Shown here: piece by piece, positions 1 to 64,000 of the stretch
Numbering within the stretch: the stretch's first letter is position 1
Layout: each line of letters opens with the position of its first letter
From: Cyanodermella asteris
Taxonomy: Eukaryota; Ascomycota; Lecanoromycetes; Ostropales; Stictidaceae
Assembly (NCBI GenBank): GCA_900618795.1
Contig: UYJD01000009.1
Location: 248,001-312,000 of the forward strand
Length of the DNA: 64,000 bases
Direction: 5' to 3'
Translations under genes and position numbers: made by a program
Notes under the pieces: model-generated
The model's input: the letters and a program-made list of their open reading frames with translations, nothing else
What the model was told of the DNA's origin: nothing
Database searches by the model: none

Positions 1-953
1 CTGCCGGAGTTGTACTTCCTAGCCGCGGTATAGTATGCCTTCGCATCTGTACCAGTAGCACCAAGTGCCTTCAAACCGTCACCAGAAGATGTGCCGGCAA
101 CGCCGTCAGTGATCATCTGCTGGATGCTGGATGCCGGGCAGGGGTTGTTGACGGTGCCAGCGGAGGCAGGACCGCCAGTCGATTCACCGGTGTTGCAGGT
201 GCCTGTACCGGCGTGGCTTTGCATGATGCCAGGGTTTTTGACGCTGTAGCTGGTTGTCCAGACGCGTACGCAGCCTCGAGACTCCTGGATGATGATGGCC
301 AGAATCATGCGTGGGTCGACACCAGTGCTGTTGGCCGTGGACTTTATGGCTGCTTGTATGTCCGAGTTCTCCTGGTCAGAGTTGTTGGGCTGAGAGAACT
401 GGGTGCAGGAGGAGGAGAGCGTGGCTTTGTTGGCGTTCCAGAGGGAGTCGAAAGAGGCCCAGGAGCCCATTGCCGGCCAGCTGGAACCGTCTCCTGTGTA
501 CATCTTGTAGGCTGAGGCTGGTGCACTGGCAGTCGAGTCCGTTACGGTATTGGGAGCTGCGGCAGCCGGCGCCGACGAAGCCGACGGTGCTGCTGATGAA
601 GCCAGTGGTGCTGCTGATGAAACCACTGGTGCTGCTGATGATACAGCGGCCACAGAGGCACTGCTGACAGAAGCCTCCATAGGCGCTGCTGAAGATGCAG
701 CAGCTGGTGCGGAAGCTGCCGGAGCTGCCGGGCCAGCGACGACGATCTGTCCATTGTTGCATTCAGTGCCGGCAGCAACGGCTTGGAATTGTAGGCCTTG
801 CGGCCCACAGAGAGCCCACTGAGATGAGCCGTTGCAGACCAGTGCGCCCAGCGTACAATTCTGCCTCGGCTCAAGCTCTCTTCGCTGTCCGAGAGGAGAC
901 GCGCTCACCAGGAGCGCGTTGGCTGCAAGTGCTAGGACGAGCATGGTGTTCAT
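1..953 (-). CDS. Secreted chitin-binding (CBM19-like) plus lysozyme/SLT-fold protein, 3' end cut off by window edge
   Basis: The reverse strand is open from an ATG at 953 (MNTMLVLALAANALL) to the window edge, about 317 residues without a stop. Residues 1-19 form a signal peptide, followed by a probable dibasic processing site (QRRELEPR). Residues about 31-70 hold four spaced cysteines and the pattern CNGSSQWALCG...GTECNNG, which resembles the CBM19 chitin-binding fold. A Ser/Ala/Pro linker with repeated SSAAP units follows (about 75-145). The C-terminal part contains GVDPRMILAIIIQESRG, like the catalytic Glu-Ser motif of SLT/lysozyme-like domains. I infer an extracellular enzyme acting on chitin or bacterial peptidoglycan. 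A second Met at codon 4 is an alternative start. The C-terminus lies outside the window. The fold assignment rests on motifs only. Confidence 0.7.
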   Translation of the reverse strand, partial: MNTMLVLALAANALLVSASPLGQRRELEPRQNCTLGALVCNGSSQWALCGPQGLQFQAVAAGTECNNGQIVVAGPAAPAASAPAAASSAAPMEASVSSASVAAVSSAAPVVSSAAPLASSAAPSASSAPAAAAPNTVTDSTASAPASAYKMYTGDGSSWPAMGSWASFDSLWNANKATLSSSCTQFSQPNNSDQENSDIQAAIKSTANSTGVDPRMILAIIIQESRGCVRVWTTSYSVKNPGIMQSHAGTGTCNTGESTGGPASAGTVNNPCPASSIQQMITDGVAGTSSGDGLKALGATGTDAKAYYTAARKYNSG

Positions 954-2854
954 AAGGAGAGTGTTGTTGTAAAGGATGGAAGATCGCGCCAGCGCGAATG
1001 TGAAAGTCAGTGGCGAAGTTCAAAAGAAGAAGCTGAGCATTGGCAGTGCCTTTAAAAGGGTATTGCACAGCGCTGGCAAAGTGACAGCTCAGTTACACGG
1101 TCGTCCGTCGTGCCTATTGTCCAGCAAAGGGTGTTCGACAGTGTCGTGCGAACAATGCACTGACATTGACCATTGTGATAGAAATCACCGGACAATGGAA
1201 TGTGAAGGCCTGATGGATACCATTGAGTTGACAATGGCGGACACGCGCGTGATATCTGCAACGCTCACACAGGCAGCTACGTCCAGCAACGCGACAACAA
1301 TCGAGTGGTCTTCAGGAATGATGATGAGGCAAAAGGAGAGAGTTTTGATGTTGTGCAGCGCTCACCAATCGCTCCAGGTCCAATCGCGGGGACGGCCGAA
1401 AAGATGAAACGCAAGAAATGTTTCAAGTTCTCGCGCGACCCGGAGAGCAAGGGAGAGCGGCGCGCCACCACGAGACCGTTTGTCGCGACCACACATTTGG
1501 CCTCTGCACAGTGACGGGCCATGCCACTGAACCTAGGCGGCGTTCAACATACTTTCGCCGCATGGCCAAAGCTGCCGGGCCTGTTGAGACCCTGTAGATT
1601 GCTGACAGCCGAGGAACAATTGTTTTCACGGCCGCATCTTGCTGCCACAGCCTCGCGCTCGACCAAGTCGGCCAATTCGACAAGCAGACTCGAACAAGTC
1701 CGAGTATTCGAATCCTTGCAGTTCTGGGCGTCCTGCTGTTGACAACCTCGTATGTGAAGGACGCATTCGTTGGGCAACGGACAATGCCACTCTACCGCGG
1801 CGCCAACTCCGTCAACGGTCGCGTAAGGTCCTTATCATGGGCTTGTAGTTTGGACGACGGCGTGGGGATATGAGACCTGATAGCGGCTGGAGCTGGAGAC
1901 AGGGTGCGAATGCCCCACAATGAGGAAGATGCAGGTAAGCAGTCATGGGGTTGAGAATCAAGACAGCCTGGGTCGGCTCTGAGGTAGCTGCAAAACTGTA
2001 ATGCGTCAGACTGGAGCATTGTGAGCAAATGAACGGCTGGAAGGAGACTTTGCCGACGAACCTGCGAGCAGCTGGATCAATAAAGGCGCGAGACGCGATT
2101 CGTGGGATGGCATCACCAGAGTGAGCCCTTGAGGCAGAAGTGGATTCGGAGAGGAACAGAAAGAAGGCTTGCTCGGTCCCCAACAAAAAAAAGTTCGTCC
2201 AGCTTCATTGGGGGCGTGCGTGCTGGGTGCGTATATGGCCAGGTACCTCCAATCCATCTACTCTCTGCACCCGAGATCTCTCGTTGTTGTGCATTCTGGC
2301 ATCATCGCCTTCGCCGGGTGCGACGTCGTACAGCACAGCAAAGGTCTGCTCGTGGTGTCACCAAGATCCGTCAAGATCTCCAATCGGTAAGTCAAGTTGG
2401 TCAGTTCAAGGCTATCGAGGTACCATGTGGAAGCAGGCGGAGTTTGACTCCAGCTGTCCCCAGATCGACTCGCGGATGACGAAACAGCGGGCGTTGAGCT
2501 CCCTGCAGTCTTCAAGTTCCCTGCTATTGCTGTTTCTCGCCCGCCGGGCTGCCACTCCTGCCTGTCTTGTCTTGTAGCCACCAACAACTCGGCCACAACA
2601 ACTCCCTTCTCCTAATCATCTCTGCTTCTGCCGTCGATTGCCAGCAGTTCAGCTTCACCGCATCTGCTGCCCTCACAGCCTTCTTCTCCCTGCCGCCTCA
2701 TAGCTGTGGGCCTTCACGGCTTCTTATCTCTCGACCGCTACCCGCCTACCGAGGACATCCGGGCATTTTCGACCGTTAGAAGCCATTGCGCATTCCGCTG
2801 ACCCTTCTCTGTACCACAGACTACCTCCACATAATCTGAGGCTGCTCAGCAGGC
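954..2854. other. Intergenic region between secreted protein and elongase
   Basis: This divergent 1.9 kb spacer separates the leftward secreted-protein gene from the rightward elongase gene. Only short overlapping frames with no recognisable domain occur. About 1120-1240 has several scattered CATTG/CAATG words with no clear period. The last 300 bases before the elongase ATG are pyrimidine-rich, as in many fungal 5' leaders. Confidence 0.5.
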
Positions 2855-5249
2855 ATGCCCATCACCAATGCCGTCTTCAAGCCCCTGTCATGGGGGCTCT
2901 TCAAATTCCCACCCGATGAGGACCCTCTGACGCTGCCTGCACCTCGATCCGAGCCTGGCCTTCTCACGCCCTTCGACATTCCTCCAAAGCTATACAATGA
3001 CATGCTCAGTGTGTATTGGCCCATCACCGTCGCCACAGTATATGCGGTAACCGTCACCCTGCTCAACAGCTACAACAAATCAAGAAGCAACAAGCCATGG
3101 GCCATCAGCAGGACAGCCGCCTTCACCTTTTTCGTCCTGTCGCACAACATCTTCCTCACCGTCTACAGTGCATGGACATTTGTCGGCATGTTGGGTGCCA
3201 TGAGGAGGACGTTTGGCGGTGTTCTGGCAGACAGGGATACCTATGGTCTTGTTCCCGTGCTGGATGCTCTCTGCAAGCTCAGTGGCCCGCGCGGGCTCGG
3301 TGAGGCTGCCACCTTTGATCCGTTCTCTTCCAAGTGGACCGTCAAAAACCAGGCCGTCAAGCTCTTCAATGGCGGCCCCGATCCCACGGACGTTGGCAGG
3401 CTATGGAATGAAGGCCTGGCTTTCTATGGCTGGCTCTTTTACCTGAGCAAATTCTACGAGGTCCTCGACACGGTCATCATCCTCGCCAAAGGCAAACGCT
3501 CTAGCCTGCTCCAGACGTACCATCACGCTGGTGCGATGATGTGCATGTGGGCCGGAATAAGGTTCATGAGCCCTCCCATTTGGATGTTCGTCCAGCTCAA
3601 CTCGGGTATCCACGCGCTCATGTACTTCTACTACACATTGGCAGCCTTGGGCGTCAAGGTTCCGAACAGGATCAAGCGCAGTCTAACCACTTTGCAAATC
3701 TCCCAATTCATTGTCGGGGCCAACTTTGCTTTCGCACATCTCCTGATTGGATACCAAGTTCCTGCCAATACTCCCTACATCTTCACTCATGGCGTTGCGT
3801 CCGCCGCCTCAAGCGTCGCATCATCTGCTGCGACTGCTGTGCCAAGCGCAATTGCTGGCTGGGGACCTTTGTTGAAAAAAGCCATTTTGCGTGCCGTGGG
3901 CGACGAAGGTCTTGCTGAGAACGTTCGCGGTCCTTCTGGCCAGCGATTTGGTATCGATGCCCTGAAAGCTGAAATCAGCGACACCAACCGTCAGGAAATC
4001 CGATACCGTCTTGAGTATCCCGAAGTTCACTGTCTCGACACTTCCGGTCAAGCTTTTGCCATCTGGCTGAACGTACTCTACTTACTCCCGCTCACGTACC
4101 TCTTCGGGCGCTTCTTCGTGACAAGCTATCTCAAGCGCGCCCAACACGAAAAGCAGGCTTCGGCTTTGCACACCCGTATGGTCAGGAGCGGTAGTGACGC
4201 TGCCAAGGGCGTGGACCGCGAAATCAGACAAGCCATGGGCGATAAGCAGGGCTACAATTCCCCTCTCGACGATGAATTCGCCATCGAATTGGACGACGAG
4301 ATCGCCAAGGTCTCCGAGGAGATCAAGAGCACCGCCAACACAGTCAAGTCGGAAGGCGAACGGCTGGCCAAGAGGGTGCAGGAAAAGGGTCAGCCTGTCG
4401 TGAATGGTGCGGTGGAAAAGGTGGAAGAGATCAAGAGAGAAGTCAAGGAGGAATCGAAGCCGTAAGTCTTCGCAATGTCGAGCCCGCCAAGCCCATTCTT
4501 ACTGTTCAAACCCGCGCCACGCAGCCGCTTTTCGCGGCCATTTGATTCTGATAGATATTTTTATTGATGATTTCCTTGTTTCTTCACACGGCGTCACGTC
4601 TACATCGTCTTGCTCTATCGATATATGCTGACCAAATCTTAGCGTGGCAAAACAGGTTCAGAATAAGGCCGTCGAAGTGAAGCAGGAGGTTGAAAACAAA
4701 GCGCCGAAAACGAATCAAGAGGCCGCAGAGAAGCTGCAAGCGGCTGCTTCTGCAGCGAAAGAGAAGGCACTTGAGAAAACAGCTGAGGTGAAGGACGAAA
4801 CCCCGAAAGCTGTCCAAGATGCGAAACAGAAGGCCGAAAAAGCTACGGAACAGGCCACAAAGGACATTTCGCAGGCTGCCGACACAATTGCTGCGAAAGC
4901 CCGAGAGGCCACCACGAACGCCAAGAAAGAAGCTACCGAAGTTGTCGGCTCTCCACAGGACCAAGAAACAGCAGTGAAAAATGAACAAGCACATGATCAA
5001 CACGTCAAGTCCGGGGAATCATACGCAGACGCTGTCAAGCAAGATCCCGGACACGACGAGACAGCTCACGACGAGATGGCCGAGAGCGCAGTGGAAGTTA
5101 CACGGGAGGAAGCAGAGCATCTTGAGGTCAACCCAGATGACAATTTGTCGCACAGCGAGATTGAAGCCGAGCGCACCGAAGGTCAGCAGCCGGAAGCTGG
5201 GCAGGGTGACGACGGTGGAGCGCCAGAAAGCACCAACTTATTCGGCTAG
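2855..5249 (+). CDS. ELO-family very-long-chain fatty acid elongase with long charged C-terminal tail
   Basis: ELO condensing enzymes of the endoplasmic reticulum join malonyl-CoA to acyl-CoA in the first step of fatty acid elongation. Exon 1 is 2855-4461. It encodes several membrane segments, the family signature KFYEVLDTVIILAKGK, and the histidine box as QTYHH (residues 220-224). The first frame would stop at 4463, but that site is a perfect donor (GTAAGT at 4462). A CTGAC branch site and TTAG acceptor follow, giving an intron at 4462-4642 (181 nt). Exon 2 (4643-5249) adds about 200 residues rich in Ala, Lys, Glu and Gln, likely helical or coiled-coil, ending at TAG 5247-5249. The total is about 737 residues, far longer than the usual 300-350. 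The same frame stays open for 202 more codons after the TAG (separate entry). Exon 1 is certain; the tail is likely. Confidence 0.85.
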
Positions 5250-5855
5250 GGGTCTGGCAGGCGGTTGGTTGACCCCGACAGCGACGGCGATTCCAGCTTC
5301 GATAAGACCGGTCTGCGAGAATCAACCAGCACAATGAATACAGAGCAGGCTGGTCTACAGCTCGAGTCGCTCATCGCAGAGCACGAAGCAGAAGAACAAG
5401 ACATGGAGGAGCTCGCCGAGTACGGCGAATTTGAGCGAAGTCAGAGCATAGGCGGTGGCTCGACCTTCAGCTCAGATGATGAACACGACGTCACGGATGT
5501 TGACGACGGCATACACTCACGTATTCGAGGTAGAAAATATGTCCACGGGACTGGTCTCGGGCAACAAAACAGCGGTATGTACACGCCACCATCGGTATCG
5601 ATCTTCGGACCGCATGCCCCTGTTGGTCCTGCGACCACGACTAACCAGCCCAGAAGACTGAGAAGGAGCACAGGCTCTGGGCTGGGCTTGGGCCTAAGCA
5701 TGTACTTGCTCTCCGAGCAAGCGGACAGCGGTTTCTGGAGCGGGCCAAGAAGTCGAACCGTCAGTGGTGGGAGCACTCTGACGATGCGCTCGGTGTACGA
5801 GCACGAGGACGGAAGCTCGATTGGAGCCGAAAATTGCAGCGAAGACATTGACTGA
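5250..5855 (+). CDS. In-frame open extension behind the elongase stop, or small separate acidic protein
   Basis: Directly after the elongase TAG (5247-5249) the same frame remains open for 201 codons to TGA at 5853-5855. The product is acidic and Ser/Gly-rich (DSDGDSSFD, SSDDEHDVTDVDDG) and matches no family I know. The first internal ATG is at 5335 in good context (CACAATGA), which would give a 173-residue protein. The 85-base gap to the previous stop is too short for a normal fungal promoter, so I favour a shared transcript. In that case the TAG is a sequencing or strain-specific change, a read-through codon, or hidden by an intron I could not place. The simple donor/acceptor pairs I tested that keep frame either have weak donors or remove convincing coding sequence. 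Confidence 0.4.
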   Translation, partial: GSGRRLVDPDSDGDSSFDKTGLRESTSTMNTEQAGLQLESLIAEHEAEEQDMEELAEYGEFERSQSIGGGSTFSSDDEHDVTDVDDGIHSRIRGRKYVHGTGLGQQNSGMYTPPSVSIFGPHAPVGPATTTNQPRRLRRSTGSGLGLGLSMYLLSEQADSGFWSGPRSRTVSGGSTLTMRSVYEHEDGSSIGAENCSEDID

Positions 5856-6991
5856 AAGTACTGGCATGCCGTTGACATTATTAGACCAGCTAGCAATTAT
5901 CAAGGATCTCAGAATCACAAGCACGAGCTCGTTTGCAGAAGTATTGAGCTACGTCTACCCGATCGTATAGTGATGGATCAATGTAGCGACTCGTCAGATA
6001 AGAAATGCGTACTCTTGCCATTGAATTTCGACAGCTGTGCTCAGGTTGGCTTTCTTCACCGTGCGCGTTCTCGCGGATAAGGGCATCGTGAGGACATGAA
6101 AACTTAACTGGTGGTGAGAGTAGACCTCCTGTGCGTCCACCCATCAGCGCAATTATGCAACGTCCATCGGAGCGCAAAGTACATGGCAGCAATCTTGAAC
6201 AGCTGTCTCCAGGGCGGTACAGTGTTACAAACCGGCATTTCGTCTAGATTCTTCCACGATTCGGAGGCTCGGGCATTGGTGCATCAGAGTGACTTGAAAC
6301 GGGCGAACTGACTGACGACGCTGCGTGACTGCCTGGGGGACGAGGCTGAGCTGCCGGACTTGCTGAGGGCGACGCAAGACCTCGGAGGCCTTGATCGGGA
6401 GGCTCAACATTCGTAAATAGGTATAAAATCCGCTTCGGCGGTCCTGCCATCGGCTCCGTCGGTGACTCTCCCGGTCTGGTCGTTCTGGCCGATTTGCTTC
6501 GCGTCATTGCAGTGGGTGTGCGGCGTCACTCACCTCAAGTAAGTAAGTACCCATTCAAGTACCTTCAGGTAAACCGATCAAAATCCGCAAAGCCGCTCTT
6601 TCCCGCCAGTCGCACAACACCGTCGATCGAGCGGCGAAGTTTGCCCTTCGAGTCCTCTTGAACACCTGCAGCACGGGCAAACAACAAAGTTTGCCTGCTT
6701 GTCAACTCGTTCGTGCGGCTTTGCTCCTCCCATCCACACTCCGACGCTGCAAGCTGACACCGACCTTCATTCGACCCAGCAAGCTCTTCAGCTGTCACAC
6801 AGACGCGCGCCTCTACATAGCACAACATATCATACACCGCTTCTCCTACCATTCACAGCAGCAGCAGCAAGGCGACCCACCGTGGCTCCGAAAGAGACGG
6901 CATTGGACTCCAAAAGCACGCACGAGACCGGCAACGCGGACGATACGCCCACGTTGTGCCTGGTCTGGGCGTTGCTCAGTGACACTCTACC
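5856..6991. other. Intergenic region and BLM10 promoter/leader
   Basis: No supported gene lies in this 1.1 kb. A short direct repeat based on AAGTA occurs near 6536-6570. The sequence just before the BLM10 start is CT- and CAG-rich and probably forms its 5' leader. Confidence 0.45.
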
Positions 6992-9900
6992 ATGGCGGAG
7001 ACCGACGAGAAGCCAACGGGTCTCCTAGAATCCGCTCGGCGCGCCGTTGGGGCCAGCGCCCATGACATATCGCGAGCTACATCGCCTGGCGGCGCTCCAC
7101 ACCTCGATGACCCGGACCTTCAACAGCTATCAAGAGGCCACCCCAAGACATTCGACTACAAGGGAACTCTTCCGTATGACACGGAAGGATTCGAGCAAGA
7201 GCAGGAGGCTTTGAACAAGATCGTTGAGAAACTGTACATATCGATTGAGTCGGGTTTCAGCGAAGAGACGGCGTATTGGATACGGGAGATCAAACAATGG
7301 CTGGGCCTCAAATTTGCTCCGACAAAGGAGCAGCGCATCAAGCTCGCCAAGCTGAGCTACGAGATGGCACTGGCCCCGGGGTTGGACACTCAGACGGCGG
7401 ATAGATTCGCAAGCCTTTTCTTTTCGCTCGTGAAGCGCAAGCACTATCTGCGACTCGTTCAAGATCTGACCTTGGACTGGAGACCGCTGTTCCGCGATCT
7501 CAAGCTGCTCGTGCTACCTCAGGAACCAGGTCTGGCGCACACGCATGGAATGAAGCGGAACTCCCGATCGCTGACCAAGCTGTGCATGTTTGCTCAGCTC
7601 TATTTCGACCCGGCGGACATTCCGGCTATGCTCGAGGAGCTTCTGCCATACTTCAACACATCGTCGGTTGAAGGCGCCTACTCATCGGTGGGTTTGTTGA
7701 ACTTGATGTTTCCTACGGCCTTTACGGCCGTCCAAGACGAAAAGCTGCTGCCCCAAAACTACTTTCCATCCTTCTTCCATCTGTGGGCGACGGTGAATCG
7801 GTCCAAAATTTTCGATATCACGTTCCTTGACTTGCTATCACGCATAGCCAGAGACATGCTCACAGTGAGGATATCAACCTTCTCTGAATTTGGTGTTTTC
7901 ACCGGAGAGCAGGTTGCTTCAATTTTTACGGCAATGTTGAGACTGTTTGAAATTCCGGTGGGACAGTCCGGGTCAGTCTACAGCAGCGTCCCCGACAGTC
8001 TCGCGGGTCTCGGTATACTACTTGAACGTGATCAGCGTAAGTATCCAGTCGCTCACTCGTTGGCTCGTTGGATAGTCATGTCGTTGTCGCCGGCGTCATT
8101 GAACAAGTCTGTATCTGTCATGACTGAGCTGGAGGCTTTGCTCCAATCCATCGAAACGTTCTTCCATCCTTCCAACAGTGGTGCATGGACGAAGCCACTG
8201 GCTCAGTTTGTTTTCTATCTTACGGACTTTTTCGTCATGCGTTGGAATCGAGAGGCCAGTGGAGAGATGGACGTCCCCGAAGAACGTCGTCTGAACCCTG
8301 CCTTGAAAACCCGCTTCGTAGCTTGCCTGCAAGATGTCGTGTTCATGGGCATCTACACCAAGAGCGGCACAGCCATGAGCTTCTATCTGTCAACACTACA
8401 GAGTCTCGCGTTTCTTGAACCTTCACTGATCCTCCCGGGAGCCCTGCAGAGGATATATCCCTCGATGCAGGGCCTCGTTGAGGTGCACCGCACAACATCA
8501 TCACTGCGTGCCCTGCAAGTCTTGTCACCCATCATGATACAGGAGAAAGGATTCAGATGTCACGTCACAACCCTCCTTGGCCTCGCCCTGCCAGGCATCG
8601 ACGCAAACGATCTCGAAAAGACACAGTACACGCTGCAATACCTGCAGTCGGTCTGCTACAACATTCCTTTCCATAACTTGGGCAATCCAGATGCCGGCAG
8701 CGATCTGGCTATGCAGTGGATCACCAACGAGATGGAGCGCATGGAAAACGAAGGCGCCAATTTCATGCCTGACTACTCTACGGAGCTTTCGGATGAAGAC
8801 GAGTCAGCCATCTTGAAGTCATCTACAACAGGTTTCGCTGAATTCGTCAGCAGTCTCCTGGGACGCGTTTTCACCCTACTTGAAAACCTGCCCGACGCCG
8901 CAAGAGCACGAAGCGGGTCCCCCGAAGAGAACGTCATGCACACTCTACCGGCTTGCTTCACGCCTCTTCTGTCTGCACTCTCACCAGAGTTGTATGACTC
9001 TGCACTGAATAAAGTGGCAGATTGGGTCAGCGGCCATGTAGTGCACCAAGCTCGTGACGCAATGGCATTTATATGCAACTGCTTTTGCAAGGTCAACCCG
9101 GAGAAGGCTCTCAAACGTTTCATTCCGACTCTTATTTCGTCAATTCGTGCTGAGATTGACGAAAACGGCGCAGCGTCTACGCGAAATGCAGGAAGCGAGG
9201 TATTGCCTCGGGACAGGGCATTCCTCTGGCATGTAAGTATCCTCAGCATGTGCAGTGTTCACGTGGGCGACGCTGTCCTGCCGTACAAGGACGATCTCGT
9301 CGACATCGCAATGTACATGCAACAGAAGTGCAAAGGCTCGCCGACAGTGCACACCTCAAATTTCATCCATCACCTCCTACTCAATCTCACATCCGTTTAC
9401 CCTCTGGATTGGTTACCGTACGAGCGTGAAGTTCTCGAGCAAGGCCTGGGGCCGGAACATTGGGGAGCTCGAACTCCCATCGAGAGTCTCAACGTCAAAT
9501 GGCACCAGCCCAACCGAGAGGAGCTCGAGTTTGCGTACGAAATTTTCGAAGCCCATTCTGCGGCTGCAATCGAATCAATTCGCTCTCTCCTCGACGGTTC
9601 ATCAGAGGTCAAGAAAGACTCAAAGCCATGGTCGGATGACTTGACACGAGATCTCAACCTGTTGAGATTGCTTACTTCCGGCGTCGCTTCGCTTCTTGAT
9701 AGCGACGCCGTGATCAACGACAGAACAGTCAACGGCCACGCTGATAAGGATTCTGAATTGGACGAAAGCAGCCGCGACGTAGTCATGCGCGATGGCGATG
9801 GCGATGGCGATGGCGGCGAGGAAGATGAAGATTCTATTATTGCCTATCCAGAGCTCGATAGCTCAAGGTCAAAGTTCAAGTACTCCGCCGGTTACCCGTT

Positions 9901-12900
9901 GTCGAAAGACGAGAACATCTACAAAAACCTCCACAAGATCAGAAACTCAATTGGACAAGCATTACACGAGGTGCATCATTTCCTTGTCAAGGAGAAGGAG
10001 GACGACGTTCCCTGCTTCACGGCGTTGTGCTCTGCGTATAAGTATTGGATCAGCGATGTTGGCATCGAGAAGACGGCGCACACTTTGGACAGGGTCACAC
10101 GTCTGTATGCGGCCGAGGTGCAACCCTACAAGATGGCTGGTCTGCGCAAGAAATACCCTCGCGCAATCTTGCTTCGTCGAGCATACATCTACCACTTGCA
10201 GCGCCAGCGGTACAATTCTCACTCGCGCCAAGCTTCAGACCTGGACAAGATCATGCTACGAGATCTTGCGCTATCATGTGTTTCGACATACACAGATGTG
10301 CGAAAGCACGCTCAGAGTGCGCTTGATTCTGCCTGTAAATGTCTGACTGGAGTCAAACCTATGCTGATCCGCGAATTTTTGCGCTCATTCGAGCAAGGTA
10401 TCCAGACCGCAGATAATGAAAAGATCAAGGGAAGCATGCATACTCTCATCCTTGGTTGCCTGCACAAGGCTGTTGGGAGAGATTGGCGTTTCACGCCGAG
10501 CGTTATCAAGTTCTATCTGGCAGCTTGCGACAACGATAATCAGACGATCCAGAAGATGTGCTCTCACGCCACGTTCCCAATCATCGAGTTCAGTCGCCAG
10601 CGCAGCAAGGACGTCTTCTACGACCGCAAGGTAGTTGAGGATCTTCGTGTTCCAGAGCTTGATGCCGAGACCAAAGCCGATATAGTGCGCAAGAGCAAGA
10701 AGCTCGAACGCCGGTGTGAGGTAACAGCTAGCAAGAAGCTCGCTTTAGCAGATGAGCTCGTTGAGATGACGAGAGCAGCCCACTGGAAGACTGCAAGCAG
10801 GATCGCAGCCATTATTGTGAGTCTTGGTCTTCGATTCCAGAATCTAGCATCTACCAATCTGGCACAGCTCCTAGCCAAGGGCGCAATCGACGTCCATCCC
10901 GGCCTGCGCGGCTTGTATACCGGCGCGTTCGTCGCTCTGCTCTCTCTTGTCCACACACGTGCGGCATGCAAACACTCCCATAAGAACTATGTTCTTGGCG
11001 AAGATATCATGCCTGGTCGATTGGAGATCAGCACGCACCGCGAGCAATCGAACTACACGGAGCTGTACTTGCAGTCGTTCGCGCAGCCTGGTACTGAGTA
11101 TTTCATTGACCATGCTCATCTTGGATGGTTAGTGTGGAAGGACAAGTTTACAGCAGTGTCATCCGACACCAAAGACGATCTTGAGTACGACGAACTGGAA
11201 CAGAACGTCTTGTCCACAATTGGAAAGTCATTGGATCGCGCCTGGTTCGCGACCTATTTCAAATACATTCTTCAAGAGCCGCGGGACCAGAATGCTGACA
11301 AGTTCAGACCGGCGAATACGGTGCTATTAGCACACACCTTCGACTACGTAGTTGAAGGCAAAGCCGCCGTCACTCTCGACGAGTTGAAAAAGGAGATCGA
11401 GCTGGCATATGGCGACGGTAGCACCAAACACCAGCATCGCAGCCTGGCGGAAATCTTTGCTGGTCTGCTGGGCGCGGTATACGTTGGACCTCGTGAGCTC
11501 CGCGACGAGATATGGGCTTATGTCATGCCGAAAGTCATGAAGATCTTCAAGGACGAGCTCACTCCGGAGAATTCCAATTACTGGCTCAGCTTTATGCACG
11601 TGGTCTTTAGGAACAAGGACCCACGCAGATCATGGCCGATGCTGGAGTGGCTCGCCAACATTAGGCTGGACATCACTTCGAATGCAGCCTTCAAAGAAAG
11701 CTCCAAAGTCTCACTGCTTAACGAATGCTTGAGCGAGGTGGGATGGCATTTCCAGCTTGAGAAGCCAATCCTCGAGGATTTCCTGAGACACATCGATCAC
11801 CCTTACAAGGCGGTCCGTGAAGCCATCGGAGGCATCCTGTCAACGATATATCGAACTCGTTACCATGTATCGTACAAGGACGTGCAGACCTTTGTCGAAG
11901 ACCAGAAATCCGCATCATCACTAGGCCGCAGACCTTGGCAACCATCTGACGAGTTTTCTGCAACCATTCGCGACACATTTGCACGCATCGAAGTTTGGCG
12001 AGGAGAGCGTGAGCCCAACCAACAAACACCGTCCAGCTACACGAACGGCAGCAAGACGGTTCTCATCTGGCTCGCCGCCATGCTCTCTAGTCAAGAGTGT
12101 ACACTCCTACAACCTTTCTTCCCCGAGTACATCTTGGAGCCTCTCCTGCACATGATGGACGTCAAAGAAGACACGGAACTCCAGATCCTCGCCTACCACG
12201 TCTTCCGCCAGATCCCAAACATTCCCCACCGCACCGGCGAGGAGTCTGCTCTCATCGAGAGCATGGTCCGAATCGGCCGGACTTCCAACTTCTGGCATCA
12301 GCGCCTCCGCGTCCTCGTCAACGTTCAGGTCCTGTACTTCCGACGTCTGTTCCTCATGACAGACGCCCAGATGCAGGCGCTGTACGATTGCGTCTCGGAT
12401 ATGCTCGCCGATCCCCAGCTCGAGGTCCGCATGGGCGCCATGACTACCCTCTCAGGCATGATTCGATGCTCGCGCGCCGCGCTCCGCGATGCCTTGACCG
12501 AGAAACTCACCAAGCGTTTCACGACTTCGCTGCTCAAGAACCCGCTCCCGAAACGCTCGACCTTGCCGCGCTTGCCCAGTGGGTTGAACACACCTTCCGG
12601 CAATACCGGTGCTAGTACACCGACTCCGGAGCACACGAAGCTGGTCCTGACCAGGCACGCTGCTGTGCTTGGGCTGGGCGCTTTGGTTCAGGCGCATCCG
12701 TATACCAGTCCGCCGCCGGCATGGGTACCTGGTGTCCTGACAACGCTGGCGAACAAGGCGAACAACGATCCCGGTGTCGTTGGCAAGAGTGTGAAGTCGA
12801 TTTTGGCGGACTTCAAGAAGACGAGGCAGGATACGTGGCAGATGGATCTGAAGGTACGTAAAAGCTCGATGATTCGACCCATCTTACAGTTGACTAACAA

Positions 12901-12975
12901 ACGTGTTCACAGGCCTTTTCACCGGAGCAGATTGAGGATCTTGAAGGCGTGCTGTGGAAGAGCTACTTTGCATGA
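6992..12975 (+). CDS. BLM10: Proteasome activator BLM10/PA200 homologue
   Basis: BLM10 is a very large HEAT-repeat solenoid that caps the 20S proteasome in nucleus and cytosol. It promotes opening of the alpha-ring gate through its C-terminal tail. The reading frame is open for 1954 codons from an ATG in good context (ACCATGG). It then splices at 12854-12912 (GTACGT donor, CTAAC branch, CACAG acceptor) into a last exon at 12913-12975. The total is 1974 residues, close to the roughly 2100 of yeast Blm10. The N-terminal part (FDYKGTLPYDTEGFEQEQEAL) and the central helical repeats fit the family. An acidic low-complexity insert with DGDGDGDGGEEDED occurs near residues 930-950. The spliced tail ends SYFA, while yeast and human proteins end YYA. 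Without the splice the frame would read on and lose the tail, which supports the intron. Confidence 0.93.
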
Positions 12976-15900
12976 GCACTTGTTTGGGCTTTGTAACTTG
13001 TCCACGCGCGCATGCGTGACTATGGTAGACTATGGCCCTTTGGCGTGGGCTAGGTAGGTGATCTTGTTGTTCGCGTAAGACCCTTGCATCGATACATACA
13101 GACACGAAGAGAAGTGCTACGACAATGAATAGAGTGCTTTGCTTCTTTTTCCGACCTTTATTTTCGAATTCTGTACCGATCCTGATCCTGCCGTGGTTGC
13201 GCATCTTGCCCTCGCTTCACTACTGGCCTCGAACATCACATCCCGCTTACATGCAGACTCCTTGCACTTTGCACAAGCACATATCGATTGCGTCGCTTCC
13301 AAAAAGGAAGGTATCGGCACATGCACAAGATACGCGAGACGAGGCGCATTCTCAAAACCAATAACACAACGTCCCCGAACCTGAGGCTTCAAGCCTATGT
13401 AGGTACATACGGCACGGCACGACCACGAGCGGCAGGGCGGATTTCCTCCCAAAAACAACCAATCCAGCTTTCCATACATACGACCTCTGTTCTAGAACCC
13501 TCCTTCTAGAAGCCAAGACTGGCGGAAGAGCCCGGTGCCGCAAGGGTGCCGAGGGCTTGACTGCTTTCTTGGTTCCTACTTACATGGTCTCGAGAGACTA
13601 GTTAGGTTTGGGGGACGGGGGAAGGAACCGAACTATCCCTCTCTTTCTGTCTCTCTCTTTCTCTGCAGGAAGCTATCTTCTGGGGGGGGTGGGGGGTGAG
13701 AAGACTAGTGGCTCGCTAGTGAGAGACGGCGAGTGAAGGAGGAGGGTGGATGGTTGGATCGTCGCTGGGGGGGTTGGTGACTCTTGTTTCGATGCGCTAC
13801 TGCAGGATCTGATCCCTTGGCGGGCAGATGGGCGAGTGAAGATGTGTCTCGATGAGGAAGCCATAGACGAACGTAAGGCTAACGGTGGTCGACAGCACTC
13901 TTGTTTTAGCTCGCGGCGACGGACCGTGATCCACGGCTGCTGCAGTAGTAGAGGTAGCAGCAGCTATGCTTACTTCGAGCACCATTGAGCGGACCGCAAT
14001 ATCGCGCAATTTGCAACTCGCAAGAACTCTCCGCCTGCAGCATCTTGACAGGCGGCGCTTCTGCATACGAAGTGCCGACAGTGCAGATCCGAGTGATTAG
14101 GTCGGCAGCAACTCATGTGAGTTGTATGGCGAAGGTGGTGGGATGTCTTGATCGACGTTGAACGTTGGTTAGTGTCGTGTGAGGCAAGCATCCCAACGCC
14201 CTGCATTATTGCGTTGGTCCGAACCTGTGCCCGGAGACTCCCAGCGGGCCTCTGCTCGGCAGCGTGGGTGGGAAGGTTTGCGGTTTGCCAGTTTTAGGTA
14301 AAGTTCAAAAGTCAGAAACCAAGCACTACGCGAGGCTAGTCGAAGGAGGGTTCGCTGATAAGGGGGAGGAGCCGCGCTTGTGTGCTGCGGTCGCGTGAGG
14401 GTTCTGGAAGCTCTGATATCGACGCCATGAGCTATCTGTTCCGACAATTCTTGATGACTACCATGGCTGCGCCAGGAACAGGTGTTAGGTGCAGAGACGT
14501 TGAACGTGGCGTGCATCAATGAAATGGCAGCCTTCTAGAAGGTAATACTGCTGCCGTCGAAGTGGTGTGCGGAGAGGAGCACACGCGCATGTGTTGCTGG
14601 GGCCCTGTGAGGCGGATCCTATCAGGAAGCCAGTTTTGGGTTCATTGTCCTCATGCCATTCAAATGTCGGTCTGTTTGCCTTGGGCGAGGGATCGAACCC
14701 TGAGTTGAAGATATCAGCATTCAACGTGTCTATCCTCCAGTCCAGGACAGACTTGCCTGTACTCAACCGAGACTGCAAAGGGTACATTCAGGCATCCAAC
14801 TTCGTATGTAGTTCGACGATCTCTGATACTAGGCCACATTGTCTACCTTGCGCAGACTGGAAGCGGTACCTCCTATTGACCGATGCCTTGCACGTAGGTC
14901 CTTCGGATACCTACAGGGCTACTACCAAGGATGTGTACACCGACGTATGGTTCAGGAAGGCCGCGAGTACCGACACGATCAACCAAAGCACCGCCAGAAA
15001 GCGTGCTCGACAGGGGGGGACCGTTCTCCATCGAGGCAGCGAAGTAACTTTCCGCGCGGCAGATGTGGATGTTGCTTGTCGGGTTTATTCACGCCAGCAG
15101 CGAGTCACAGCGGATCGGAGCCGCCAAGCTCCGGCTCTGCAGGATGCGCACAAAGTATCGACTCCAGCATCGAGTACTGTAATCCAGACTATCTTGTTGC
15201 ATTTGTTGGTCTATTGTCTCAAGTCTCAACGCTGTGGGTCGCGCTGTGTCTTCTCATGTACCTATCCGAGCACGGCAGCAATTGTCTCGCGTCATCTACT
15301 CTGCGTACTGTTCTTGGAGGCAGAGAGCCGACCACCGCCACCACTTGCCTTCCGAGCGTGTTCTCTCCGTCAGCCAGGTTCGCTGTGAGAGTCGTCTCGC
15401 ATTGTCTCGTTGATTGCTTGTCTGTTAGTCCTGTTCAGTGCAGCGTACGCCTGCAGCATGACCGTGGTGCTCGGCGGGGTCCAGTGCCTCCAGGCCCTCG
15501 GCTAACCGCTGGATACAGCATGCTACCATCGTTTCGCAGTCGCGGCGGTCGTCAGCTACCCTTGTTCTCAACAACAACGCTATGTACTGCGGGATAACAA
15601 TGACGAGTAGATGATGCCAAAGCCGCCCACCTCTCACTGGTGGCTGTGGTCGTTGGTGGAGGATCTGCATGGAAGGCGCTGCAGAAGGCCGAGAAGCTGC
15701 CGCATCAAGGCCCTCCACCGCTGTGGCGTCCGCTATCCTCTGCACGGAAGGTCGCCTGCTGGGCTTCTCCATACTCTGCCGAAGCTTATTTCCTCGCCTG
15801 ACCAGAGTGGCCACAGAGATAGACTAATGCCACCTTAAATCTGGCTTACCAAGCAGCCGCTCTGCTCTGAGCGTTCGCCGGCGGGCCTCCACGTTGGAAC

Positions 15901-18291
15901 TCTGTGCTGGCCGTGGTCTCTGCGTTGCTGCATCGTCACAGCTTAGGCGCCGTCGATAAGGCTATCGTCGGCTTGCTGAACAGACAACATTTGGAATCTG
16001 CACCGTCAGACCCTGTCGGACCGACAGTGGAGGCACAGTGCGATGCCGAGCATGGGCGACGAGGACCATCTCCTGTCACTACATCGAAAACAGTGCCATG
16101 TGACTTCTAGTGGAGTGGGCCGGATAGAGGACGAGCTGAAGTCGGAAATAGCCCGTATTCACTGCAGAGAGCGACGTTGAGTCGGCAGCAAGCTTCCTAT
16201 TCTGGACGCTCGTGACCACGGACAGGCGAGCGCCTCATACCAGGTCGCGTGACAATTGGGAGGCGACAGCAGCTCCTCCGCAAGCCTCTGACGGAACGAC
16301 GCCCTGCGCCGTGAATTTGGCGGCACGCCATATGTTGCAGATAGCACTCATCGAGTCGATTTGGCGGTCTCCAGTCGTGACAAAGCCTCGAGCGATTTCC
16401 GAGACGGTGGTCTTGCCCTGGTCGCCGGATATTGCAGTGGAACGCGACCTAGACTAATCAGATTGCTCACCAGAATTGACGAGACAATACAACTGGCTAA
16501 GAGCCGTTGGTGCCTCGCCCAAAAGCGCTTGCTGGGTCGAGCCAATAGAATACGCATGGAGAGGCAGGCGAAAAGGTGTGTCTGCTTGCTTTTCCGTCAA
16601 GGCGAACGACAGGCAAGGCCAGGGGTTTCGGATGTGTCAGATGTATATGCATAGCCGCGGCAAGAAGTTTGTCTGAACGTCTCCAGACTGCTAGACTACC
16701 GCTCCGCCACACAAGCTTGAGCCAACGACGTTGCAGAATGTCGCAGGTCATGGCCGCTCCTTCGACCCTGCTCGCCGCTGGCGCCATCATCCGTCTGACG
16801 GCAGAGGCGTTGCTGACGGCCGATCTATCAGAATCCTGTGTCTCCCCTATCTCTCCTCTCTTATTCAGACTTGCTGGTGCGCCGTCTCGGCTCCGCCACG
16901 GGCGGTCCATCCGAATCTACCTTTCTGCACCGATGCGCCATGGCTCAACGACATGCGAGCTGGCCCAGGCTGATCATGTCCGGCTTTCTACAACGGCAGG
17001 CCCACTCTCACGCAACCGGGACGCTGTTCTGACGTGCGATGGCGCTTGGCCACCGAGGCCTTCGCTCTGTCGTCTGTCGTCTATCGTCTGTCGCCCCTCG
17101 TTCTGCTTTGCGCCTCCCACGGCTCAGCTTTACACAACGACCATCTCGTGCCAGAGCCAGTGGCGTTGGTACCGCCATTGTCGTATAGACAGGATCAAGG
17201 TGTTTGCGCACATTCAGCCGGCGTTGTGGCCTCGATAAGCCTCGGCGCTATTTTGCTAGCCGCTGATCGTGCATGGGAGGTAAAGTGTGCTGCCATCGTG
17301 CGGTAAGCATCCCTGCCCCTGCTTGTTGGCCAGTCGGAAGTCCGATGACCTGTCCCTGGTCCCCGCACAGCAAACAAGCAGAAGCCACTCCCAGGCACGT
17401 CTTCACGTTGTGGCACGTCTTCGCTATCGCTCTCAAACGAGCGCCAAGCAATAGCCGTTGGCCGACAAGCAATGCCACCCCGTCGAAGGCCGCACTCCGG
17501 GATTCTCGGCCCGAGAGGACGCATATCACCCCTCTTCATCTCTTCGTTGCCGCCTATGAGAATGCTCAGCGAGGTACCTGACCGGGTAGCCAAGCCGTGC
17601 TAGCGGACTGCCAGTATTCCAAAAGCTTCTTCGTCTGTTACTGCAAGCAACATTACGGTTGTGGCTTGCCGTCTCACAAGATAACTCACTACCATCTCAT
17701 CGGACAAGCCTGGCAAGATTCGGCCTTGAGCTGCCTGCCTATTGCATCTCAATGCACAAGCTATGGCCACCTCCACAGATACACAACGAAGCCCGAATGG
17801 AACCGGACCATGAATCAGGGCAACGGTTAGCCGGTCGGTGGTCACACACGGCTCACTTGGATGTCGATCGCACCTCAAACCATTGGCCTTTACATCCTAG
17901 CAGCCTTCCCAGATAGGAAAGACTCCAGATGCTCCGGCTACCCCCAGCCTAATGTTAATCTTCAGCAGGGCTATCATCTGAGCAACTTGATGGGGTGATG
18001 CTACATGGCGGCCGCTACCATCCGCGCCAGAGCCCACTGGGAGATGATTCTCCGAGTCACCAGGCCTTGGTTGACTACACCATCCCACATGCCTGTCTTG
18101 GCCGGTAACCAATGCTGTTGCCACACTTCACTCCATGTTCCCTGAGGTGTATAAGAAGTCGTCGACATCCCGTCTCCTTCTGATCTCCTGCAGCTCCTCC
18201 AAATCACAGAGCCAGCATCCTACAAGTCGTCCACACTCCAACTCCCGGTCTCCACATCAGATCCATTCCTTAATTGGACATTGAGATCAAA
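12976..18291. other. Gene-poor 5.3 kb stretch
   Basis: No convincing gene is seen on either strand. The longest frames (for example 14567-15388 and 16576-17238, plus strand) have unbiased composition, no domain, and overlapping frames on other strands. Visible structure includes a CT-rich run at about 13630-13670, a G-rich run at about 13681-13698 (G8-T-G6), and short CGTCTGT repeats at about 17070-17095. No terminal repeats, transposase motifs or tRNA fold were found. It may hold non-coding RNA, the long promoter of the protease gene, or eroded sequence. Confidence 0.4.
18150..18155 (+). promoter_or_regulatory. TATA box of the aspartic protease gene
   Basis: TATAAG lies 142 bases before the protease ATG and is followed by a pyrimidine-rich leader. 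Spacing and context fit a fungal core promoter. The assignment is inferred from position. Confidence 0.45.
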
Positions 18292-18498
18292 ATGCCTTCC
18301 ACTAAGCAGCTTGTCGTCGCCGCGGCCCTCCTTGCCATTGGCAACGCCGCCCCGACTTCTCAGCTTGAGGCCCGTGGCACTGCCTTCACCGTCGAGCAGG
18401 TCGCCAACCCCAACTACAAGGCCCCGGCTCCTGGTGCTATCCAGGTTGCTCGTGCTCACGCCAAGTACAACCCCAACGGCATTCCTGCCGAGATCAAG

Positions 18499-18534
<36 letters not shown>

Positions 18535-19503
18535 ACTGTCTCCGCCTCTCCGGCTGACGCCTACGACTCCCAGTACCTCTCCCCGGTCTCCATCGGTGGC
18601 AAGACCTTCAAGCTCGACTTCGACACCGGTTCCTCTGATCTTTGGGTCCTCGGCGCCGCTGTCGGCGGTTCCAGCCACACCACCTACACCCCGGGCTCCG
18701 GCGCTAGGTCGACCGGCCAGAGCTGGTCCATCTCCTACGGTGATGGATCTAGCGCCTCCGGCGATGTTTACCAGGACACCGTCTCCATCGGTGGCACCAC
18801 CGTAACCAATCAGGCCGTCGAGCGTGCCACCACGGCCTCGTCTTCCTTCACCTCCGGCCCCAACGACGGTCTCGTTGGTCTTGCTTTCGACAGCATCAAC
18901 ACCTGCTCGCCGACCCAATGCACGACCTTCGTTACCAACGCCATCAACCAGGGTCTGCCCCAGAAAGTCTTCACCGCTGCTCTGAAGTACCACAAGGCCG
19001 GTAGCTACGACTTTGGCAAGATCGACTCCACCAAATACACCGGTGCCATCACCTACACCTCGGTCGACAGCAGCCAGGGCTTCTGGGGCTTCACCCCGTC
19101 CTCCTACTCCGTCGGTAGCGGCTCAGCCAGGACCGTCTCCGGCCTCAACGGTGTTGCCGACACCGGTACCACCCTCATCTACGTTCCCGACAGCGTCCTC
19201 AGCGCCTACTACGGCCAGGTCAGCGGCGCCCAGAACTCCGCCACCTACGGTGGATGGGTCTTCCCTTGCAGCGCCACCCTCCCCTCCTTCTCCCTGACCA
19301 TCAACGGCTACAAGGCCACCGTTCCCGGCACCTACATCAACTATGCCCCGGCCAACAGCGCTGGCACCACCTGCTTCGGTGGTCTCCAGTCCGACGATGG
19401 CATCGGCTTTGCCATCTACGGTGACGTCTTCCTGAAGTCGCAGTTCGTCGTCTTCGACAAGGGCAACACCCGCCTCGGCTTCGCCAAGCCCTCCTCCACT
19501 TAA
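18292..19503 (+). CDS. Secreted pepsin-type (A1) aspartic protease
   Basis: This encodes a secreted acid endopeptidase of the aspergillopepsin/endothiapepsin group in a single exon of 403 residues. A signal peptide covers residues 1-19 (MPSTKQLVVAAALLAIGNA). A propeptide of about 70 residues follows, with an 11-alanine run coded by pure GCC repeats (18499-18531). Both catalytic aspartates are clear: DTGSSDLWV (Asp111) and DTGTTLIYV (Asp290). The flap motif YGDGSSASGD carries the conserved tyrosine. Cysteines in FPCSATLP and TCFGG probably form the conserved disulphide. Codons end mostly in C, unlike neighbouring genes, suggesting strong expression. The ATG at 18292 (ATCAAAATGCC) is chosen because it starts the signal peptide. 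Confidence 0.95.
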
Positions 19504-20403
19504 ATGGACACGCAGTACCCAGCGGTGCTGTGAGGCAGTGGACGGAAAGTGGACATGATTGACGACGGTATATTAAACCGCAACGATGAAGGCATGAAAA
19601 TATGGCATCTTTGTGAACAGCATTTCTCAGCGAGGGCATCATTTGGGATTGAGATTGACCAGTCTCCAAATTACGTCGAAGCAAGGAAGGCTTCGTTTCA
19701 AAATAGCTTAGTTGATCAGGAGTATCTTCGAGGCGAATGAAATCTTCTTCTTCTTCTTCTGCTCATATCTCGGCGAAAACTGTACTGCTGCTTGATTGTT
19801 ACTTTCCTTGACCTCGTTTTTTGCTCTATCTTCTTTTGTTGAGCAGTTCTTGGCTGTTTAGAGTAACACATCATGACACGTCGAATATGTTGATGAACAT
19901 GGATTACTGCAGAAAGGTACTACATACAACGCTTCCACCGCGCAGTCGCGCTGTCGCGGCACTGCGCCAACTTGATACGCAACATCCTTGATCCCATGCC
20001 CAGATCCAATCTCTCGTTCGTCGTCAAAACCAATCCGTTCCCCTTTTGTCTTATTATTACACTGCACCGACTCCTGCGCTGAACCCCGTTCCTCCGAGGA
20101 AAAAAAGTCCTTGCCAGACATCAAAAGCCTGTGGGGTATCACTTTCAAACACAAGTCAACAAACAACCCACAGCCGAAACGCCTCGAAATGCAAACGCTT
20201 TCGAATCCTGATACTCTCCGATTCAGGCACACTCCCTTGCAAGGCCCCGGCTCGAGCCTCAATACACGGAACCCAGCACATCGATACGCCACTCTCATTC
20301 GAATCAGGCCGGGGATCCCCCATGTCGATTTCAGCTCTTACCGCACACCCGCATCGAACCTAGCGATCCCCCGAGCCTGAAAATCAGTCATTCACTGGTT
20401 CAT
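19504..20403. other. Convergent spacer between protease and disordered-protein gene
   Basis: This is the 3' flank of two convergent genes. A TTC/CTT repeat occurs at about 19744-19760, and T-rich sequence follows to 19850. No gene is supported. Confidence 0.45.
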
Positions 20404-23070
20404 TCACTCACGAGCTTCTTCGGTAACGGAGCTTTCCGGCGTCGTGGCTCGTCGCGAAGGCGAACCCTTATTCGACCCCGTCGAGCGCCCGCTGCTGCCG
20501 GGACTACCCGTACCCGCAGCCGCAGAACCAGCACCAGCAACACCGCCAGCACCACCAGCACCAGCACTACCGGGACCACCTTCGGCCTCTGCCTCCTCTT
20601 CCACTCGCTCCCCGACATTATTGCCATGAGGAGAGGATGACGACGTGCGCGAGCGCGTGGGGCTCCCGTTGTTGACCGCGGCCGACACGTTGGCCGACAC
20701 GCTCAGCCGCCGCCGGTTCGTGCTCAACTTGAGGATCTGGACGGCCGACGAGCGGCGGGAGCGGTTGGCTCGACTGACCGGCGACGACACGTCTGGGACG
20801 GCGTCGGTGGTGGGCAGGTCGTCATGGTCCTGGGTCTTTGCATGGTTTGGGGTGTGGGTGATGTCATCATGTTTTGGCCTGGGTGTGTCTGTGGATTCGA
20901 TGGGTTTGGTGACGGCTGCGGCGTCGTCGGTGTTGTTGTTCTTGGACTCTTTGGTATCGGGTTCCGTCGCCTGTGCCGGTGCAGTGGTCGGCTTTTGGGT
21001 CCCGGCTTCCGTCCGAGATGGAGTCGTGGCCTGGGCTGCAGGTTGGGCGGACTCGGGTTTGACAGCCGGCTTCGTTTGGATGGTAGGGTTCTTTGCCTCG
21101 AGAAGTTTCAGATCGGGAACTGCCGGAATTATCTTGCCCTGTAGTGATTTGCGCTTCCTGTCCTGGTCTGAGTTCTTGGCGGAGCTGGCTTCACTGATCG
21201 GGACATGCTTCTTGGTATTTTCCTTCTCTTTCTTCTTCGATGGGTCAATGGACGGCACTGAGGGCTTTACGATGGGCGCTGTCGAGACAGGCTCTGGAGC
21301 TGGGGAGACGATGGGTTCGATAGCTTTGGTTGCATTTGCTTGCTTTTCCGTAGGTCGCTGCCCTTGCTGCTTGCCTTCCTCTTTGGGAGTTGTCTTGAAA
21401 TTCGCAAGACCATCTTCCGCGTCAAGATGCATGTCATTTTCAGAAGCTATTGCTGCATCGCGCTTGCCAGCTGTCGGAGCGGTCTTTTCCTGCTTGATTT
21501 TGTTCGCATCAGTTTTCGCATAAGCCTTGTTTTGAGCTTGTGTGCCTGCTGCTGGATTGAGCTTCTCGCTTGGCGAAACAGGCCCATGCTCTCCCTCGGC
21601 CATTGAAATTGCACGTGTGTGAGCTCTGCGATCAGAGACATAATTGTTAGTGTCATGAACAGTAGACGCAGTACCGCGCGCGTCAATAGTTTCAGTGACA
21701 GTGGGCATAGGCTCTGTAGTCGGTGCTTCAGGCTTGTTTGGAAAGTCTTTCCGAGACGCATTTCTATGAGATTGCGGAGACGCACTTGCGGCTTGCGTCT
21801 TCTTTGACTTCTTTTTGTTTTTGTTCTTCGGCTTTGGACCGGTATCATCATGCGGGCCAACCTCAACGCTTCCAGTGCTGCTATTTGTGGGACCAGTGCC
21901 GTGTTCAGAGCTCACGACGATACCGCCGGGTTTCTGCAAGGCGGTCGAGACATTCTGAGCACTCATAAGATCGCCATGGCCATTCCGAGGAGCAGCTGAA
22001 TCGGCTTTCGGAACCTCGGTAATGTCGCTGACCATCTTAAGGGCATCAGACGCAGCTCTAGCCCTGGCAGCGCTGCGTTTACTGCTCTTCTTGGGAGCAA
22101 TATGGTAGTGATTGTACGCTGGGAGTGGTCCTCCGATGTTGCTGTACCTCTTTTGGGGCTTGTGTGCACTCTTGAACGACATCTTATCCAACCTTTGTTC
22201 GGCCTCGTTGCTCTCGGCCCACGAATGCGAGGTCATGCTAGAGGAACTGTTCTGGTTTGATGCTGGACCTGTCTGATCTGACTCTGACCACTGTCTCGTT
22301 CGGAAGGAAAGCTCAGATCGGTATTGTTCCGCATTTCCCGGCAACTTCCCAGTATGAGGCAAGTCTTGCATGTGGTCGTAGTAACGGGGAGGCGAGCTCG
22401 TTGGCATGCCTGGTGTACAGTAAGGGGTTTGATGTCCCAGGAGACGGGGGTCGGCGAAGCCATGACCATATTGACCGCCGCCCACACCAAAAGCAGGTTG
22501 CGGAAAATACAAGGTGCTATCAAGAGGGTACGCTTGCTGCGCAGGGTGGAAATGAGGTCCAACGTATGCGGGCATGCATGGCTGCGTAGGTTGGTGCCCT
22601 TTCCCGCATCCTCCACAGCCCACATGCTGCATCGCATTCGCTGCCAGGTCATAGTTTGAAGGAGGCCCACACATCTGCCTTGGATGCATGACAGGATCCT
22701 GATGAACAGCCTGCGAACTGCATTGTGATCTTGTACGAGCGAGCGAATTCAAAGCAACAAGCTCCCTTAGCTCATTGCCCTGAGGGCGCCGGGCTGGGGT
22801 CTTAGTCTGAGGGCTGGTGTGGGGAGGCGTCTTGAAGCTCTTAGATCCTGTAATCTTGCGAATGACTCTCTTAAGAAACCACGTGGTATGGCGTTCAATC
22901 TCCACAGCGTCAAAGAACCTCTCTGGTCTCTGCCCGGATGTGCTCTTCATCGCAGCGACGACGTCCGGACGGTTCTGACGCAGAAAGCTGACCATGGTGC
23001 TCAGATCGTCTTCGTCGTCGGATCTGCATATCAGCACGCCATCTCGTGCGTCAGTCGACTGAGGGACCAT
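20404..23070 (-). CDS. Large intrinsically disordered hypothetical protein
   Basis: I do not recognise a family. From the ATG at 23070 (context GCAAAATGG) the frame gives 888 residues. The open frame extends to 23118, but only with TTG starts. Residues about 20-80 look partly ordered (TMVSFLRQNRPDVVAAM, then HTTWFLKRVIRKITG). The middle is rich in Pro, Gln, His and Tyr, with short CGGCGKGH-type segments. The rest is Lys/Ser/Glu/Thr-rich with many SP and TP sites and basic clusters (KPKNKNKKKSKKT). The C-terminus is a Gly/Ala low-complexity tail ending in SSVTEEARE. Such composition is common in fungal nuclear or signalling scaffolds, but no function can be assigned. A CTGAC...ACAG acceptor-like site just before 23070 leaves room for an upstream exon. 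Confidence 0.65.
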   Translation of the reverse strand: MVPQSTDARDGVLICRSDDEDDLSTMVSFLRQNRPDVVAAMKSTSGQRPERFFDAVEIERHTTWFLKRVIRKITGSKSFKTPPHTSPQTKTPARRPQGNELRELVALNSLARTRSQCSSQAVHQDPVMHPRQMCGPPSNYDLAANAMQHVGCGGCGKGHQPTQPCMPAYVGPHFHPAQQAYPLDSTLYFPQPAFGVGGGQYGHGFADPRLLGHQTPYCTPGMPTSSPPRYYDHMQDLPHTGKLPGNAEQYRSELSFRTRQWSESDQTGPASNQNSSSSMTSHSWAESNEAEQRLDKMSFKSAHKPQKRYSNIGGPLPAYNHYHIAPKKSSKRSAARARAASDALKMVSDITEVPKADSAAPRNGHGDLMSAQNVSTALQKPGGIVVSSEHGTGPTNSSTGSVEVGPHDDTGPKPKNKNKKKSKKTQAASASPQSHRNASRKDFPNKPEAPTTEPMPTVTETIDARGTASTVHDTNNYVSDRRAHTRAISMAEGEHGPVSPSEKLNPAAGTQAQNKAYAKTDANKIKQEKTAPTAGKRDAAIASENDMHLDAEDGLANFKTTPKEEGKQQGQRPTEKQANATKAIEPIVSPAPEPVSTAPIVKPSVPSIDPSKKKEKENTKKHVPISEASSAKNSDQDRKRKSLQGKIIPAVPDLKLLEAKNPTIQTKPAVKPESAQPAAQATTPSRTEAGTQKPTTAPAQATEPDTKESKNNNTDDAAAVTKPIESTDTPRPKHDDITHTPNHAKTQDHDDLPTTDAVPDVSSPVSRANRSRRSSAVQILKLSTNRRRLSVSANVSAAVNNGSPTRSRTSSSSPHGNNVGERVEEEAEAEGGPGSAGAGGAGGVAGAGSAAAGTGSPGSSGRSTGSNKGSPSRRATTPESSVTEEARE

Positions 23071-23998
23071 TTTGCAGCTGTTGTCAGTTGCAGCGTCGGG
23101 AACGAGAAAACAGCTCAAGCAATGCGAAGGTAGTCGAGGTAGGACGAAGCAATTCTGAGCGGGTTCATAAGCTGCGTCGAATTGTTGAGTCGCAATTTAT
23201 GCTATTGTAATGTGTGGTGAGAAGGACAGGTATTCAGAAGCCAAGTCACGATAGTTTTCTGTGGTGGAGCTGAGGTGAAGGTGGTCGGGCAGGCGCAATG
23301 AATAATGCCGTGCTTGAACAGCTCACGCAGCAAGAGAAGGGAGCCTGGCGAAGCTCATTGAAAGACAAGAGAGAAGGACATGGCGGAGTTTGAGACGAGG
23401 CTGGCCTTTGTGGCGTTAGGGCTGCTGCAAGTGTGAAGTGCTTGCCGCAGTGACGGACATTGGGAAGGAGGAAGGTGTCTCACGACCTGAACAGGTCGAA
23501 CAACAAATCAAGCACGCGGCCGGCCGCGCATCGTTAGGGGAGACCGTTGGAACCCGGCACACTTCACGCTTCTCACTCAACGTCGGGATGTGTCTGAACA
23601 GACGGGGATGATGCCCAGCGAGGGCGCAAGCATGCTGGTGAAGCCCAAATCTGATGCATGCAGCAGAATCCCACGTGTGTGAGCTGCATTTCAACATGGC
23701 CTCAGTCGTTGCCACGTGACTTCACATATCCATGCGAGCACTGGAAGTCCAAATGAGGGCCTCGATGTCGGAAGAGAACATCCTTGTGTACTCATTGAAC
23801 CACAGCTCGAATGTCTTCACGAAATCAACATCATGCTAGAAAAAATAATAGTGGCAAAAGAAGAGCGGGAGGAATTACCACAGCGCAATATATCTGTGCT
23901 GCTACAGCCCTGGAGTATAGCATCTGTCGCAGCGCTGTCGTTGGTATTGATTGCTATTGATTGATTGATTTCTACAAATTGAGCTTGCTTGTGCCGAA
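23071..23998. other. Spacer between disordered-protein gene and Fmp46-like gene
   Basis: No gene is supported. The sequence CCACGTGACTT occurs near 23711, a Cbf1/bHLH-type CACGTGA site that recurs in the promoter at about 47065. An A-rich patch lies at about 23838-23865. Confidence 0.4.
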
Positions 23999-24578
23999 TC
24001 ACGAATCGGACTTTGGCAACGCGCCGAGCAGCTTGAGGATTTCCGATTCACTGTCACCAACCACTATGAGCGAGTTAGCATTGGGAAGTACATGGCGCAT
24101 GTCAAACTTACCGGCTTTGCCGTTGTTCCAGTCAACCACCTGCTTGATGTCAGTTTGTCACGAACATGCGGCCAGTACATTCGAACATACAACGGGGAAC
24201 TTGAACCTCTTCCGGTCCTCCTTGATCTTCTGCAAAGCATCCGAAACACTGGTGGCACCTTCTACAATGTCTTTGGCCTTTGAGTTGCCTGCATACTCAA
24301 GGATGTTTCGCAGCTGGTCCTGCGTCGGCTCCTGCTCAGAGACGTCGAGATCGAAATCGTGACGCTGCACCTTGTTCTGGTGGCTGTGATCGCTGGCCTG
24401 GTCAACGGTTGCCGTCGCATTGGCTTCACCAGCTGTCTGCTTCAGCAAAGCCAGCACCCGCATCGAGGGTGCGAAGTTGGGCTTGTGGAAGAGCGTTATA
24501 AGGTCGCGAGACTTGTGCTAATCACGGTCAGCCGCTCAGAATTTTGTATGCGGAGAGGCAAGCACAAACGAAGAACAT
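23999..24578 (-). CDS. Fmp46/DUF1687 thioredoxin-fold mitochondrial protein, four exons
   Basis: I assemble four exons on the reverse strand: 24578-24570, 24517-24194, 24139-24112 and 24063-23999. The introns are 52, 54 and 48 nt, all GT-AG with CTGAC-type or CTAAC branch sites. The product is 141 residues, starting MFFHKSRDLITLFHKP and ending in a conserved-looking VVDWNNGKAVVGDSESEI tail. Order and spacing fit the Fmp46/DUF1687 family, described in yeast as a putative mitochondrial redox protein with a thioredoxin fold. The spliced protein has no cysteine at all, so a dithiol redox role looks unlikely here. The first exon is only 9 nt (Met-Phe-Phe). All junctions keep frame, which supports the model. 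Family call is by motif memory. Confidence 0.7.
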
Positions 24579-26524
24579 GATGGCTGCTCGATAGTGATTC
24601 GATTTGGGCTGTTGTGCTTGTCATGTGCTGTTGAGGCTTGAGGTGAGGTTGTTTCCGAGTCTGCTGCTAGTAGGTATGTCGTCGTTGCCCGTGGCGTCAT
24701 ACCTTATTATCGCTTCCGCCTCATTTCCTCTTCTGTCCTGGCGCAAAGCAATGTGCGCCTTTCTTGGCGGACAAGACTTCACGGGCCGGAGCCCCTAAAC
24801 ATGCCCGCTAACCCCACTAAGCCGATGGCTGACGGGGGGGATGATTGGGGGCCCGTTCCCTGCCGGACTGCCCGAGCCTCGATTCACAGGGACAGGCGCT
24901 ATTCCAGTAAGCACTTTCTGAGCAGGCTGCATACCTAATCACTGCAGATATCACATTCAGCGAAACTGCTATTGGACTATACTCTGGCCAGCGTCAGAGT
25001 CAGCGTCAGCGTCAGCATCAGCATCACGAGCAGAGCCGGCGTCGGCCACCGCTTCCGCTGGAGCAAGGTTTCGAACGGTTACAGATGCTCACTTTGATCT
25101 GGAAAGGCACAGGCAACGGGATCCTTCGAATGCGGAAAGTCCTTGTTGGTGACGAAATCAAGATCACCCAAGTGAAGGCCGAGAGCTGAATTGCACCTTC
25201 AACATGTACTGTGATTGGTCAAGTGTCAGCGTAAGAGGCGCATTTTCGCAGGATTTGATGAGCGCCGATCATTGCACACAGACGCCCTGGAATACGACGA
25301 CGAGGGCAAGACACCTGGGGAGACTACCGCCGGACTACTCTGACGAAGGAGTGGTGAATGCGACCAGGAGCTAGACCGCCTACCAGCTGGAGAAATTGTG
25401 CATTGGGGAGAATCGACGAATTGTACACTGTTTAGTCCAGTCGGCCAGTGGACTGTGGAGCATTGCTGTCCCCAAAACCAACACCAACAGGCCAACAGTG
25501 AACAGCCGCCATCAGCCATTATTCGCCCGCCGAACCCTAATCCTCAGCTTTCCGCCCCCTCCATAAGTGGCTCTTGGTCTTTCGCGTTGCACTGCTCTGT
25601 CATCGCCGCAGTTGTGAATCACTCACCGCACCAGCAGCTGGTTTCCCGCCAGCACCAAGAGGCCACTTCGGCTTCCGACAAATCTCGAGCCTCGCACCCA
25701 AGCACCTCGCAGTTGACTGGACCGGGCAGTGCTCAGCGAGTCCTCAGCCCGATGGCCTTATGTCTCTGCTGCACCGTCGCCGCCGCCTCCTCCAGGGTCC
25801 CTGCTCGTTGCCAATCAATCTGCATGGAGAATCGTGAGAACATATTTCGTGGCGCCACCGTAACATCATCGCCCTACCGCTATTCTGCCCTGTCAGTGTC
25901 ATGAGATGTGAAACTCGATCTGTTCTTTTCCATGTCAATCTCATCCGCAGCTGTCGAGAAAAGTTAGTTCTGCATCTACAGTAGGTCCTCGCTCAAATCC
26001 TCGGCAGCTCCTACGATGCAACCATGAGACCCTCTGCTCTGCAGGCTTCCAAGGTTTCCTCCAACGACCGACGCTTCGGTCCGCCTCACCTGTCATGATT
26101 AGCGTTAGCTTCGACCTTGCGGGTAGCTGACGATTATTGACTCGGGTTAGCCTGTCATTCCTTCTGTCTACTGATCATGCTTCTTCTAGACTAGGGTATA
26201 GAGCCGACCTGTCTCACTCAGACAACAATCAGCGGGATGTCACTCTACGAGAACGTACCTACAACGCTACAATACTGTAAGCTGAGCCTCGCTAGGCGGG
26301 GGAACCTCGTGGAGAGCGACTTTGAATCTCTTGGCCGGTTACCAGTCTGGCGTGCCCCGGTTGCATGATCGCGAAACCTAAAGTTTTCGTAGGAAAAATG
26401 AGTGAGCTCATATTGCCGCGTATGCCCCAGTTCGTTTGCGCCTGATTGTTGAACACATCCACAAAAGACCTCCTCACTGACTCCCACCTCTCACACCGTA
26501 CAGCATACCTCCACTCCGACTAAT
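24579..26524. other. Intergenic region upstream of the C6 regulator
   Basis: No gene is supported in this 1.9 kb. A short hexamer array lies inside (separate entry). Several frames overlap at 25400-25900 but none shows a domain or splice logic. Confidence 0.4.
24989..25024 (+). repeat. Short tandem hexamer array, GTCAGC-like
   Basis: About six consecutive hexamers of the form GTCAGC occur, with variants GTCAGA and ATCAGC. The array is imperfect and too short to be a minisatellite. No coding frame is tied to it. Confidence 0.7.
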
Positions 26525-27583
26525 ATGAGCGAGCAGATTCAGGTTCGCAGCGCCTGCGAGCCATGCCATGAGCGCAAAATCAGATGCATCACCGGCAACC
26601 AAGGCGGACCATGCCAGAACTGCCAGTCGAGAAATCTCAACTGTTTTTTCCTTCCCAGGTTCAAGAGCGGACGGCGACCACACAAGCACAACAGGCCAGC
26701 CAGCACCTCACAGGCCCCGAGCACATCGGAGCATCCCGAATTCGCCGCTCCACAGGCAGTCACAGGAGATGCTGGCGCCGCACCAGGATTTCCAGTCGCA
26801 CAGGACCCCGTATGCGACAGTCTTCCCTGGACTTGGGACGATTCAATCACACAGAACCCGCTAAGCCATGCCCAATATCAGACATTAACAGATGAGACGG
26901 GCGCACCACTTTCCATGGCAAACTTCTCGATACACCCAAACACTCCGAACCCTTTATCGCCACCATACCAGAGTCACACAAGTCCCGGGGACTATCCGCC
27001 ATCACAGACTGGTGGCCCTAGCAGTACGGGCACGAGCGCTTCACAGTCCGCATCATGGTCGTCACGATCACGATCGCCGCCGGCACGCGAGACTGGGGAA
27101 ACAAAGTTTACAGATCTACTGCACCACTGCTCGAAAATTCAGATGCGCATCACGACAGCACACGCAGTGGCTGCACACTCGTGCAGCACGTCCACGCCAC
27201 ACCCTGGAACCTCCAACACGGAGCTTTCTCGCCTGCTGGAAGACATCGAGGCGGCATGCAATTGCGTCTTCAGCGTCTACGGCTCGAGCGGGCCTTGCAA
27301 GATGCCTGGCGCAGCTGCGCACAACTCCGAGGCGCTCATGTCGCTGGCAAACGCCATGATCATCAAGCTGTTTCAGCTGTACGAGCTGATCCTGGATCAC
27401 GGTCTGCTCACCCAGCCCGGGCTCGACATGCTGCACTCGAAACGCCTCAACCTGTGCAACATCCAGCTGCAAATCGTCATTGCCAGGATACAGCAGCTCA
27501 ACAAAGAAGGAACGCTCATTGAGACATCAATGGCGATCGCCGCGTCGCTCATAGAAGAAAAGCTTAGATGGTTACATAGCTAA
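26525..27583 (+). CDS. Zn2Cys6 (fungal binuclear zinc cluster) transcription factor
   Basis: This single-exon gene encodes 352 residues. The N-terminus holds a complete zinc cluster: Cys11, Cys14, Cys21, Cys30, Cys33 and Cys40 (C-X2-C-X6-C-X8-C-X2-C-X6-C). A basic linker follows (KSGRRPHKHNR). The middle is Ser/Pro/Gln-rich. The C-terminal half is helical with several Cys and His (LLHHCSKIQMRIT, LEDIEAACNCVFSVYG). It is reminiscent of AflR-type pathway regulators rather than the long fungal-specific TF domain. It lies 1.0 kb before the isocyanide synthase gene on the same strand, so it is the likely pathway-specific activator. The zinc cluster is certain; the AflR likeness is tentative. Confidence 0.88.
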   Translation: MSEQIQVRSACEPCHERKIRCITGNQGGPCQNCQSRNLNCFFLPRFKSGRRPHKHNRPASTSQAPSTSEHPEFAAPQAVTGDAGAAPGFPVAQDPVCDSLPWTWDDSITQNPLSHAQYQTLTDETGAPLSMANFSIHPNTPNPLSPPYQSHTSPGDYPPSQTGGPSSTGTSASQSASWSSRSRSPPARETGETKFTDLLHHCSKIQMRITTAHAVAAHSCSTSTPHPGTSNTELSRLLEDIEAACNCVFSVYGSSGPCKMPGAAAHNSEALMSLANAMIIKLFQLYELILDHGLLTQPGLDMLHSKRLNLCNIQLQIVIARIQQLNKEGTLIETSMAIAASLIEEKLRWLHS

Positions 27584-28378
27584 AATAGATTCATTCCTCT
27601 GCCACCACTCTGTTGAATAATCCTAGCCGGGCTGCGAGGCTCCTTGCTTTAAAGTTTAAAGTATTCTTATAGAGTTCCTGGCGAGCTGTGCCGCACCCTT
27701 GGTATGGTGCCATTGCGGGCTTGCAGTAGAGCATGGCGCCAGCTCGTTCACCGCCTCAGGGTCCAGTACCTGGTACGTACCGCTAGAGTCGCCACAGGAT
27801 GCCGGAATCAAGGCACGTTGACAATGTTTGCGTAGTTGGCTTGTTGGTATGTCCGTTTCCGTTGACGCCGCCCGCCCCTCGGATGCCACCGTGCCATTCC
27901 CGCCATGCACGATGCGTTGAGGCTGGCGATCATCTCCCCTTCCCCTCACTCCTCCTCGCTCTGAGACACATGGCTCGCCGTGGGCTTGATCCTTCTTTCG
28001 CTCAGCTAGCCAGCTTCGTATTGCCAAGCCGTGCATCCAACAGCTCGGTCCGGCCCTATGAATTCGGCAGCGTGGATCATTTCTAACTTTGTCCTTCCAC
28101 GCGGTATGCTCAATCCTCTTCATGACTTTCAGCGTTTTACATGGCCGGCCTCGATCTTGCTGACCAGGCTCAACTCGGCTAATACGACATTGTCATCCTA
28201 GCCTCCTCATATAAGCAGTACACTGAGGCGGCGCAGAAAAATGGACCGTATTACTCCGTTAGTACTACAGTGGATCTGACCTGTCCATACAGGGTCCACG
28301 AATTTGTTTTCGCGAAGCCGACGATGCACGGGGAGTTCGAGAAAGTCGTTCATCCTCATGGCGTGATCCGTGCTCTCT

Positions 28379-28397
28379 CCACGCCTTTGTCGCGTGG
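28379..28397. promoter_or_regulatory. Inverted repeat CCACGC-N7-GCGTGG in the isocyanide synthase promoter
   Basis: A perfect 6-base inverted repeat with a 7-base spacer lies about 40 bases upstream of the TATA box. Symmetry and position suggest a site for a dimeric regulator. No factor can be named from sequence. Confidence 0.35.
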
Positions 28398-28437
28398 CTG
28401 TCTCATTCAGCTGCATGTCGAAGACATCTCGAACATG

Positions 28438-28444
28438 TATAAAT
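28438..28444 (+). promoter_or_regulatory. TATA box of the isocyanide synthase gene
   Basis: TATAAAT lies 177 bases before the ATG at 28621, with a CT-rich leader in between. Confidence 0.45.
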
Positions 28445-28620
28445 GTGAACTTGTTCCCAGGGACATGAAGACTGTATCTGAGCACAGCACACCAGTCCTC
28501 ACCTCTCATCGACGCTACATCCTCACCTTTCTCCGCCGAGAAGCAATAATCTCCATCTCTTGATCACAATCTTACTCAATTCCACTTTTTCTCCCCCACA
28601 TACCAACTCCATCCTTCAAA

Positions 28621-29840
28621 ATGGCCACCATGATGCACATGCCCACCGAGTGGGCCCACTCAAACCTCGACAAGAGCTCGCACGACATCTTGACCCCGGT
28701 GCCCGTCCAGATTGCCAACCTCTCCCTTGAACAATCCACAGCCAGCAGCACGCTCGAGATCTCAACCAAGATCCTCGCAATCATCGAGCGATACAAGCTC
28801 GAGAAGGCCGAAGATGCGCACGAGAAGTGGCAGGAGGGTCTGCCCAGATTCCTGGAAGTCATTGGTGCCTTCGTCGAGAAGAAGGCCATGATCCGCATGT
28901 GCCTGCCCGCCTTCCCCTTCAAGTCCGCCAACAAGGTCTACAAGGTGCTTGGTCCGCTGCCCGACAAGGCCGAGGAGCTCTCCCTCCAGCGCCTGAACCA
29001 CATGTGCCAGGAAATCGGCGAGATCTACGCCCCCGGCGCCAAGTTGACCATCATCTCCGACGGCCTCGTCTACAACGATCTGTTGACGGTCTCTGACCGC
29101 GAGACGTGGGCTTACGGACAGCACCTGCGCGCCATTGCGGCCAAGCGATGCGAGTGCATCGACTTCTCCCGTCTGAGGGACCTGGTGGACATTGAGCTGC
29201 CGGAGAAGCTCGACGAGGTCACATACGTTGCCAACTCGACCAACTTCCGTCGCGCCCTGCTCAACCAATTCGGCAGCGACGACTTCGACCCCATCCAGGA
29301 GATTCAGGAGAACGAGGACGCCCGACTGACGTGGATGGGCTACAAGCGCTTCCTCGAGAACGACTTGCAGTACATCTACACCGTCGGCAGCGCAAGGACC
29401 AACAACCAGTTCCGCCGTGACGCAAAGTACCTAGCCGGCGAGATGATCCGCCGCGGCCACGTGAGTAATCCCTCAACAGATACCCCAAAAAAACTTCCTC
29501 TACCCGATTTACTGACTTGCATCAGGCCTTCGCCAACGCCGTCAAGAAGAACTTCCCCGAATACCTCCGCCTGTCCATCCACCAGTCGACTGGCGAGCAC
29601 AAGGTCTCCCTCAACCTGCTCCCGACAACCACCTCGTACACGACGCCATGGCACTGCACCGTCGGCTTCAAGCGCGACGGCACCGTCGTCAGCGCCCCGC
29701 GCGGTGACTTGGAGGAGGATCCCTCGTACGAGATTGCCTACGCCGACGGCCGACCCAGCTACTTTATCGAGCGCGACGACTCGGGTGCGCAGTGGGCAAA
29801 GGCAGACGGCATCAACGCCGAGGTCTACCACGAGCAGTGA
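28621..29840 (+). CDS. DIT1/PvcA-family isocyanide synthase (pyoverdine/dityrosine biosynthesis protein)
   Basis: The product belongs to the DIT1/PvcA family. Bacterial and fungal isocyanide synthases of this family convert an amino acid amine to an isonitrile using ribulose-5-phosphate carbon; yeast Dit1 makes N-formyl-tyrosine for spore walls. Two exons are used: 28621-29460 and 29526-29840, with a 65-nt GTGAGT...CAG intron. This gives 384 residues. Family landmarks include LPAFPFKSANKVYKVLGPLPDK (near residues 98-119), AELSL-type LNHMC helix, TIISDGLVYNDLL (near 142-154), and a C-terminal YTTPWHCTVGF segment. The domain stands alone, with no fused TauD or transferase. Neighbouring regulator, exporter, aminotransferase and NRPS-like genes point to a secondary-metabolite role rather than spore wall. 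The family is secure; isocyanide rather than formyl-tyrosine chemistry is inference. Confidence 0.9.
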
Positions 29841-31029
29841 TGTCGTCTGACCAAGAAATACGGTCGTACTCCGCATTGAGATGTGTCTTTTTGTTTAGCT
29901 CTGAGCGGGATCAATTGGCGTTTGGGTCGGGTAAAATTTTAGAATAGAATCAAGACTGGAATTACTACCAGCCGCCATCGTACGCGGACGGATTCTGCGT
30001 GTACATATTCAAATGAATCGAACAATCAGATCAAATACTTTGGCTTCCGTCTTTCATGCTTAGTGAACTGGACATGCCTGAGATGTCAACATTTGTAACG
30101 TCAGAGTTTGATATGCCTCTGATTTGGCGCCTCATTTTTTTTTTTGGGGGGGGGGTTTGTCTCAAAAAAAGAAAAGACAAATTCAAAAGAAAGCCACCAA
30201 CCCATTTTCACGCGTCGAATTTGTGCTTCCAAAATTTAGGCAATGGACTCTCTTGTCGCTCACGCGACTCGACAATCGAAGTTTACCAGACCACCGGTCA
30301 CGAGAAAAACACGAACGTTACAGTTGCACACAGCGAAACAACACGACGAGGTTGCACGAGCTTTGTGGAGTTTGTTTGTGGGGCCGTTCCCCCCGTCCCA
30401 GAATAATGGCCCACAAGTCCACAAGCCCACGGGGCCACGGGGCCACCGTGGGCTGTGTGTTTCTTTCGCCTTTGCTGCTGATGAAGAACAAGCAACCAAC
30501 CGGTGGATCCGCTCGCAGCCTCGAACTACTGTGCACAGAAGGGCCCTTTTCGGATGGGGGGGTGGGGGCGGCGGGTGCGGGTTTCCCTTGCCTCTACGTA
30601 CCGTAGGTTTTGCATACCCGCCTCGAAAGCACGCTACACCATTCGTGGCAGCGACCGCGAGCGCCGGGTGTAACACGATGCACTGCGTCCAGTCAGCATA
30701 CATACCGGGAAAAAAAAAGAATGGGGACGCCCTGTGAGATTGGTAATGCCAACGGAAAACTTCACTCCGCTTCAAGTCGAAGACTTCGTTATCTCACTGT
30801 GTAACTTCCGGGGCCGAAGTTTCGGAGCACACCGGTCCATGTCGTTCATCCGTTTACTCAACAAAGGTCTTTGGAATTTACGAAGCCATGATTGAAAAAA
30901 AAAGTTGAAATCTATGCATATTGAACAATTGTTGCCCTCCCGCCCAAAAATCAGTATCAAAACACCGTGGAAATTTTTATCCTCCTTTCTAGATCTCAAA
31001 TCATCTGTTTCTGGTACTGTACAGGTTCA
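29841..31029. other. Convergent spacer with homopolymer and G-rich tracts
   Basis: This 1.2 kb lies between the 3' ends of the synthase and MFS genes. It contains a T11-G11-type junction at about 30136-30157, A-rich runs near 30711 and 30896, a G-rich block at about 30549-30578, and several long overlapping frames on both strands that share no domain. No terminal repeats or transposase signature were found. Confidence 0.5.
30549..30578 (+). repeat. G-rich tract with G-quadruplex pattern
   Basis: Four runs of at least three G (7, 5, 3 and 3) are separated by loops of 1, 4 and 3 bases. This fits the usual G-quadruplex rule. The tract lies between convergent genes. Confidence 0.6.
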
Positions 31030-32826
31030 TCATTTCCTCGCACTGAGCCGTTTCCAAGGGTAGAAGAGACCCGCTACCAGAGCGGTGCCGGCAAAGGCAA
31101 TGTCCAAAATGTACACGGCGCGTAGGCCAAACAAGTACGAGTCGATGATACCGGGCACGAGGTCCGCCGGAAAACTGGAACGGACAGCCGTTGCGCCGGC
31201 TGCCAGTACGTCGGTTGGGTTGAGACTCGGCACGAGCTCGGGGATACGCATGAGGAGAAGGTTGTCCAGCAGAGACTGAGCAATGCCGAGACATAAGGCA
31301 GAGCCGATGTTGAAGCTCATCAGTAGCAAGGATGTCGCCGTCGGTACGTCTTCCGGTGCAGCTTGCGACTGGCCCAGGATGATGCCGAGGGGCAGACCGG
31401 CGCCGTAGCCCAGGCCAGCGAGGACTTGGTATCCGATCCACTGAGAAGCTGGAGAGTCGACCCCCAGTGTGTAGATCAGACCGGTGCCGATGGCTCCAGC
31501 GCCGCAGGAGAAGATGATGAGTGGGTGAGCCAGGTGCGTACGCGAGAAAACAAATCCAGCCGCCATAGAGCCAACACCGCAGGCAAGCAAGAAGGGCACG
31601 TTGTGGATACCTGCCTCTGCAGGCGATATGCCTTCAACGGCCTGGAAGTAGAGAGGGATGGCGTACAGGATACTGAACGCAGCACCCTCGAAAAAGAACC
31701 CGAAGATCATTCCAACAACGACCAGGCGCGTCTTGAGCAGCTTGTGCACGATCATGGCGCGGTGGCCCAACACCTTCTCGACACCACAGAGGGCGAGGAA
31801 GAGCACAAAGGCACCGACCAGTAGACCAATGACCTCGGACGAGTTCCATGGAGACGTGATGCCGGCGATCTGCAGAGCGCGCGTGTAGCAAATCAGGGCT
31901 CCGACTACCAACAAGCTGCCCATGTAGTCGATGTACAAGAGCTTCTCGCGGAGCGGTTCCTGTTGCTTTAGCGACGCTTGCTTGGGATCGTGGAAGGAGA
32001 ACAACATGATGAAGCCGGCGACAGCTCCCAACGGTAAGTTGATGTAAAAGCACCATCTCCAAGTAACGTTTCCGGCCAAGGCACCTCCGGCGAGCGGTCC
32101 CACGGCCTGGGCGATGCTGTAGACAGTCGTCACGAGACCTGTGAAGATGGCTCGCAGGTGAGGACGAAGGACCATTGGCATGATGGCATAGCCGCCCGTG
32201 GCGATACCTGCTGCACCAGCGCCTGTCAGGGCACGGCCGATGATGAGAGCGATGGAATTGGGCGCCACGCCGCCGATCAGAGAGCCGACCTCAAAGATAC
32301 ATATTCCCACGATGAATGAGTACTTGGTGGAGAAGTACTGATACACTCGACCCCTAGATAGAGTTAGCTGAGCTTGTCGCCACCTTTCACAGGGTGTGAC
32401 ACATACCAAACGGGCTGAGCGGCTGCTAGAACGATGAAGAAAGCTGCACTGTACCAACCGATGAGGTCGATACCTGGGAAAGTGCTGGTAATGGCAGGAA
32501 TAGCAGTAGCTACAATGGTCTACATGCGTCGTCAGTACTCTGAATTTCTCACGCCCAACGGATCGGCTGGATGCCATCTGAATGGATAGCTGCCCATGCC
32601 TCTGTAAACTCACCATGTCAAGCCCAACCTGGTCACGTCGTTAGCATTTTGCACCAGACCGACATTCAACCACTCAGCTTACCAAGAACAGCGACAGCGC
32701 CACGCCAAAGACGATGATGCTCGTCTTGAACAATCCTGGATAGTCATCATCTGCATCGCTGGCAGTGTCCGCGAGGACGCCACTAGGCTCATCCCTCACA
32801 CGCTTCTCAACGTTTGATTCCTCCAT
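31030..32826 (-). CDS. MFS drug/toxin exporter, DHA2 (14-TMS) type
   Basis: Four exons on the reverse strand (32826-32683, 32628-32614, 32519-32407, 32353-31030) give 531 residues. Introns are 54, 94 and 53 nt with clean GT-AG ends. Exon 2 is only 15 nt (VGLDM) but is needed to build the DHA2 signature GLDMTIVATAIP in the first membrane segment. The antiporter motif appears as AQAVGPLAGGAL, followed by WRWCFYINLPLGA, typical of fungal DHA2 proton antiporters for toxins and drugs. A charged cytosolic N-terminus precedes, and the many membrane segments are consistent with 14. It lies convergent to the isocyanide synthase and divergent from the aminotransferase, so it probably exports the cluster product. 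Substrate cannot be read from sequence. Confidence 0.92.
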
Positions 32827-34100
32827 CGGTGAAGCTGCCTTTGGCAAGAGAGTCGGTGACTAGAGACGCAGGTGCAATAGACGAAGTGGAGAAAGTAGCG
32901 GGAGCAGGTTGATCCTCGCGCAACTTGAGTTTAAAAGGAAGCTAAATGGGATAGCCGGGCAGCTCGGGCAGGAGTCGCTGCAAGATGCTACCGAGAGGCT
33001 GAAGATGCGCATCAGCTGTGGCGCAGACAAGCCGTGGTTCTCCGTTATATCATTACATTATTGTGTGATTCCGATATCGAGACGAGGACGGTTGCGGCAC
33101 AGTAGTGCCGACTGCTGCTGATCGCACCCAGGTCGACCGTTGGATGATGGCGCCACGGTACATATATGGCGGTTGTTGGAGTGTGGAGCGTCCGCTCCTT
33201 TGCGGCAGAGTAGGATTTCCCTGATCCTTGGCCCGAGGTCTCTTCTTCGTCTGCTTCCATGGGTATGAACGCGAGGGGCCGCCAGTCGCCCAAGAATTGC
33301 TGCTACAGGACTAGACCGTGGGGCGAAAGATGACTTGGGCTCCCCCAACGAACACGGCCTGACTCGAGATGGCGACATCTGCAGCTAGACGAGTACAATT
33401 GAAAAATCTCGCTCGCTCTAGCGGCCATTAACGGGCTGAGCAGCGAAGCGCACATGGCTTACTGTACAGGGCACGGCATGTGGCGTCGAGTCGGGCGGCT
33501 GAGCCAGTCGATTGGTGCTCCTGGTGGTTAGGATGCGGCCCATAACTTGAATCCCTCCGACAGAGACGCTTGGATACACCGTCTTGGCTGCTTAAGCTTT
33601 CACCTCACCTCGTGCTCCAACCGACGTCCCAGGAATAAATACCCTGTCGATCAGACGCACCATGGGCGGCCGAATCAAAACTAGGTTTCCGAATGTTTGA
33701 TAATCAGTCTTGTGTGCCACCGCAGTCAGCCAGTCTCACCGTCCGTGTCGTCGATCATGAACGCACTCTGTTACTGTGACGGCGTGGCCGAGAGGGTTTG
33801 CCATGTAGCGAGGACGGACACTTGGAGGCTGACTGTGTTGGAGACCACGATGCGAAGTATCCGGGTCCAAACGGCGCGTTGGAATCCTTTCAACGGTGTC
33901 GACCGCCTCCTTGCAATACTCTATGGGCCTGATATGTTTGTCATCTATAAGCGTGGAGAAGATGATTCTCGAGCTCTTTTGTCTGATTCCGCTTTGGCAT
34001 ATGTTTTGTACCCCAATATTGAAGCAAGTCCGCGAGTGAGAACTCTCTGCATACTGTCTTTCCTCACTTCCAGTTTGCTTTCCGCATTGGCCCAGACAAG
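32827..34100. promoter_or_regulatory. Shared divergent promoter of MFS exporter and aminotransferase
   Basis: This 1.27 kb separates two head-to-head cluster genes and probably controls both. TATAAG at 33946-33951 lies 150 bases before the aminotransferase ATG. An AATAAATA element occurs near 33634. No gene is supported. A tRNA-like GGCGTGGCCGAGAGG word at about 33780 has no matching T arm or acceptor stem. Confidence 0.45.
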
Positions 34101-35492
34101 ATGCGCGTCGAAGTCCCAAATGTGAACGGAGTGCACAACTCTGGCAAACACTACATCAATCTGCAGTGGGGCAAGCCTAACCCGTCTCTGTTGCCCATAA
34201 CGCAGCTAGCTGCTGCTGCGCAAGCGGTATTCGCGGACACGCAGACAGCTGTTGCCTGTCTCGAATACAACGAGCCGCGAGGTCATCTACCGCTGCGCCG
34301 GGAGCTGTCGGGATGGTTGAATCGATTCTACGATGCACAAACGACCACCGACCAACTCTGCATCACTGGCGGCGCTAGCCAATGCCTAGCAACGGTACTC
34401 CAACTTTTCACGGATCCGCCAGTTACCGAGGCAGTCTGGATGATAGAGCCCTGCTACTTCAATGCTTGCCGCGTGTTCGAAGAAGCTGGCCTCACGGGCA
34501 AATTGCGACCTGTGTTGGAGGACGAGCATGGGATCGTTGATCTCGATCGCCTTGAGTACGAGCTGTCGCAGTTCAAGCTCGATACCAACGGCCACAGCTT
34601 GGAGCCCCAGACCAAGCCTCGTGATTCCACGCGTCGCATATATCGACATGTCATCTACGTTGTTCCGACATTCTCGAATCCTGCTGGCGCCGTCATGTCT
34701 CTCGAACAGCGACAGCGCCTCGTCAACATTGCGCGAAAGTACGACGCTCTGATCATCTCAGACGACGTCTACGACGTTCTTCAGTGGCCCGTCGAGGAGC
34801 CTACCAATTCAAGCGAGTTGCAGTCTAAATCGCAGCTTCCCCGGCTCATTGATATCGAACGGCAGCTTCCTCGACTACCGTCGGATCCACGTGGTTTTGG
34901 CCACGTGATGAGCAACGCTAGTTTCAGCAAGTTCATAGCACCGGGTTTACGTTGTGGCTGGGTAGATGCCAGCGAAGCCATAACCTTTGCGCTATCCGAC
35001 GCTGGTTCGACCCGGGGCGGCGGTTGTCCTTCGGGTATCATTGCGCCCATGGTAGCAAGCCTACTGCACGATGGGTCCTTTGACCGTCACATCCGCACCA
35101 CGTTGGTCCCTGCATACCGGAGGCGGCGTGAGTTGATGGTGAACTCAATCAAGGAGCATCTGTTACCGCTTGGCGCCAGACTAGGGCCGAAGATCACCAA
35201 ACAGGAGGGGTCCAACCCGCCCGCGGCAGTAGGTGGCTTCTTTCTGTGGCTTCGGTTGCCGTTTGGCTTGACTTCCAGAGATGTCGTCAACCAGGCGAAG
35301 CAGGAAGAGAATGTGGTCATCCTTCCCGGTATGGCATGTGCGATCGAGGGTCGCGCTGCTGCTGATGTCGCGAATCTGGACAGTCATATCCGCTTGTGCT
35401 TCGCCTGGAGCGAGGAGGAGGATTTGGTCGAGGGAGTTCTGAGGCTCAGGGATGTGATTCAGCGCCTGCAGAAGCTGCAGACAAGTTCATAG
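34101..35492 (+). CDS. PLP-dependent aminotransferase, class I/II (fold type I)
   Basis: This single-exon gene encodes 463 residues and likely moves amino groups between amino and keto acids. The PLP-binding lysine is Lys277 in SFSKFIAPGLRCGW, the classic fold-type I site. Also visible are PTFSNPAG (substrate/PLP contacts), IISDDVYD (Asp and Tyr that hold the cofactor) and HIRLCFAW near the C-terminus (carboxylate-binding Arg). The LITGGASQ-type segment occurs as LCITGGASQCL. The closest familiar groups are the Aro8/Yer152c-like and 2-aminoadipate-type enzymes. No signal peptide is seen. In the cluster it could supply or consume the amino acid used by the isocyanide synthase or the A-T-R enzyme. 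Enzyme class is secure; substrate is unknown. Confidence 0.9.
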   Translation: MRVEVPNVNGVHNSGKHYINLQWGKPNPSLLPITQLAAAAQAVFADTQTAVACLEYNEPRGHLPLRRELSGWLNRFYDAQTTTDQLCITGGASQCLATVLQLFTDPPVTEAVWMIEPCYFNACRVFEEAGLTGKLRPVLEDEHGIVDLDRLEYELSQFKLDTNGHSLEPQTKPRDSTRRIYRHVIYVVPTFSNPAGAVMSLEQRQRLVNIARKYDALIISDDVYDVLQWPVEEPTNSSELQSKSQLPRLIDIERQLPRLPSDPRGFGHVMSNASFSKFIAPGLRCGWVDASEAITFALSDAGSTRGGGCPSGIIAPMVASLLHDGSFDRHIRTTLVPAYRRRRELMVNSIKEHLLPLGARLGPKITKQEGSNPPAAVGGFFLWLRLPFGLTSRDVVNQAKQEENVVILPGMACAIEGRAAADVANLDSHIRLCFAWSEEEDLVEGVLRLRDVIQRLQKLQTSS

Positions 35493-36053
35493 AAGTGCCA
35501 TAGTAGATAGAAAATATACCATAGACTCCAGTTTGTTGCGACCAGGTCCATAAGAAGTTCGCTTCAATGATTCGCGAGATTGCTTCGTTAGGTGAAACCT
35601 GCAGAAAATTGTACGGGTCTCTCCACCTGGAACTCGTCAGAGTCGACGTTGCACGATCCGTGCGGCGGGCACTAAGATGTGGTGGACGTGCGTCTTGCCG
35701 AGAAGGTTTTCCATCGACGCCGGGTCTAGTGTGTATGTGGGCCATCTCACCGATCACTTCTCTTTGAGCACCTTCTTCCACAGACGCTACGTTGCGGCTG
35801 ATTACCGTAAACAACCCGTGTTACGTCTTTCCGTTCGGAACGATGGTAAGCTAGATGGATAGCTCAATCAAGACTCCGATAGACCCTGAGTCTTGACAAT
35901 GCGAACCTGTGCCTTTTAATTGCTTGAAATACTTGACCATCTGGTCTGTCATACTTGCAACGATATCTCCCCCTTACCAACCACATCTTGAGCAACTCAT
36001 TTTATCTCACCCAAGTCCAAGTCTATTCCTACAGCCACATCTCCTTCTACACA
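35493..36053. other. Spacer and promoter before the aldolase
   Basis: No gene is supported. The 3' half is CT- and A-rich and probably holds the leader of the aldolase transcript. Confidence 0.4.
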
Positions 36054-37084
36054 ATGGCTTTCGGAAACGAATATCTCGAGTACCCGCAGAAGGGCATGGC
36101 CGCCTACAAGGCGAGCCATATGCACCAGCCTCACAAAGCACGACAAGCATTCCGCGATGCCCATGAGGGTAGGATCGCACCTCTCACTGCTTACTTCTCC
36201 GCCGCGCCACTCTCGAGGATACTGTCACAGCTCGGAGCCGACATCATGCTTCTCGACTGGGAGCACTCCGCCATGGGTGTTGAGAGCATGACAACAGTGA
36301 GTCTCCAACCGCACCGATCCGAGCTGAAAAGATTCTCGGCACTAACTTCAATCTGCAGTGGGTTCACGAGATTCAGTACATGAGCGAAGGCCGCACCCTG
36401 CCCTTCGTCCGCCTCCCCAACCACGACCACGCCTCCATTGCTTGGGCTCTCGACGCCGGCGCTCACATCATGGTCCCCCAAGTCGAGACCGTCGAGCAAG
36501 CACAAAAGATCGTTGCCGCAACCAAGTTCGGCAACGCCTACAAGCACGCCCGTTCCGTACCTCCGGGACGCCTCATGCCCGGCATTGCCGACCTTCCCGA
36601 GGATCCCAGCCAGTCAGTCTGGGTGAACCAGAACAGACAGGCCGCCGTCGTCATTCAGATGGAGTCTGTTCAGGGAGCTGAGAACCTCGATGCCATCCTC
36701 GCCACTTGCGGCAAGGACATTGACGCCGTATTCATTGGTGCGCTGGATATGCGAACGGATCTGGGCTTGGCGGGTGCTTGGGGTGACGAGAAGGCTTTCA
36801 CGGATATATTGCAGCAGTTGAGAGACACTTGCAAGAAGTATGATGTGCCATTTTCGGGGCCGGTCTTCGGCAAGAACTGGGATCGTGTTGAGGGGCGAGT
36901 GTTTGGTGTTGTGGGTCTTGATATTGGGACTCTCTGGGGCGATCGGGAGATGATCGCTGAGGCTAAGGCTGAGTTCACAAAGGTGCAGAAGGCTCAACTG
37001 GCCAGCACACCCTCGGTGTCGAAGGGTGTGTCAAACGTGGTTGTGAACGAGGTCACGCCCGAGCTTACAAACGGTGTTCACTGA
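36054..37084 (+). CDS. HpcH/HpaI-type class II aldolase/lyase
   Basis: Enzymes of this family make or break C-C bonds between pyruvate-like donors and aldehydes, or cleave CoA esters of the citrate-lyase type. Exons 36054-36296 and 36359-37084, with a 62-nt intron (GTGAGT, CTAAC, TGCAG), give 322 residues. Key motifs are LLDWEHSAMG (catalytic His in DWEH), HIMVPQVETVEQA, VVIQMESVQGAENL (metal-binding Glu) and GALDMRTDLG (metal-binding Asp). All expected catalytic positions are present. An N-terminal stretch of about 45 residues precedes the barrel without a clear targeting signal. It is co-directional with the aminotransferase and the A-T-R gene, so it may build the keto-acid precursor. The substrate is inference only. 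Confidence 0.9.
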
Positions 37085-38154
37085 GAGGCGATTAGAGATT
37101 GATAGCGTTCAAAAGTCAAACTGTTCCCATTCCAAGTCTTCTGTCCCATCTTACGATCGATAAGAGCTATTTCGAAATCTCTCATAGTATGCCATAGATT
37201 GCCATTCGCGTATGTGCATAGATTATATTCGGAATTGTCTTCTCAGTCGTGAACCAGGATTTTGCATAATGTCCAAAAGCTAACGGAGCGTGCAAGGACT
37301 TCCAAATCAGGAAGACAGTGCAATCGCACTCCGAGTGACCGCACTGGAGTTTCAGCTTCGAAAGCTCCATTCCATAGCTACCCTGTCCGCCTATCCTCGA
37401 TAACAATGAGCCTGATGTTCTGAAGCAGGGGTTCGAGCTCTGAGACCGCAATGCCACGTCACGTGCTTTCTCTAGCAAATCCTGCCACGTGATCCGGCCG
37501 ATTATCCCGCGCCATTTCGGCGTATTACTGTCTGTGCCACTTACAGTACACAAGTCAAATGCCTGCGTGCCACGCTACTCTTCCAACAGGGCCCGGATGG
37601 TCCGCAAAGCTATTTCACTAAGTTTGTCGAGTCAGACCGATAACCATCCTTACCTGCGTAGATCCCAACATTGGCTTATGCTAGTCATACAATGTGCATC
37701 AGCGTACTGAGCGGTCTAGGATCGGGATGATGACTTGGATACGGCTGATTCTGGTTTCTGGTCGCGACAATGACAGGATCGATACACCTTTCCGGCAGGT
37801 TTGCCACTATCCGTCGCAGGATCGCGCCAGAGTGACCGTGTTGTTCATCTTCGCCACAGGGAGGTGGAGTAGACTTTCGTGTCTGATTTGAGGTTGAACG
37901 AACGGTTTTGCAGGTACATAGCTTGTTGCACAAATATCGGTGCTTCTCTCCAAGATTTGACTTGAATCCTTTGTTTGTTAAATTCGAGAGACATCTACCT
38001 TTTTAGTCCCCTCATCACCGTGGATGAACTCCGAATCCTGTCTTTCGTCTGTTCTCTGAAAGAGCCTCCACATCCGTCTCCCTGCCATTTATACACATCT
38101 TTCCGGAGGCAGAAGCATTCATCTTGACTGCAGTGTCTCTGACCTGACATCATC
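37085..38154. promoter_or_regulatory. Promoter region of the A-T-R gene with two CACGTG boxes
   Basis: No gene is supported. Two CACGTG palindromes occur at 37460-37465 and 37486-37491, 26 bases apart, suited to bHLH or bZIP factors. A TTTATAC element lies about 70 bases before the ATG at 38155. Confidence 0.4.
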
Positions 38155-41100
38155 ATGGCACAAGATTTTGGGCGCCGATTGATTCCCAACATCATCGATC
38201 AGAGAGCTCGCGATGAGCCGGAGCGCATAGTCTTCTCAATTCCTCTATCGTCGACAAACGCGGCTGCAGGTTACAGGGACATCAGTGCACGTGACTTCGC
38301 AAACGCAGTAAATCGGACGGCGTGGTGGCTCAAGAAAGAGCTTGGAGACGAATCGACGACCGGATCTGTTGCATACATTGGACCCAGTGAGTTCAGTCAT
38401 TGTCTTTGCTAGACCGGATCGCTAACAAATCGTTGCAGATGATATTCGCTACGTGTTGTTAGTGCTAGGCTGTGCAAAAGCAGGCTTTCAGGTAAGATTT
38501 TGCGCTGATGCTTTTCAATTTCACCTGCTGACGAACAAAACAGGCACTCTTGATCTCTCCAAAGAACAGCGCAGAAGCGGCGCTGGCGGTTCTCGAAGCC
38601 GCAAAATGCAACATCTGGGTCACACCGGAGAAGCAGCCCAAGCTTCTCCCGGAGCTGTTGCCAAAGCGCAGCCTTCATGTACTACAGTACGCTTCGGTCG
38701 ATGACTTGCTTCAGCCAGAGCTTGTTCCCGACTTTCCATACAACAAGACCTTCGAGCAGGCTTCTGAAGAAGTACTGTGCATAAACCACACATCTGGATC
38801 GACAGGCCACCCCAAGCCAATTCTATGGAAGCACTCGATGCTTGCAACTTTGGACGCGACCCGCCTTCTGCCCGAAGATCGCGGGCGTCTTCCGTGGACT
38901 ACAGTATTTGAGAAGAACGATCGCTTCTGCTCAATATTCCCCTTCTCTCATACGGCCGGCTGCGTCATGAACATACTCATCAATGCATTTTACGAGACTA
39001 CAAACGTTCTTTGCCCTTCAGAGAAACCGGCCAGTATCGATCTGGTGGACCAATTGCTCGGCAATGTCGACGTGCGGGTCTGGCATATCATCCCATCTAT
39101 CATCGACGAGATTGGCGAGGCTCCAGACATGCATAAGAAATTCTCCAATGCAAAGGTTTTGATTGCATCCGGTGGCCCAGTGACCTACGAGCGCGCCAAC
39201 AAGCTCACCAAGGTCATTCGACTCATCAACATCACAGGCACATCCGAAGGACTTTTCCAAGGTAGTCTTCTACCAGAGCAAGAAGACTGGATCTACTTTG
39301 CCTTCCATCCGTACGCGCATTTCGAGTTCCGCCCTAACGAGTCTGGACTGTACGAGCATTTCGCTGTTCGTGACGAAAAGCATCTTGCTTTGTTCCAGGG
39401 TCTATTTCATACATTCCCTGGTGTCAGCGAGATGAGCTTGAAAGACCTGTACGCGGCGCACCCCACAAAGCCCGACTTGTGGGTCTACAAAGGTCGCACA
39501 GACGATATGGTGGTGCTTTCGAGTGGAGAGAAGGTCTTCCCTGCAGATATGGAGGCTGCTGCTAGCCAGCACCCTGAAGTCAACGCGGCCTTGATGGCTG
39601 GTACCACGCGATTCCAGCCAGTCCTGCTCATTGAACCCACGAAGCCCATCTCTGACACCGAGCGGAATGTCTTCCTTGATAGCGTCTTCGAGGCACTCAA
39701 GGCTACAAACGCATCGGTCGCCTCTTTTGCACGCATTGCGCGAGAATGCCTGATTATCGCTTCTCCGGAAAAGCCGTTCTCCCGGACAGACAAGGGCACC
39801 ATCAAGCGACGTCTGACGATCGACTCCTATGAGAAAGAGATTGCCCAGTGTTACGAGGATCTCGAGGGTCTCGGAAACGGAGAGAATTTCATTGCCATCG
39901 ACTTCGGAACACTTGAGACGACCGCAGCGGGAGTTAAGAAACTGTTGCTCAATGTTATTTCGCCACCGGAGCCCATCACTGATACGACCGACTTCTTCGC
40001 AGCGGGCGTTGACTCTATCGTGGCGACGCGCTTCGTCCACGATCTTCGCCGTTCTGCTCATGCTTTTGACGCCGCCCGGGCTGCAACGATCGAGTTGAAC
40101 AACCGACTCGTCTACGCGAATCCGACCATTGCTCAATTTTCGGACGTCGTCTTCAAGCTCATGACCAACAAGAAGATCAAGCCAGTCAACCCTGTTGACA
40201 TACAAATCAAGCATATGAAGCAACTACGAATCAAGTACGATGCGAAGCTTCCTCGCAATGTCGAAAAGCGAGTGCCTCGTTCAGACCCAGACGGGAACAC
40301 CATCCTACTGACGGGAAGCACTGGCGCCCTGGGCTCATACCTCTTGGAGGAGCTGCTCAAGAAGAAGAACGTCAAGAAGATCTACTGCTTGAACCGCGGA
40401 TCCAACAGCAAGGAACGACAGATCAAGTCAAGCGCATCGTGTGGTCTGCGAACAGACTGGCCTGCTGAGAAGGTGCAGTTCATGGCCATGGATATCACAC
40501 GCCCCAGATTTGGGTTGACTGACGCCGAGTACGACGAACTCCTGCTGAATGTTTCCCATATCGTGCACAACCAGTGGCCAGTCAACTTGAACTTCGATGT
40601 CATCTCTTTCGAGCCTTACATTCGCGGAGTCCGTCATCTGATCGACTTCTCGCTCGAGAGCGACAGAGCGCCGTCACTCACATTCATCTCCACCATGGCG
40701 TGTGTTAGGCACATCAAGAACGTCGATGCGATTCCCGAGAAGCCCGTCGAGGAGCTTCTCCCGTACCCGAGTGGCTACTACGCATCGAAGCAGGTATCGG
40801 AACTCGTCCTCTACCGTGCCTGGGAACGATCTGGAGTCGACATTCGAATCTGCCGTCTCGGCCAGCTGGCCGGACCGGTATTGAGAGGAAACGCTGGAAT
40901 GTGGGCCATGCACGACTGGGTCACCACTGTCATCGCAAGCTCAAAGCGTATCGGTGTCTTGCCCGCAACTCTTGGTGCTCTCGACAGCGTCAAATGGATC
41001 CCCGTCGACGTCATGGCAAACATCATCATCGAGCTCGCCGACTTCAACCTGATCAAGAACACAAAGGCCGCGACAAAGACCAGCATCACGGCCACCGTGA

Positions 41101-41519
41101 AGGAGATCAAAATGGAGAGCACGCCAGTGCCCGCTTGTCCCGCCATGAACGCCGCCTCTCCGAAGACCGGTGCTCCGCGTCAGGACCTCATGCCCGTCTA
41201 CAACGTCACCAACCCCGAGGAGACCAACTGGGCGGCCTTGATCCCGACTGTGCGCACTCGCTTCGGCGACGCCATCACCGAGGTAGTGTCTTGGGTCGAG
41301 TGGACTGAGCGTCTGGCGGCTTCGGAGGCTACAGAGTCGGATCCGGACAAGAACCCGGGTCTGAAGCTGCTGAACTGGTATCGGTCGCCGGAGCTGTTGG
41401 GTACCCCAGCTGTAAGGGCTTCAACGGACAGGTCGGAGACGAAGAGTGGCACATTGGCGGCCCTGCCTGCGGTGGGAGCGAAATGGATGAACACTTGGTT
41501 GGATCAGTGGAACTTTTAG
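38155..41519 (+). CDS. NRPS-like adenylation-thiolation-reductase (A-T-R) enzyme
   Basis: This enzyme probably activates a carboxylic acid with ATP, loads it on a phosphopantetheine arm and releases it reductively as an aldehyde or alcohol. Exons 38155-38386, 38439-38491 and 38544-41519 (two 52-nt introns) give 1086 residues. The A domain shows the A3 loop HTSGSTGHPKP (about 177-187), NITGTSEG, YKGRTDD and the A10-like SRTDKGTIKRR. The carrier site is FFAAGVDSIVATRF with Ser586. The reductase is an extended SDR with LLTGSTGALGSYLLE (about 682) and YYASK (about 840). No condensation domain is present, as in Lys2-like and CAR-like enzymes. It lies in the middle of the cluster and is its only thiotemplate enzyme. 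Domain calls are secure; the acid substrate is unknown. Confidence 0.94.
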
Positions 41520-42434
41520 GTCTGATGAATGTTTTTCGTTTGCGGGAGTACGGGCAGCGGGTTAGGTAAAAGCAATATCTAAGCATCATCGCAAATTTCA
41601 AAACACTTAAAACTTGCAGAGCCTGCATTGGTGTGCTTCTGGCATACGCACGAAGCCGGCGATTATGTGTCTGTCCTGAGATGCGTCCAGTCCTATCGAT
41701 CCGGCTATATGAGGCTGAATAGAAGCTGCGTACTCGTCAGATCGTGTGGTTAGCAATAGTCACCGAGCTCGCCAATGATTGATTGGATTTCGCGTTTTCT
41801 GTGTTGCCGACCAAACGGATTATTGACACGAGTAGCTAACTTGTAGACCCCGACTGGCGCTAGGCGTGTCTGCTGTGACATGTCATGCAGGTCGGCCCTC
41901 TAAAGTGGTCCAGACCAGAACCGCTAAGCAGACTTGACAACAAGACCTGACGAAACCCGTTATATCCTTGTTGAGCGTCAAGGGATCCATTCTCGCTCGT
42001 ATAGTGGCGCGTGGACATTCTGTGGCTGGCTGGCTGGCTGCTGCAGCCACTGGCTCACAGGGAATGCACAGGCGCTCCCAGCTTCAGAGGGAAAGTAATG
42101 AAGTGTGAGCATACTGAAACCACAATGACAGAGATATCGAAGGAGCTGGGAGTCTTCGAATCGATGCAACCTTCGCTGGGTCTACAGGACGCGGCGCAGG
42201 AGTAGTAAAGCTCTTGGTTGCAGCGCCACCACTCCACCCGCTGAGACGGCAGGGATCGTTTGCAAGCAGCTGGACCAATTGGGGATTTTTTTTCCTCGAG
42301 AATGCGTGAGAATAATTTGCAAGACGGCGAATATAATATTGACTTGTCCAATATATAGAAGAAAACTATGCGCCCTTCGCTACGATGGAGCGAGAGGCAC
42401 CACGGTCGAAGAAGCAAATCCTGTGCGCGTCAAG
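41520..42434. other. Spacer and promoter before the lactonase-like gene
   Basis: No gene is supported. A GGCT repeat occurs at about 42022-42043. TATATAG at 42352-42358 lies about 77 bases before the lactonase ATG and is a plausible TATA box. Confidence 0.4.
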
Positions 42435-43432
42435 ATGCGCTTGCTCACCCTCATCACCTGCGCGCTCGGCGTGAGCGCACGAACAATCCTCAACCGAGGT
42501 GCTGACGGTGGCCCTCCCACGGCGACTGCTCGACAGATCTACAGAGGCGAGCCAGGAGCATGGTTTGAGAACTTGCGAGTGAGGAGTAATGGGAAGATCC
42601 TCGCCACTCGTCTCGACAAGGCCTCTCTATACGAGTTTGACCCGAAGACTGGGGCTGCGCAAGTCATCTACAACTTCACAGACTTCACTGGTGCGCTCGG
42701 AATCACCGAATATGCACCCGACGTATTCGCGGTCGTTGCCGGGCTCTTTAATCTGTCGACTTTGACTTCGACAAAGGGCAGTTACACCATCCAGTCGTTT
42801 GATTTCAACAAGCCGCTCGGGCCGGACGGAAAACTGGCGCCAACTCTCCTTGCCAAGGTGCCCCAGGCCTCGTTCCTGAATGGTCTCACGTTCGAGTCGC
42901 CGTCCACCCTTTACGCCGCGGATAGCGGAGCCTTCGAGATCTTCAAGATTGATACCAAGTCTCGGGCGGTCAGCGTAGCCTCGCCGCCCAGCAAGCTATA
43001 CGATAACTCGACAGTCAACTATCCGATCCCAATCGCAATCAACGGCTTGAAGTGGGATGCGGCCGGGAAGCAATTGTTCTGGTCCAATTCCGAGCAAATC
43101 AGCGTTGGCCGCACACCCCGCCGAGAGGACAAGTTTGCGCCTCCGGAAAAGATCGCAAACGGAATAAACGGTACGGGCGTCTTCGACGATTTCGATTTGG
43201 ACTGCGATAGTAACCTATACTTGGCGACGACCGGAGGTCATATAACCTATCTCAGCAAAGACGGCAAGACGCAGGCATTCATCAAGCAGAACAACGTGCT
43301 GAGTTTGGATGGACCAACATCAACACATTTTAAAGAGGTGCTTCCAAGGATGTCCTATACATCGCCACTGGCGGCAATGCAGCTAATGGAACTTCTGTGG
43401 GAGGGCAAATCATCGAATACAGACTCAAGTAG
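42435..43432 (+). CDS. Secreted SMP-30/gluconolactonase-like beta-propeller protein with apparent 3' frameshift
   Basis: The protein starts at 42435 (MRLLTLITCALGVSA, a signal peptide); upstream codons in the same frame are ignored. The body shows SMP-30-like repeats: GAWFENLRVRSNGKILATRLD, then SFLNGLTFESPSTLYAADS, INGLKWDAAGKQLFWSNS and FDDFDLDCDSNLYLATT. After LDGPTSTHF the current frame loses similarity. A one-base shift at TTTTAAA (43328-43334) opens a frame reading RGASKDVLYIATGGN and ending GGQIIEYRLK at TAG 43430-43432, which looks like the natural C-terminus. Without the shift the frame runs to 43496 with a basic, unrelated end. The change equals one missing A and may be an assembly error or a real lesion. 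It is the last gene of the candidate cluster and could hydrolyse a lactone or ester outside the cell. Confidence 0.78.
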
Positions 43433-43783
43433 TATGAAGCGCAAGAAAAGAGAAGGCATGCTGATGTTAGCAGCGACCCGTGTGGTGGGTCGTTGACATG
43501 ATAGTGATAATAACAAGAAAAATCCCATGCACGAGTGACTCAAGTCAGATGAAATATGTTAAACATTGTCTGAGCTCATTCACGGTGCAGACGCAATGCC
43601 CGATGCAAGGGAAGTAATGCGAAAGAGTGGAAAGACTGCAAGTTGCGGAGAAGCCAATTGACGTCGGTCGTCCCCAAGCTTTGCGGAGCATCTACCCGCA
43701 GCGAACATATTCATTGCACAAACTCTCTTTTCGTTAAACGATCACCCACCATTGAGGCGCACCCGTCCTCGAGATCACTCATT

Positions 43784-44572
43784 ATGGCTTCCATACAGCC
43801 CGGAAAGATAGATCGGTCCACAACAGTCCCATTTCACCTCAAACTCTTCTACCGCAACGGCTCACATTTCCGGTAACCACGGACACGCCTCAAACGCGTG
43901 AACATCAAGCTAACATTCGCCTCCCACAGACCCGAAGACTTTCCCACCAACCCATCGCAGGCCCTACCTTCACACCTTCAGATCTACACCTGGCCGACCT
44001 GCAGCCTACGCGAACTTTCCCATCTCCTCGTCTCGGCCCTCCCTTCCGTTCTCCCCACGCCCGCAATCGGCACACGACTCGTGTTCCGCCTGATCTTCCC
44101 CGACCCAAGCTCGCTGCGCGGCCCGCCCGGCGCTCCGGGCCGCTACATGTCCAAGGAGTTCGGCAGCGTCGTGATTGGAGGCGACGGTACCGGCCGGTTG
44201 CCCGGCGAAGAGGAGGAGCAGATTGTGGGTACGGAGGGTCCGATGGCCGGACGGCTAGAGGGGGAGCCGGAGAAGACGTTACAGGACGCGCGCTTCGTGA
44301 TTGGAGACTATGTGGCTTGTGCGATACTGCTGCCGGGGAGGGAGGGCGAGGTGCAGCCGGTCAGCGCGGCGGGCGCGGTCGGGGGAAGAATGAGGGCTTT
44401 CCCGGAGGACAGATCGAATGGGTTTGGAGGAAGAAGAGGAGGCTTCAGGGGCGATCGAGGCGGTGGTGGGTTTGGGAGAGGGCCTGGAACGGAAGTTCCT
44501 GCTGGGGAATGGAGGAGAGGTGAACGATTGCCGGAATCGGCACCGCGGGGAAGAAGAGCAGGGAGATATTGA
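43784..44572 (+). CDS. SAP18-family protein (Sin3-associated polypeptide p18)
   Basis: SAP18 acts in nuclear Sin3 histone-deacetylase and splicing-linked (ASAP-like) complexes through a ubiquitin-like fold. Exon 1 is 43784-43872 and exon 2 is 43930-44572, joined by a 57-nt GTAACC...CACAG intron. This gives 243 residues. The core matches the family: DRSTTVPFHLKLFYRNGSHF, then IYTWPTCSLRELSHLLVSALP and RLVFRLIFPDP. The splice restores HFRPEDFP, which supports the intron. After residue about 165 a Gly/Arg tail follows (GFGGRRGGFRGDRGGGGFGRG), an RGG-like region that could bind RNA. The start ATG at 43784 (CATTATGGC) gives the natural N-terminus. Confidence 0.92.
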
Positions 44573-44814
44573 TGGATGGGCGCGTTGGGAATGCATTGCA
44601 CTTCTGAGCAGCGGAGACTTGCATTGGCGACAGGCCTTCGGCCGCATGACCTCATGAATCATGGATACCCTGTGCAATTTGGATGATCCAGTCAACCTAC
44701 CATCAAAGACACCAGTCTCGATTCGATCGGCGATAATCCACCATGCTATCTCTATCGTTTTGCTCTATGCTGCAAAATGCCGTCCGCGCCAAATGCTTAA
44801 ACAAAACCCACACA

Positions 44815-46428
44815 TTAACTGACGGTGCAAGTACCCTTCAATCGTGCCAGCCTGGATCGAGGCGGTGGTGATGCTGGACTACCACTTCCTGGGGCCCGAC
44901 CAAGATCATGGTGGCCACCATTGATTATAGGAACCCCACCACCATTGACCTTCTCAGATGGGGTCCCAGTCCGCAGTGGAGAGTCTGGGGACCCTCTCGA
45001 GCTCTTGGCATCGCCGAAAATCTTTCCGGCAGATTCGACGCAGCCGCCGTATGCGAAGCGGATCAAGGAGTCGCCTGTTAGGCTGCCAATGGCGAAAATA
45101 TTTGGGCCAACCTCGACATTCAACTCGACCTTAGCTCGCAGGGAGTGGCCGGAGATCATTTCGTCTGAGTTATTGTAAGACATACTTGACGATCCATCAT
45201 CCAGAATCTCATGCCTCAAAGAATCCGAGAGGTAGCTGAGTGAGCCTCGTCGACCGATAACATAGGCCAGCGACGAAGCTTCATGCACCACTTTTTCGCC
45301 GCCCGGCAGCTTGAAATGGACCTTCGCGCCACCAGGAACATCCTCAATTGCCTGGATCTCGGCATTAGGAAGCCCAACATAGTTCTGTGACCAGGCCCAT
45401 TCATCAAGAAATTGCTTTTGCTTGCGAGGAGGAGGAGAAACAAGACCTTCCCCGTCCGGATACTTTTTGTTGGCTTGTTTCATCTGTCGATAAACGCTAG
45501 CGTAGTCGGGATACGCTTGTGGATGGCATGCTTGCAGTGGAGACGGTTTCTTGTTTGGCTGCCATCGGAATACATGGACAATCTTGCGCTTTTGGACACG
45601 ACTAATTATCACATCAGCAGCACTGAAGCCTGAGCCAATGACCAAAATAGCCCCAGATGATTCACCGTCACCGTGCTGAAGCGCCGTCAAGGGTTGCAGT
45701 ATAGAAGGAGGTGGAATGAGCTTGGTGAAGATGCCGGACGAGAGCACAAGGTGTCTGCAGGCAAACCCGTGTGACGCTATCCTGAAGCCGTTATCCGTTC
45801 TAGACACGCCACTGACTGTGCCGATGCGGATCGCGTCTTGGATGCCGACAGCGGCTGGATAAGCGGCGAGATAGTCGGCAACTTGTCGTCTCGTTGGACG
45901 TTCGCAGCCTAGAGAAAGTGACTGTTGTGACGTTTTCAGGTGGTCGAAAAGGGTGTATTGTGGGAGAGACAGTTGTTCCAAATAGCTCAAGGTACCAATG
46001 TCCCAACTGGCGTCAACAGGGTTGCTTGCCCACTGCCCGCCGGCTTGACTCGTGTCGCCGATGAGCACATGCTTGACTGCCTTCTCCGGCTCATGGCGCC
46101 AGATTAGTGAGGATGGGTATTCTCCGGGCTCGACGTCAGATAGAGGTCGTAATAGCGTATCCAGTAAGACGTTGACGGGCAAGGCCTGGGTAGAATATGA
46201 TATGCGCGATGCATCAAAGTGTGCTGTCAGCTCCGGTACATCTAACTTCAACAAGCATGGAGATTTGCCAAGTTTTTTATGCAGAATGGTATCAGGATGC
46301 GGGTGCTCCGGATTGTAATAAGGAATATTACCATGCAAGATGAACGACAAAATCAGCGCCGCTGGGCCGGTGCCAATGATAACGGTATCGACGTGACGAT
46401 CGTTTGAGGCGCCATTGGAGGGAGACAT
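44815..46428 (-). CDS. FAD-dependent oxidoreductase, OSGIN-like
   Basis: The frame encodes 537 residues from the ATG at 46428 (MSPSNGASNDRH). An upstream in-frame ATG at 46578 would add 50 residues, but then the FAD loop would not be near the N-terminus as is usual. Motifs are VDTVIIGTGPAALILSF (FAD dinucleotide loop), DTSQAGGQWA, a second dinucleotide loop ILVIGSGFSAADVI (NAD(P)-type), and FAIGSLTGDSLIRFAYGG near the end (flavin contact). These match the oxidative-stress-induced growth inhibitor (OSGIN) group of flavin monooxygenase-like proteins. The last 60 residues are a Pro/Gly/Ser tail. It lies head-to-head with the EngB gene and is not obviously part of the metabolite cluster. Function beyond flavin redox is not known. 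Confidence 0.85.
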   Translation of the reverse strand: MSPSNGASNDRHVDTVIIGTGPAALILSFILHGNIPYYNPEHPHPDTILHKKLGKSPCLLKLDVPELTAHFDASRISYSTQALPVNVLLDTLLRPLSDVEPGEYPSSLIWRHEPEKAVKHVLIGDTSQAGGQWASNPVDASWDIGTLSYLEQLSLPQYTLFDHLKTSQQSLSLGCERPTRRQVADYLAAYPAAVGIQDAIRIGTVSGVSRTDNGFRIASHGFACRHLVLSSGIFTKLIPPPSILQPLTALQHGDGESSGAILVIGSGFSAADVIISRVQKRKIVHVFRWQPNKKPSPLQACHPQAYPDYASVYRQMKQANKKYPDGEGLVSPPPRKQKQFLDEWAWSQNYVGLPNAEIQAIEDVPGGAKVHFKLPGGEKVVHEASSLAYVIGRRGSLSYLSDSLRHEILDDGSSSMSYNNSDEMISGHSLRAKVELNVEVGPNIFAIGSLTGDSLIRFAYGGCVESAGKIFGDAKSSRGSPDSPLRTGTPSEKVNGGGVPIINGGHHDLGRAPGSGSPASPPPRSRLARLKGTCTVS

Positions 46429-47211
46429 CTGGCGCCCGTCGGCAAAAACTGTCAGGGCCAGACTCAACGGCGGGGGGAGAACCAGACTGCTAAGATCTAG
46501 AATAGATTGACCGGCAAAATGCCAACTGCTGGAACACTCGACATTTTGTCTCAAGATCTGCTGACACAAGTGAAGCAACAGTAGAGCATCTCATCATCAT
46601 TAGCAATCCGAAAATCCTCCACCTCCCTCGATCCGTGGATCTGGACCCCCCTTCCTACCGTTTTCTTTTTTCGGTCGCCGACACGAAGCGAGCTTCGGCA
46701 CGCATCTCTCCAGGTCATGACGTTGATTCATCGGCGCTCACTGCCGGCGTCTTGATGCTTCAGATTGAGCTCACAGCCCTGCGTTTCTTCACAAAGCAGC
46801 ATACCCTGCCGCCGAACTCGAGGCTGGTCCTGCAGATGGGCTGCATGTTTGATCCCTGTCCCGCCTTTCCGGCCCGCCTCTGGTGCTGTGGAGGGGTCTA
46901 CCTCACAATGTAAGGGTTGGTTGGACAACGTGAACATCAGATTGTGCTACCCACCTATTTGCGGCACGATTGCAAGAAAGCATCGAAGAGTCCACACGAG
47001 CTTATTGATTCTCAACCGAGTCCGCAGTGCTGGAAAGAGTCGTTTCTAGAAAACAGCTCAGTATCACGTGACTTTCAACGGACTCCATTCCGACACAGCT
47101 CTCGAAGACGGATTTCGTGCAAACGGAATTTGACCATAGCTCAACGGTCGCCTTTTGAAGGCTTAAGCAACATCAACAGAACGTCACTCGACGTGTCTCT
47201 AGCTAGTCCAC
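46429..47211. promoter_or_regulatory. Divergent promoter of OSGIN-like and EngB-type genes
   Basis: This 0.78 kb separates two head-to-head genes. A CACGTGACTT element near 47065 is a candidate Cbf1-type site. No gene is supported. Confidence 0.4.
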
Positions 47212-48375
47212 ATGCTATGGCGAAATCTAGTCGCCTCCAGCAAGGTCGGCGGCGCATCGTCACATGTCCGCTTTGTGCGAACGCGTACTATTCCCCGACG
47301 ACCTGATCCCCTGAAAGTCCCACGCCAAACTCCTTTCACAAGTGAGTCGGCTCAAGCCGATGCAGCTGCTGAGCTCGGGAGGGCCCGAAAGGGCCACGAC
47401 CACGAGTTGGCAGATTATGACAGGTGCTCAACAACCCAGGCCTCACAAATAATCTCTGCGGCGAAAGAGCAGGACCTTGGGGAGTCGAATGCGCAAAGGT
47501 CGCCAGACAGTGTAAACGAGGACGACGCAATCGAGGAATCACACGTCGAGGGCCGCATTCCTCATCAATTTCTCGAAAGATGGTCAAGGCCATCTGCTCC
47601 GCGGTCCTTAGAGCAACGGGTATATGCCAACAAGTTCTTTACGGGTCACCCCAAGAATATGCTTTTCTCGGCGGGAAAGCTGTACCAAGTTACATTCACC
47701 GACGTTCCGGAAGTTGCATTCATTGGAAGATCCAATGTTGGGAAGTCGACTCTACTCAATGCACTGGCAGGTCTTGAAGTCGCTCGAACCAGCGCAAGGC
47801 CAGGAAAGACACGGACGCTCAACGCATGGGCTGTTGGAGGCATGGATCGGACTGGGAAGAAGCACAGGCTTACAATCTTGGATATGCCAGGTTACGGACA
47901 CGGCGCTCGTCCGTCGTGGGGTGATACGATCGCGAAGTACTTCAGCCAGCGCAAGGAATTGAAGCGCGTATTTGTGCTGATAAATGCTGAGCACGGGCTA
48001 AAGAAGACTGACAAGCAGTTTCTGGCATCTTTGCGAGCGGCAGCCATCCCCCATCAGATCATTGCCAACAAGGTGGACGATATTTTGCAGCGCAAAAAGT
48101 CCAGCGTGCAGAAAGTCTGCAGCCAGGAGAATCTTGAGAAGGTAGCGGGGCAGCTGGACGTTCTGGTTCAAGGCGTCAGGAAGGAAACTTCAAAAACTGG
48201 GGTTCCAGCTATGAGTGATGTCCTCGTATGCTCGGGGACGACCAAGCTGCCTGGCGAGCGACCAGAGCCGAGGGGCTCACTGGGTATCACAAATCTCAGG
48301 TGGACCGTCCTCGAAGCTGCTGGATTGCAGCAACAGCGGCGTGTCAAAGATGAGAGCGACTTTTCGTTCTCGTGA
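47212..48375 (+). CDS. EngB/YihA-type GTPase, probably mitochondrial ribosome assembly factor
   Basis: This single-exon gene encodes 387 residues. The N-terminus (MLWRNLVASSKVGGASSHVRFVRTRTI) is basic with few acids, typical of a mitochondrial presequence. The G domain holds G1 GRSNVGKS, G2 region with SARPGKTRT, G3 DMPGYGHG and G4 NKVD, in the TrmE-Era-EngA-EngB order. The text FTDVPEVAFIGRSNVGKSTLLNAL is diagnostic of the EngB/YihA group. Bacterial EngB and animal GTPBP8 act in large-subunit ribosome assembly. An acidic, Ser-rich insert of about 80 residues lies between presequence and G domain. The C-terminus has extra LRWTVLEAAG helix sequence common in fungal members. Confidence 0.92.
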   Translation: MLWRNLVASSKVGGASSHVRFVRTRTIPRRPDPLKVPRQTPFTSESAQADAAAELGRARKGHDHELADYDRCSTTQASQIISAAKEQDLGESNAQRSPDSVNEDDAIEESHVEGRIPHQFLERWSRPSAPRSLEQRVYANKFFTGHPKNMLFSAGKLYQVTFTDVPEVAFIGRSNVGKSTLLNALAGLEVARTSARPGKTRTLNAWAVGGMDRTGKKHRLTILDMPGYGHGARPSWGDTIAKYFSQRKELKRVFVLINAEHGLKKTDKQFLASLRAAAIPHQIIANKVDDILQRKKSSVQKVCSQENLEKVAGQLDVLVQGVRKETSKTGVPAMSDVLVCSGTTKLPGERPEPRGSLGITNLRWTVLEAAGLQQQRRVKDESDFSFS

Positions 48376-49183
48376 GCATCTGACTCGGACGCTTCAGACA
48401 GACTCGTTGTACGACGTGGATTCCTCTTGGAGGTTGTTTTGTCGGGCTCGGAGAGGAAGCAGCGTGACATCAAAATAAGCGAACATGCTCAAGTTAAACA
48501 GTAGCTGTGGCTAGATTCCGATGAATGTAGGTTGTTCTTCGATAGCAGCACGCTGGACGCAGTCTTGCTCTTCGCGCAATCCCGATTGAGGTCTACTACA
48601 CATGTGCAAACTAGTGTCTTTTGGCCCAATTCTACGAGCCTCCGCGCTGCTCCGGGATGGCTTTATTGTGTAGCCAATGTGGATATTCGTCTCGGACTTT
48701 GGCAACAAGCATTGCTTTGCGTACCAACGTCGCAGAGGCCCTACGCAAGAAGGTGAAATTATCCCTGTCCGAGCCACATCCCGCACCGTCAACATTCTAC
48801 CAACCTGGAACCCGGCTCCGTACGTACCGGCGTTGTGCACAAGTCGTCTCGTACGTACGCACAAATTTCAAAGGTGCGGATTTCCAGGTTGAGCTTTCTT
48901 GCCAGTCTACCCCACCTCTCACAATGGCAGATCAGCCCACAAAGCTCGGGCAAACGAATAGTCAGGCCGACTGGAGCGGTCCCTCATGCCGTATAGATTA
49001 CGCTTTCAAGACCGTGTTCAGAGTCAAGTGTCTAAACGAATCTAGTAGCCGCTAGGTAGTCACCGCTCTCTCCTTTTTGTGCTCAGTACTACTTGGTTTT
49101 GAACACTCAAATACTCACTTGCTATCTGTCTTTCGATCTCCACCTGTATTCTGCTCCATTCAATACTTCAAACGACCGCCACC
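48376..49183. other. Spacer before the epoxide hydrolase-like gene
   Basis: No gene is supported. Several short frames overlap but show no domain. The last 100 bases are CT-rich and lead into a strong start context (CCACCATGG). Confidence 0.4.
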
Positions 49184-50171
49184 ATGGATTTGACAACCAA
49201 GAAAACCATCACCGTCTCCCGCGGCTTCACCTACACCTACTACGCCGCGCCCTCCAACGACAACAAAACCCACCCTCCTCCTCCAACACAGATTCCCCGA
49301 CGATGCCTCGGAATGGGCCGGCCTGATCTCCCACCTCGTCCCCGCGGGATACGGCGTCATCGCCCCGGACCTCCTCGGCTACGGCGGAACCTCCAAGCCC
49401 ACCGACCCCGCCGCCTTCAAATGGCAGCCCATGGTCAAAGACCTGACCGAGATCCTCGACGCCGAGTCCGTCGACAAGGTAATTTCCCTCAGCCACGACT
49501 GGGGCTCCGCCATGGCGCAGACGCTCCACAACCTGGCCCCGAGCCGCGTGGCCGGTCTGGTCATGGTCAACGTCGGGTACCAGCCGCCGAGCAACGCGAG
49601 CTTCGACCTCGACGGCGCGCTGGCCCTGACGGAGAAGGTGTTCGGGTACGGCACGTTCTGGTACTGGAAGCTGTTCACGGCGCCGGACGGGCCGGCGGTC
49701 ATGAATGCGCACGTCGGCCGCGCGTTTGATCTCCTGCACTCGCCGGCGGAGACTTGGCGGTCGACGGTCTGCGTGGACGGCGGGACGCGCGCGATCGTCA
49801 CGGGCTCGGATCCGATTCCGCGCCAGCCGTACGCGACGGAGGAGATGAGGGACAAGTTCGTCGAGCGCCTCCAACGAGACGGGTTCGACGCGCCGCTGTG
49901 CTGGTACAGGGCGACCGTGGAGCATCATCAGGAAGGGCAGTTCGATGAGGGGAATCAGGTTGTGAACGTGCCGACGCTGTTTGTCGGGTACAGGGACGAT
50001 GTGGTGTGTCGGATTGAAATGAATGACATGGCGGCGAAGCAGGGCTGTCTACCGCATTTGACCACGGTGCTGCATGATGGAACGCACTGGGCGCTGTTGG
50101 CGAAGCCGGATGAGTTTGCCAAGTCGGTGGTGAACTGGTTGGATCAGACTTATGCTGGCTCAAATCTGTGA
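49184..50171 (+). pseudogene. Epoxide hydrolase-like alpha/beta hydrolase with one apparent frameshift
   Basis: The gene starts at 49184 in perfect Kozak context and reads MDLTTKKTITVSRGFTYTYY. At the A4 run 49265-49268 the frame changes. Removing one A joins smoothly into TLLLQHRFPDDASEW and on to the TGA at 50169-50171, about 328 residues. The second part is a soluble epoxide hydrolase-type fold: PDLLGYGGTSKP, nucleophile Asp in SHDWGSA, and catalytic His in HDGTHWAL. The usual oxyanion motif HGFPD reads HRFPD, a Gly-to-Arg change at a normally invariant spot. Either a sequencing indel or an early pseudogene would explain the shift; the Arg favours loss of function. It flanks choline kinase and has no cluster link. 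Confidence 0.65.
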
Positions 50172-50460
50172 GTCGTCTACTTGTGCCCGAAAATTGGCAT
50201 GAAGGAAGTTCTGGACAGGTCTGGGACAGTCTGAACCTTGTGGAACATTCATCTGAGGGTCTGGATTTTCACGAAGCCAACAAAGTCATCATTTTTCAAT
50301 AACACATACTCCGCGGGTCGTCTATCTCAGCTGTGAAGCGTGTTTTATCAATTTCTTGCCTCTATGATGCATTCCCACCAAATGCAATGCATGCTTCCAA
50401 CATGCAAGCTTCGCATTTGAAAACAATCCCAAAATTCAAAGTCCAGCTCAAGCACTTTGC

Positions 50461-53341
50461 TCAAAAGTTGACCCTCTTGACCTTTGCAACCAACTCAGCT
50501 GGAAGTTCTTCCTCTTTGACCAGTTCCAGACCGAGCACATCGCCCCAGAAGAACATGGCCCGTTCCTGAGCATACGCCAGATAGTCGAACTCATCCTCGT
50601 CTTCTTCGCCGTCTTCTTGACCATCAATGCTTTGCGGCTCGGCATCTACAACGTGATCTGTCACAGAGTCGTGCATCCATTGTGTTGGCTCAGAAGCACC
50701 TACGTCAGCAGTTTTCTCAGCCGTACCAGCCGCCGCACCGTCCGCCCGCGATTTCTTGCTGCCGGCCTTTCGAGCCCGCCTCTGTTCCAAAGCCTCTTCC
50801 ATGCCAGTGACTTTTGCCTGGACGATACCCCAAGCGACCCACTGTGCAGAGTTTGCCACTCGCCACAGCCTAGTCTCGCGAAGGAGCTTCTTGGTCTCTT
50901 CTTCGATGGCCTCCTCACGAGCCTTCTCTTCCTCTTCGTATGTACGGTGTGAGGATGAAGCCAGCGAAGTCGTCGATGCATTCGAAGGTGGGGCGCGAGA
51001 GTCGAGCATGAAGTTTGAAACACTGTTGCTCAGACTGGGCCCAAGTCGAGGCGAAAGAGGGTGCAAAGCTGGACTTTCAGCCGACAGCACAGGTGTCTGG
51101 CCGGGATGCCGAGGCGCGAAGTGCGGTACATGGTTGATGTAGGCACGGAAGAATCGTGATTGCTCTTCAGGCGATGGATATTTCTCCGTGTTGCAGGCCC
51201 ATGGTGTGTTGCTGTGATAGTTGTAACACCACTCGGTGAAGTGATTAGCAAACTCGAGCCCGGGCGTGTTGGCATTGGCATATTCAAAGTCGATGACGAC
51301 CAGCCGACGATGCGCATTTGCAGGCTGCAGCAGAGGCGAGGCGCGGTCATCGGGCATCAAACGGAGAAGATTGCCATACTGAGTGTCGTTGTGGGCAAAG
51401 ACGAGATAGTCCTTTACACCGTCAGGCCCCTTGTACAGCTTGTCAAGCCAGTTGCGATAGTTGCGAACGACTTGACGGAACACTTTCCACTCGACGCCGC
51501 AAATGAATCCACGAGAACGCCAGCTCTCTGGACGTTTTGAGGCCTTCGGTGGATGCTTGATCTGTTCGTCGAGCCATTCAATGACCTCTTCGCAGCGATC
51601 CTTCCATTTGTCCCAATTCTGCCAAATGAATGGGCCAGCTTCACGCTCCTCAGGTAGCAGCTTGATACCAAGGTGCAACTCGCGCATGCGCTTTGCAATC
51701 TGCTGACTGATTGTCGGATCGCGCAAGTCAGGAGGCGTCAATGGCTGAGCGTTCAGAAACTCCTCAAAGCGACCATTGGTGAAGGTACCGAGCATTCGTG
51801 GACCAATGTTCTTCCGTGCCAGTCTTCGGAGGATCGCGAGCTCGCTTTCTCGGTCGATGAGATGCGCCACGTTGGGACCGTAGATACGGAGCAGCAGTTT
51901 CGGCGGCGGTGGTCTCGGTATTGGTGTTTCATCCTTGTCGGCGGAAGCTTGTTGAAAAGGACCCTTGGGCGGGTGGACAACATAGACTGCGTTCGTCAAC
52001 GCCCCACTAAGGCGTTGAACTTCTATCTCGTGGCTCCTTTCTTGTGGTACGCGCCGCCAGCCTTTGAGCTTGAGCGTATGCGAAAGCCTGACTATCTCTG
52101 ATTTGAATGTGTTCCAAGCCTCGGTACTGCTGTGGGTGGATTTCCTGGTCAAGTCTGTGCTGCTTGGGCTAGTATAACTCAAGGTTTTCGAGTTGTCGAG
52201 AACCACGGAGGCCGATGGAGGGTGGCGCTCAGCTTCGCCTTCGGAATCCGAAGCATAGGAAGGAGGTCGTCCGAGCTTTGCTAGACTGATGGACGAGCGT
52301 TTTCTCTGGCGGAGCGAAAAGTAAGACTCGGGGACTTCCTGTCCGGTCTGTTTGGTAAATTCATCACCCGTTCCAGATAGCTTTCCGCTGTGCAGAATCT
52401 GCTGCAATTGGTCCAAGGCAAGGTCGACATCAAGCTGAATTGGTTAGTAAGTGATCTTTGAGAAGGGTTATGGCATACATTGATATGCTGCACAGTCAAA
52501 ATAAGCCGAACAGCGTCTAGCAGCACATCAAATTCTGTTCATGTGCAGCCGCTGCTGAAGCACCATGTATTCTGATGCTCCACTGTATTCAAGCTTATCA
52601 TGTTCATGCTTACCTTGTGGTTATCCTGGCGTTCGTTCTTGTTGGCGCGTTTGGACCTCTCCGCGTCGATCCATTCTTGGACTTGACCAAGGAGGCGGTT
52701 CAGATGGTTGTGAGACTGGTGAAGTGACGAGCGGGAGGCACTGTGCGCGTCGTCGTCGTGAATCGAACGCTGCGCCTTAAGTAGCGGACTCGGTCTGCCG
52801 AAGCTCTTCTGGCGCGAGACTACTTTGTGTCTCCTGGAGGTGCTCGGCTCGGGATCGTCTTCGACGGGCACGAAAGCGGAGGGTAAGACGAGGCTGTCAG
52901 CACGGGGCGGATCTGTAACGGCAAGTCAACGATCTGGACCAAGCTTGACGGGAGGTGCAGTAGTTGAGGCATATAGCGACTAGACTAAGCTAATAGGAGA
53001 ATGGATGCGTGGGTGACAGCTGGGCGAATGGCTCAAAGGAGGAGGCGTCTGGGAGGGGTGGTATAGCCACAAGTGGCTACGGTCGGTGTCTGCATGAAAG
53101 TTGGAAGCGCCCAGCTCGCAATGAACGACCGACCAGACGCACTGACTCTGGACTGAAGAGTTTGTACAGAAAAGTGAGAGATTGCACCATCGTAAAAAGG
53201 GCCCAATAACGTGGGTGAAGACGTACCTGGACGCCCGGGGTCTTGGGCGCGAATGGAGGACGGTGTGGCTTCCCCGCTCGCATGCAGACCGTCGCCAGGG
53301 ACGTCGGCAGACAAGTTGGCTGCGTTGGACGCCGTCGACAT
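50461..53341 (-). CDS. Choline/ethanolamine kinase with long N-terminal extension
   Basis: Choline kinase starts the CDP-choline route to phosphatidylcholine. Three exons on the reverse strand (53341-53227, 52912-52614, 52434-50461) give 795 residues; introns are 314 and 179 nt. The first 138 residues are a Ser/Pro/Arg-rich, probably phosphorylated region. About 140 further mostly disordered residues follow before the kinase fold begins. Kinase motifs are LLLRIYGPNVAHLIDRE, the Brenner motif HNDTQYGNLL and the choline kinase motif VVIDFEYANANTPGLEFANHF with the metal-binding Asp. The C-terminal part includes a long insert with LPSRL/HPLSPRLGPSLS-type Ser/Pro sequence and a helical end. Yeast Cki1 has 582 residues, so this is longer mainly at the N-terminus. 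Splice junctions keep frame (RPDPPRADS), supporting exon 1. Confidence 0.88.
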
Positions 53342-54223
53342 GGCCTGTAGTGCTGATATGGGCCTTGTTGAGGGCGTCTCGCCGCGCTGGAGGGCGGAAT
53401 ATGGAAGCTGGGAGGGAGGATCTCAGGAATTTGCAGCGGTCAGGCCGCATCAAGAGAGGGGTGACGATGCGACGACAAACCGGCGCAAGCACTTCAGCCA
53501 TCTTGACGAGTGGATGCTCAGCGTGCCCTGTCGTGCCATGCTACTGCCCGGTTTTGACAATATCGAGAATGTACTGTCTCACGCAAAATCGCCCGCCGAG
53601 TGACTTGTCGTGATATCATCGGGCCTCATTCAGAGACACTCAAGCAGTCTGTGCTCTGTACTCAAAAGGCCGGCGGGGACTACACTCGAAACAGTATTTG
53701 CGTGCCGCATCGGATTATCTCTTGTCCATGATTCAGATATCGCATCCAGAGCAAATCCGACTCGGATGCGACCTCTGAGCGTTGACAGCCCGCCATGCCA
53801 CGCGTTGCTTCCGCTGTCAAGCGACCCTACCGACACTGTTTTGATAATCCAAGCGTCGCTGGCTTCGGAGAGCCATACGACAAGCTTCCTGTTTTCATCT
53901 GATCCTTTCGCAAGAACGCTCGTCGCGATGATTACCGCATTCTGTCGTCGCGCCATGCCGAGGTCGCCTCGAGCATTGCGCGCCACGTCTCCTATTTTGG
54001 CGGTTGTTGCGACGTCCGATCAACGCACTACAACAGCCAGTCGAAAACCGTGAAACTGTTTGCCTCGTTGCTTTATCCTGCATTTTTCGTATAGCAATCA
54101 CTACTCTCGTTCGCCCGCGACCTGTTTGTGCGGTGTCTTTCGGCAAGCAGCACTTCCTACTACGCCTCAATTCACCCGATCCCTAATTCGGTTTCTCGCA
54201 CCGAACACCCTCGATACGTTAAG
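53342..54223. promoter_or_regulatory. Divergent promoter of choline kinase and Tfc7-like gene
   Basis: This 0.88 kb separates two head-to-head genes and likely serves both. No gene is supported; the short frames here show no domain. Confidence 0.4.
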
Positions 54224-55674
54224 ATGCCTCTCACCACCATCTGGATAATTCGTCACGCGGTACGTTCCCGATCAGCCGTCTGATTGCGTTGACATTCCGC
54301 CCCAACCACTCGTCGTCGAATCGCAGAGCAAGATGGCTAGCCATCCGATGCCCGCGCTGACACGCCAACCCCGACCCCCTTGACAAAGTTGACCCCTTGC
54401 CGCCACGTGAAGTTGAATCCTGCCGTATTCCTAACTGAGTCTGTGAACTGACCATTGCCTGTTTGAGTACAGTTTCGCGGGTCTTGGGAGCAGAACCCAC
54501 ACACCGGCGAAATTATCCCTCGCTTTCCATCCCCGACTGGTTTACCGGCGGACCCCCCTTTGACGGCCTATGGCGAGACGCAGGCTCGTGAGTTGGCTAG
54601 CCTTGCTTCCGAACTCGACCCACCTGTCGTTCGCATATATTCGAGCCCTTACTACCGATGTCTCCAGACCATCGACCCTTTCGCTCGACGCTTACCAGAA
54701 GTACCATTAATCATCGATCCGGGCCTCGGTGAGTGGTTTGGAACAGCTCCCTGGGAACAACCGAAGCCAGCATCATTTTCAGAAATATCGGGACTGTTTC
54801 CTCATCTTGACATACGACCATTTTCGGTGCAGTACCGTAACGAAGCCGAGAAGATGGAGATGCTACAGGAGTACCAGGACCAGCTACGGCATCTCGAACA
54901 ACAGAACCGGTACCGGATAAAGAAGGCAACCCACAAGAAGACATCGTCCACTACCACCCGAACCAAGAAACATCCGGACATCGCCCTGAAGGAATACCAG
55001 AAGCAGCTGGAGAGTTTTGAGAGGCAGAGCAGAAGACGAGCGGAGCATGTCGACAAGCTAGAGCCTCCACTCAGCGCTCCACCCCACAGTATCCTGCCCG
55101 CACCCTGGGGCGAGTCTTCAAGCACGCTACACGACCGCGTCGCCTACGCTCTGGACCGAATCATAGACTCGAATGATCGCATGCTAGCATCGGACCCGAC
55201 ACCACGCTCCATTGTCATCACCTCGCACGCGGCGCCAATCATCGCCATGGGCCGGGCCTTGACCGGAAATATGCCCGACGACATCGCAGAGCGGGACTTT
55301 TGCACCAACTGCGCCGGTGTGACCAAGTTTGAGCGTAGAGAAGGCTGGGAGGACCGGCGAGCGGCCAGCGCGCCCGCGTGGGAGGAAGGCGACGAGACAC
55401 CTGCATTGGACTGGAGGTCAGGCAATGGTGTTGGTGGTGGATGGGACTGTACACAAAACTCCGATGCACGACATCTCAGTGGTGGAGGCGATCGTGATTG
55501 GTGAGTTTGATGCCTACTGACGTGTCTGGTTTGCGCTAAGTTGATTGTAGGCACTTTTCTGGAGAAGAGTCATTTCTGCCGCTGCCCGATTCACGAAGCA
55601 CACGATCCGATCCCGGTACATCAGACAAGGATCCGGCAGTCAAGTCAGACCCGTCGGATAGGTCGAAGCTGTGA
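54224..55674 (+). CDS. Histidine-phosphatase-fold protein of the Tfc7 (TFIIIC tau55) type
   Basis: Exons 54224-54259, 54473-55500 and 55551-55674 (introns 213 and 50 nt) give 395 residues. The spliced start reads MPLTTIWIIRHAFRGSWE. SSPYYRCLQTIDPFARRL and IDPGLGEWFG follow, close to the pattern in the N-terminal phosphatase-fold domain of yeast Tfc7, a subunit of the RNA polymerase III factor TFIIIC. The second catalytic His is present (VITSHAAPI). The first motif is RHA rather than the usual RHG. A charged coiled-coil insert (EYQDQLRHLEQQNR...KEYQKQLESFERQ) separates the two halves. The end reads DWHFSGEESF. The tau55 C-terminal domain is not evident. It could be the TFIIIC subunit or a general phosphoglycerate-mutase-like phosphatase. 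Confidence 0.82.
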
Positions 55675-56117
55675 GAACAATGATCAGAGGATATGATATA
55701 CGAGCATGAACAGCATCTGGGACTTGGTATCGAAGGACGTGCCACCACAGTGCTACACGACTGGTCGTTATGCGAAGCACCTTTTTCCCTTTTGCCATGG
55801 GCGGCTGTCTCCAAGAGCTTTTCCTTCTTGAGTAGGACCTTGCAAATATTTTTGTGCTCGAGCACAGGGTGTCGCCATTCAGAAAAATGGTGTCTCGACG
55901 AAGCTCGTATTTCTTACCTCTTTCACAGTCCGTGGCCACATTGTGACGGGCTGCACCGAAGGGCCATCGGGTCATAACTCAAAATTTTCGAATACGCGCA
56001 AAGAGCTCGTCACCCGAGTGGCTCATGTTCATCCCGTTCTTGTTCGTTGCCTTTCTCGGTATTCGCCCTATACGTAGCGCATCCCGTGATCCTTCGATTC
56101 AGCGAGCAATTCTCGCA
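55675..56117. other. Convergent spacer
   Basis: This is the 3' flank of the Tfc7-like and SDR genes. No gene or strong hairpin is seen. Confidence 0.4.
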
Positions 56118-57244
56118 TTAGTTCCATGCCGGCATGACGCTCAGGCGTCCGCCGTCAACAACCTGGACCGATCCGTTGAGATACGCACCCGAGCGTCCTA
56201 CCAGATACAATATCAAAGATGCCAAGTCCTCGTACGTCCCTGGTGAGCCGTGGGGGACTTGGTTGACAGGGAATTCTGTCGAGGACCCTGCCGTCATGTC
56301 GGATGGGAAGCCTGTAGCGCGCGTCAGCCCACATCTAGACTTCTCTCGCGACGGGAGCCTATCAAACTCACGGCCGGGAGCAATCATGTTGCTTCTGATG
56401 CCCCATGGCGCCAAAAAGTTCGCCATGCTCCTGCCCAGCGCCACCGCGCCCGCCTTGCTCGCCGTATACGCCAGCCCCGCCGTGACCTCGCGGTTGAAAG
56501 CACTGATACTCGCCACCGTCACAATCTGACTCGTCCTCCGATCCTCCAGTTCAACACCCTCCGCCGGCCGCCCCGTCCGCTCCATTCTCTCCACCCTGCC
56601 GCCCGTCTTCCACCCTCTCCTCTCGTTGGCCTTGTCGAGCAGCGGCAAGAAGGCCGCCGACACGCTCACCACGGCCGCCGTGTTCGTCCGCCACGCTCCG
56701 TCCCAGGCGTCCCAGTCGCGCGTCATGATCGAGCCGAGCTCGGCGATTGAGCTCGCGGACTTGATGTCTTGGGTCAGGGGCGAATCGACGCCGGCATTGT
56801 TGATCGGCACGTCGACGTAGGATGTCTGGGAGCTGATGGTTTCCACGGCGGAGCGCACCGATTCGAGAGAGGTGATGTCGCACTGGACGGGTTTTACTAT
56901 GTGGGGGTTGGTCTGCGAGACGGCGGATTCGAGGTTGGCGAGGCGGCGGCCGAGGATGAAGACTTTGGAGGCGCCGCTGGCGGCGAGGGCGGCCGTAAAG
57001 GCAAGGCCGATGCCTGGAAAGATGTGAGTCTTGATCGAAATGCTGTCGTGTCTTCCGGTAGCATGGTCTCGGAGGTGCTTCGGGGTGTGAGTGCTTTTCA
57101 CAGGCGAGGGATGGTCCGTGAATGGAAGCAAGCCGTTCAACACGTACCTGAGCCGCCACCGGTGACTACGACGACCAGGCCTTTGGCGGAGAAGAGGTCG
57201 GTGGGCTTGATCGGGTTTGAAATGTTCATGGTGGAACTTGCCAT
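56118..57244 (-). CDS. Short-chain dehydrogenase/reductase (classical SDR)
   Basis: Three exons on the reverse strand (57244-57148, 57013-56372, 56311-56118; introns 134 and 60 nt) give 310 residues. The start is MASSTMNISNPIKPTDLFSAKG. Splicing restores the cofactor loop VVVVTGGGSGIG, which the unspliced frame lacks. Later motifs are INNAGVD, the catalytic YTASK with an upstream Ser (TVASISAFN), and NMIAPG. The C-terminus ends YLNGSVQVVDGG, usual for this fold. An insert rich in Arg and Glu (about residues 195-215) separates helices. No membrane segment or targeting signal is present. The substrate is unknown; NADP(H) use is probable but unproven. Confidence 0.9.
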
Positions 57245-58181
57245 GTTGCTGCGAGGTACTTGAGTGTTGCAGGGCGGTAGTCAACGCGATCAAACAGGGA
57301 TTGGAAACGGTGTAGTCTTTCTAAAAACGTTCGATTGCTTTTTATCTTACGACCTCAAGCAGCTGAAAGATGGCACTATGTGAGACCTGTAAGAGAGAGC
57401 TGCTTTTGTATACCATTGAGGTGGGGGCAGTCGACGTTTGAGTCAAACGGGCATGACGGATGTGACGGGTACATCTCGTTTTCTTTCACATCGAGTGAAC
57501 AGGCCCACCTAAGCATTGACGCGAGCTCACGTACTGCTTTCGTAGATACTGTCGGGGACAGCTGATCTAGTATATAGCCAGAACATCTTACGGCACCTTG
57601 CAAAAGAGGTAGATCGATAACCTGAATGCCCGCCAAACAGTCCGCTGGATGCTTGCTGAAACAAGCCGCTAAACACCCGTCCGACTACCCCGCTGAGCAT
57701 CTGTTCAGCTTCCTCCCCGCCTAGATATGCAACTACCTTGCCAATTACCTGCCTGCACACCTCCCTAAATATGCAAACCCCCTGGTACGTAAACGGGGCC
57801 CCATTCCACAGCAATACAGCTAATTCCATGTCTGAGGTGGCGGCTGCACGGCTGGCTACCCAAATACCTGCGCCGCATCTAAGTAACTCCAATCTCGTAA
57901 GACCGCCAAACTCGACAAATGTCGTTGTGAGCATTTTTGAACCACATTGACTGGGCAGAGAATCGATACCTTCAATGCTTAAATCTGAGTCTTTTTGGAT
58001 TGACGAAGAAGAGTCGGGCAATGACAAGGGACCCAAACTGCTACTATGGTCAAGAATAAAGATCAAGTACATGCACAATCAGCACTATGCACATCAGATT
58101 TTGGCACGATTTAATTTCCACTATCACTCATCGCTCAACAGACTTGGTCTCACAGGCTTTTAAGCTGCTTCAGCTCCTTAT
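57245..58181. other. Spacer between SDR and repeat-protein gene
   Basis: A 183-codon frame on the reverse strand (57527-58078) has no signal peptide, domain or splice support, and I do not call it a gene. The sequence is relatively A/T-rich. Confidence 0.4.
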
Positions 58182-59469
58182 TTACGGCAGGCCAGGAATG
58201 GTAAAGGTGTTACCGGATCCGATAGAGTTCCCCTAATAATGTTAGTAATTTTCACCGACTCAAGATAAATGGTCTCGATCTCATCACGTACATCAGCGTT
58301 GCCGTTGCCGTTGCCGTTGCCATTGAGATTTCCATTGAGTTGACGGGCCCCGAAGTGATTGCCCGATCCGATAGAGTTACCTCCAAGGTTAGATCCGAGC
58401 TAAAAGATGTCAGATCTCGAATGTATGTAATGGGACGAAAGCCGTACGTTACCGTCTCCATTGCCATTTCCAAAGGCCTATTACTGTAGTTAGCGTGTGT
58501 AATAGATGAAGACATGCGAGAGTGAGGGAGGCCTTCAATAAGCAGAAGGGCGTGGGTTACAAAGCCAGTAAACTGGTCTCGGTAAAGACACGCAGAAACG
58601 AGCCGTCAGCTAAAGCACATGGAGCGTGATGTAGATCTGAGAACGGCGTTCGGGAAGGGGGTAACATTTTAAACTCACAGGGAGCTGGGGCTCAGCCTCG
58701 CGCTTGCCGAAATGGTTGTTAGAGCCGATAGCATTGCCGTCCAAGTTGTTCAAGAGCTAGAATGATCAGCGAGAGCTTATATACTCAAGATAAGTGCTGA
58801 TCCACGTACGTTACCGTCCAGGTTGCCTGGAGATCGTGTTAGCGCGTGCTTGAGATGATGATAGTGCAAGAGACTGTCTGCATGAGGACTTGGTGGATAG
58901 TGAACATCGTGAGCTCATGGCTCGCGAAGTCGCGGTCCAGAGATTGCTCTTAACCGAGCCGGAATGAAGACTAGCTGAATCACAAAGCTCTGCTGAATCG
59001 CAGTCCTCATCTGCCAAAACATGACTTTCGACTCCGCAGACCAGAATAGATGTACGTACCGTTGCCCTGAGGAGACCTGCCAAAGTGGTTGCCGCTACCG
59101 ATGGAGTTTGAACCTGAGCGTGTCAGAAATGGTGATTGACTTCCTTCTGTCCCATCTGGGCGTGAGCATAGCTAACCTCCGTTGTTCCCGAGGTTTCCCT
59201 GTGTCATAGTCAGTATGGGATGCAGAGTCGAGCCCGTACGAGACGTACGTTGAGGTTGCCATTCAATTGACGGGCGCCGAAGACGTTGTATGATCCTCCA
59301 ATATTTCCTGCGAGGTTTCCTCCTGCGTTGCCCTAAATTCAGGTCAGAAGGCGATGCGAAAGCTGCAAAAGTAACAGCCGAGGCGTACATTGAGGTTGCC
59401 GTTCAGCTGAGCGACTGGGGCAGCGATAGCGGCACCGGTGAGGGCAGCGGCGAGCACGAAGAACTGCAT
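58182..59469 (-). CDS. Small secreted Gly/Asn-repeat protein in nine exons, with a KREAEP processing-like site
   Basis: No family is recognised. I assemble nine exons on the reverse strand: 59469-59389, 59332-59249, 59198-59177, 59113-59060, 58826-58810, 58756-58679, 58477-58448, 58399-58292 and 58232-58182. All eight introns are GT-AG (50-63 nt, except 233 and 201 nt), six with GTACGN donors, four of them GTACGT. The product is 174 residues: signal peptide MQFFVLAAALTGAAIAA, then QLNGNLN-type repeats and five copies of a unit like NSIGSGNHFG followed by AR, RS or KR. One copy continues KREAEPQLP, the pattern cut by Kex2 and a dipeptidyl aminopeptidase in yeast mating-factor precursors. Many exons end in GGNAAC before the donor, so exon duplication is likely. 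It could be a processed peptide precursor, a wall protein or an effector. All junctions keep frame. Confidence 0.8.
58297..58326 (-). repeat. GGCAAC hexamer repeat inside the repeat-protein gene
   Basis: Four perfect GGCAAC units and flanking variants code for the GNGNGNGN end of exon 8. Such arrays change length easily between strains. Confidence 0.75.
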
Positions 59470-59610
59470 GTTGACGATGTTTCGAGACTGAGGTTTGGAA
59501 CTGGGGGCCTGGAGTTGGAGTAAGGCTGAGTTTGATGCTTGGAGTCTTTGGAAGTGAGCTTGAGAAAAGGAATGAGGAAAGCGGACGATATGCAAGGGAA
59601 AAGAGATAGT

Positions 59611-59617
59611 TCTTATA
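59611..59617 (-). promoter_or_regulatory. TATA box of the repeat-protein gene
   Basis: TATAAGA on the reverse strand lies about 142 bases before the ATG at 59469, like the protease promoter spacing. It supports the chosen start. Confidence 0.45.
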
Positions 59618-60251
59618 CATGGACTTGCTTGCTGAAGCAACAGTAGAGAGAGCCTCTACACATGCTCGGTGCATCAAATGTGGGGAAGGAGAATGAGCAG
59701 AAGACGACATTCACGTGTAACAGCCAACATCCGGTTGGCACAGTGGGAAGTTCCTCGCCCAAGGCATGTTCAAACAGATGAGACGTGCGGCTTGATCGCT
59801 CGACCCCAGAATCAGGAACAACCCGTTCGACACTCGACAGCGTTTGGTCTCCATTACCGGTGGCGGAGAGTACCGTTCTTGTTCGAGGCGTCATCGAAAG
59901 GTGCGGGTGTGTCAACGACGGTTGGCTGGCCAGAGTGCCGTTGAGATCATAGGCTTTGTGAGGCAAAGTCAACAAGGAGACCAGGCTGAACTGTCCCGTA
60001 GATGGAATCTTGACGTTGCCCCACAAACTCAGCGAGCAGATCAGCACATGGGACCCTGTCGATTTCTGCTTCTCTGTACATAGACTGCAACGAACGCCTT
60101 GATGCCGCCGGACGCCTCGTCGAACGCCATCGTACGACGCGGTCTCAAGCCCAAACGAGGATTCAGCAGAAATGGCTTCGGGCCGCTGGAGGGACATGTC
60201 GACGTCTGACTGGTGATGTTCCTCATCAAAGGGTGTTTCTTGAGACTCCAT
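59613..60251 (-). CDS. Doubtful hypothetical reading frame
   Basis: A 212-codon frame starts MESQETPFDEEHHQSDVDM and has no recognised domain. The first 50 residues have acidic, protein-like composition; the rest does not. It overlaps the promoter of the repeat-protein gene. It may hold one true exon of a gene I could not build, or be chance. Confidence 0.18.
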   Translation of the reverse strand: MESQETPFDEEHHQSDVDMSLQRPEAISAESSFGLETASYDGVRRGVRRHQGVRCSLCTEKQKSTGSHVLICSLSLWGNVKIPSTGQFSLVSLLTLPHKAYDLNGTLASQPSLTHPHLSMTPRTRTVLSATGNGDQTLSSVERVVPDSGVERSSRTSHLFEHALGEELPTVPTGCWLLHVNVVFCSFSFPTFDAPSMCRGSLYCCFSKQVHV

Positions 60252-61871
60252 GTCACGTCTATACAGGCGGCGTGTTGGCCAGATTCCGTTCCGGCAGACG
60301 AGAATTTTGAAGAAATTTGTTCAAAATAGCTCTAAACTGGCTAGATGCCGGCAGGTGTCCATGCTAGAAGCCTCGGAGGTCGTCGATTGTCAGGGGAAGC
60401 AAGGCGCTCGTCGTGAACCTGGCGAATGCGGCGTTCTCCGCACAGGAATGGGAGAGAGCCTTTCGAGCTGCATGAATGCCGTCTCAGAGTGTCGATGATT
60501 TCAGATCACGCCGCCCAATGCACACGTGGATGGGGGCTGGCGCTTGCAGACCGAGCAAACGGTTCACCTGGGATTTTCCGGGGAAGATCCACATCAACGG
60601 CGCGCCCTCAGACGGTCCACGGGCGAGTTGACGAGAAAGGCAATCTTACGGTGTCGGATCGTCGGGATGCCAGAATGGGACTGGGGTTCATGGGCAATTT
60701 GGGGACCGCGGCCGATGCCAAGACCGCCAGCGCGGTCACAATCATCAGATGCAGCTGATGATTGAAGACGGTCCGTGGGAAGCCCTGCCAGTTGCCAGAC
60801 GCCGTTCCTTAGCACCACCGCTAGTCGGCGATCATGGTGAGTCTGTTTGTGCTTCACATGCTGTCCTTGTCACCTGTATATACTACTTCCGTGCAGTCAC
60901 AGTCACAGTGACAGTCATCACTCAGCATCTTCTCCGGGCCGACCCCTCTCGACCCCAGAGCGTGCACAGCCGCCCTGCGCGGACCCAGCCTTTTTGTAGG
61001 CTCAGCCTTGAAGCATCTTTGCCTGAGCGAGTTTATCGTTTTCGCCGGCATCGGCGAGCGAAAAGTGCTTCTGCTTCTCTGCCACCGGATGACTTCCGAT
61101 GTGCACATCCACACGACTTGGAACGACTACCTTTCTCGATTTGTCGCGGCTCGACGGCTCACACGGCCATGACAGAGATCCGATAGCACCAACGACCGCT
61201 ACAAGGACATTTTTGCGCCTTCATCGGTGATTAACACCCAAGCTTACGCCACGATCCTGCCGTGTGGGATGAGGAGACTTTAGCATAGCGTGTGCTCAAA
61301 AAGCGGCAGTATGTCGACATGGCCGACGTGAGATGCGGAATCTCCCGTGCAACGTCCAGGTCGACACCGCCCAACTTACGTCCCCTGGCAGGTATCGCTT
61401 CACTCGCTGTCTGGGCCTCTGAATGCTCGACATGTGCCAACAAAAGCGTTGTGTATGGCGAAGTTCTGCAAACCACTTCTATGATGAAGAAGTTTCGATG
61501 CAACTCAACTATCCTCGAACCTCTGAGCCTGTTCTAGGCGTTCGAGCTTTAGCTCGATCCATGGCGTTCGATCGACAGGATTGTCTGACTTCGCTAAACG
61601 GACCGTACACATTTGCGCCGGTAGAGCAGCTGCGTTGTGATCGTGGCACAGCTTTTAGCATGCGCTCCCTGTTGCGGTTGTCTGTCGGGAGCTGACTTCG
61701 ACAAGATGATCGCTGCGTAACGTAATGACAGTGGCCGATAGCTGATGGCTTGCCTGCTGCAAACATCCCGACATTCTGGCCTGTAGCCGTTGCCTCCTCA
61801 GGTCAGACAAGCCAACGCAGTTGGAAAGTTTGTCGGCTCTTTGTGAGGTCTGGCGCGTTCTACATACTTGT
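60252..61871. other. Intergenic region left of the assembly gap
   Basis: Only short overlapping frames are seen and no domain. A CAGTCACAGTGACAGTCA-like short repeat occurs at about 60895-60918. A gene truncated by the gap cannot be excluded. Confidence 0.35.
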
Positions 61872-62204
61872 NNNNNNNNNNNNNNNNNNNNNNNNNNNNN
61901 NNNNNNNNNNNNNNNNNNNNNNNNNNNNNNNNNNNNNNNNNNNNNNNNNNNNNNNNNNNNNNNNNNNNNNNNNNNNNNNNNNNNNNNNNNNNNNNNNNNN
62001 NNNNNNNNNNNNNNNNNNNNNNNNNNNNNNNNNNNNNNNNNNNNNNNNNNNNNNNNNNNNNNNNNNNNNNNNNNNNNNNNNNNNNNNNNNNNNNNNNNNN
62101 NNNNNNNNNNNNNNNNNNNNNNNNNNNNNNNNNNNNNNNNNNNNNNNNNNNNNNNNNNNNNNNNNNNNNNNNNNNNNNNNNNNNNNNNNNNNNNNNNNNN
62201 NNNN
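61872..62204. other. Assembly gap (333 N)
   Basis: A continuous run of N marks unknown sequence. Its true length may differ from the run length. Confidence 0.99.
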
Positions 62205-63257
62205 GAAAACCGATGATCATATACTTTCCGGGCTACATATACTCCGCACTAAACTTCCACTTCTTAGAGTAGAATGTACGGACTGCACATTTGGACTAAT
62301 TCGGTGTGTGCGTTAATGATTTGCAAACTTGTGTCGCGGATGACCAAAGATGTCGATGTTCCTTGGAAAAGCGAATGTGGTAGATTCGAAAGCATCACAT
62401 TCGTAGACACTTGGTCACTGACCTCCCGAGGTAGGCACTATGACATTGCCATACACACTCAGGAAGCTTTCCATGTGAGTAGTAAAGTGCGTAGCTGTAC
62501 AGCTATCTGCTCAAATACCAGTTAAAGTACTTCCGAAAGTGGCAGCTTCGGTAGGTGGAACAGTACGTGCGCAACGACGTCCATCATCCCGCCGTGGCAC
62601 GTCGCTGATTGTGGGCAAACGCGTGCGTCACTCTGATCTTGTGCTGATTGACCATAATTTCACCCCAGTTGGGACGGTGATCAAGGATTTATAAGTCAGA
62701 CAAAGTGCCCTGCCTCCGGCTGCGCAGAGCAGCGCACCTTGCGAGAGGGGAAAGGGCTGAGAGGCTCCCTCAGTACCGCTGCGCAATTGGTGAAATGCAT
62801 GCGCAGAGTGGTCATGAGCTGAGACGATGGGGCTTCTTCACCACATTTCTAGCTCTCGAAACGGATCAATGAGAGTCTTGAGTATTAGCGTCAAAGATGA
62901 GGCTGACCCCGCGGAAGTCGGTGCCGGTTCCAGGCGGAAAGTTGGGATCATGACGTGAAGAGACGACTCCCTCACTGGACAACTGGCCTGCAGCTCTCTT
63001 ATGTAACACTCACGCCCTTGTCCAGCCAGCAATCGAATCAGCCTGTATTTGTGTCTGTCCAAGCTCCTTCGGAATGATGACGATGGCGGGGCCTGGCGTC
63101 CGTTTTACGCACTCAAAAGCTGCTTGACGCCTTTCGATCAACGCTCTCCTTTTCTCTACACCGATCTACTCTGCCTCTCTTTCTCCTGCTCAGTCACCAT
63201 TCAGAGAACCATACCGGAGGCCCCGTTAGAACTTGACTACTCGGAAATTCAACAACA
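62205..63257. other. Region between gap and glutamate decarboxylase gene
   Basis: No gene is supported. The 3' part (63120-63257) is CT-rich and probably contains the leader of the decarboxylase transcript. Confidence 0.4.
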
Positions 63258-64000
63258 ATGGCTGGACTAGCGCGCCATGTATGTTCACACCACCTTATTC
63301 GTGGTGGAGTCCACGGTGCTTGGCATTAGACAGGAACCAGCACCCAGCCCTCTCTGACCAATGCTGATCCCTGTTCAGATTGATCCGGATGAGCTGATTC
63401 AGACTCTCCGCGACCACCCTCACGAACCTCACAAGCGCCACGCTCGCACCAATCGAGCTGTCTCGCACTCAACCCCATATTCGACCAGATACAATGCCCA
63501 GGCCGAGATTCCCAAGTTCAAAATTCCTCACGATGGCGCCCCGGGCGACGCAGTCGAGGCCATGCTTCGCGACGAACTGGACCTTGACGGCGTCCCGAAT
63601 CTCAACCTTGCCAGCTTTGTAGGAACGTACATGGAAGATTCAGCTCGCCGATTGTTCATCGAAAATTTGAGTAAGAATTTGTCGGACGCTGATGAGTACC
63701 CCAGTCTCATGTCGCTTCATAGTCGGTGTGTGTCTATTCTTGCACATCTGTGGGGTGTACAAAAGGGAGAGAAGGCAGTGGGTACGGCTACTACTGGCTC
63801 GTCTGAGGCTATCCACCTCGGTGGCTTGGCGATGAAGAGACGCTGGCAGGAAAAGCGCCAGGCTGAGGGCAAGGACACATCCAAGCCGAACATTTTGATG
63901 GGAGCCAATGCCCAGGTTGCCCTCGAGAAGTTCGCACGCTATTTCGAAGTCGAAGCGCGAACTCTGCCAGTCTCTCAAAAGAGCAATTATCGCTTGGATC
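63258..64000 (+). CDS. Glutamate decarboxylase, 5' part, cut off by window edge
   Basis: The enzyme converts glutamate to GABA with PLP in the cytosol, part of the GABA shunt. Exon 1 (63258-63278) encodes MAGLARH, then a 100-nt intron (GTATGT...TTCAG) joins exon 2, which starts at 63379 and stays open to the window edge. About 214 residues are visible. LASFVGTYMEDSARRLFIENLSKN, then DEYPSLMSLHSRCVSILAHLWG and AVGTATTGSSEAIHLGGLAMKRRW are typical of group II decarboxylases of the GadA/GadB/Gad1 type, including the TGSSEA segment that contacts PLP. The PLP-binding lysine lies beyond the window. The second exon has no stop, so truncation is due only to the edge. Confidence 0.93.

What the first reader, a model, noticed from the sequence alone, without database searches (positions are those of the whole stretch)
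26525..43432. Candidate isocyanide synthase gene cluster with an unusual enzyme set
Seven adjacent genes fit a secondary-metabolite cluster: Zn2Cys6 regulator, stand-alone DIT1/PvcA isocyanide synthase, DHA2 exporter, aminotransferase, HpcH/HpaI-type aldolase, A-T-R NRPS-like reductase and secreted SMP-30-like lactonase. Isocyanide synthases such as PvcA, IsnA, XanB and CrmA are known, often beside P450 or TauD oxygenases. Here neither oxygenase is visible. Pairing of an isocyanide synthase with a pyruvate-type aldolase and a reductive-release enzyme suggests an isonitrile carrying an aldehyde or alcohol. The gene families are read directly; the joint pathway and product are inference.
Basis: partly seen in the sequence, partly recalled or inferred. 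Interest (0 to 1): 0.85.

Follow-up and report, generated by a model that had tools for sequence, protein, structure and literature searches.

The report
Reductive relative of fungal crm isocyanide cluster
A fungal gene cluster pairs an isocyanide-making enzyme with an enzyme likely to turn the acid into an aldehyde and an aldolase likely to lengthen it; two or all three of these core genes are also found together in other, distantly related fungi, so it looks like a real but chemically unexplored branch of a known pathway.

Summary
The isocyanide synthase (ICS) is the only one in the 28.5 Mb genome. No P450 or TauD match lies in the window.

A core is conserved. ICS and A-T-R relatives share a contig in 9 species; in the three where both locus tags are shown they are one or two apart. 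In Xylographa bjoerkii ICS, aldolase and A-T-R are tags 573-574-575; all three share a contig in Aplosporella prunicola and Penicillium lividum.

The A-T module groups with that of CrmA, the valine-isocyanide enzyme, at 100/100, apart from other fungal A-T-R enzymes. CrmA carries a transferase where this has a reductase.

Likely mechanism: ICS makes an alpha-isocyano acid, A-T-R reduces it to an aldehyde, the aldolase adds a pyruvate unit, the aminotransferase may aminate the keto acid. Domains and linkage are shown; the chemistry is inferred.

Corrections: it is a family, not a one-off; 'lactonase' is doubtful; membership of aminotransferase, transporter, regulator and propeller is untested. 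My searches found no report of this enzyme combination.

The parts
26525..27583 (+). Zn2Cys6 transcription regulator gene, 352 aa, one exon (possible pathway regulator; membership untested)
   Evidence: model; PF00172 E 1.3e-6, residues 10-45
28621..29840 (+). Stand-alone isocyanide synthase (DIT1_PvcA), exons 28621-29460 and 29526-29840 (stop included); core gene
   Evidence: PF05141 E 4.7e-95; only copy in genome; 35 of 38 columns invariant in nine other ICS kept; 66% identity to Chaenotheca gracillima protein P0001
28479..28486 (-). Single TGTGCTCA site about 140 bp before the ICS start; A. fumigatus MacA sites have this sequence (PMC6514546, passage). Not above chance
   Evidence: 5 in window, 3.56 expected
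31030..32826 (-).
   Evidence: MFS_1 E 1e-41, TRI12 E 1.2e-14; model
34101..35492 (+). PLP-dependent class I/II aminotransferase, 463 aa, one exon (membership untested)
   Evidence: PF00155 E 2e-21; nearest solved 1vp4, 1x0m, 3aov; MppQ and kynurenine/aminoadipate aminotransferases further down
36054..37084 (+). HpcH/HpaI pyruvate-type aldolase, exons 36054-36296 and 36359-37084; core gene
   Evidence: PF03328 E 1.4e-20; nearest solved 1izc macrophomate synthase E 7.6e-28; DxEH, VRxP, QxES and a later Asp kept; linked relatives
38155..41519 (+). A-T-R NRPS-like carboxylate reductase, 3 exons, 1086 aa; core gene
   Evidence: AMP-binding, AMP-binding_C_3, PP-binding, NAD_binding_4; GVDSI carrier serine, TGSTGALG and YxxxK kept; tree
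42435..43432 (+). Secreted-looking SMP-30-like propeller gene; last part in another frame (possible 53-nt intron 43296-43348 or frame break)
   Evidence: SGL E 2e-6; nearest solved EupfF 7x36 E 5.3e-11 and PycR1 7x2n E 3.7e-8; frame check

Best explanation
This is a fungal isocyanide gene cluster of a conserved kind that is a reductive relative of the crm cluster. The ICS turns an amino acid into an alpha-isocyano acid (inferred from family). The separate A-T-R enzyme activates that acid, holds it on its carrier domain and releases it by NAD(P)H reduction as an alpha-isocyano aldehyde (or alcohol), where CrmA instead carries a transferase domain (domains and kinship shown, substrate inferred). 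The HpcH/HpaI aldolase then adds a pyruvate-type enolate to the aldehyde, giving a 4-hydroxy-2-oxo acid that still carries the isocyanide, and the aminotransferase may convert the keto acid into a gamma-hydroxy amino acid; the exporter and regulator would serve the pathway. Shown: gene content, catalytic motifs, linkage of ICS, A-T-R and aldolase in other fungi, shared ancestry of the A-T module with CrmA's. Inferred: all substrates, order of steps, product, and the part of the four outer genes.
For: Gene models and domains. Of 28 A-T-R rows compared with 87 ICS rows by contig, 9 (9 species) share a contig with an ICS; where both tags are shown they are MMC25_008214/008215, DL771_005417/005416 and MMC18_000573/000575. 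Of 29 aldolase rows compared, 5 share a contig with an ICS and 3 of these also with the A-T-R enzyme; in Xylographa bjoerkii the tags run 573 ICS, 574 aldolase, 575 A-T-R; a sixth (Pestalotiopsis fici 08074/08077) lies near an A-T-R gene. A-T tree: window in a 13-row A-T-R clade 100/100; that clade with the CrmA / A-T-transferase rows and three further A-T-R rows is 100/100 apart from six other A-T-R enzymes. Two A-domain segments are alike in most linked A-T-R and CrmA-type rows (FPxxHxAGxxMN, WSxxPSxVDE) and differ in the five other A-T-R rows; the window's own copies are FPFSHTAGCVMN and WHIIPSIIDE. Aldolase tree: window in a 21-row clade 99/99 that holds 6 of the 7 linked rows out of 100 rows. 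ICS residues kept.
Against: In 6 of the 9 ICS/A-T-R species none of the 120 listed aldolase rows (245 hits) is printed with the same contig (by eye); in Agyrium rufum the aldolase is on another contig, so the aldolase is frequent, not universal. Linked aldolases are not a clade of their own (7 changes; 500 of 500 shuffles as low). The ICS tree does not settle the window's side: A-T-R-linked group 59/52, and placing the window with the crm side is not rejected, p-AU 0.364. The window's proteins sit on long branches (A-T 0.84, ICS 0.44), so activity could have drifted. No shared promoter motif above chance. No expression or product data. The four outer genes have no linkage evidence. On large contigs (P. 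lividum 6.5 Mb, Coccidioides 3.4 Mb) same contig alone is weak. The CrmA paper leaves the acyltransferase for mannitol open (PMC9381783 section 13), so the role of CrmA's own A-T-transferase part is not settled either.
Confidence: 0.62

Rival explanations
1. Same cluster, other order: aldolase and aminotransferase first build an unusual amino acid (aldehyde plus pyruvate, then amination), which the ICS converts to an isocyanide and the A-T-R enzyme finally reduces.
For: An aldolase plus aminotransferase pair is a known way to gamma-hydroxy amino acids (recalled); gene content fits equally.
Against: Six of nine ICS/A-T-R species show no aldolase on that contig among the listed hits, so ICS and A-T-R may work without it, which favours the aldolase as later tailoring; the A-T module is kin of one fused to a valine-using ICS (PMC9381783).
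Confidence: 0.2
2. Only ICS, aldolase and A-T-R form the pathway; the regulator, exporter, aminotransferase and propeller protein are chance neighbours, and the product is a small isocyano aldol or lactone. (Overlaps with the best explanation except for the aminotransferase step.)
For: Only these three have linkage evidence; no shared promoter motif; propeller gene has a frame problem.
Against: All four lie between or right beside core genes in one 17 kb block with unrelated-looking genes on both sides; MFS genes and zinc-finger factors are common in ICS clusters (about 60% and 21.3%, PMC10153163 section 21).
Confidence: 0.3
3. The ICS homolog is a spore-wall Dit1-type enzyme and the block is not a secondary-metabolite cluster.
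For: Pfam name and many automatic database names.
Against: 46-66% identity to the 120 listed hits, among them XanB-type fusions; sits among XanB- and CrmA-type rows with a long branch to bacterial ICS; no adjacent P450. Dit1 itself not in the tree.
Confidence: 0.03
4. The A-T-R gene is an ordinary aryl-acid carboxylate reductase of another pathway that lies here by chance.
For: Its reductase domain is closest to a solved 'acetyl-CoA synthetase-like protein' reductase, 8aep; the genome has many NAD_binding_4 matches (22).
Against: Relatives share a contig with an ICS in 9 species, and its A-T module falls with CrmA's, not with other A-T-R enzymes.
Confidence: 0.05

Closest known systems
crm cluster / CrmA (Aspergillus fumigatus; valine isocyanide, fumivalines, fumicicolins; PMC9381783: abstract and sections 6, 11, 13 read)
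   Same: ICS of the same fungal branch; A-T module of the same 100/100 group.
   Different: CrmA is one fused protein with ICS, A, T and transferase domains; here ICS and A-T-R are separate, a reductase replaces the transferase, and an aldolase is present; no crmB, C or D counterpart was recognised in the window's Pfam scans.
GCF 8 of Nickles et al. (Fusarium; stand-alone ICS beside an NRPS gene; PMC10153163: abstract, sections 20, 21, 23, 31 and passages read)
   Same: Stand-alone ICS next to a separate NRPS-like gene.
   Different: Their text says that NRPS gene has a domain identical to crm's and links GCF 8 with terpene synthases; no aldolase or lichen is mentioned in the main text; supplements not read.
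xan cluster / XanB (xanthocillin; PMC5974471, passages only)
   Same: Related fungal ICS.
   Different: XanB is an ICS-dioxygenase and works with P450 XanG; both absent here.
dit superfamily (Dit1/Dit2; PMC10153163 section 23)
   Same: Same Pfam family (PF05141).
   Different: No P450 beside the gene; ICS apparently of the other branch (Dit1 not tested directly).
Macrophomate synthase (1izc) and bacterial HpaI/GarL aldolases
   Same: HpcH/HpaI family; aligned catalytic motifs kept.
   Different: 100.8 bits only; 1izc is on a very long branch from the window's group; reaction here unknown.
EupfF and PycR1 (EupfF: fungal intermolecular hetero-Diels-Alderase, PMC9733591 passage; PycR1's role and the propeller fold are recalled)
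   Same: Weak sequence kinship of the secreted propeller.
   Different: No tropolone pathway seen here; gene possibly frame-broken.

Membership tests
Isocyanide synthase (PF05141) | DIT1_PvcA domain over its full length | tested here: met
   E 4.7e-95, profile 2-270 of 273
Isocyanide synthase (PF05141) | Residues invariant across PvcA, 9dhm, XanB-like, CrmA, one A-T-transferase-linked and four A-T-R-linked ICS | tested here: met
   35 of 38 kept; departures at 238 (W), 260 (T), 327 (G)
Isocyanide synthase (PF05141) | Isocyanide formation in vitro or in vivo | not testable with these tools
   none
crm gene cluster family | ICS fused to A-T-transferase | tested here: not met
   separate genes, reductase instead of PF02458
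crm gene cluster family | A-T module of CrmA lineage | tested here: met
   joint clade 100/100 against six other A-T-R
dit superfamily | adjacent Dit2-like P450 | tested here: not met
   no P450 match in window; lowest match on C3 at 705080 (92 of 164 candidates scored)
dit superfamily | ICS in the dit/bacterial branch | tested here: inconclusive
   window lies with XanB/CrmA-type rows away from two bacterial ICS, but no Dit1 row was available
xan type | ICS-TauD fusion and P450 | tested here: not met
   single-domain ICS; no TauD on C3; no P450 in window
HpcH/HpaI aldolase | domain plus Asp/Glu metal ligands and catalytic His/Arg motifs | tested here: met
   PF03328; DWEH, VRLP, QMES, GALD aligned with 1izc; residue roles recalled
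A-T-R NRPS-like carboxylate reductase | A, T and R domains with carrier Ser, cofactor motif and YxxxK | tested here: met
SMP-30 lactonase | lactonase activity / metal site | not tested
   weak SGL match; EupfF/PycR1 nearest among solved proteins

The most novel reading that the evidence does not exclude
A whole branch of fungal isocyanide clusters makes alpha-isocyano aldehydes by reductive release and then builds new carbon chain onto them by pyruvate aldol addition followed by transamination, giving isocyanide-bearing gamma-hydroxy amino acids or lactones: an isocyanide pathway with enzymatic C-C extension of the isocyano acid, for which my searches found no published example.
Probability: 0.33. 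Interest if true: 0.75.

Novelty: new variant of a known kind. Interest (0 to 1): 0.6.

Why it matters
Fungal isocyanides bind copper and include antimicrobial and phytotoxic compounds, and many ICS homologs have no known product (PMC9381783 section 13). An ICS, A-T-R and aldolase core linked in Xylographa, Aplosporella and Penicillium lividum, with two of the three linked in further lichen fungi, Coccidioides, Xylaria, Monosporascus and Apiospora, points to an unexplored product class. It also gives a natural experiment: lineages that share ICS and A-T modules but differ in the release domain (transferase against reductase). The aldehyde and aldol steps can be tested with three genes in a laboratory host.

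Tried and rejected
Shared promoter motif among the seven upstream regions: k-mers, CGG/CCG dyads and copper-type motifs gave nothing clearly above 20 letter shuffles or 12 other promoters with roughly placed starts (transporter and aminotransferase share one divergent region, so their counts are not independent). TGTGCTCA before the ICS is one of 5 in the window with 3.56 expected: not evidence. Isocyanide hydratase nearby: 5 DJ-1/PfpI matches in the genome, none in the window. Right-hand flavoprotein-like ORF 44818-46590: no Pfam match above cut-off (best E 0.06), no NCBIfam match at 0.001, no PDB match at E up to 1; left out. A first reading of the ICS tree as a clean A-T-R clade (93 in the quick tree) was dropped after the careful tree gave 59/52. 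Fisher tests (aldolase-linked 5 of 24 against 0 of 108; A-T-R-linked 8 of 24 against 1 of 108; transferase-linked or fused 0 of 24 against 19 of 108; aldolase tree 5 of 20 against 1 of 78) ignore shared ancestry and unseen context and are not leaned on. A literature search with two of three loose terms gave 118 papers, of which only 5 were listed; none of the five held 'pyruvate aldolase'.

Rows dropped: for the contig comparison I entered 87 of the 120 listed ICS rows (553 hits in all), 50 of 76 A-T rows (28 reductase, 22 transferase) and 29 of 120 listed aldolase rows (245 hits in all); left out were mainly TauD fusions, CrmA fusions, near-copies, unnamed fragments and lower-ranked aldolases. 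The aldolase tree used 98 of 120 rows plus window and 1izc; the ICS tree all 120 plus 12 CrmA-type rows, window and 2 bacterial rows; the first A-T tree 75 of 76 rows plus window; the careful trees 51 and 36 rows that I chose after seeing the quick trees. Contig identity was judged by equal printed contig length and species, not by reading the contigs.
Full report
What is there. The block 26525-43432 holds seven genes: Zn2Cys6 regulator, ICS, MFS exporter (the only one on the minus strand), class I/II aminotransferase, HpcH/HpaI aldolase, A-T-R NRPS-like enzyme and a secreted-looking SMP-30-like propeller; all but the last give clean models. On both sides the recognisable genes look unrelated: a Blm10/PSME4 proteasome activator, an ELO protein and an aspartyl protease to the left; a GTPase, an alpha/beta hydrolase, choline kinase and others to the right. 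The ICS is the only PF05141 gene of the 28.5 Mb genome. No P450 or TauD match lies in the window (the P450 search scored 92 of 164 candidates), nor does a DJ-1/PfpI (isocyanide hydratase-type) match.

Is it more than chance? Genomic context of other fungi cannot be fetched here, so I used the contig lengths and locus tags that the protein search prints. Many of the best ICS relatives and A-T-R relatives come from the same species and contigs: Chaenotheca gracillima, Xylographa bjoerkii, Penicillium griseofulvum, P. lividum, Coccidioides posadasii, Agyrium rufum, Aplosporella prunicola, Xylaria sp. FL1042 and Monosporascus sp. 5C6A, that is 9 of 28 A-T-R rows compared. Where both tags are shown they are adjacent in Agyrium (008214/008215) and Monosporascus (005417/005416) and two apart in Xylographa (000573/000575). 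The aldolase search fills the gap: Xylographa 000574 is the aldolase. Aplosporella and P. lividum also have all three on one contig; Heterodermia (007303 ICS, 007301 aldolase) and Apiospora marii have ICS and aldolase on one contig; Pestalotiopsis fici has A-T-R and aldolase three tags apart. Against this, 6 of the 9 ICS/A-T-R species show no listed aldolase on that contig, and Agyrium's is on another contig. Seven other ICS rows share a contig with an A-T-transferase enzyme instead. On multi-megabase contigs same contig is weaker evidence than neighbouring tags.

Kinship. In the A-T tree (careful, 36 rows) the window falls in a 13-row A-T-R clade at 100/100; that clade, three more A-T-R rows (two Monosporascus, one Pestalotiopsis) and 14 CrmA / A-T-transferase rows (100/100) make one group at 100/100 that excludes six other fungal A-T-R enzymes; the order of the three inside is open. 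So this A domain belongs to an ICS-associated family and not to the general carboxylate reductases. The ICS tree fits but is less clear: the crm side is 100/98, the A-T-R-linked side only 59/52, and moving the window to the crm side is not rejected, p-AU 0.364. The A-T-R-linked ICS may thus be a grade from which the crm type arose by exchanging a reductase for a transferase and later fusing with the ICS; PMC10153163 (section 20) already suggests the fusion step. The aldolase sits in a 21-row clade (99/99) with 6 of 7 linked rows, apart from 79 other rows that hold the seventh; the linked rows are scattered in that clade among rows whose context I could not see, and the label test gave no clustering (7 changes, 500 of 500 shuffles as low).

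Enzyme state. The ICS keeps 35 of 38 columns that are invariant in nine other ICS. The A-T-R protein keeps the carrier serine, the TGSTGALG cofactor motif and YxxxK; its A4 segment reads FSHTAGCVMNIL where CrmA has MSHGAGIIMNIL. It has no Asp at the usual amino-group position, judged by eye and from recalled numbering, which fits an acid without a free amine such as an isocyano acid. The aldolase keeps DxEH, VRxP, QxES and the later Asp in line with macrophomate synthase (residue roles recalled). Branches of the window proteins are long, so they evolve fast.

Mechanism. CrmA makes valine isocyanide, (S)-2-isocyanoisovaleric acid, that ends up on mannitol or an ergot alkaloid (PMC9381783, abstract and sections 6, 11, 13 read; the authors call the mannitol acyltransferase as yet unknown). 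By kinship the window's ICS should make an alpha-isocyano acid and the A-T-R enzyme should reduce it. A pyruvate aldolase beside it has an obvious job: add an enolate to that aldehyde. An aminotransferase could then aminate the 2-oxo acid. This order is inference; the reverse order is a rival. The propeller is closest among solved proteins to EupfF and PycR1, so I would not call it a lactonase, and its gene may be broken.

Literature. Searches for 'isocyanide synthase' with 'thioester reductase', 'aldolase', 'reductase domain' or 'carboxylic acid reductase' found no paper, nor did a five-term search; the library lacks most subscription papers. In PMC10153163 the word aldolase does not occur in the main text; its supplements were not read, so this family may be among its unnamed clusters. 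The lichen survey PMC12711211 mentions isocyanide once, in a figure legend.

Verdict. Real, conserved in its three-gene core, and a new variant of a known kind: a reductive, often aldolase-linked relative of the crm cluster.

Noticed in passing
relatives P0018, P0028, P0038, P0051, P0055, P0064, P0066: Seven ICS relatives carry an ABC-transporter N-terminal domain (PF14510), and one of them (P0064) also an ABC domain (PF00005), in the same predicted protein: a neighbouring ABC transporter merged in annotation, or a true fusion.
   Followed up: no
window 42435-43432: Propeller gene changes frame near 43296-43348; intron with poor donor or a frame break.
   Followed up: partly
window 28479-28486: TGTGCTCA (MacA-type copper site) about 140 bp before the ICS start; not enriched in the window.
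   Followed up: partly
window 44818-46590: Minus-strand 591-aa ORF beside the cluster with no Pfam match above cut-off and no PDB match; by eye GxGxxA motifs suggest a flavoprotein.
   Followed up: partly
window 61658-62248: Stretch that translates to X in part, i.e. masked or unknown bases.
   Followed up: no
P0205: Nearest aldolase relative by identity (71% over 61% of the query) is an unnamed 222-aa protein on a 17.5 kb contig; perhaps the closest sequenced relative of this cluster.
   Followed up: no
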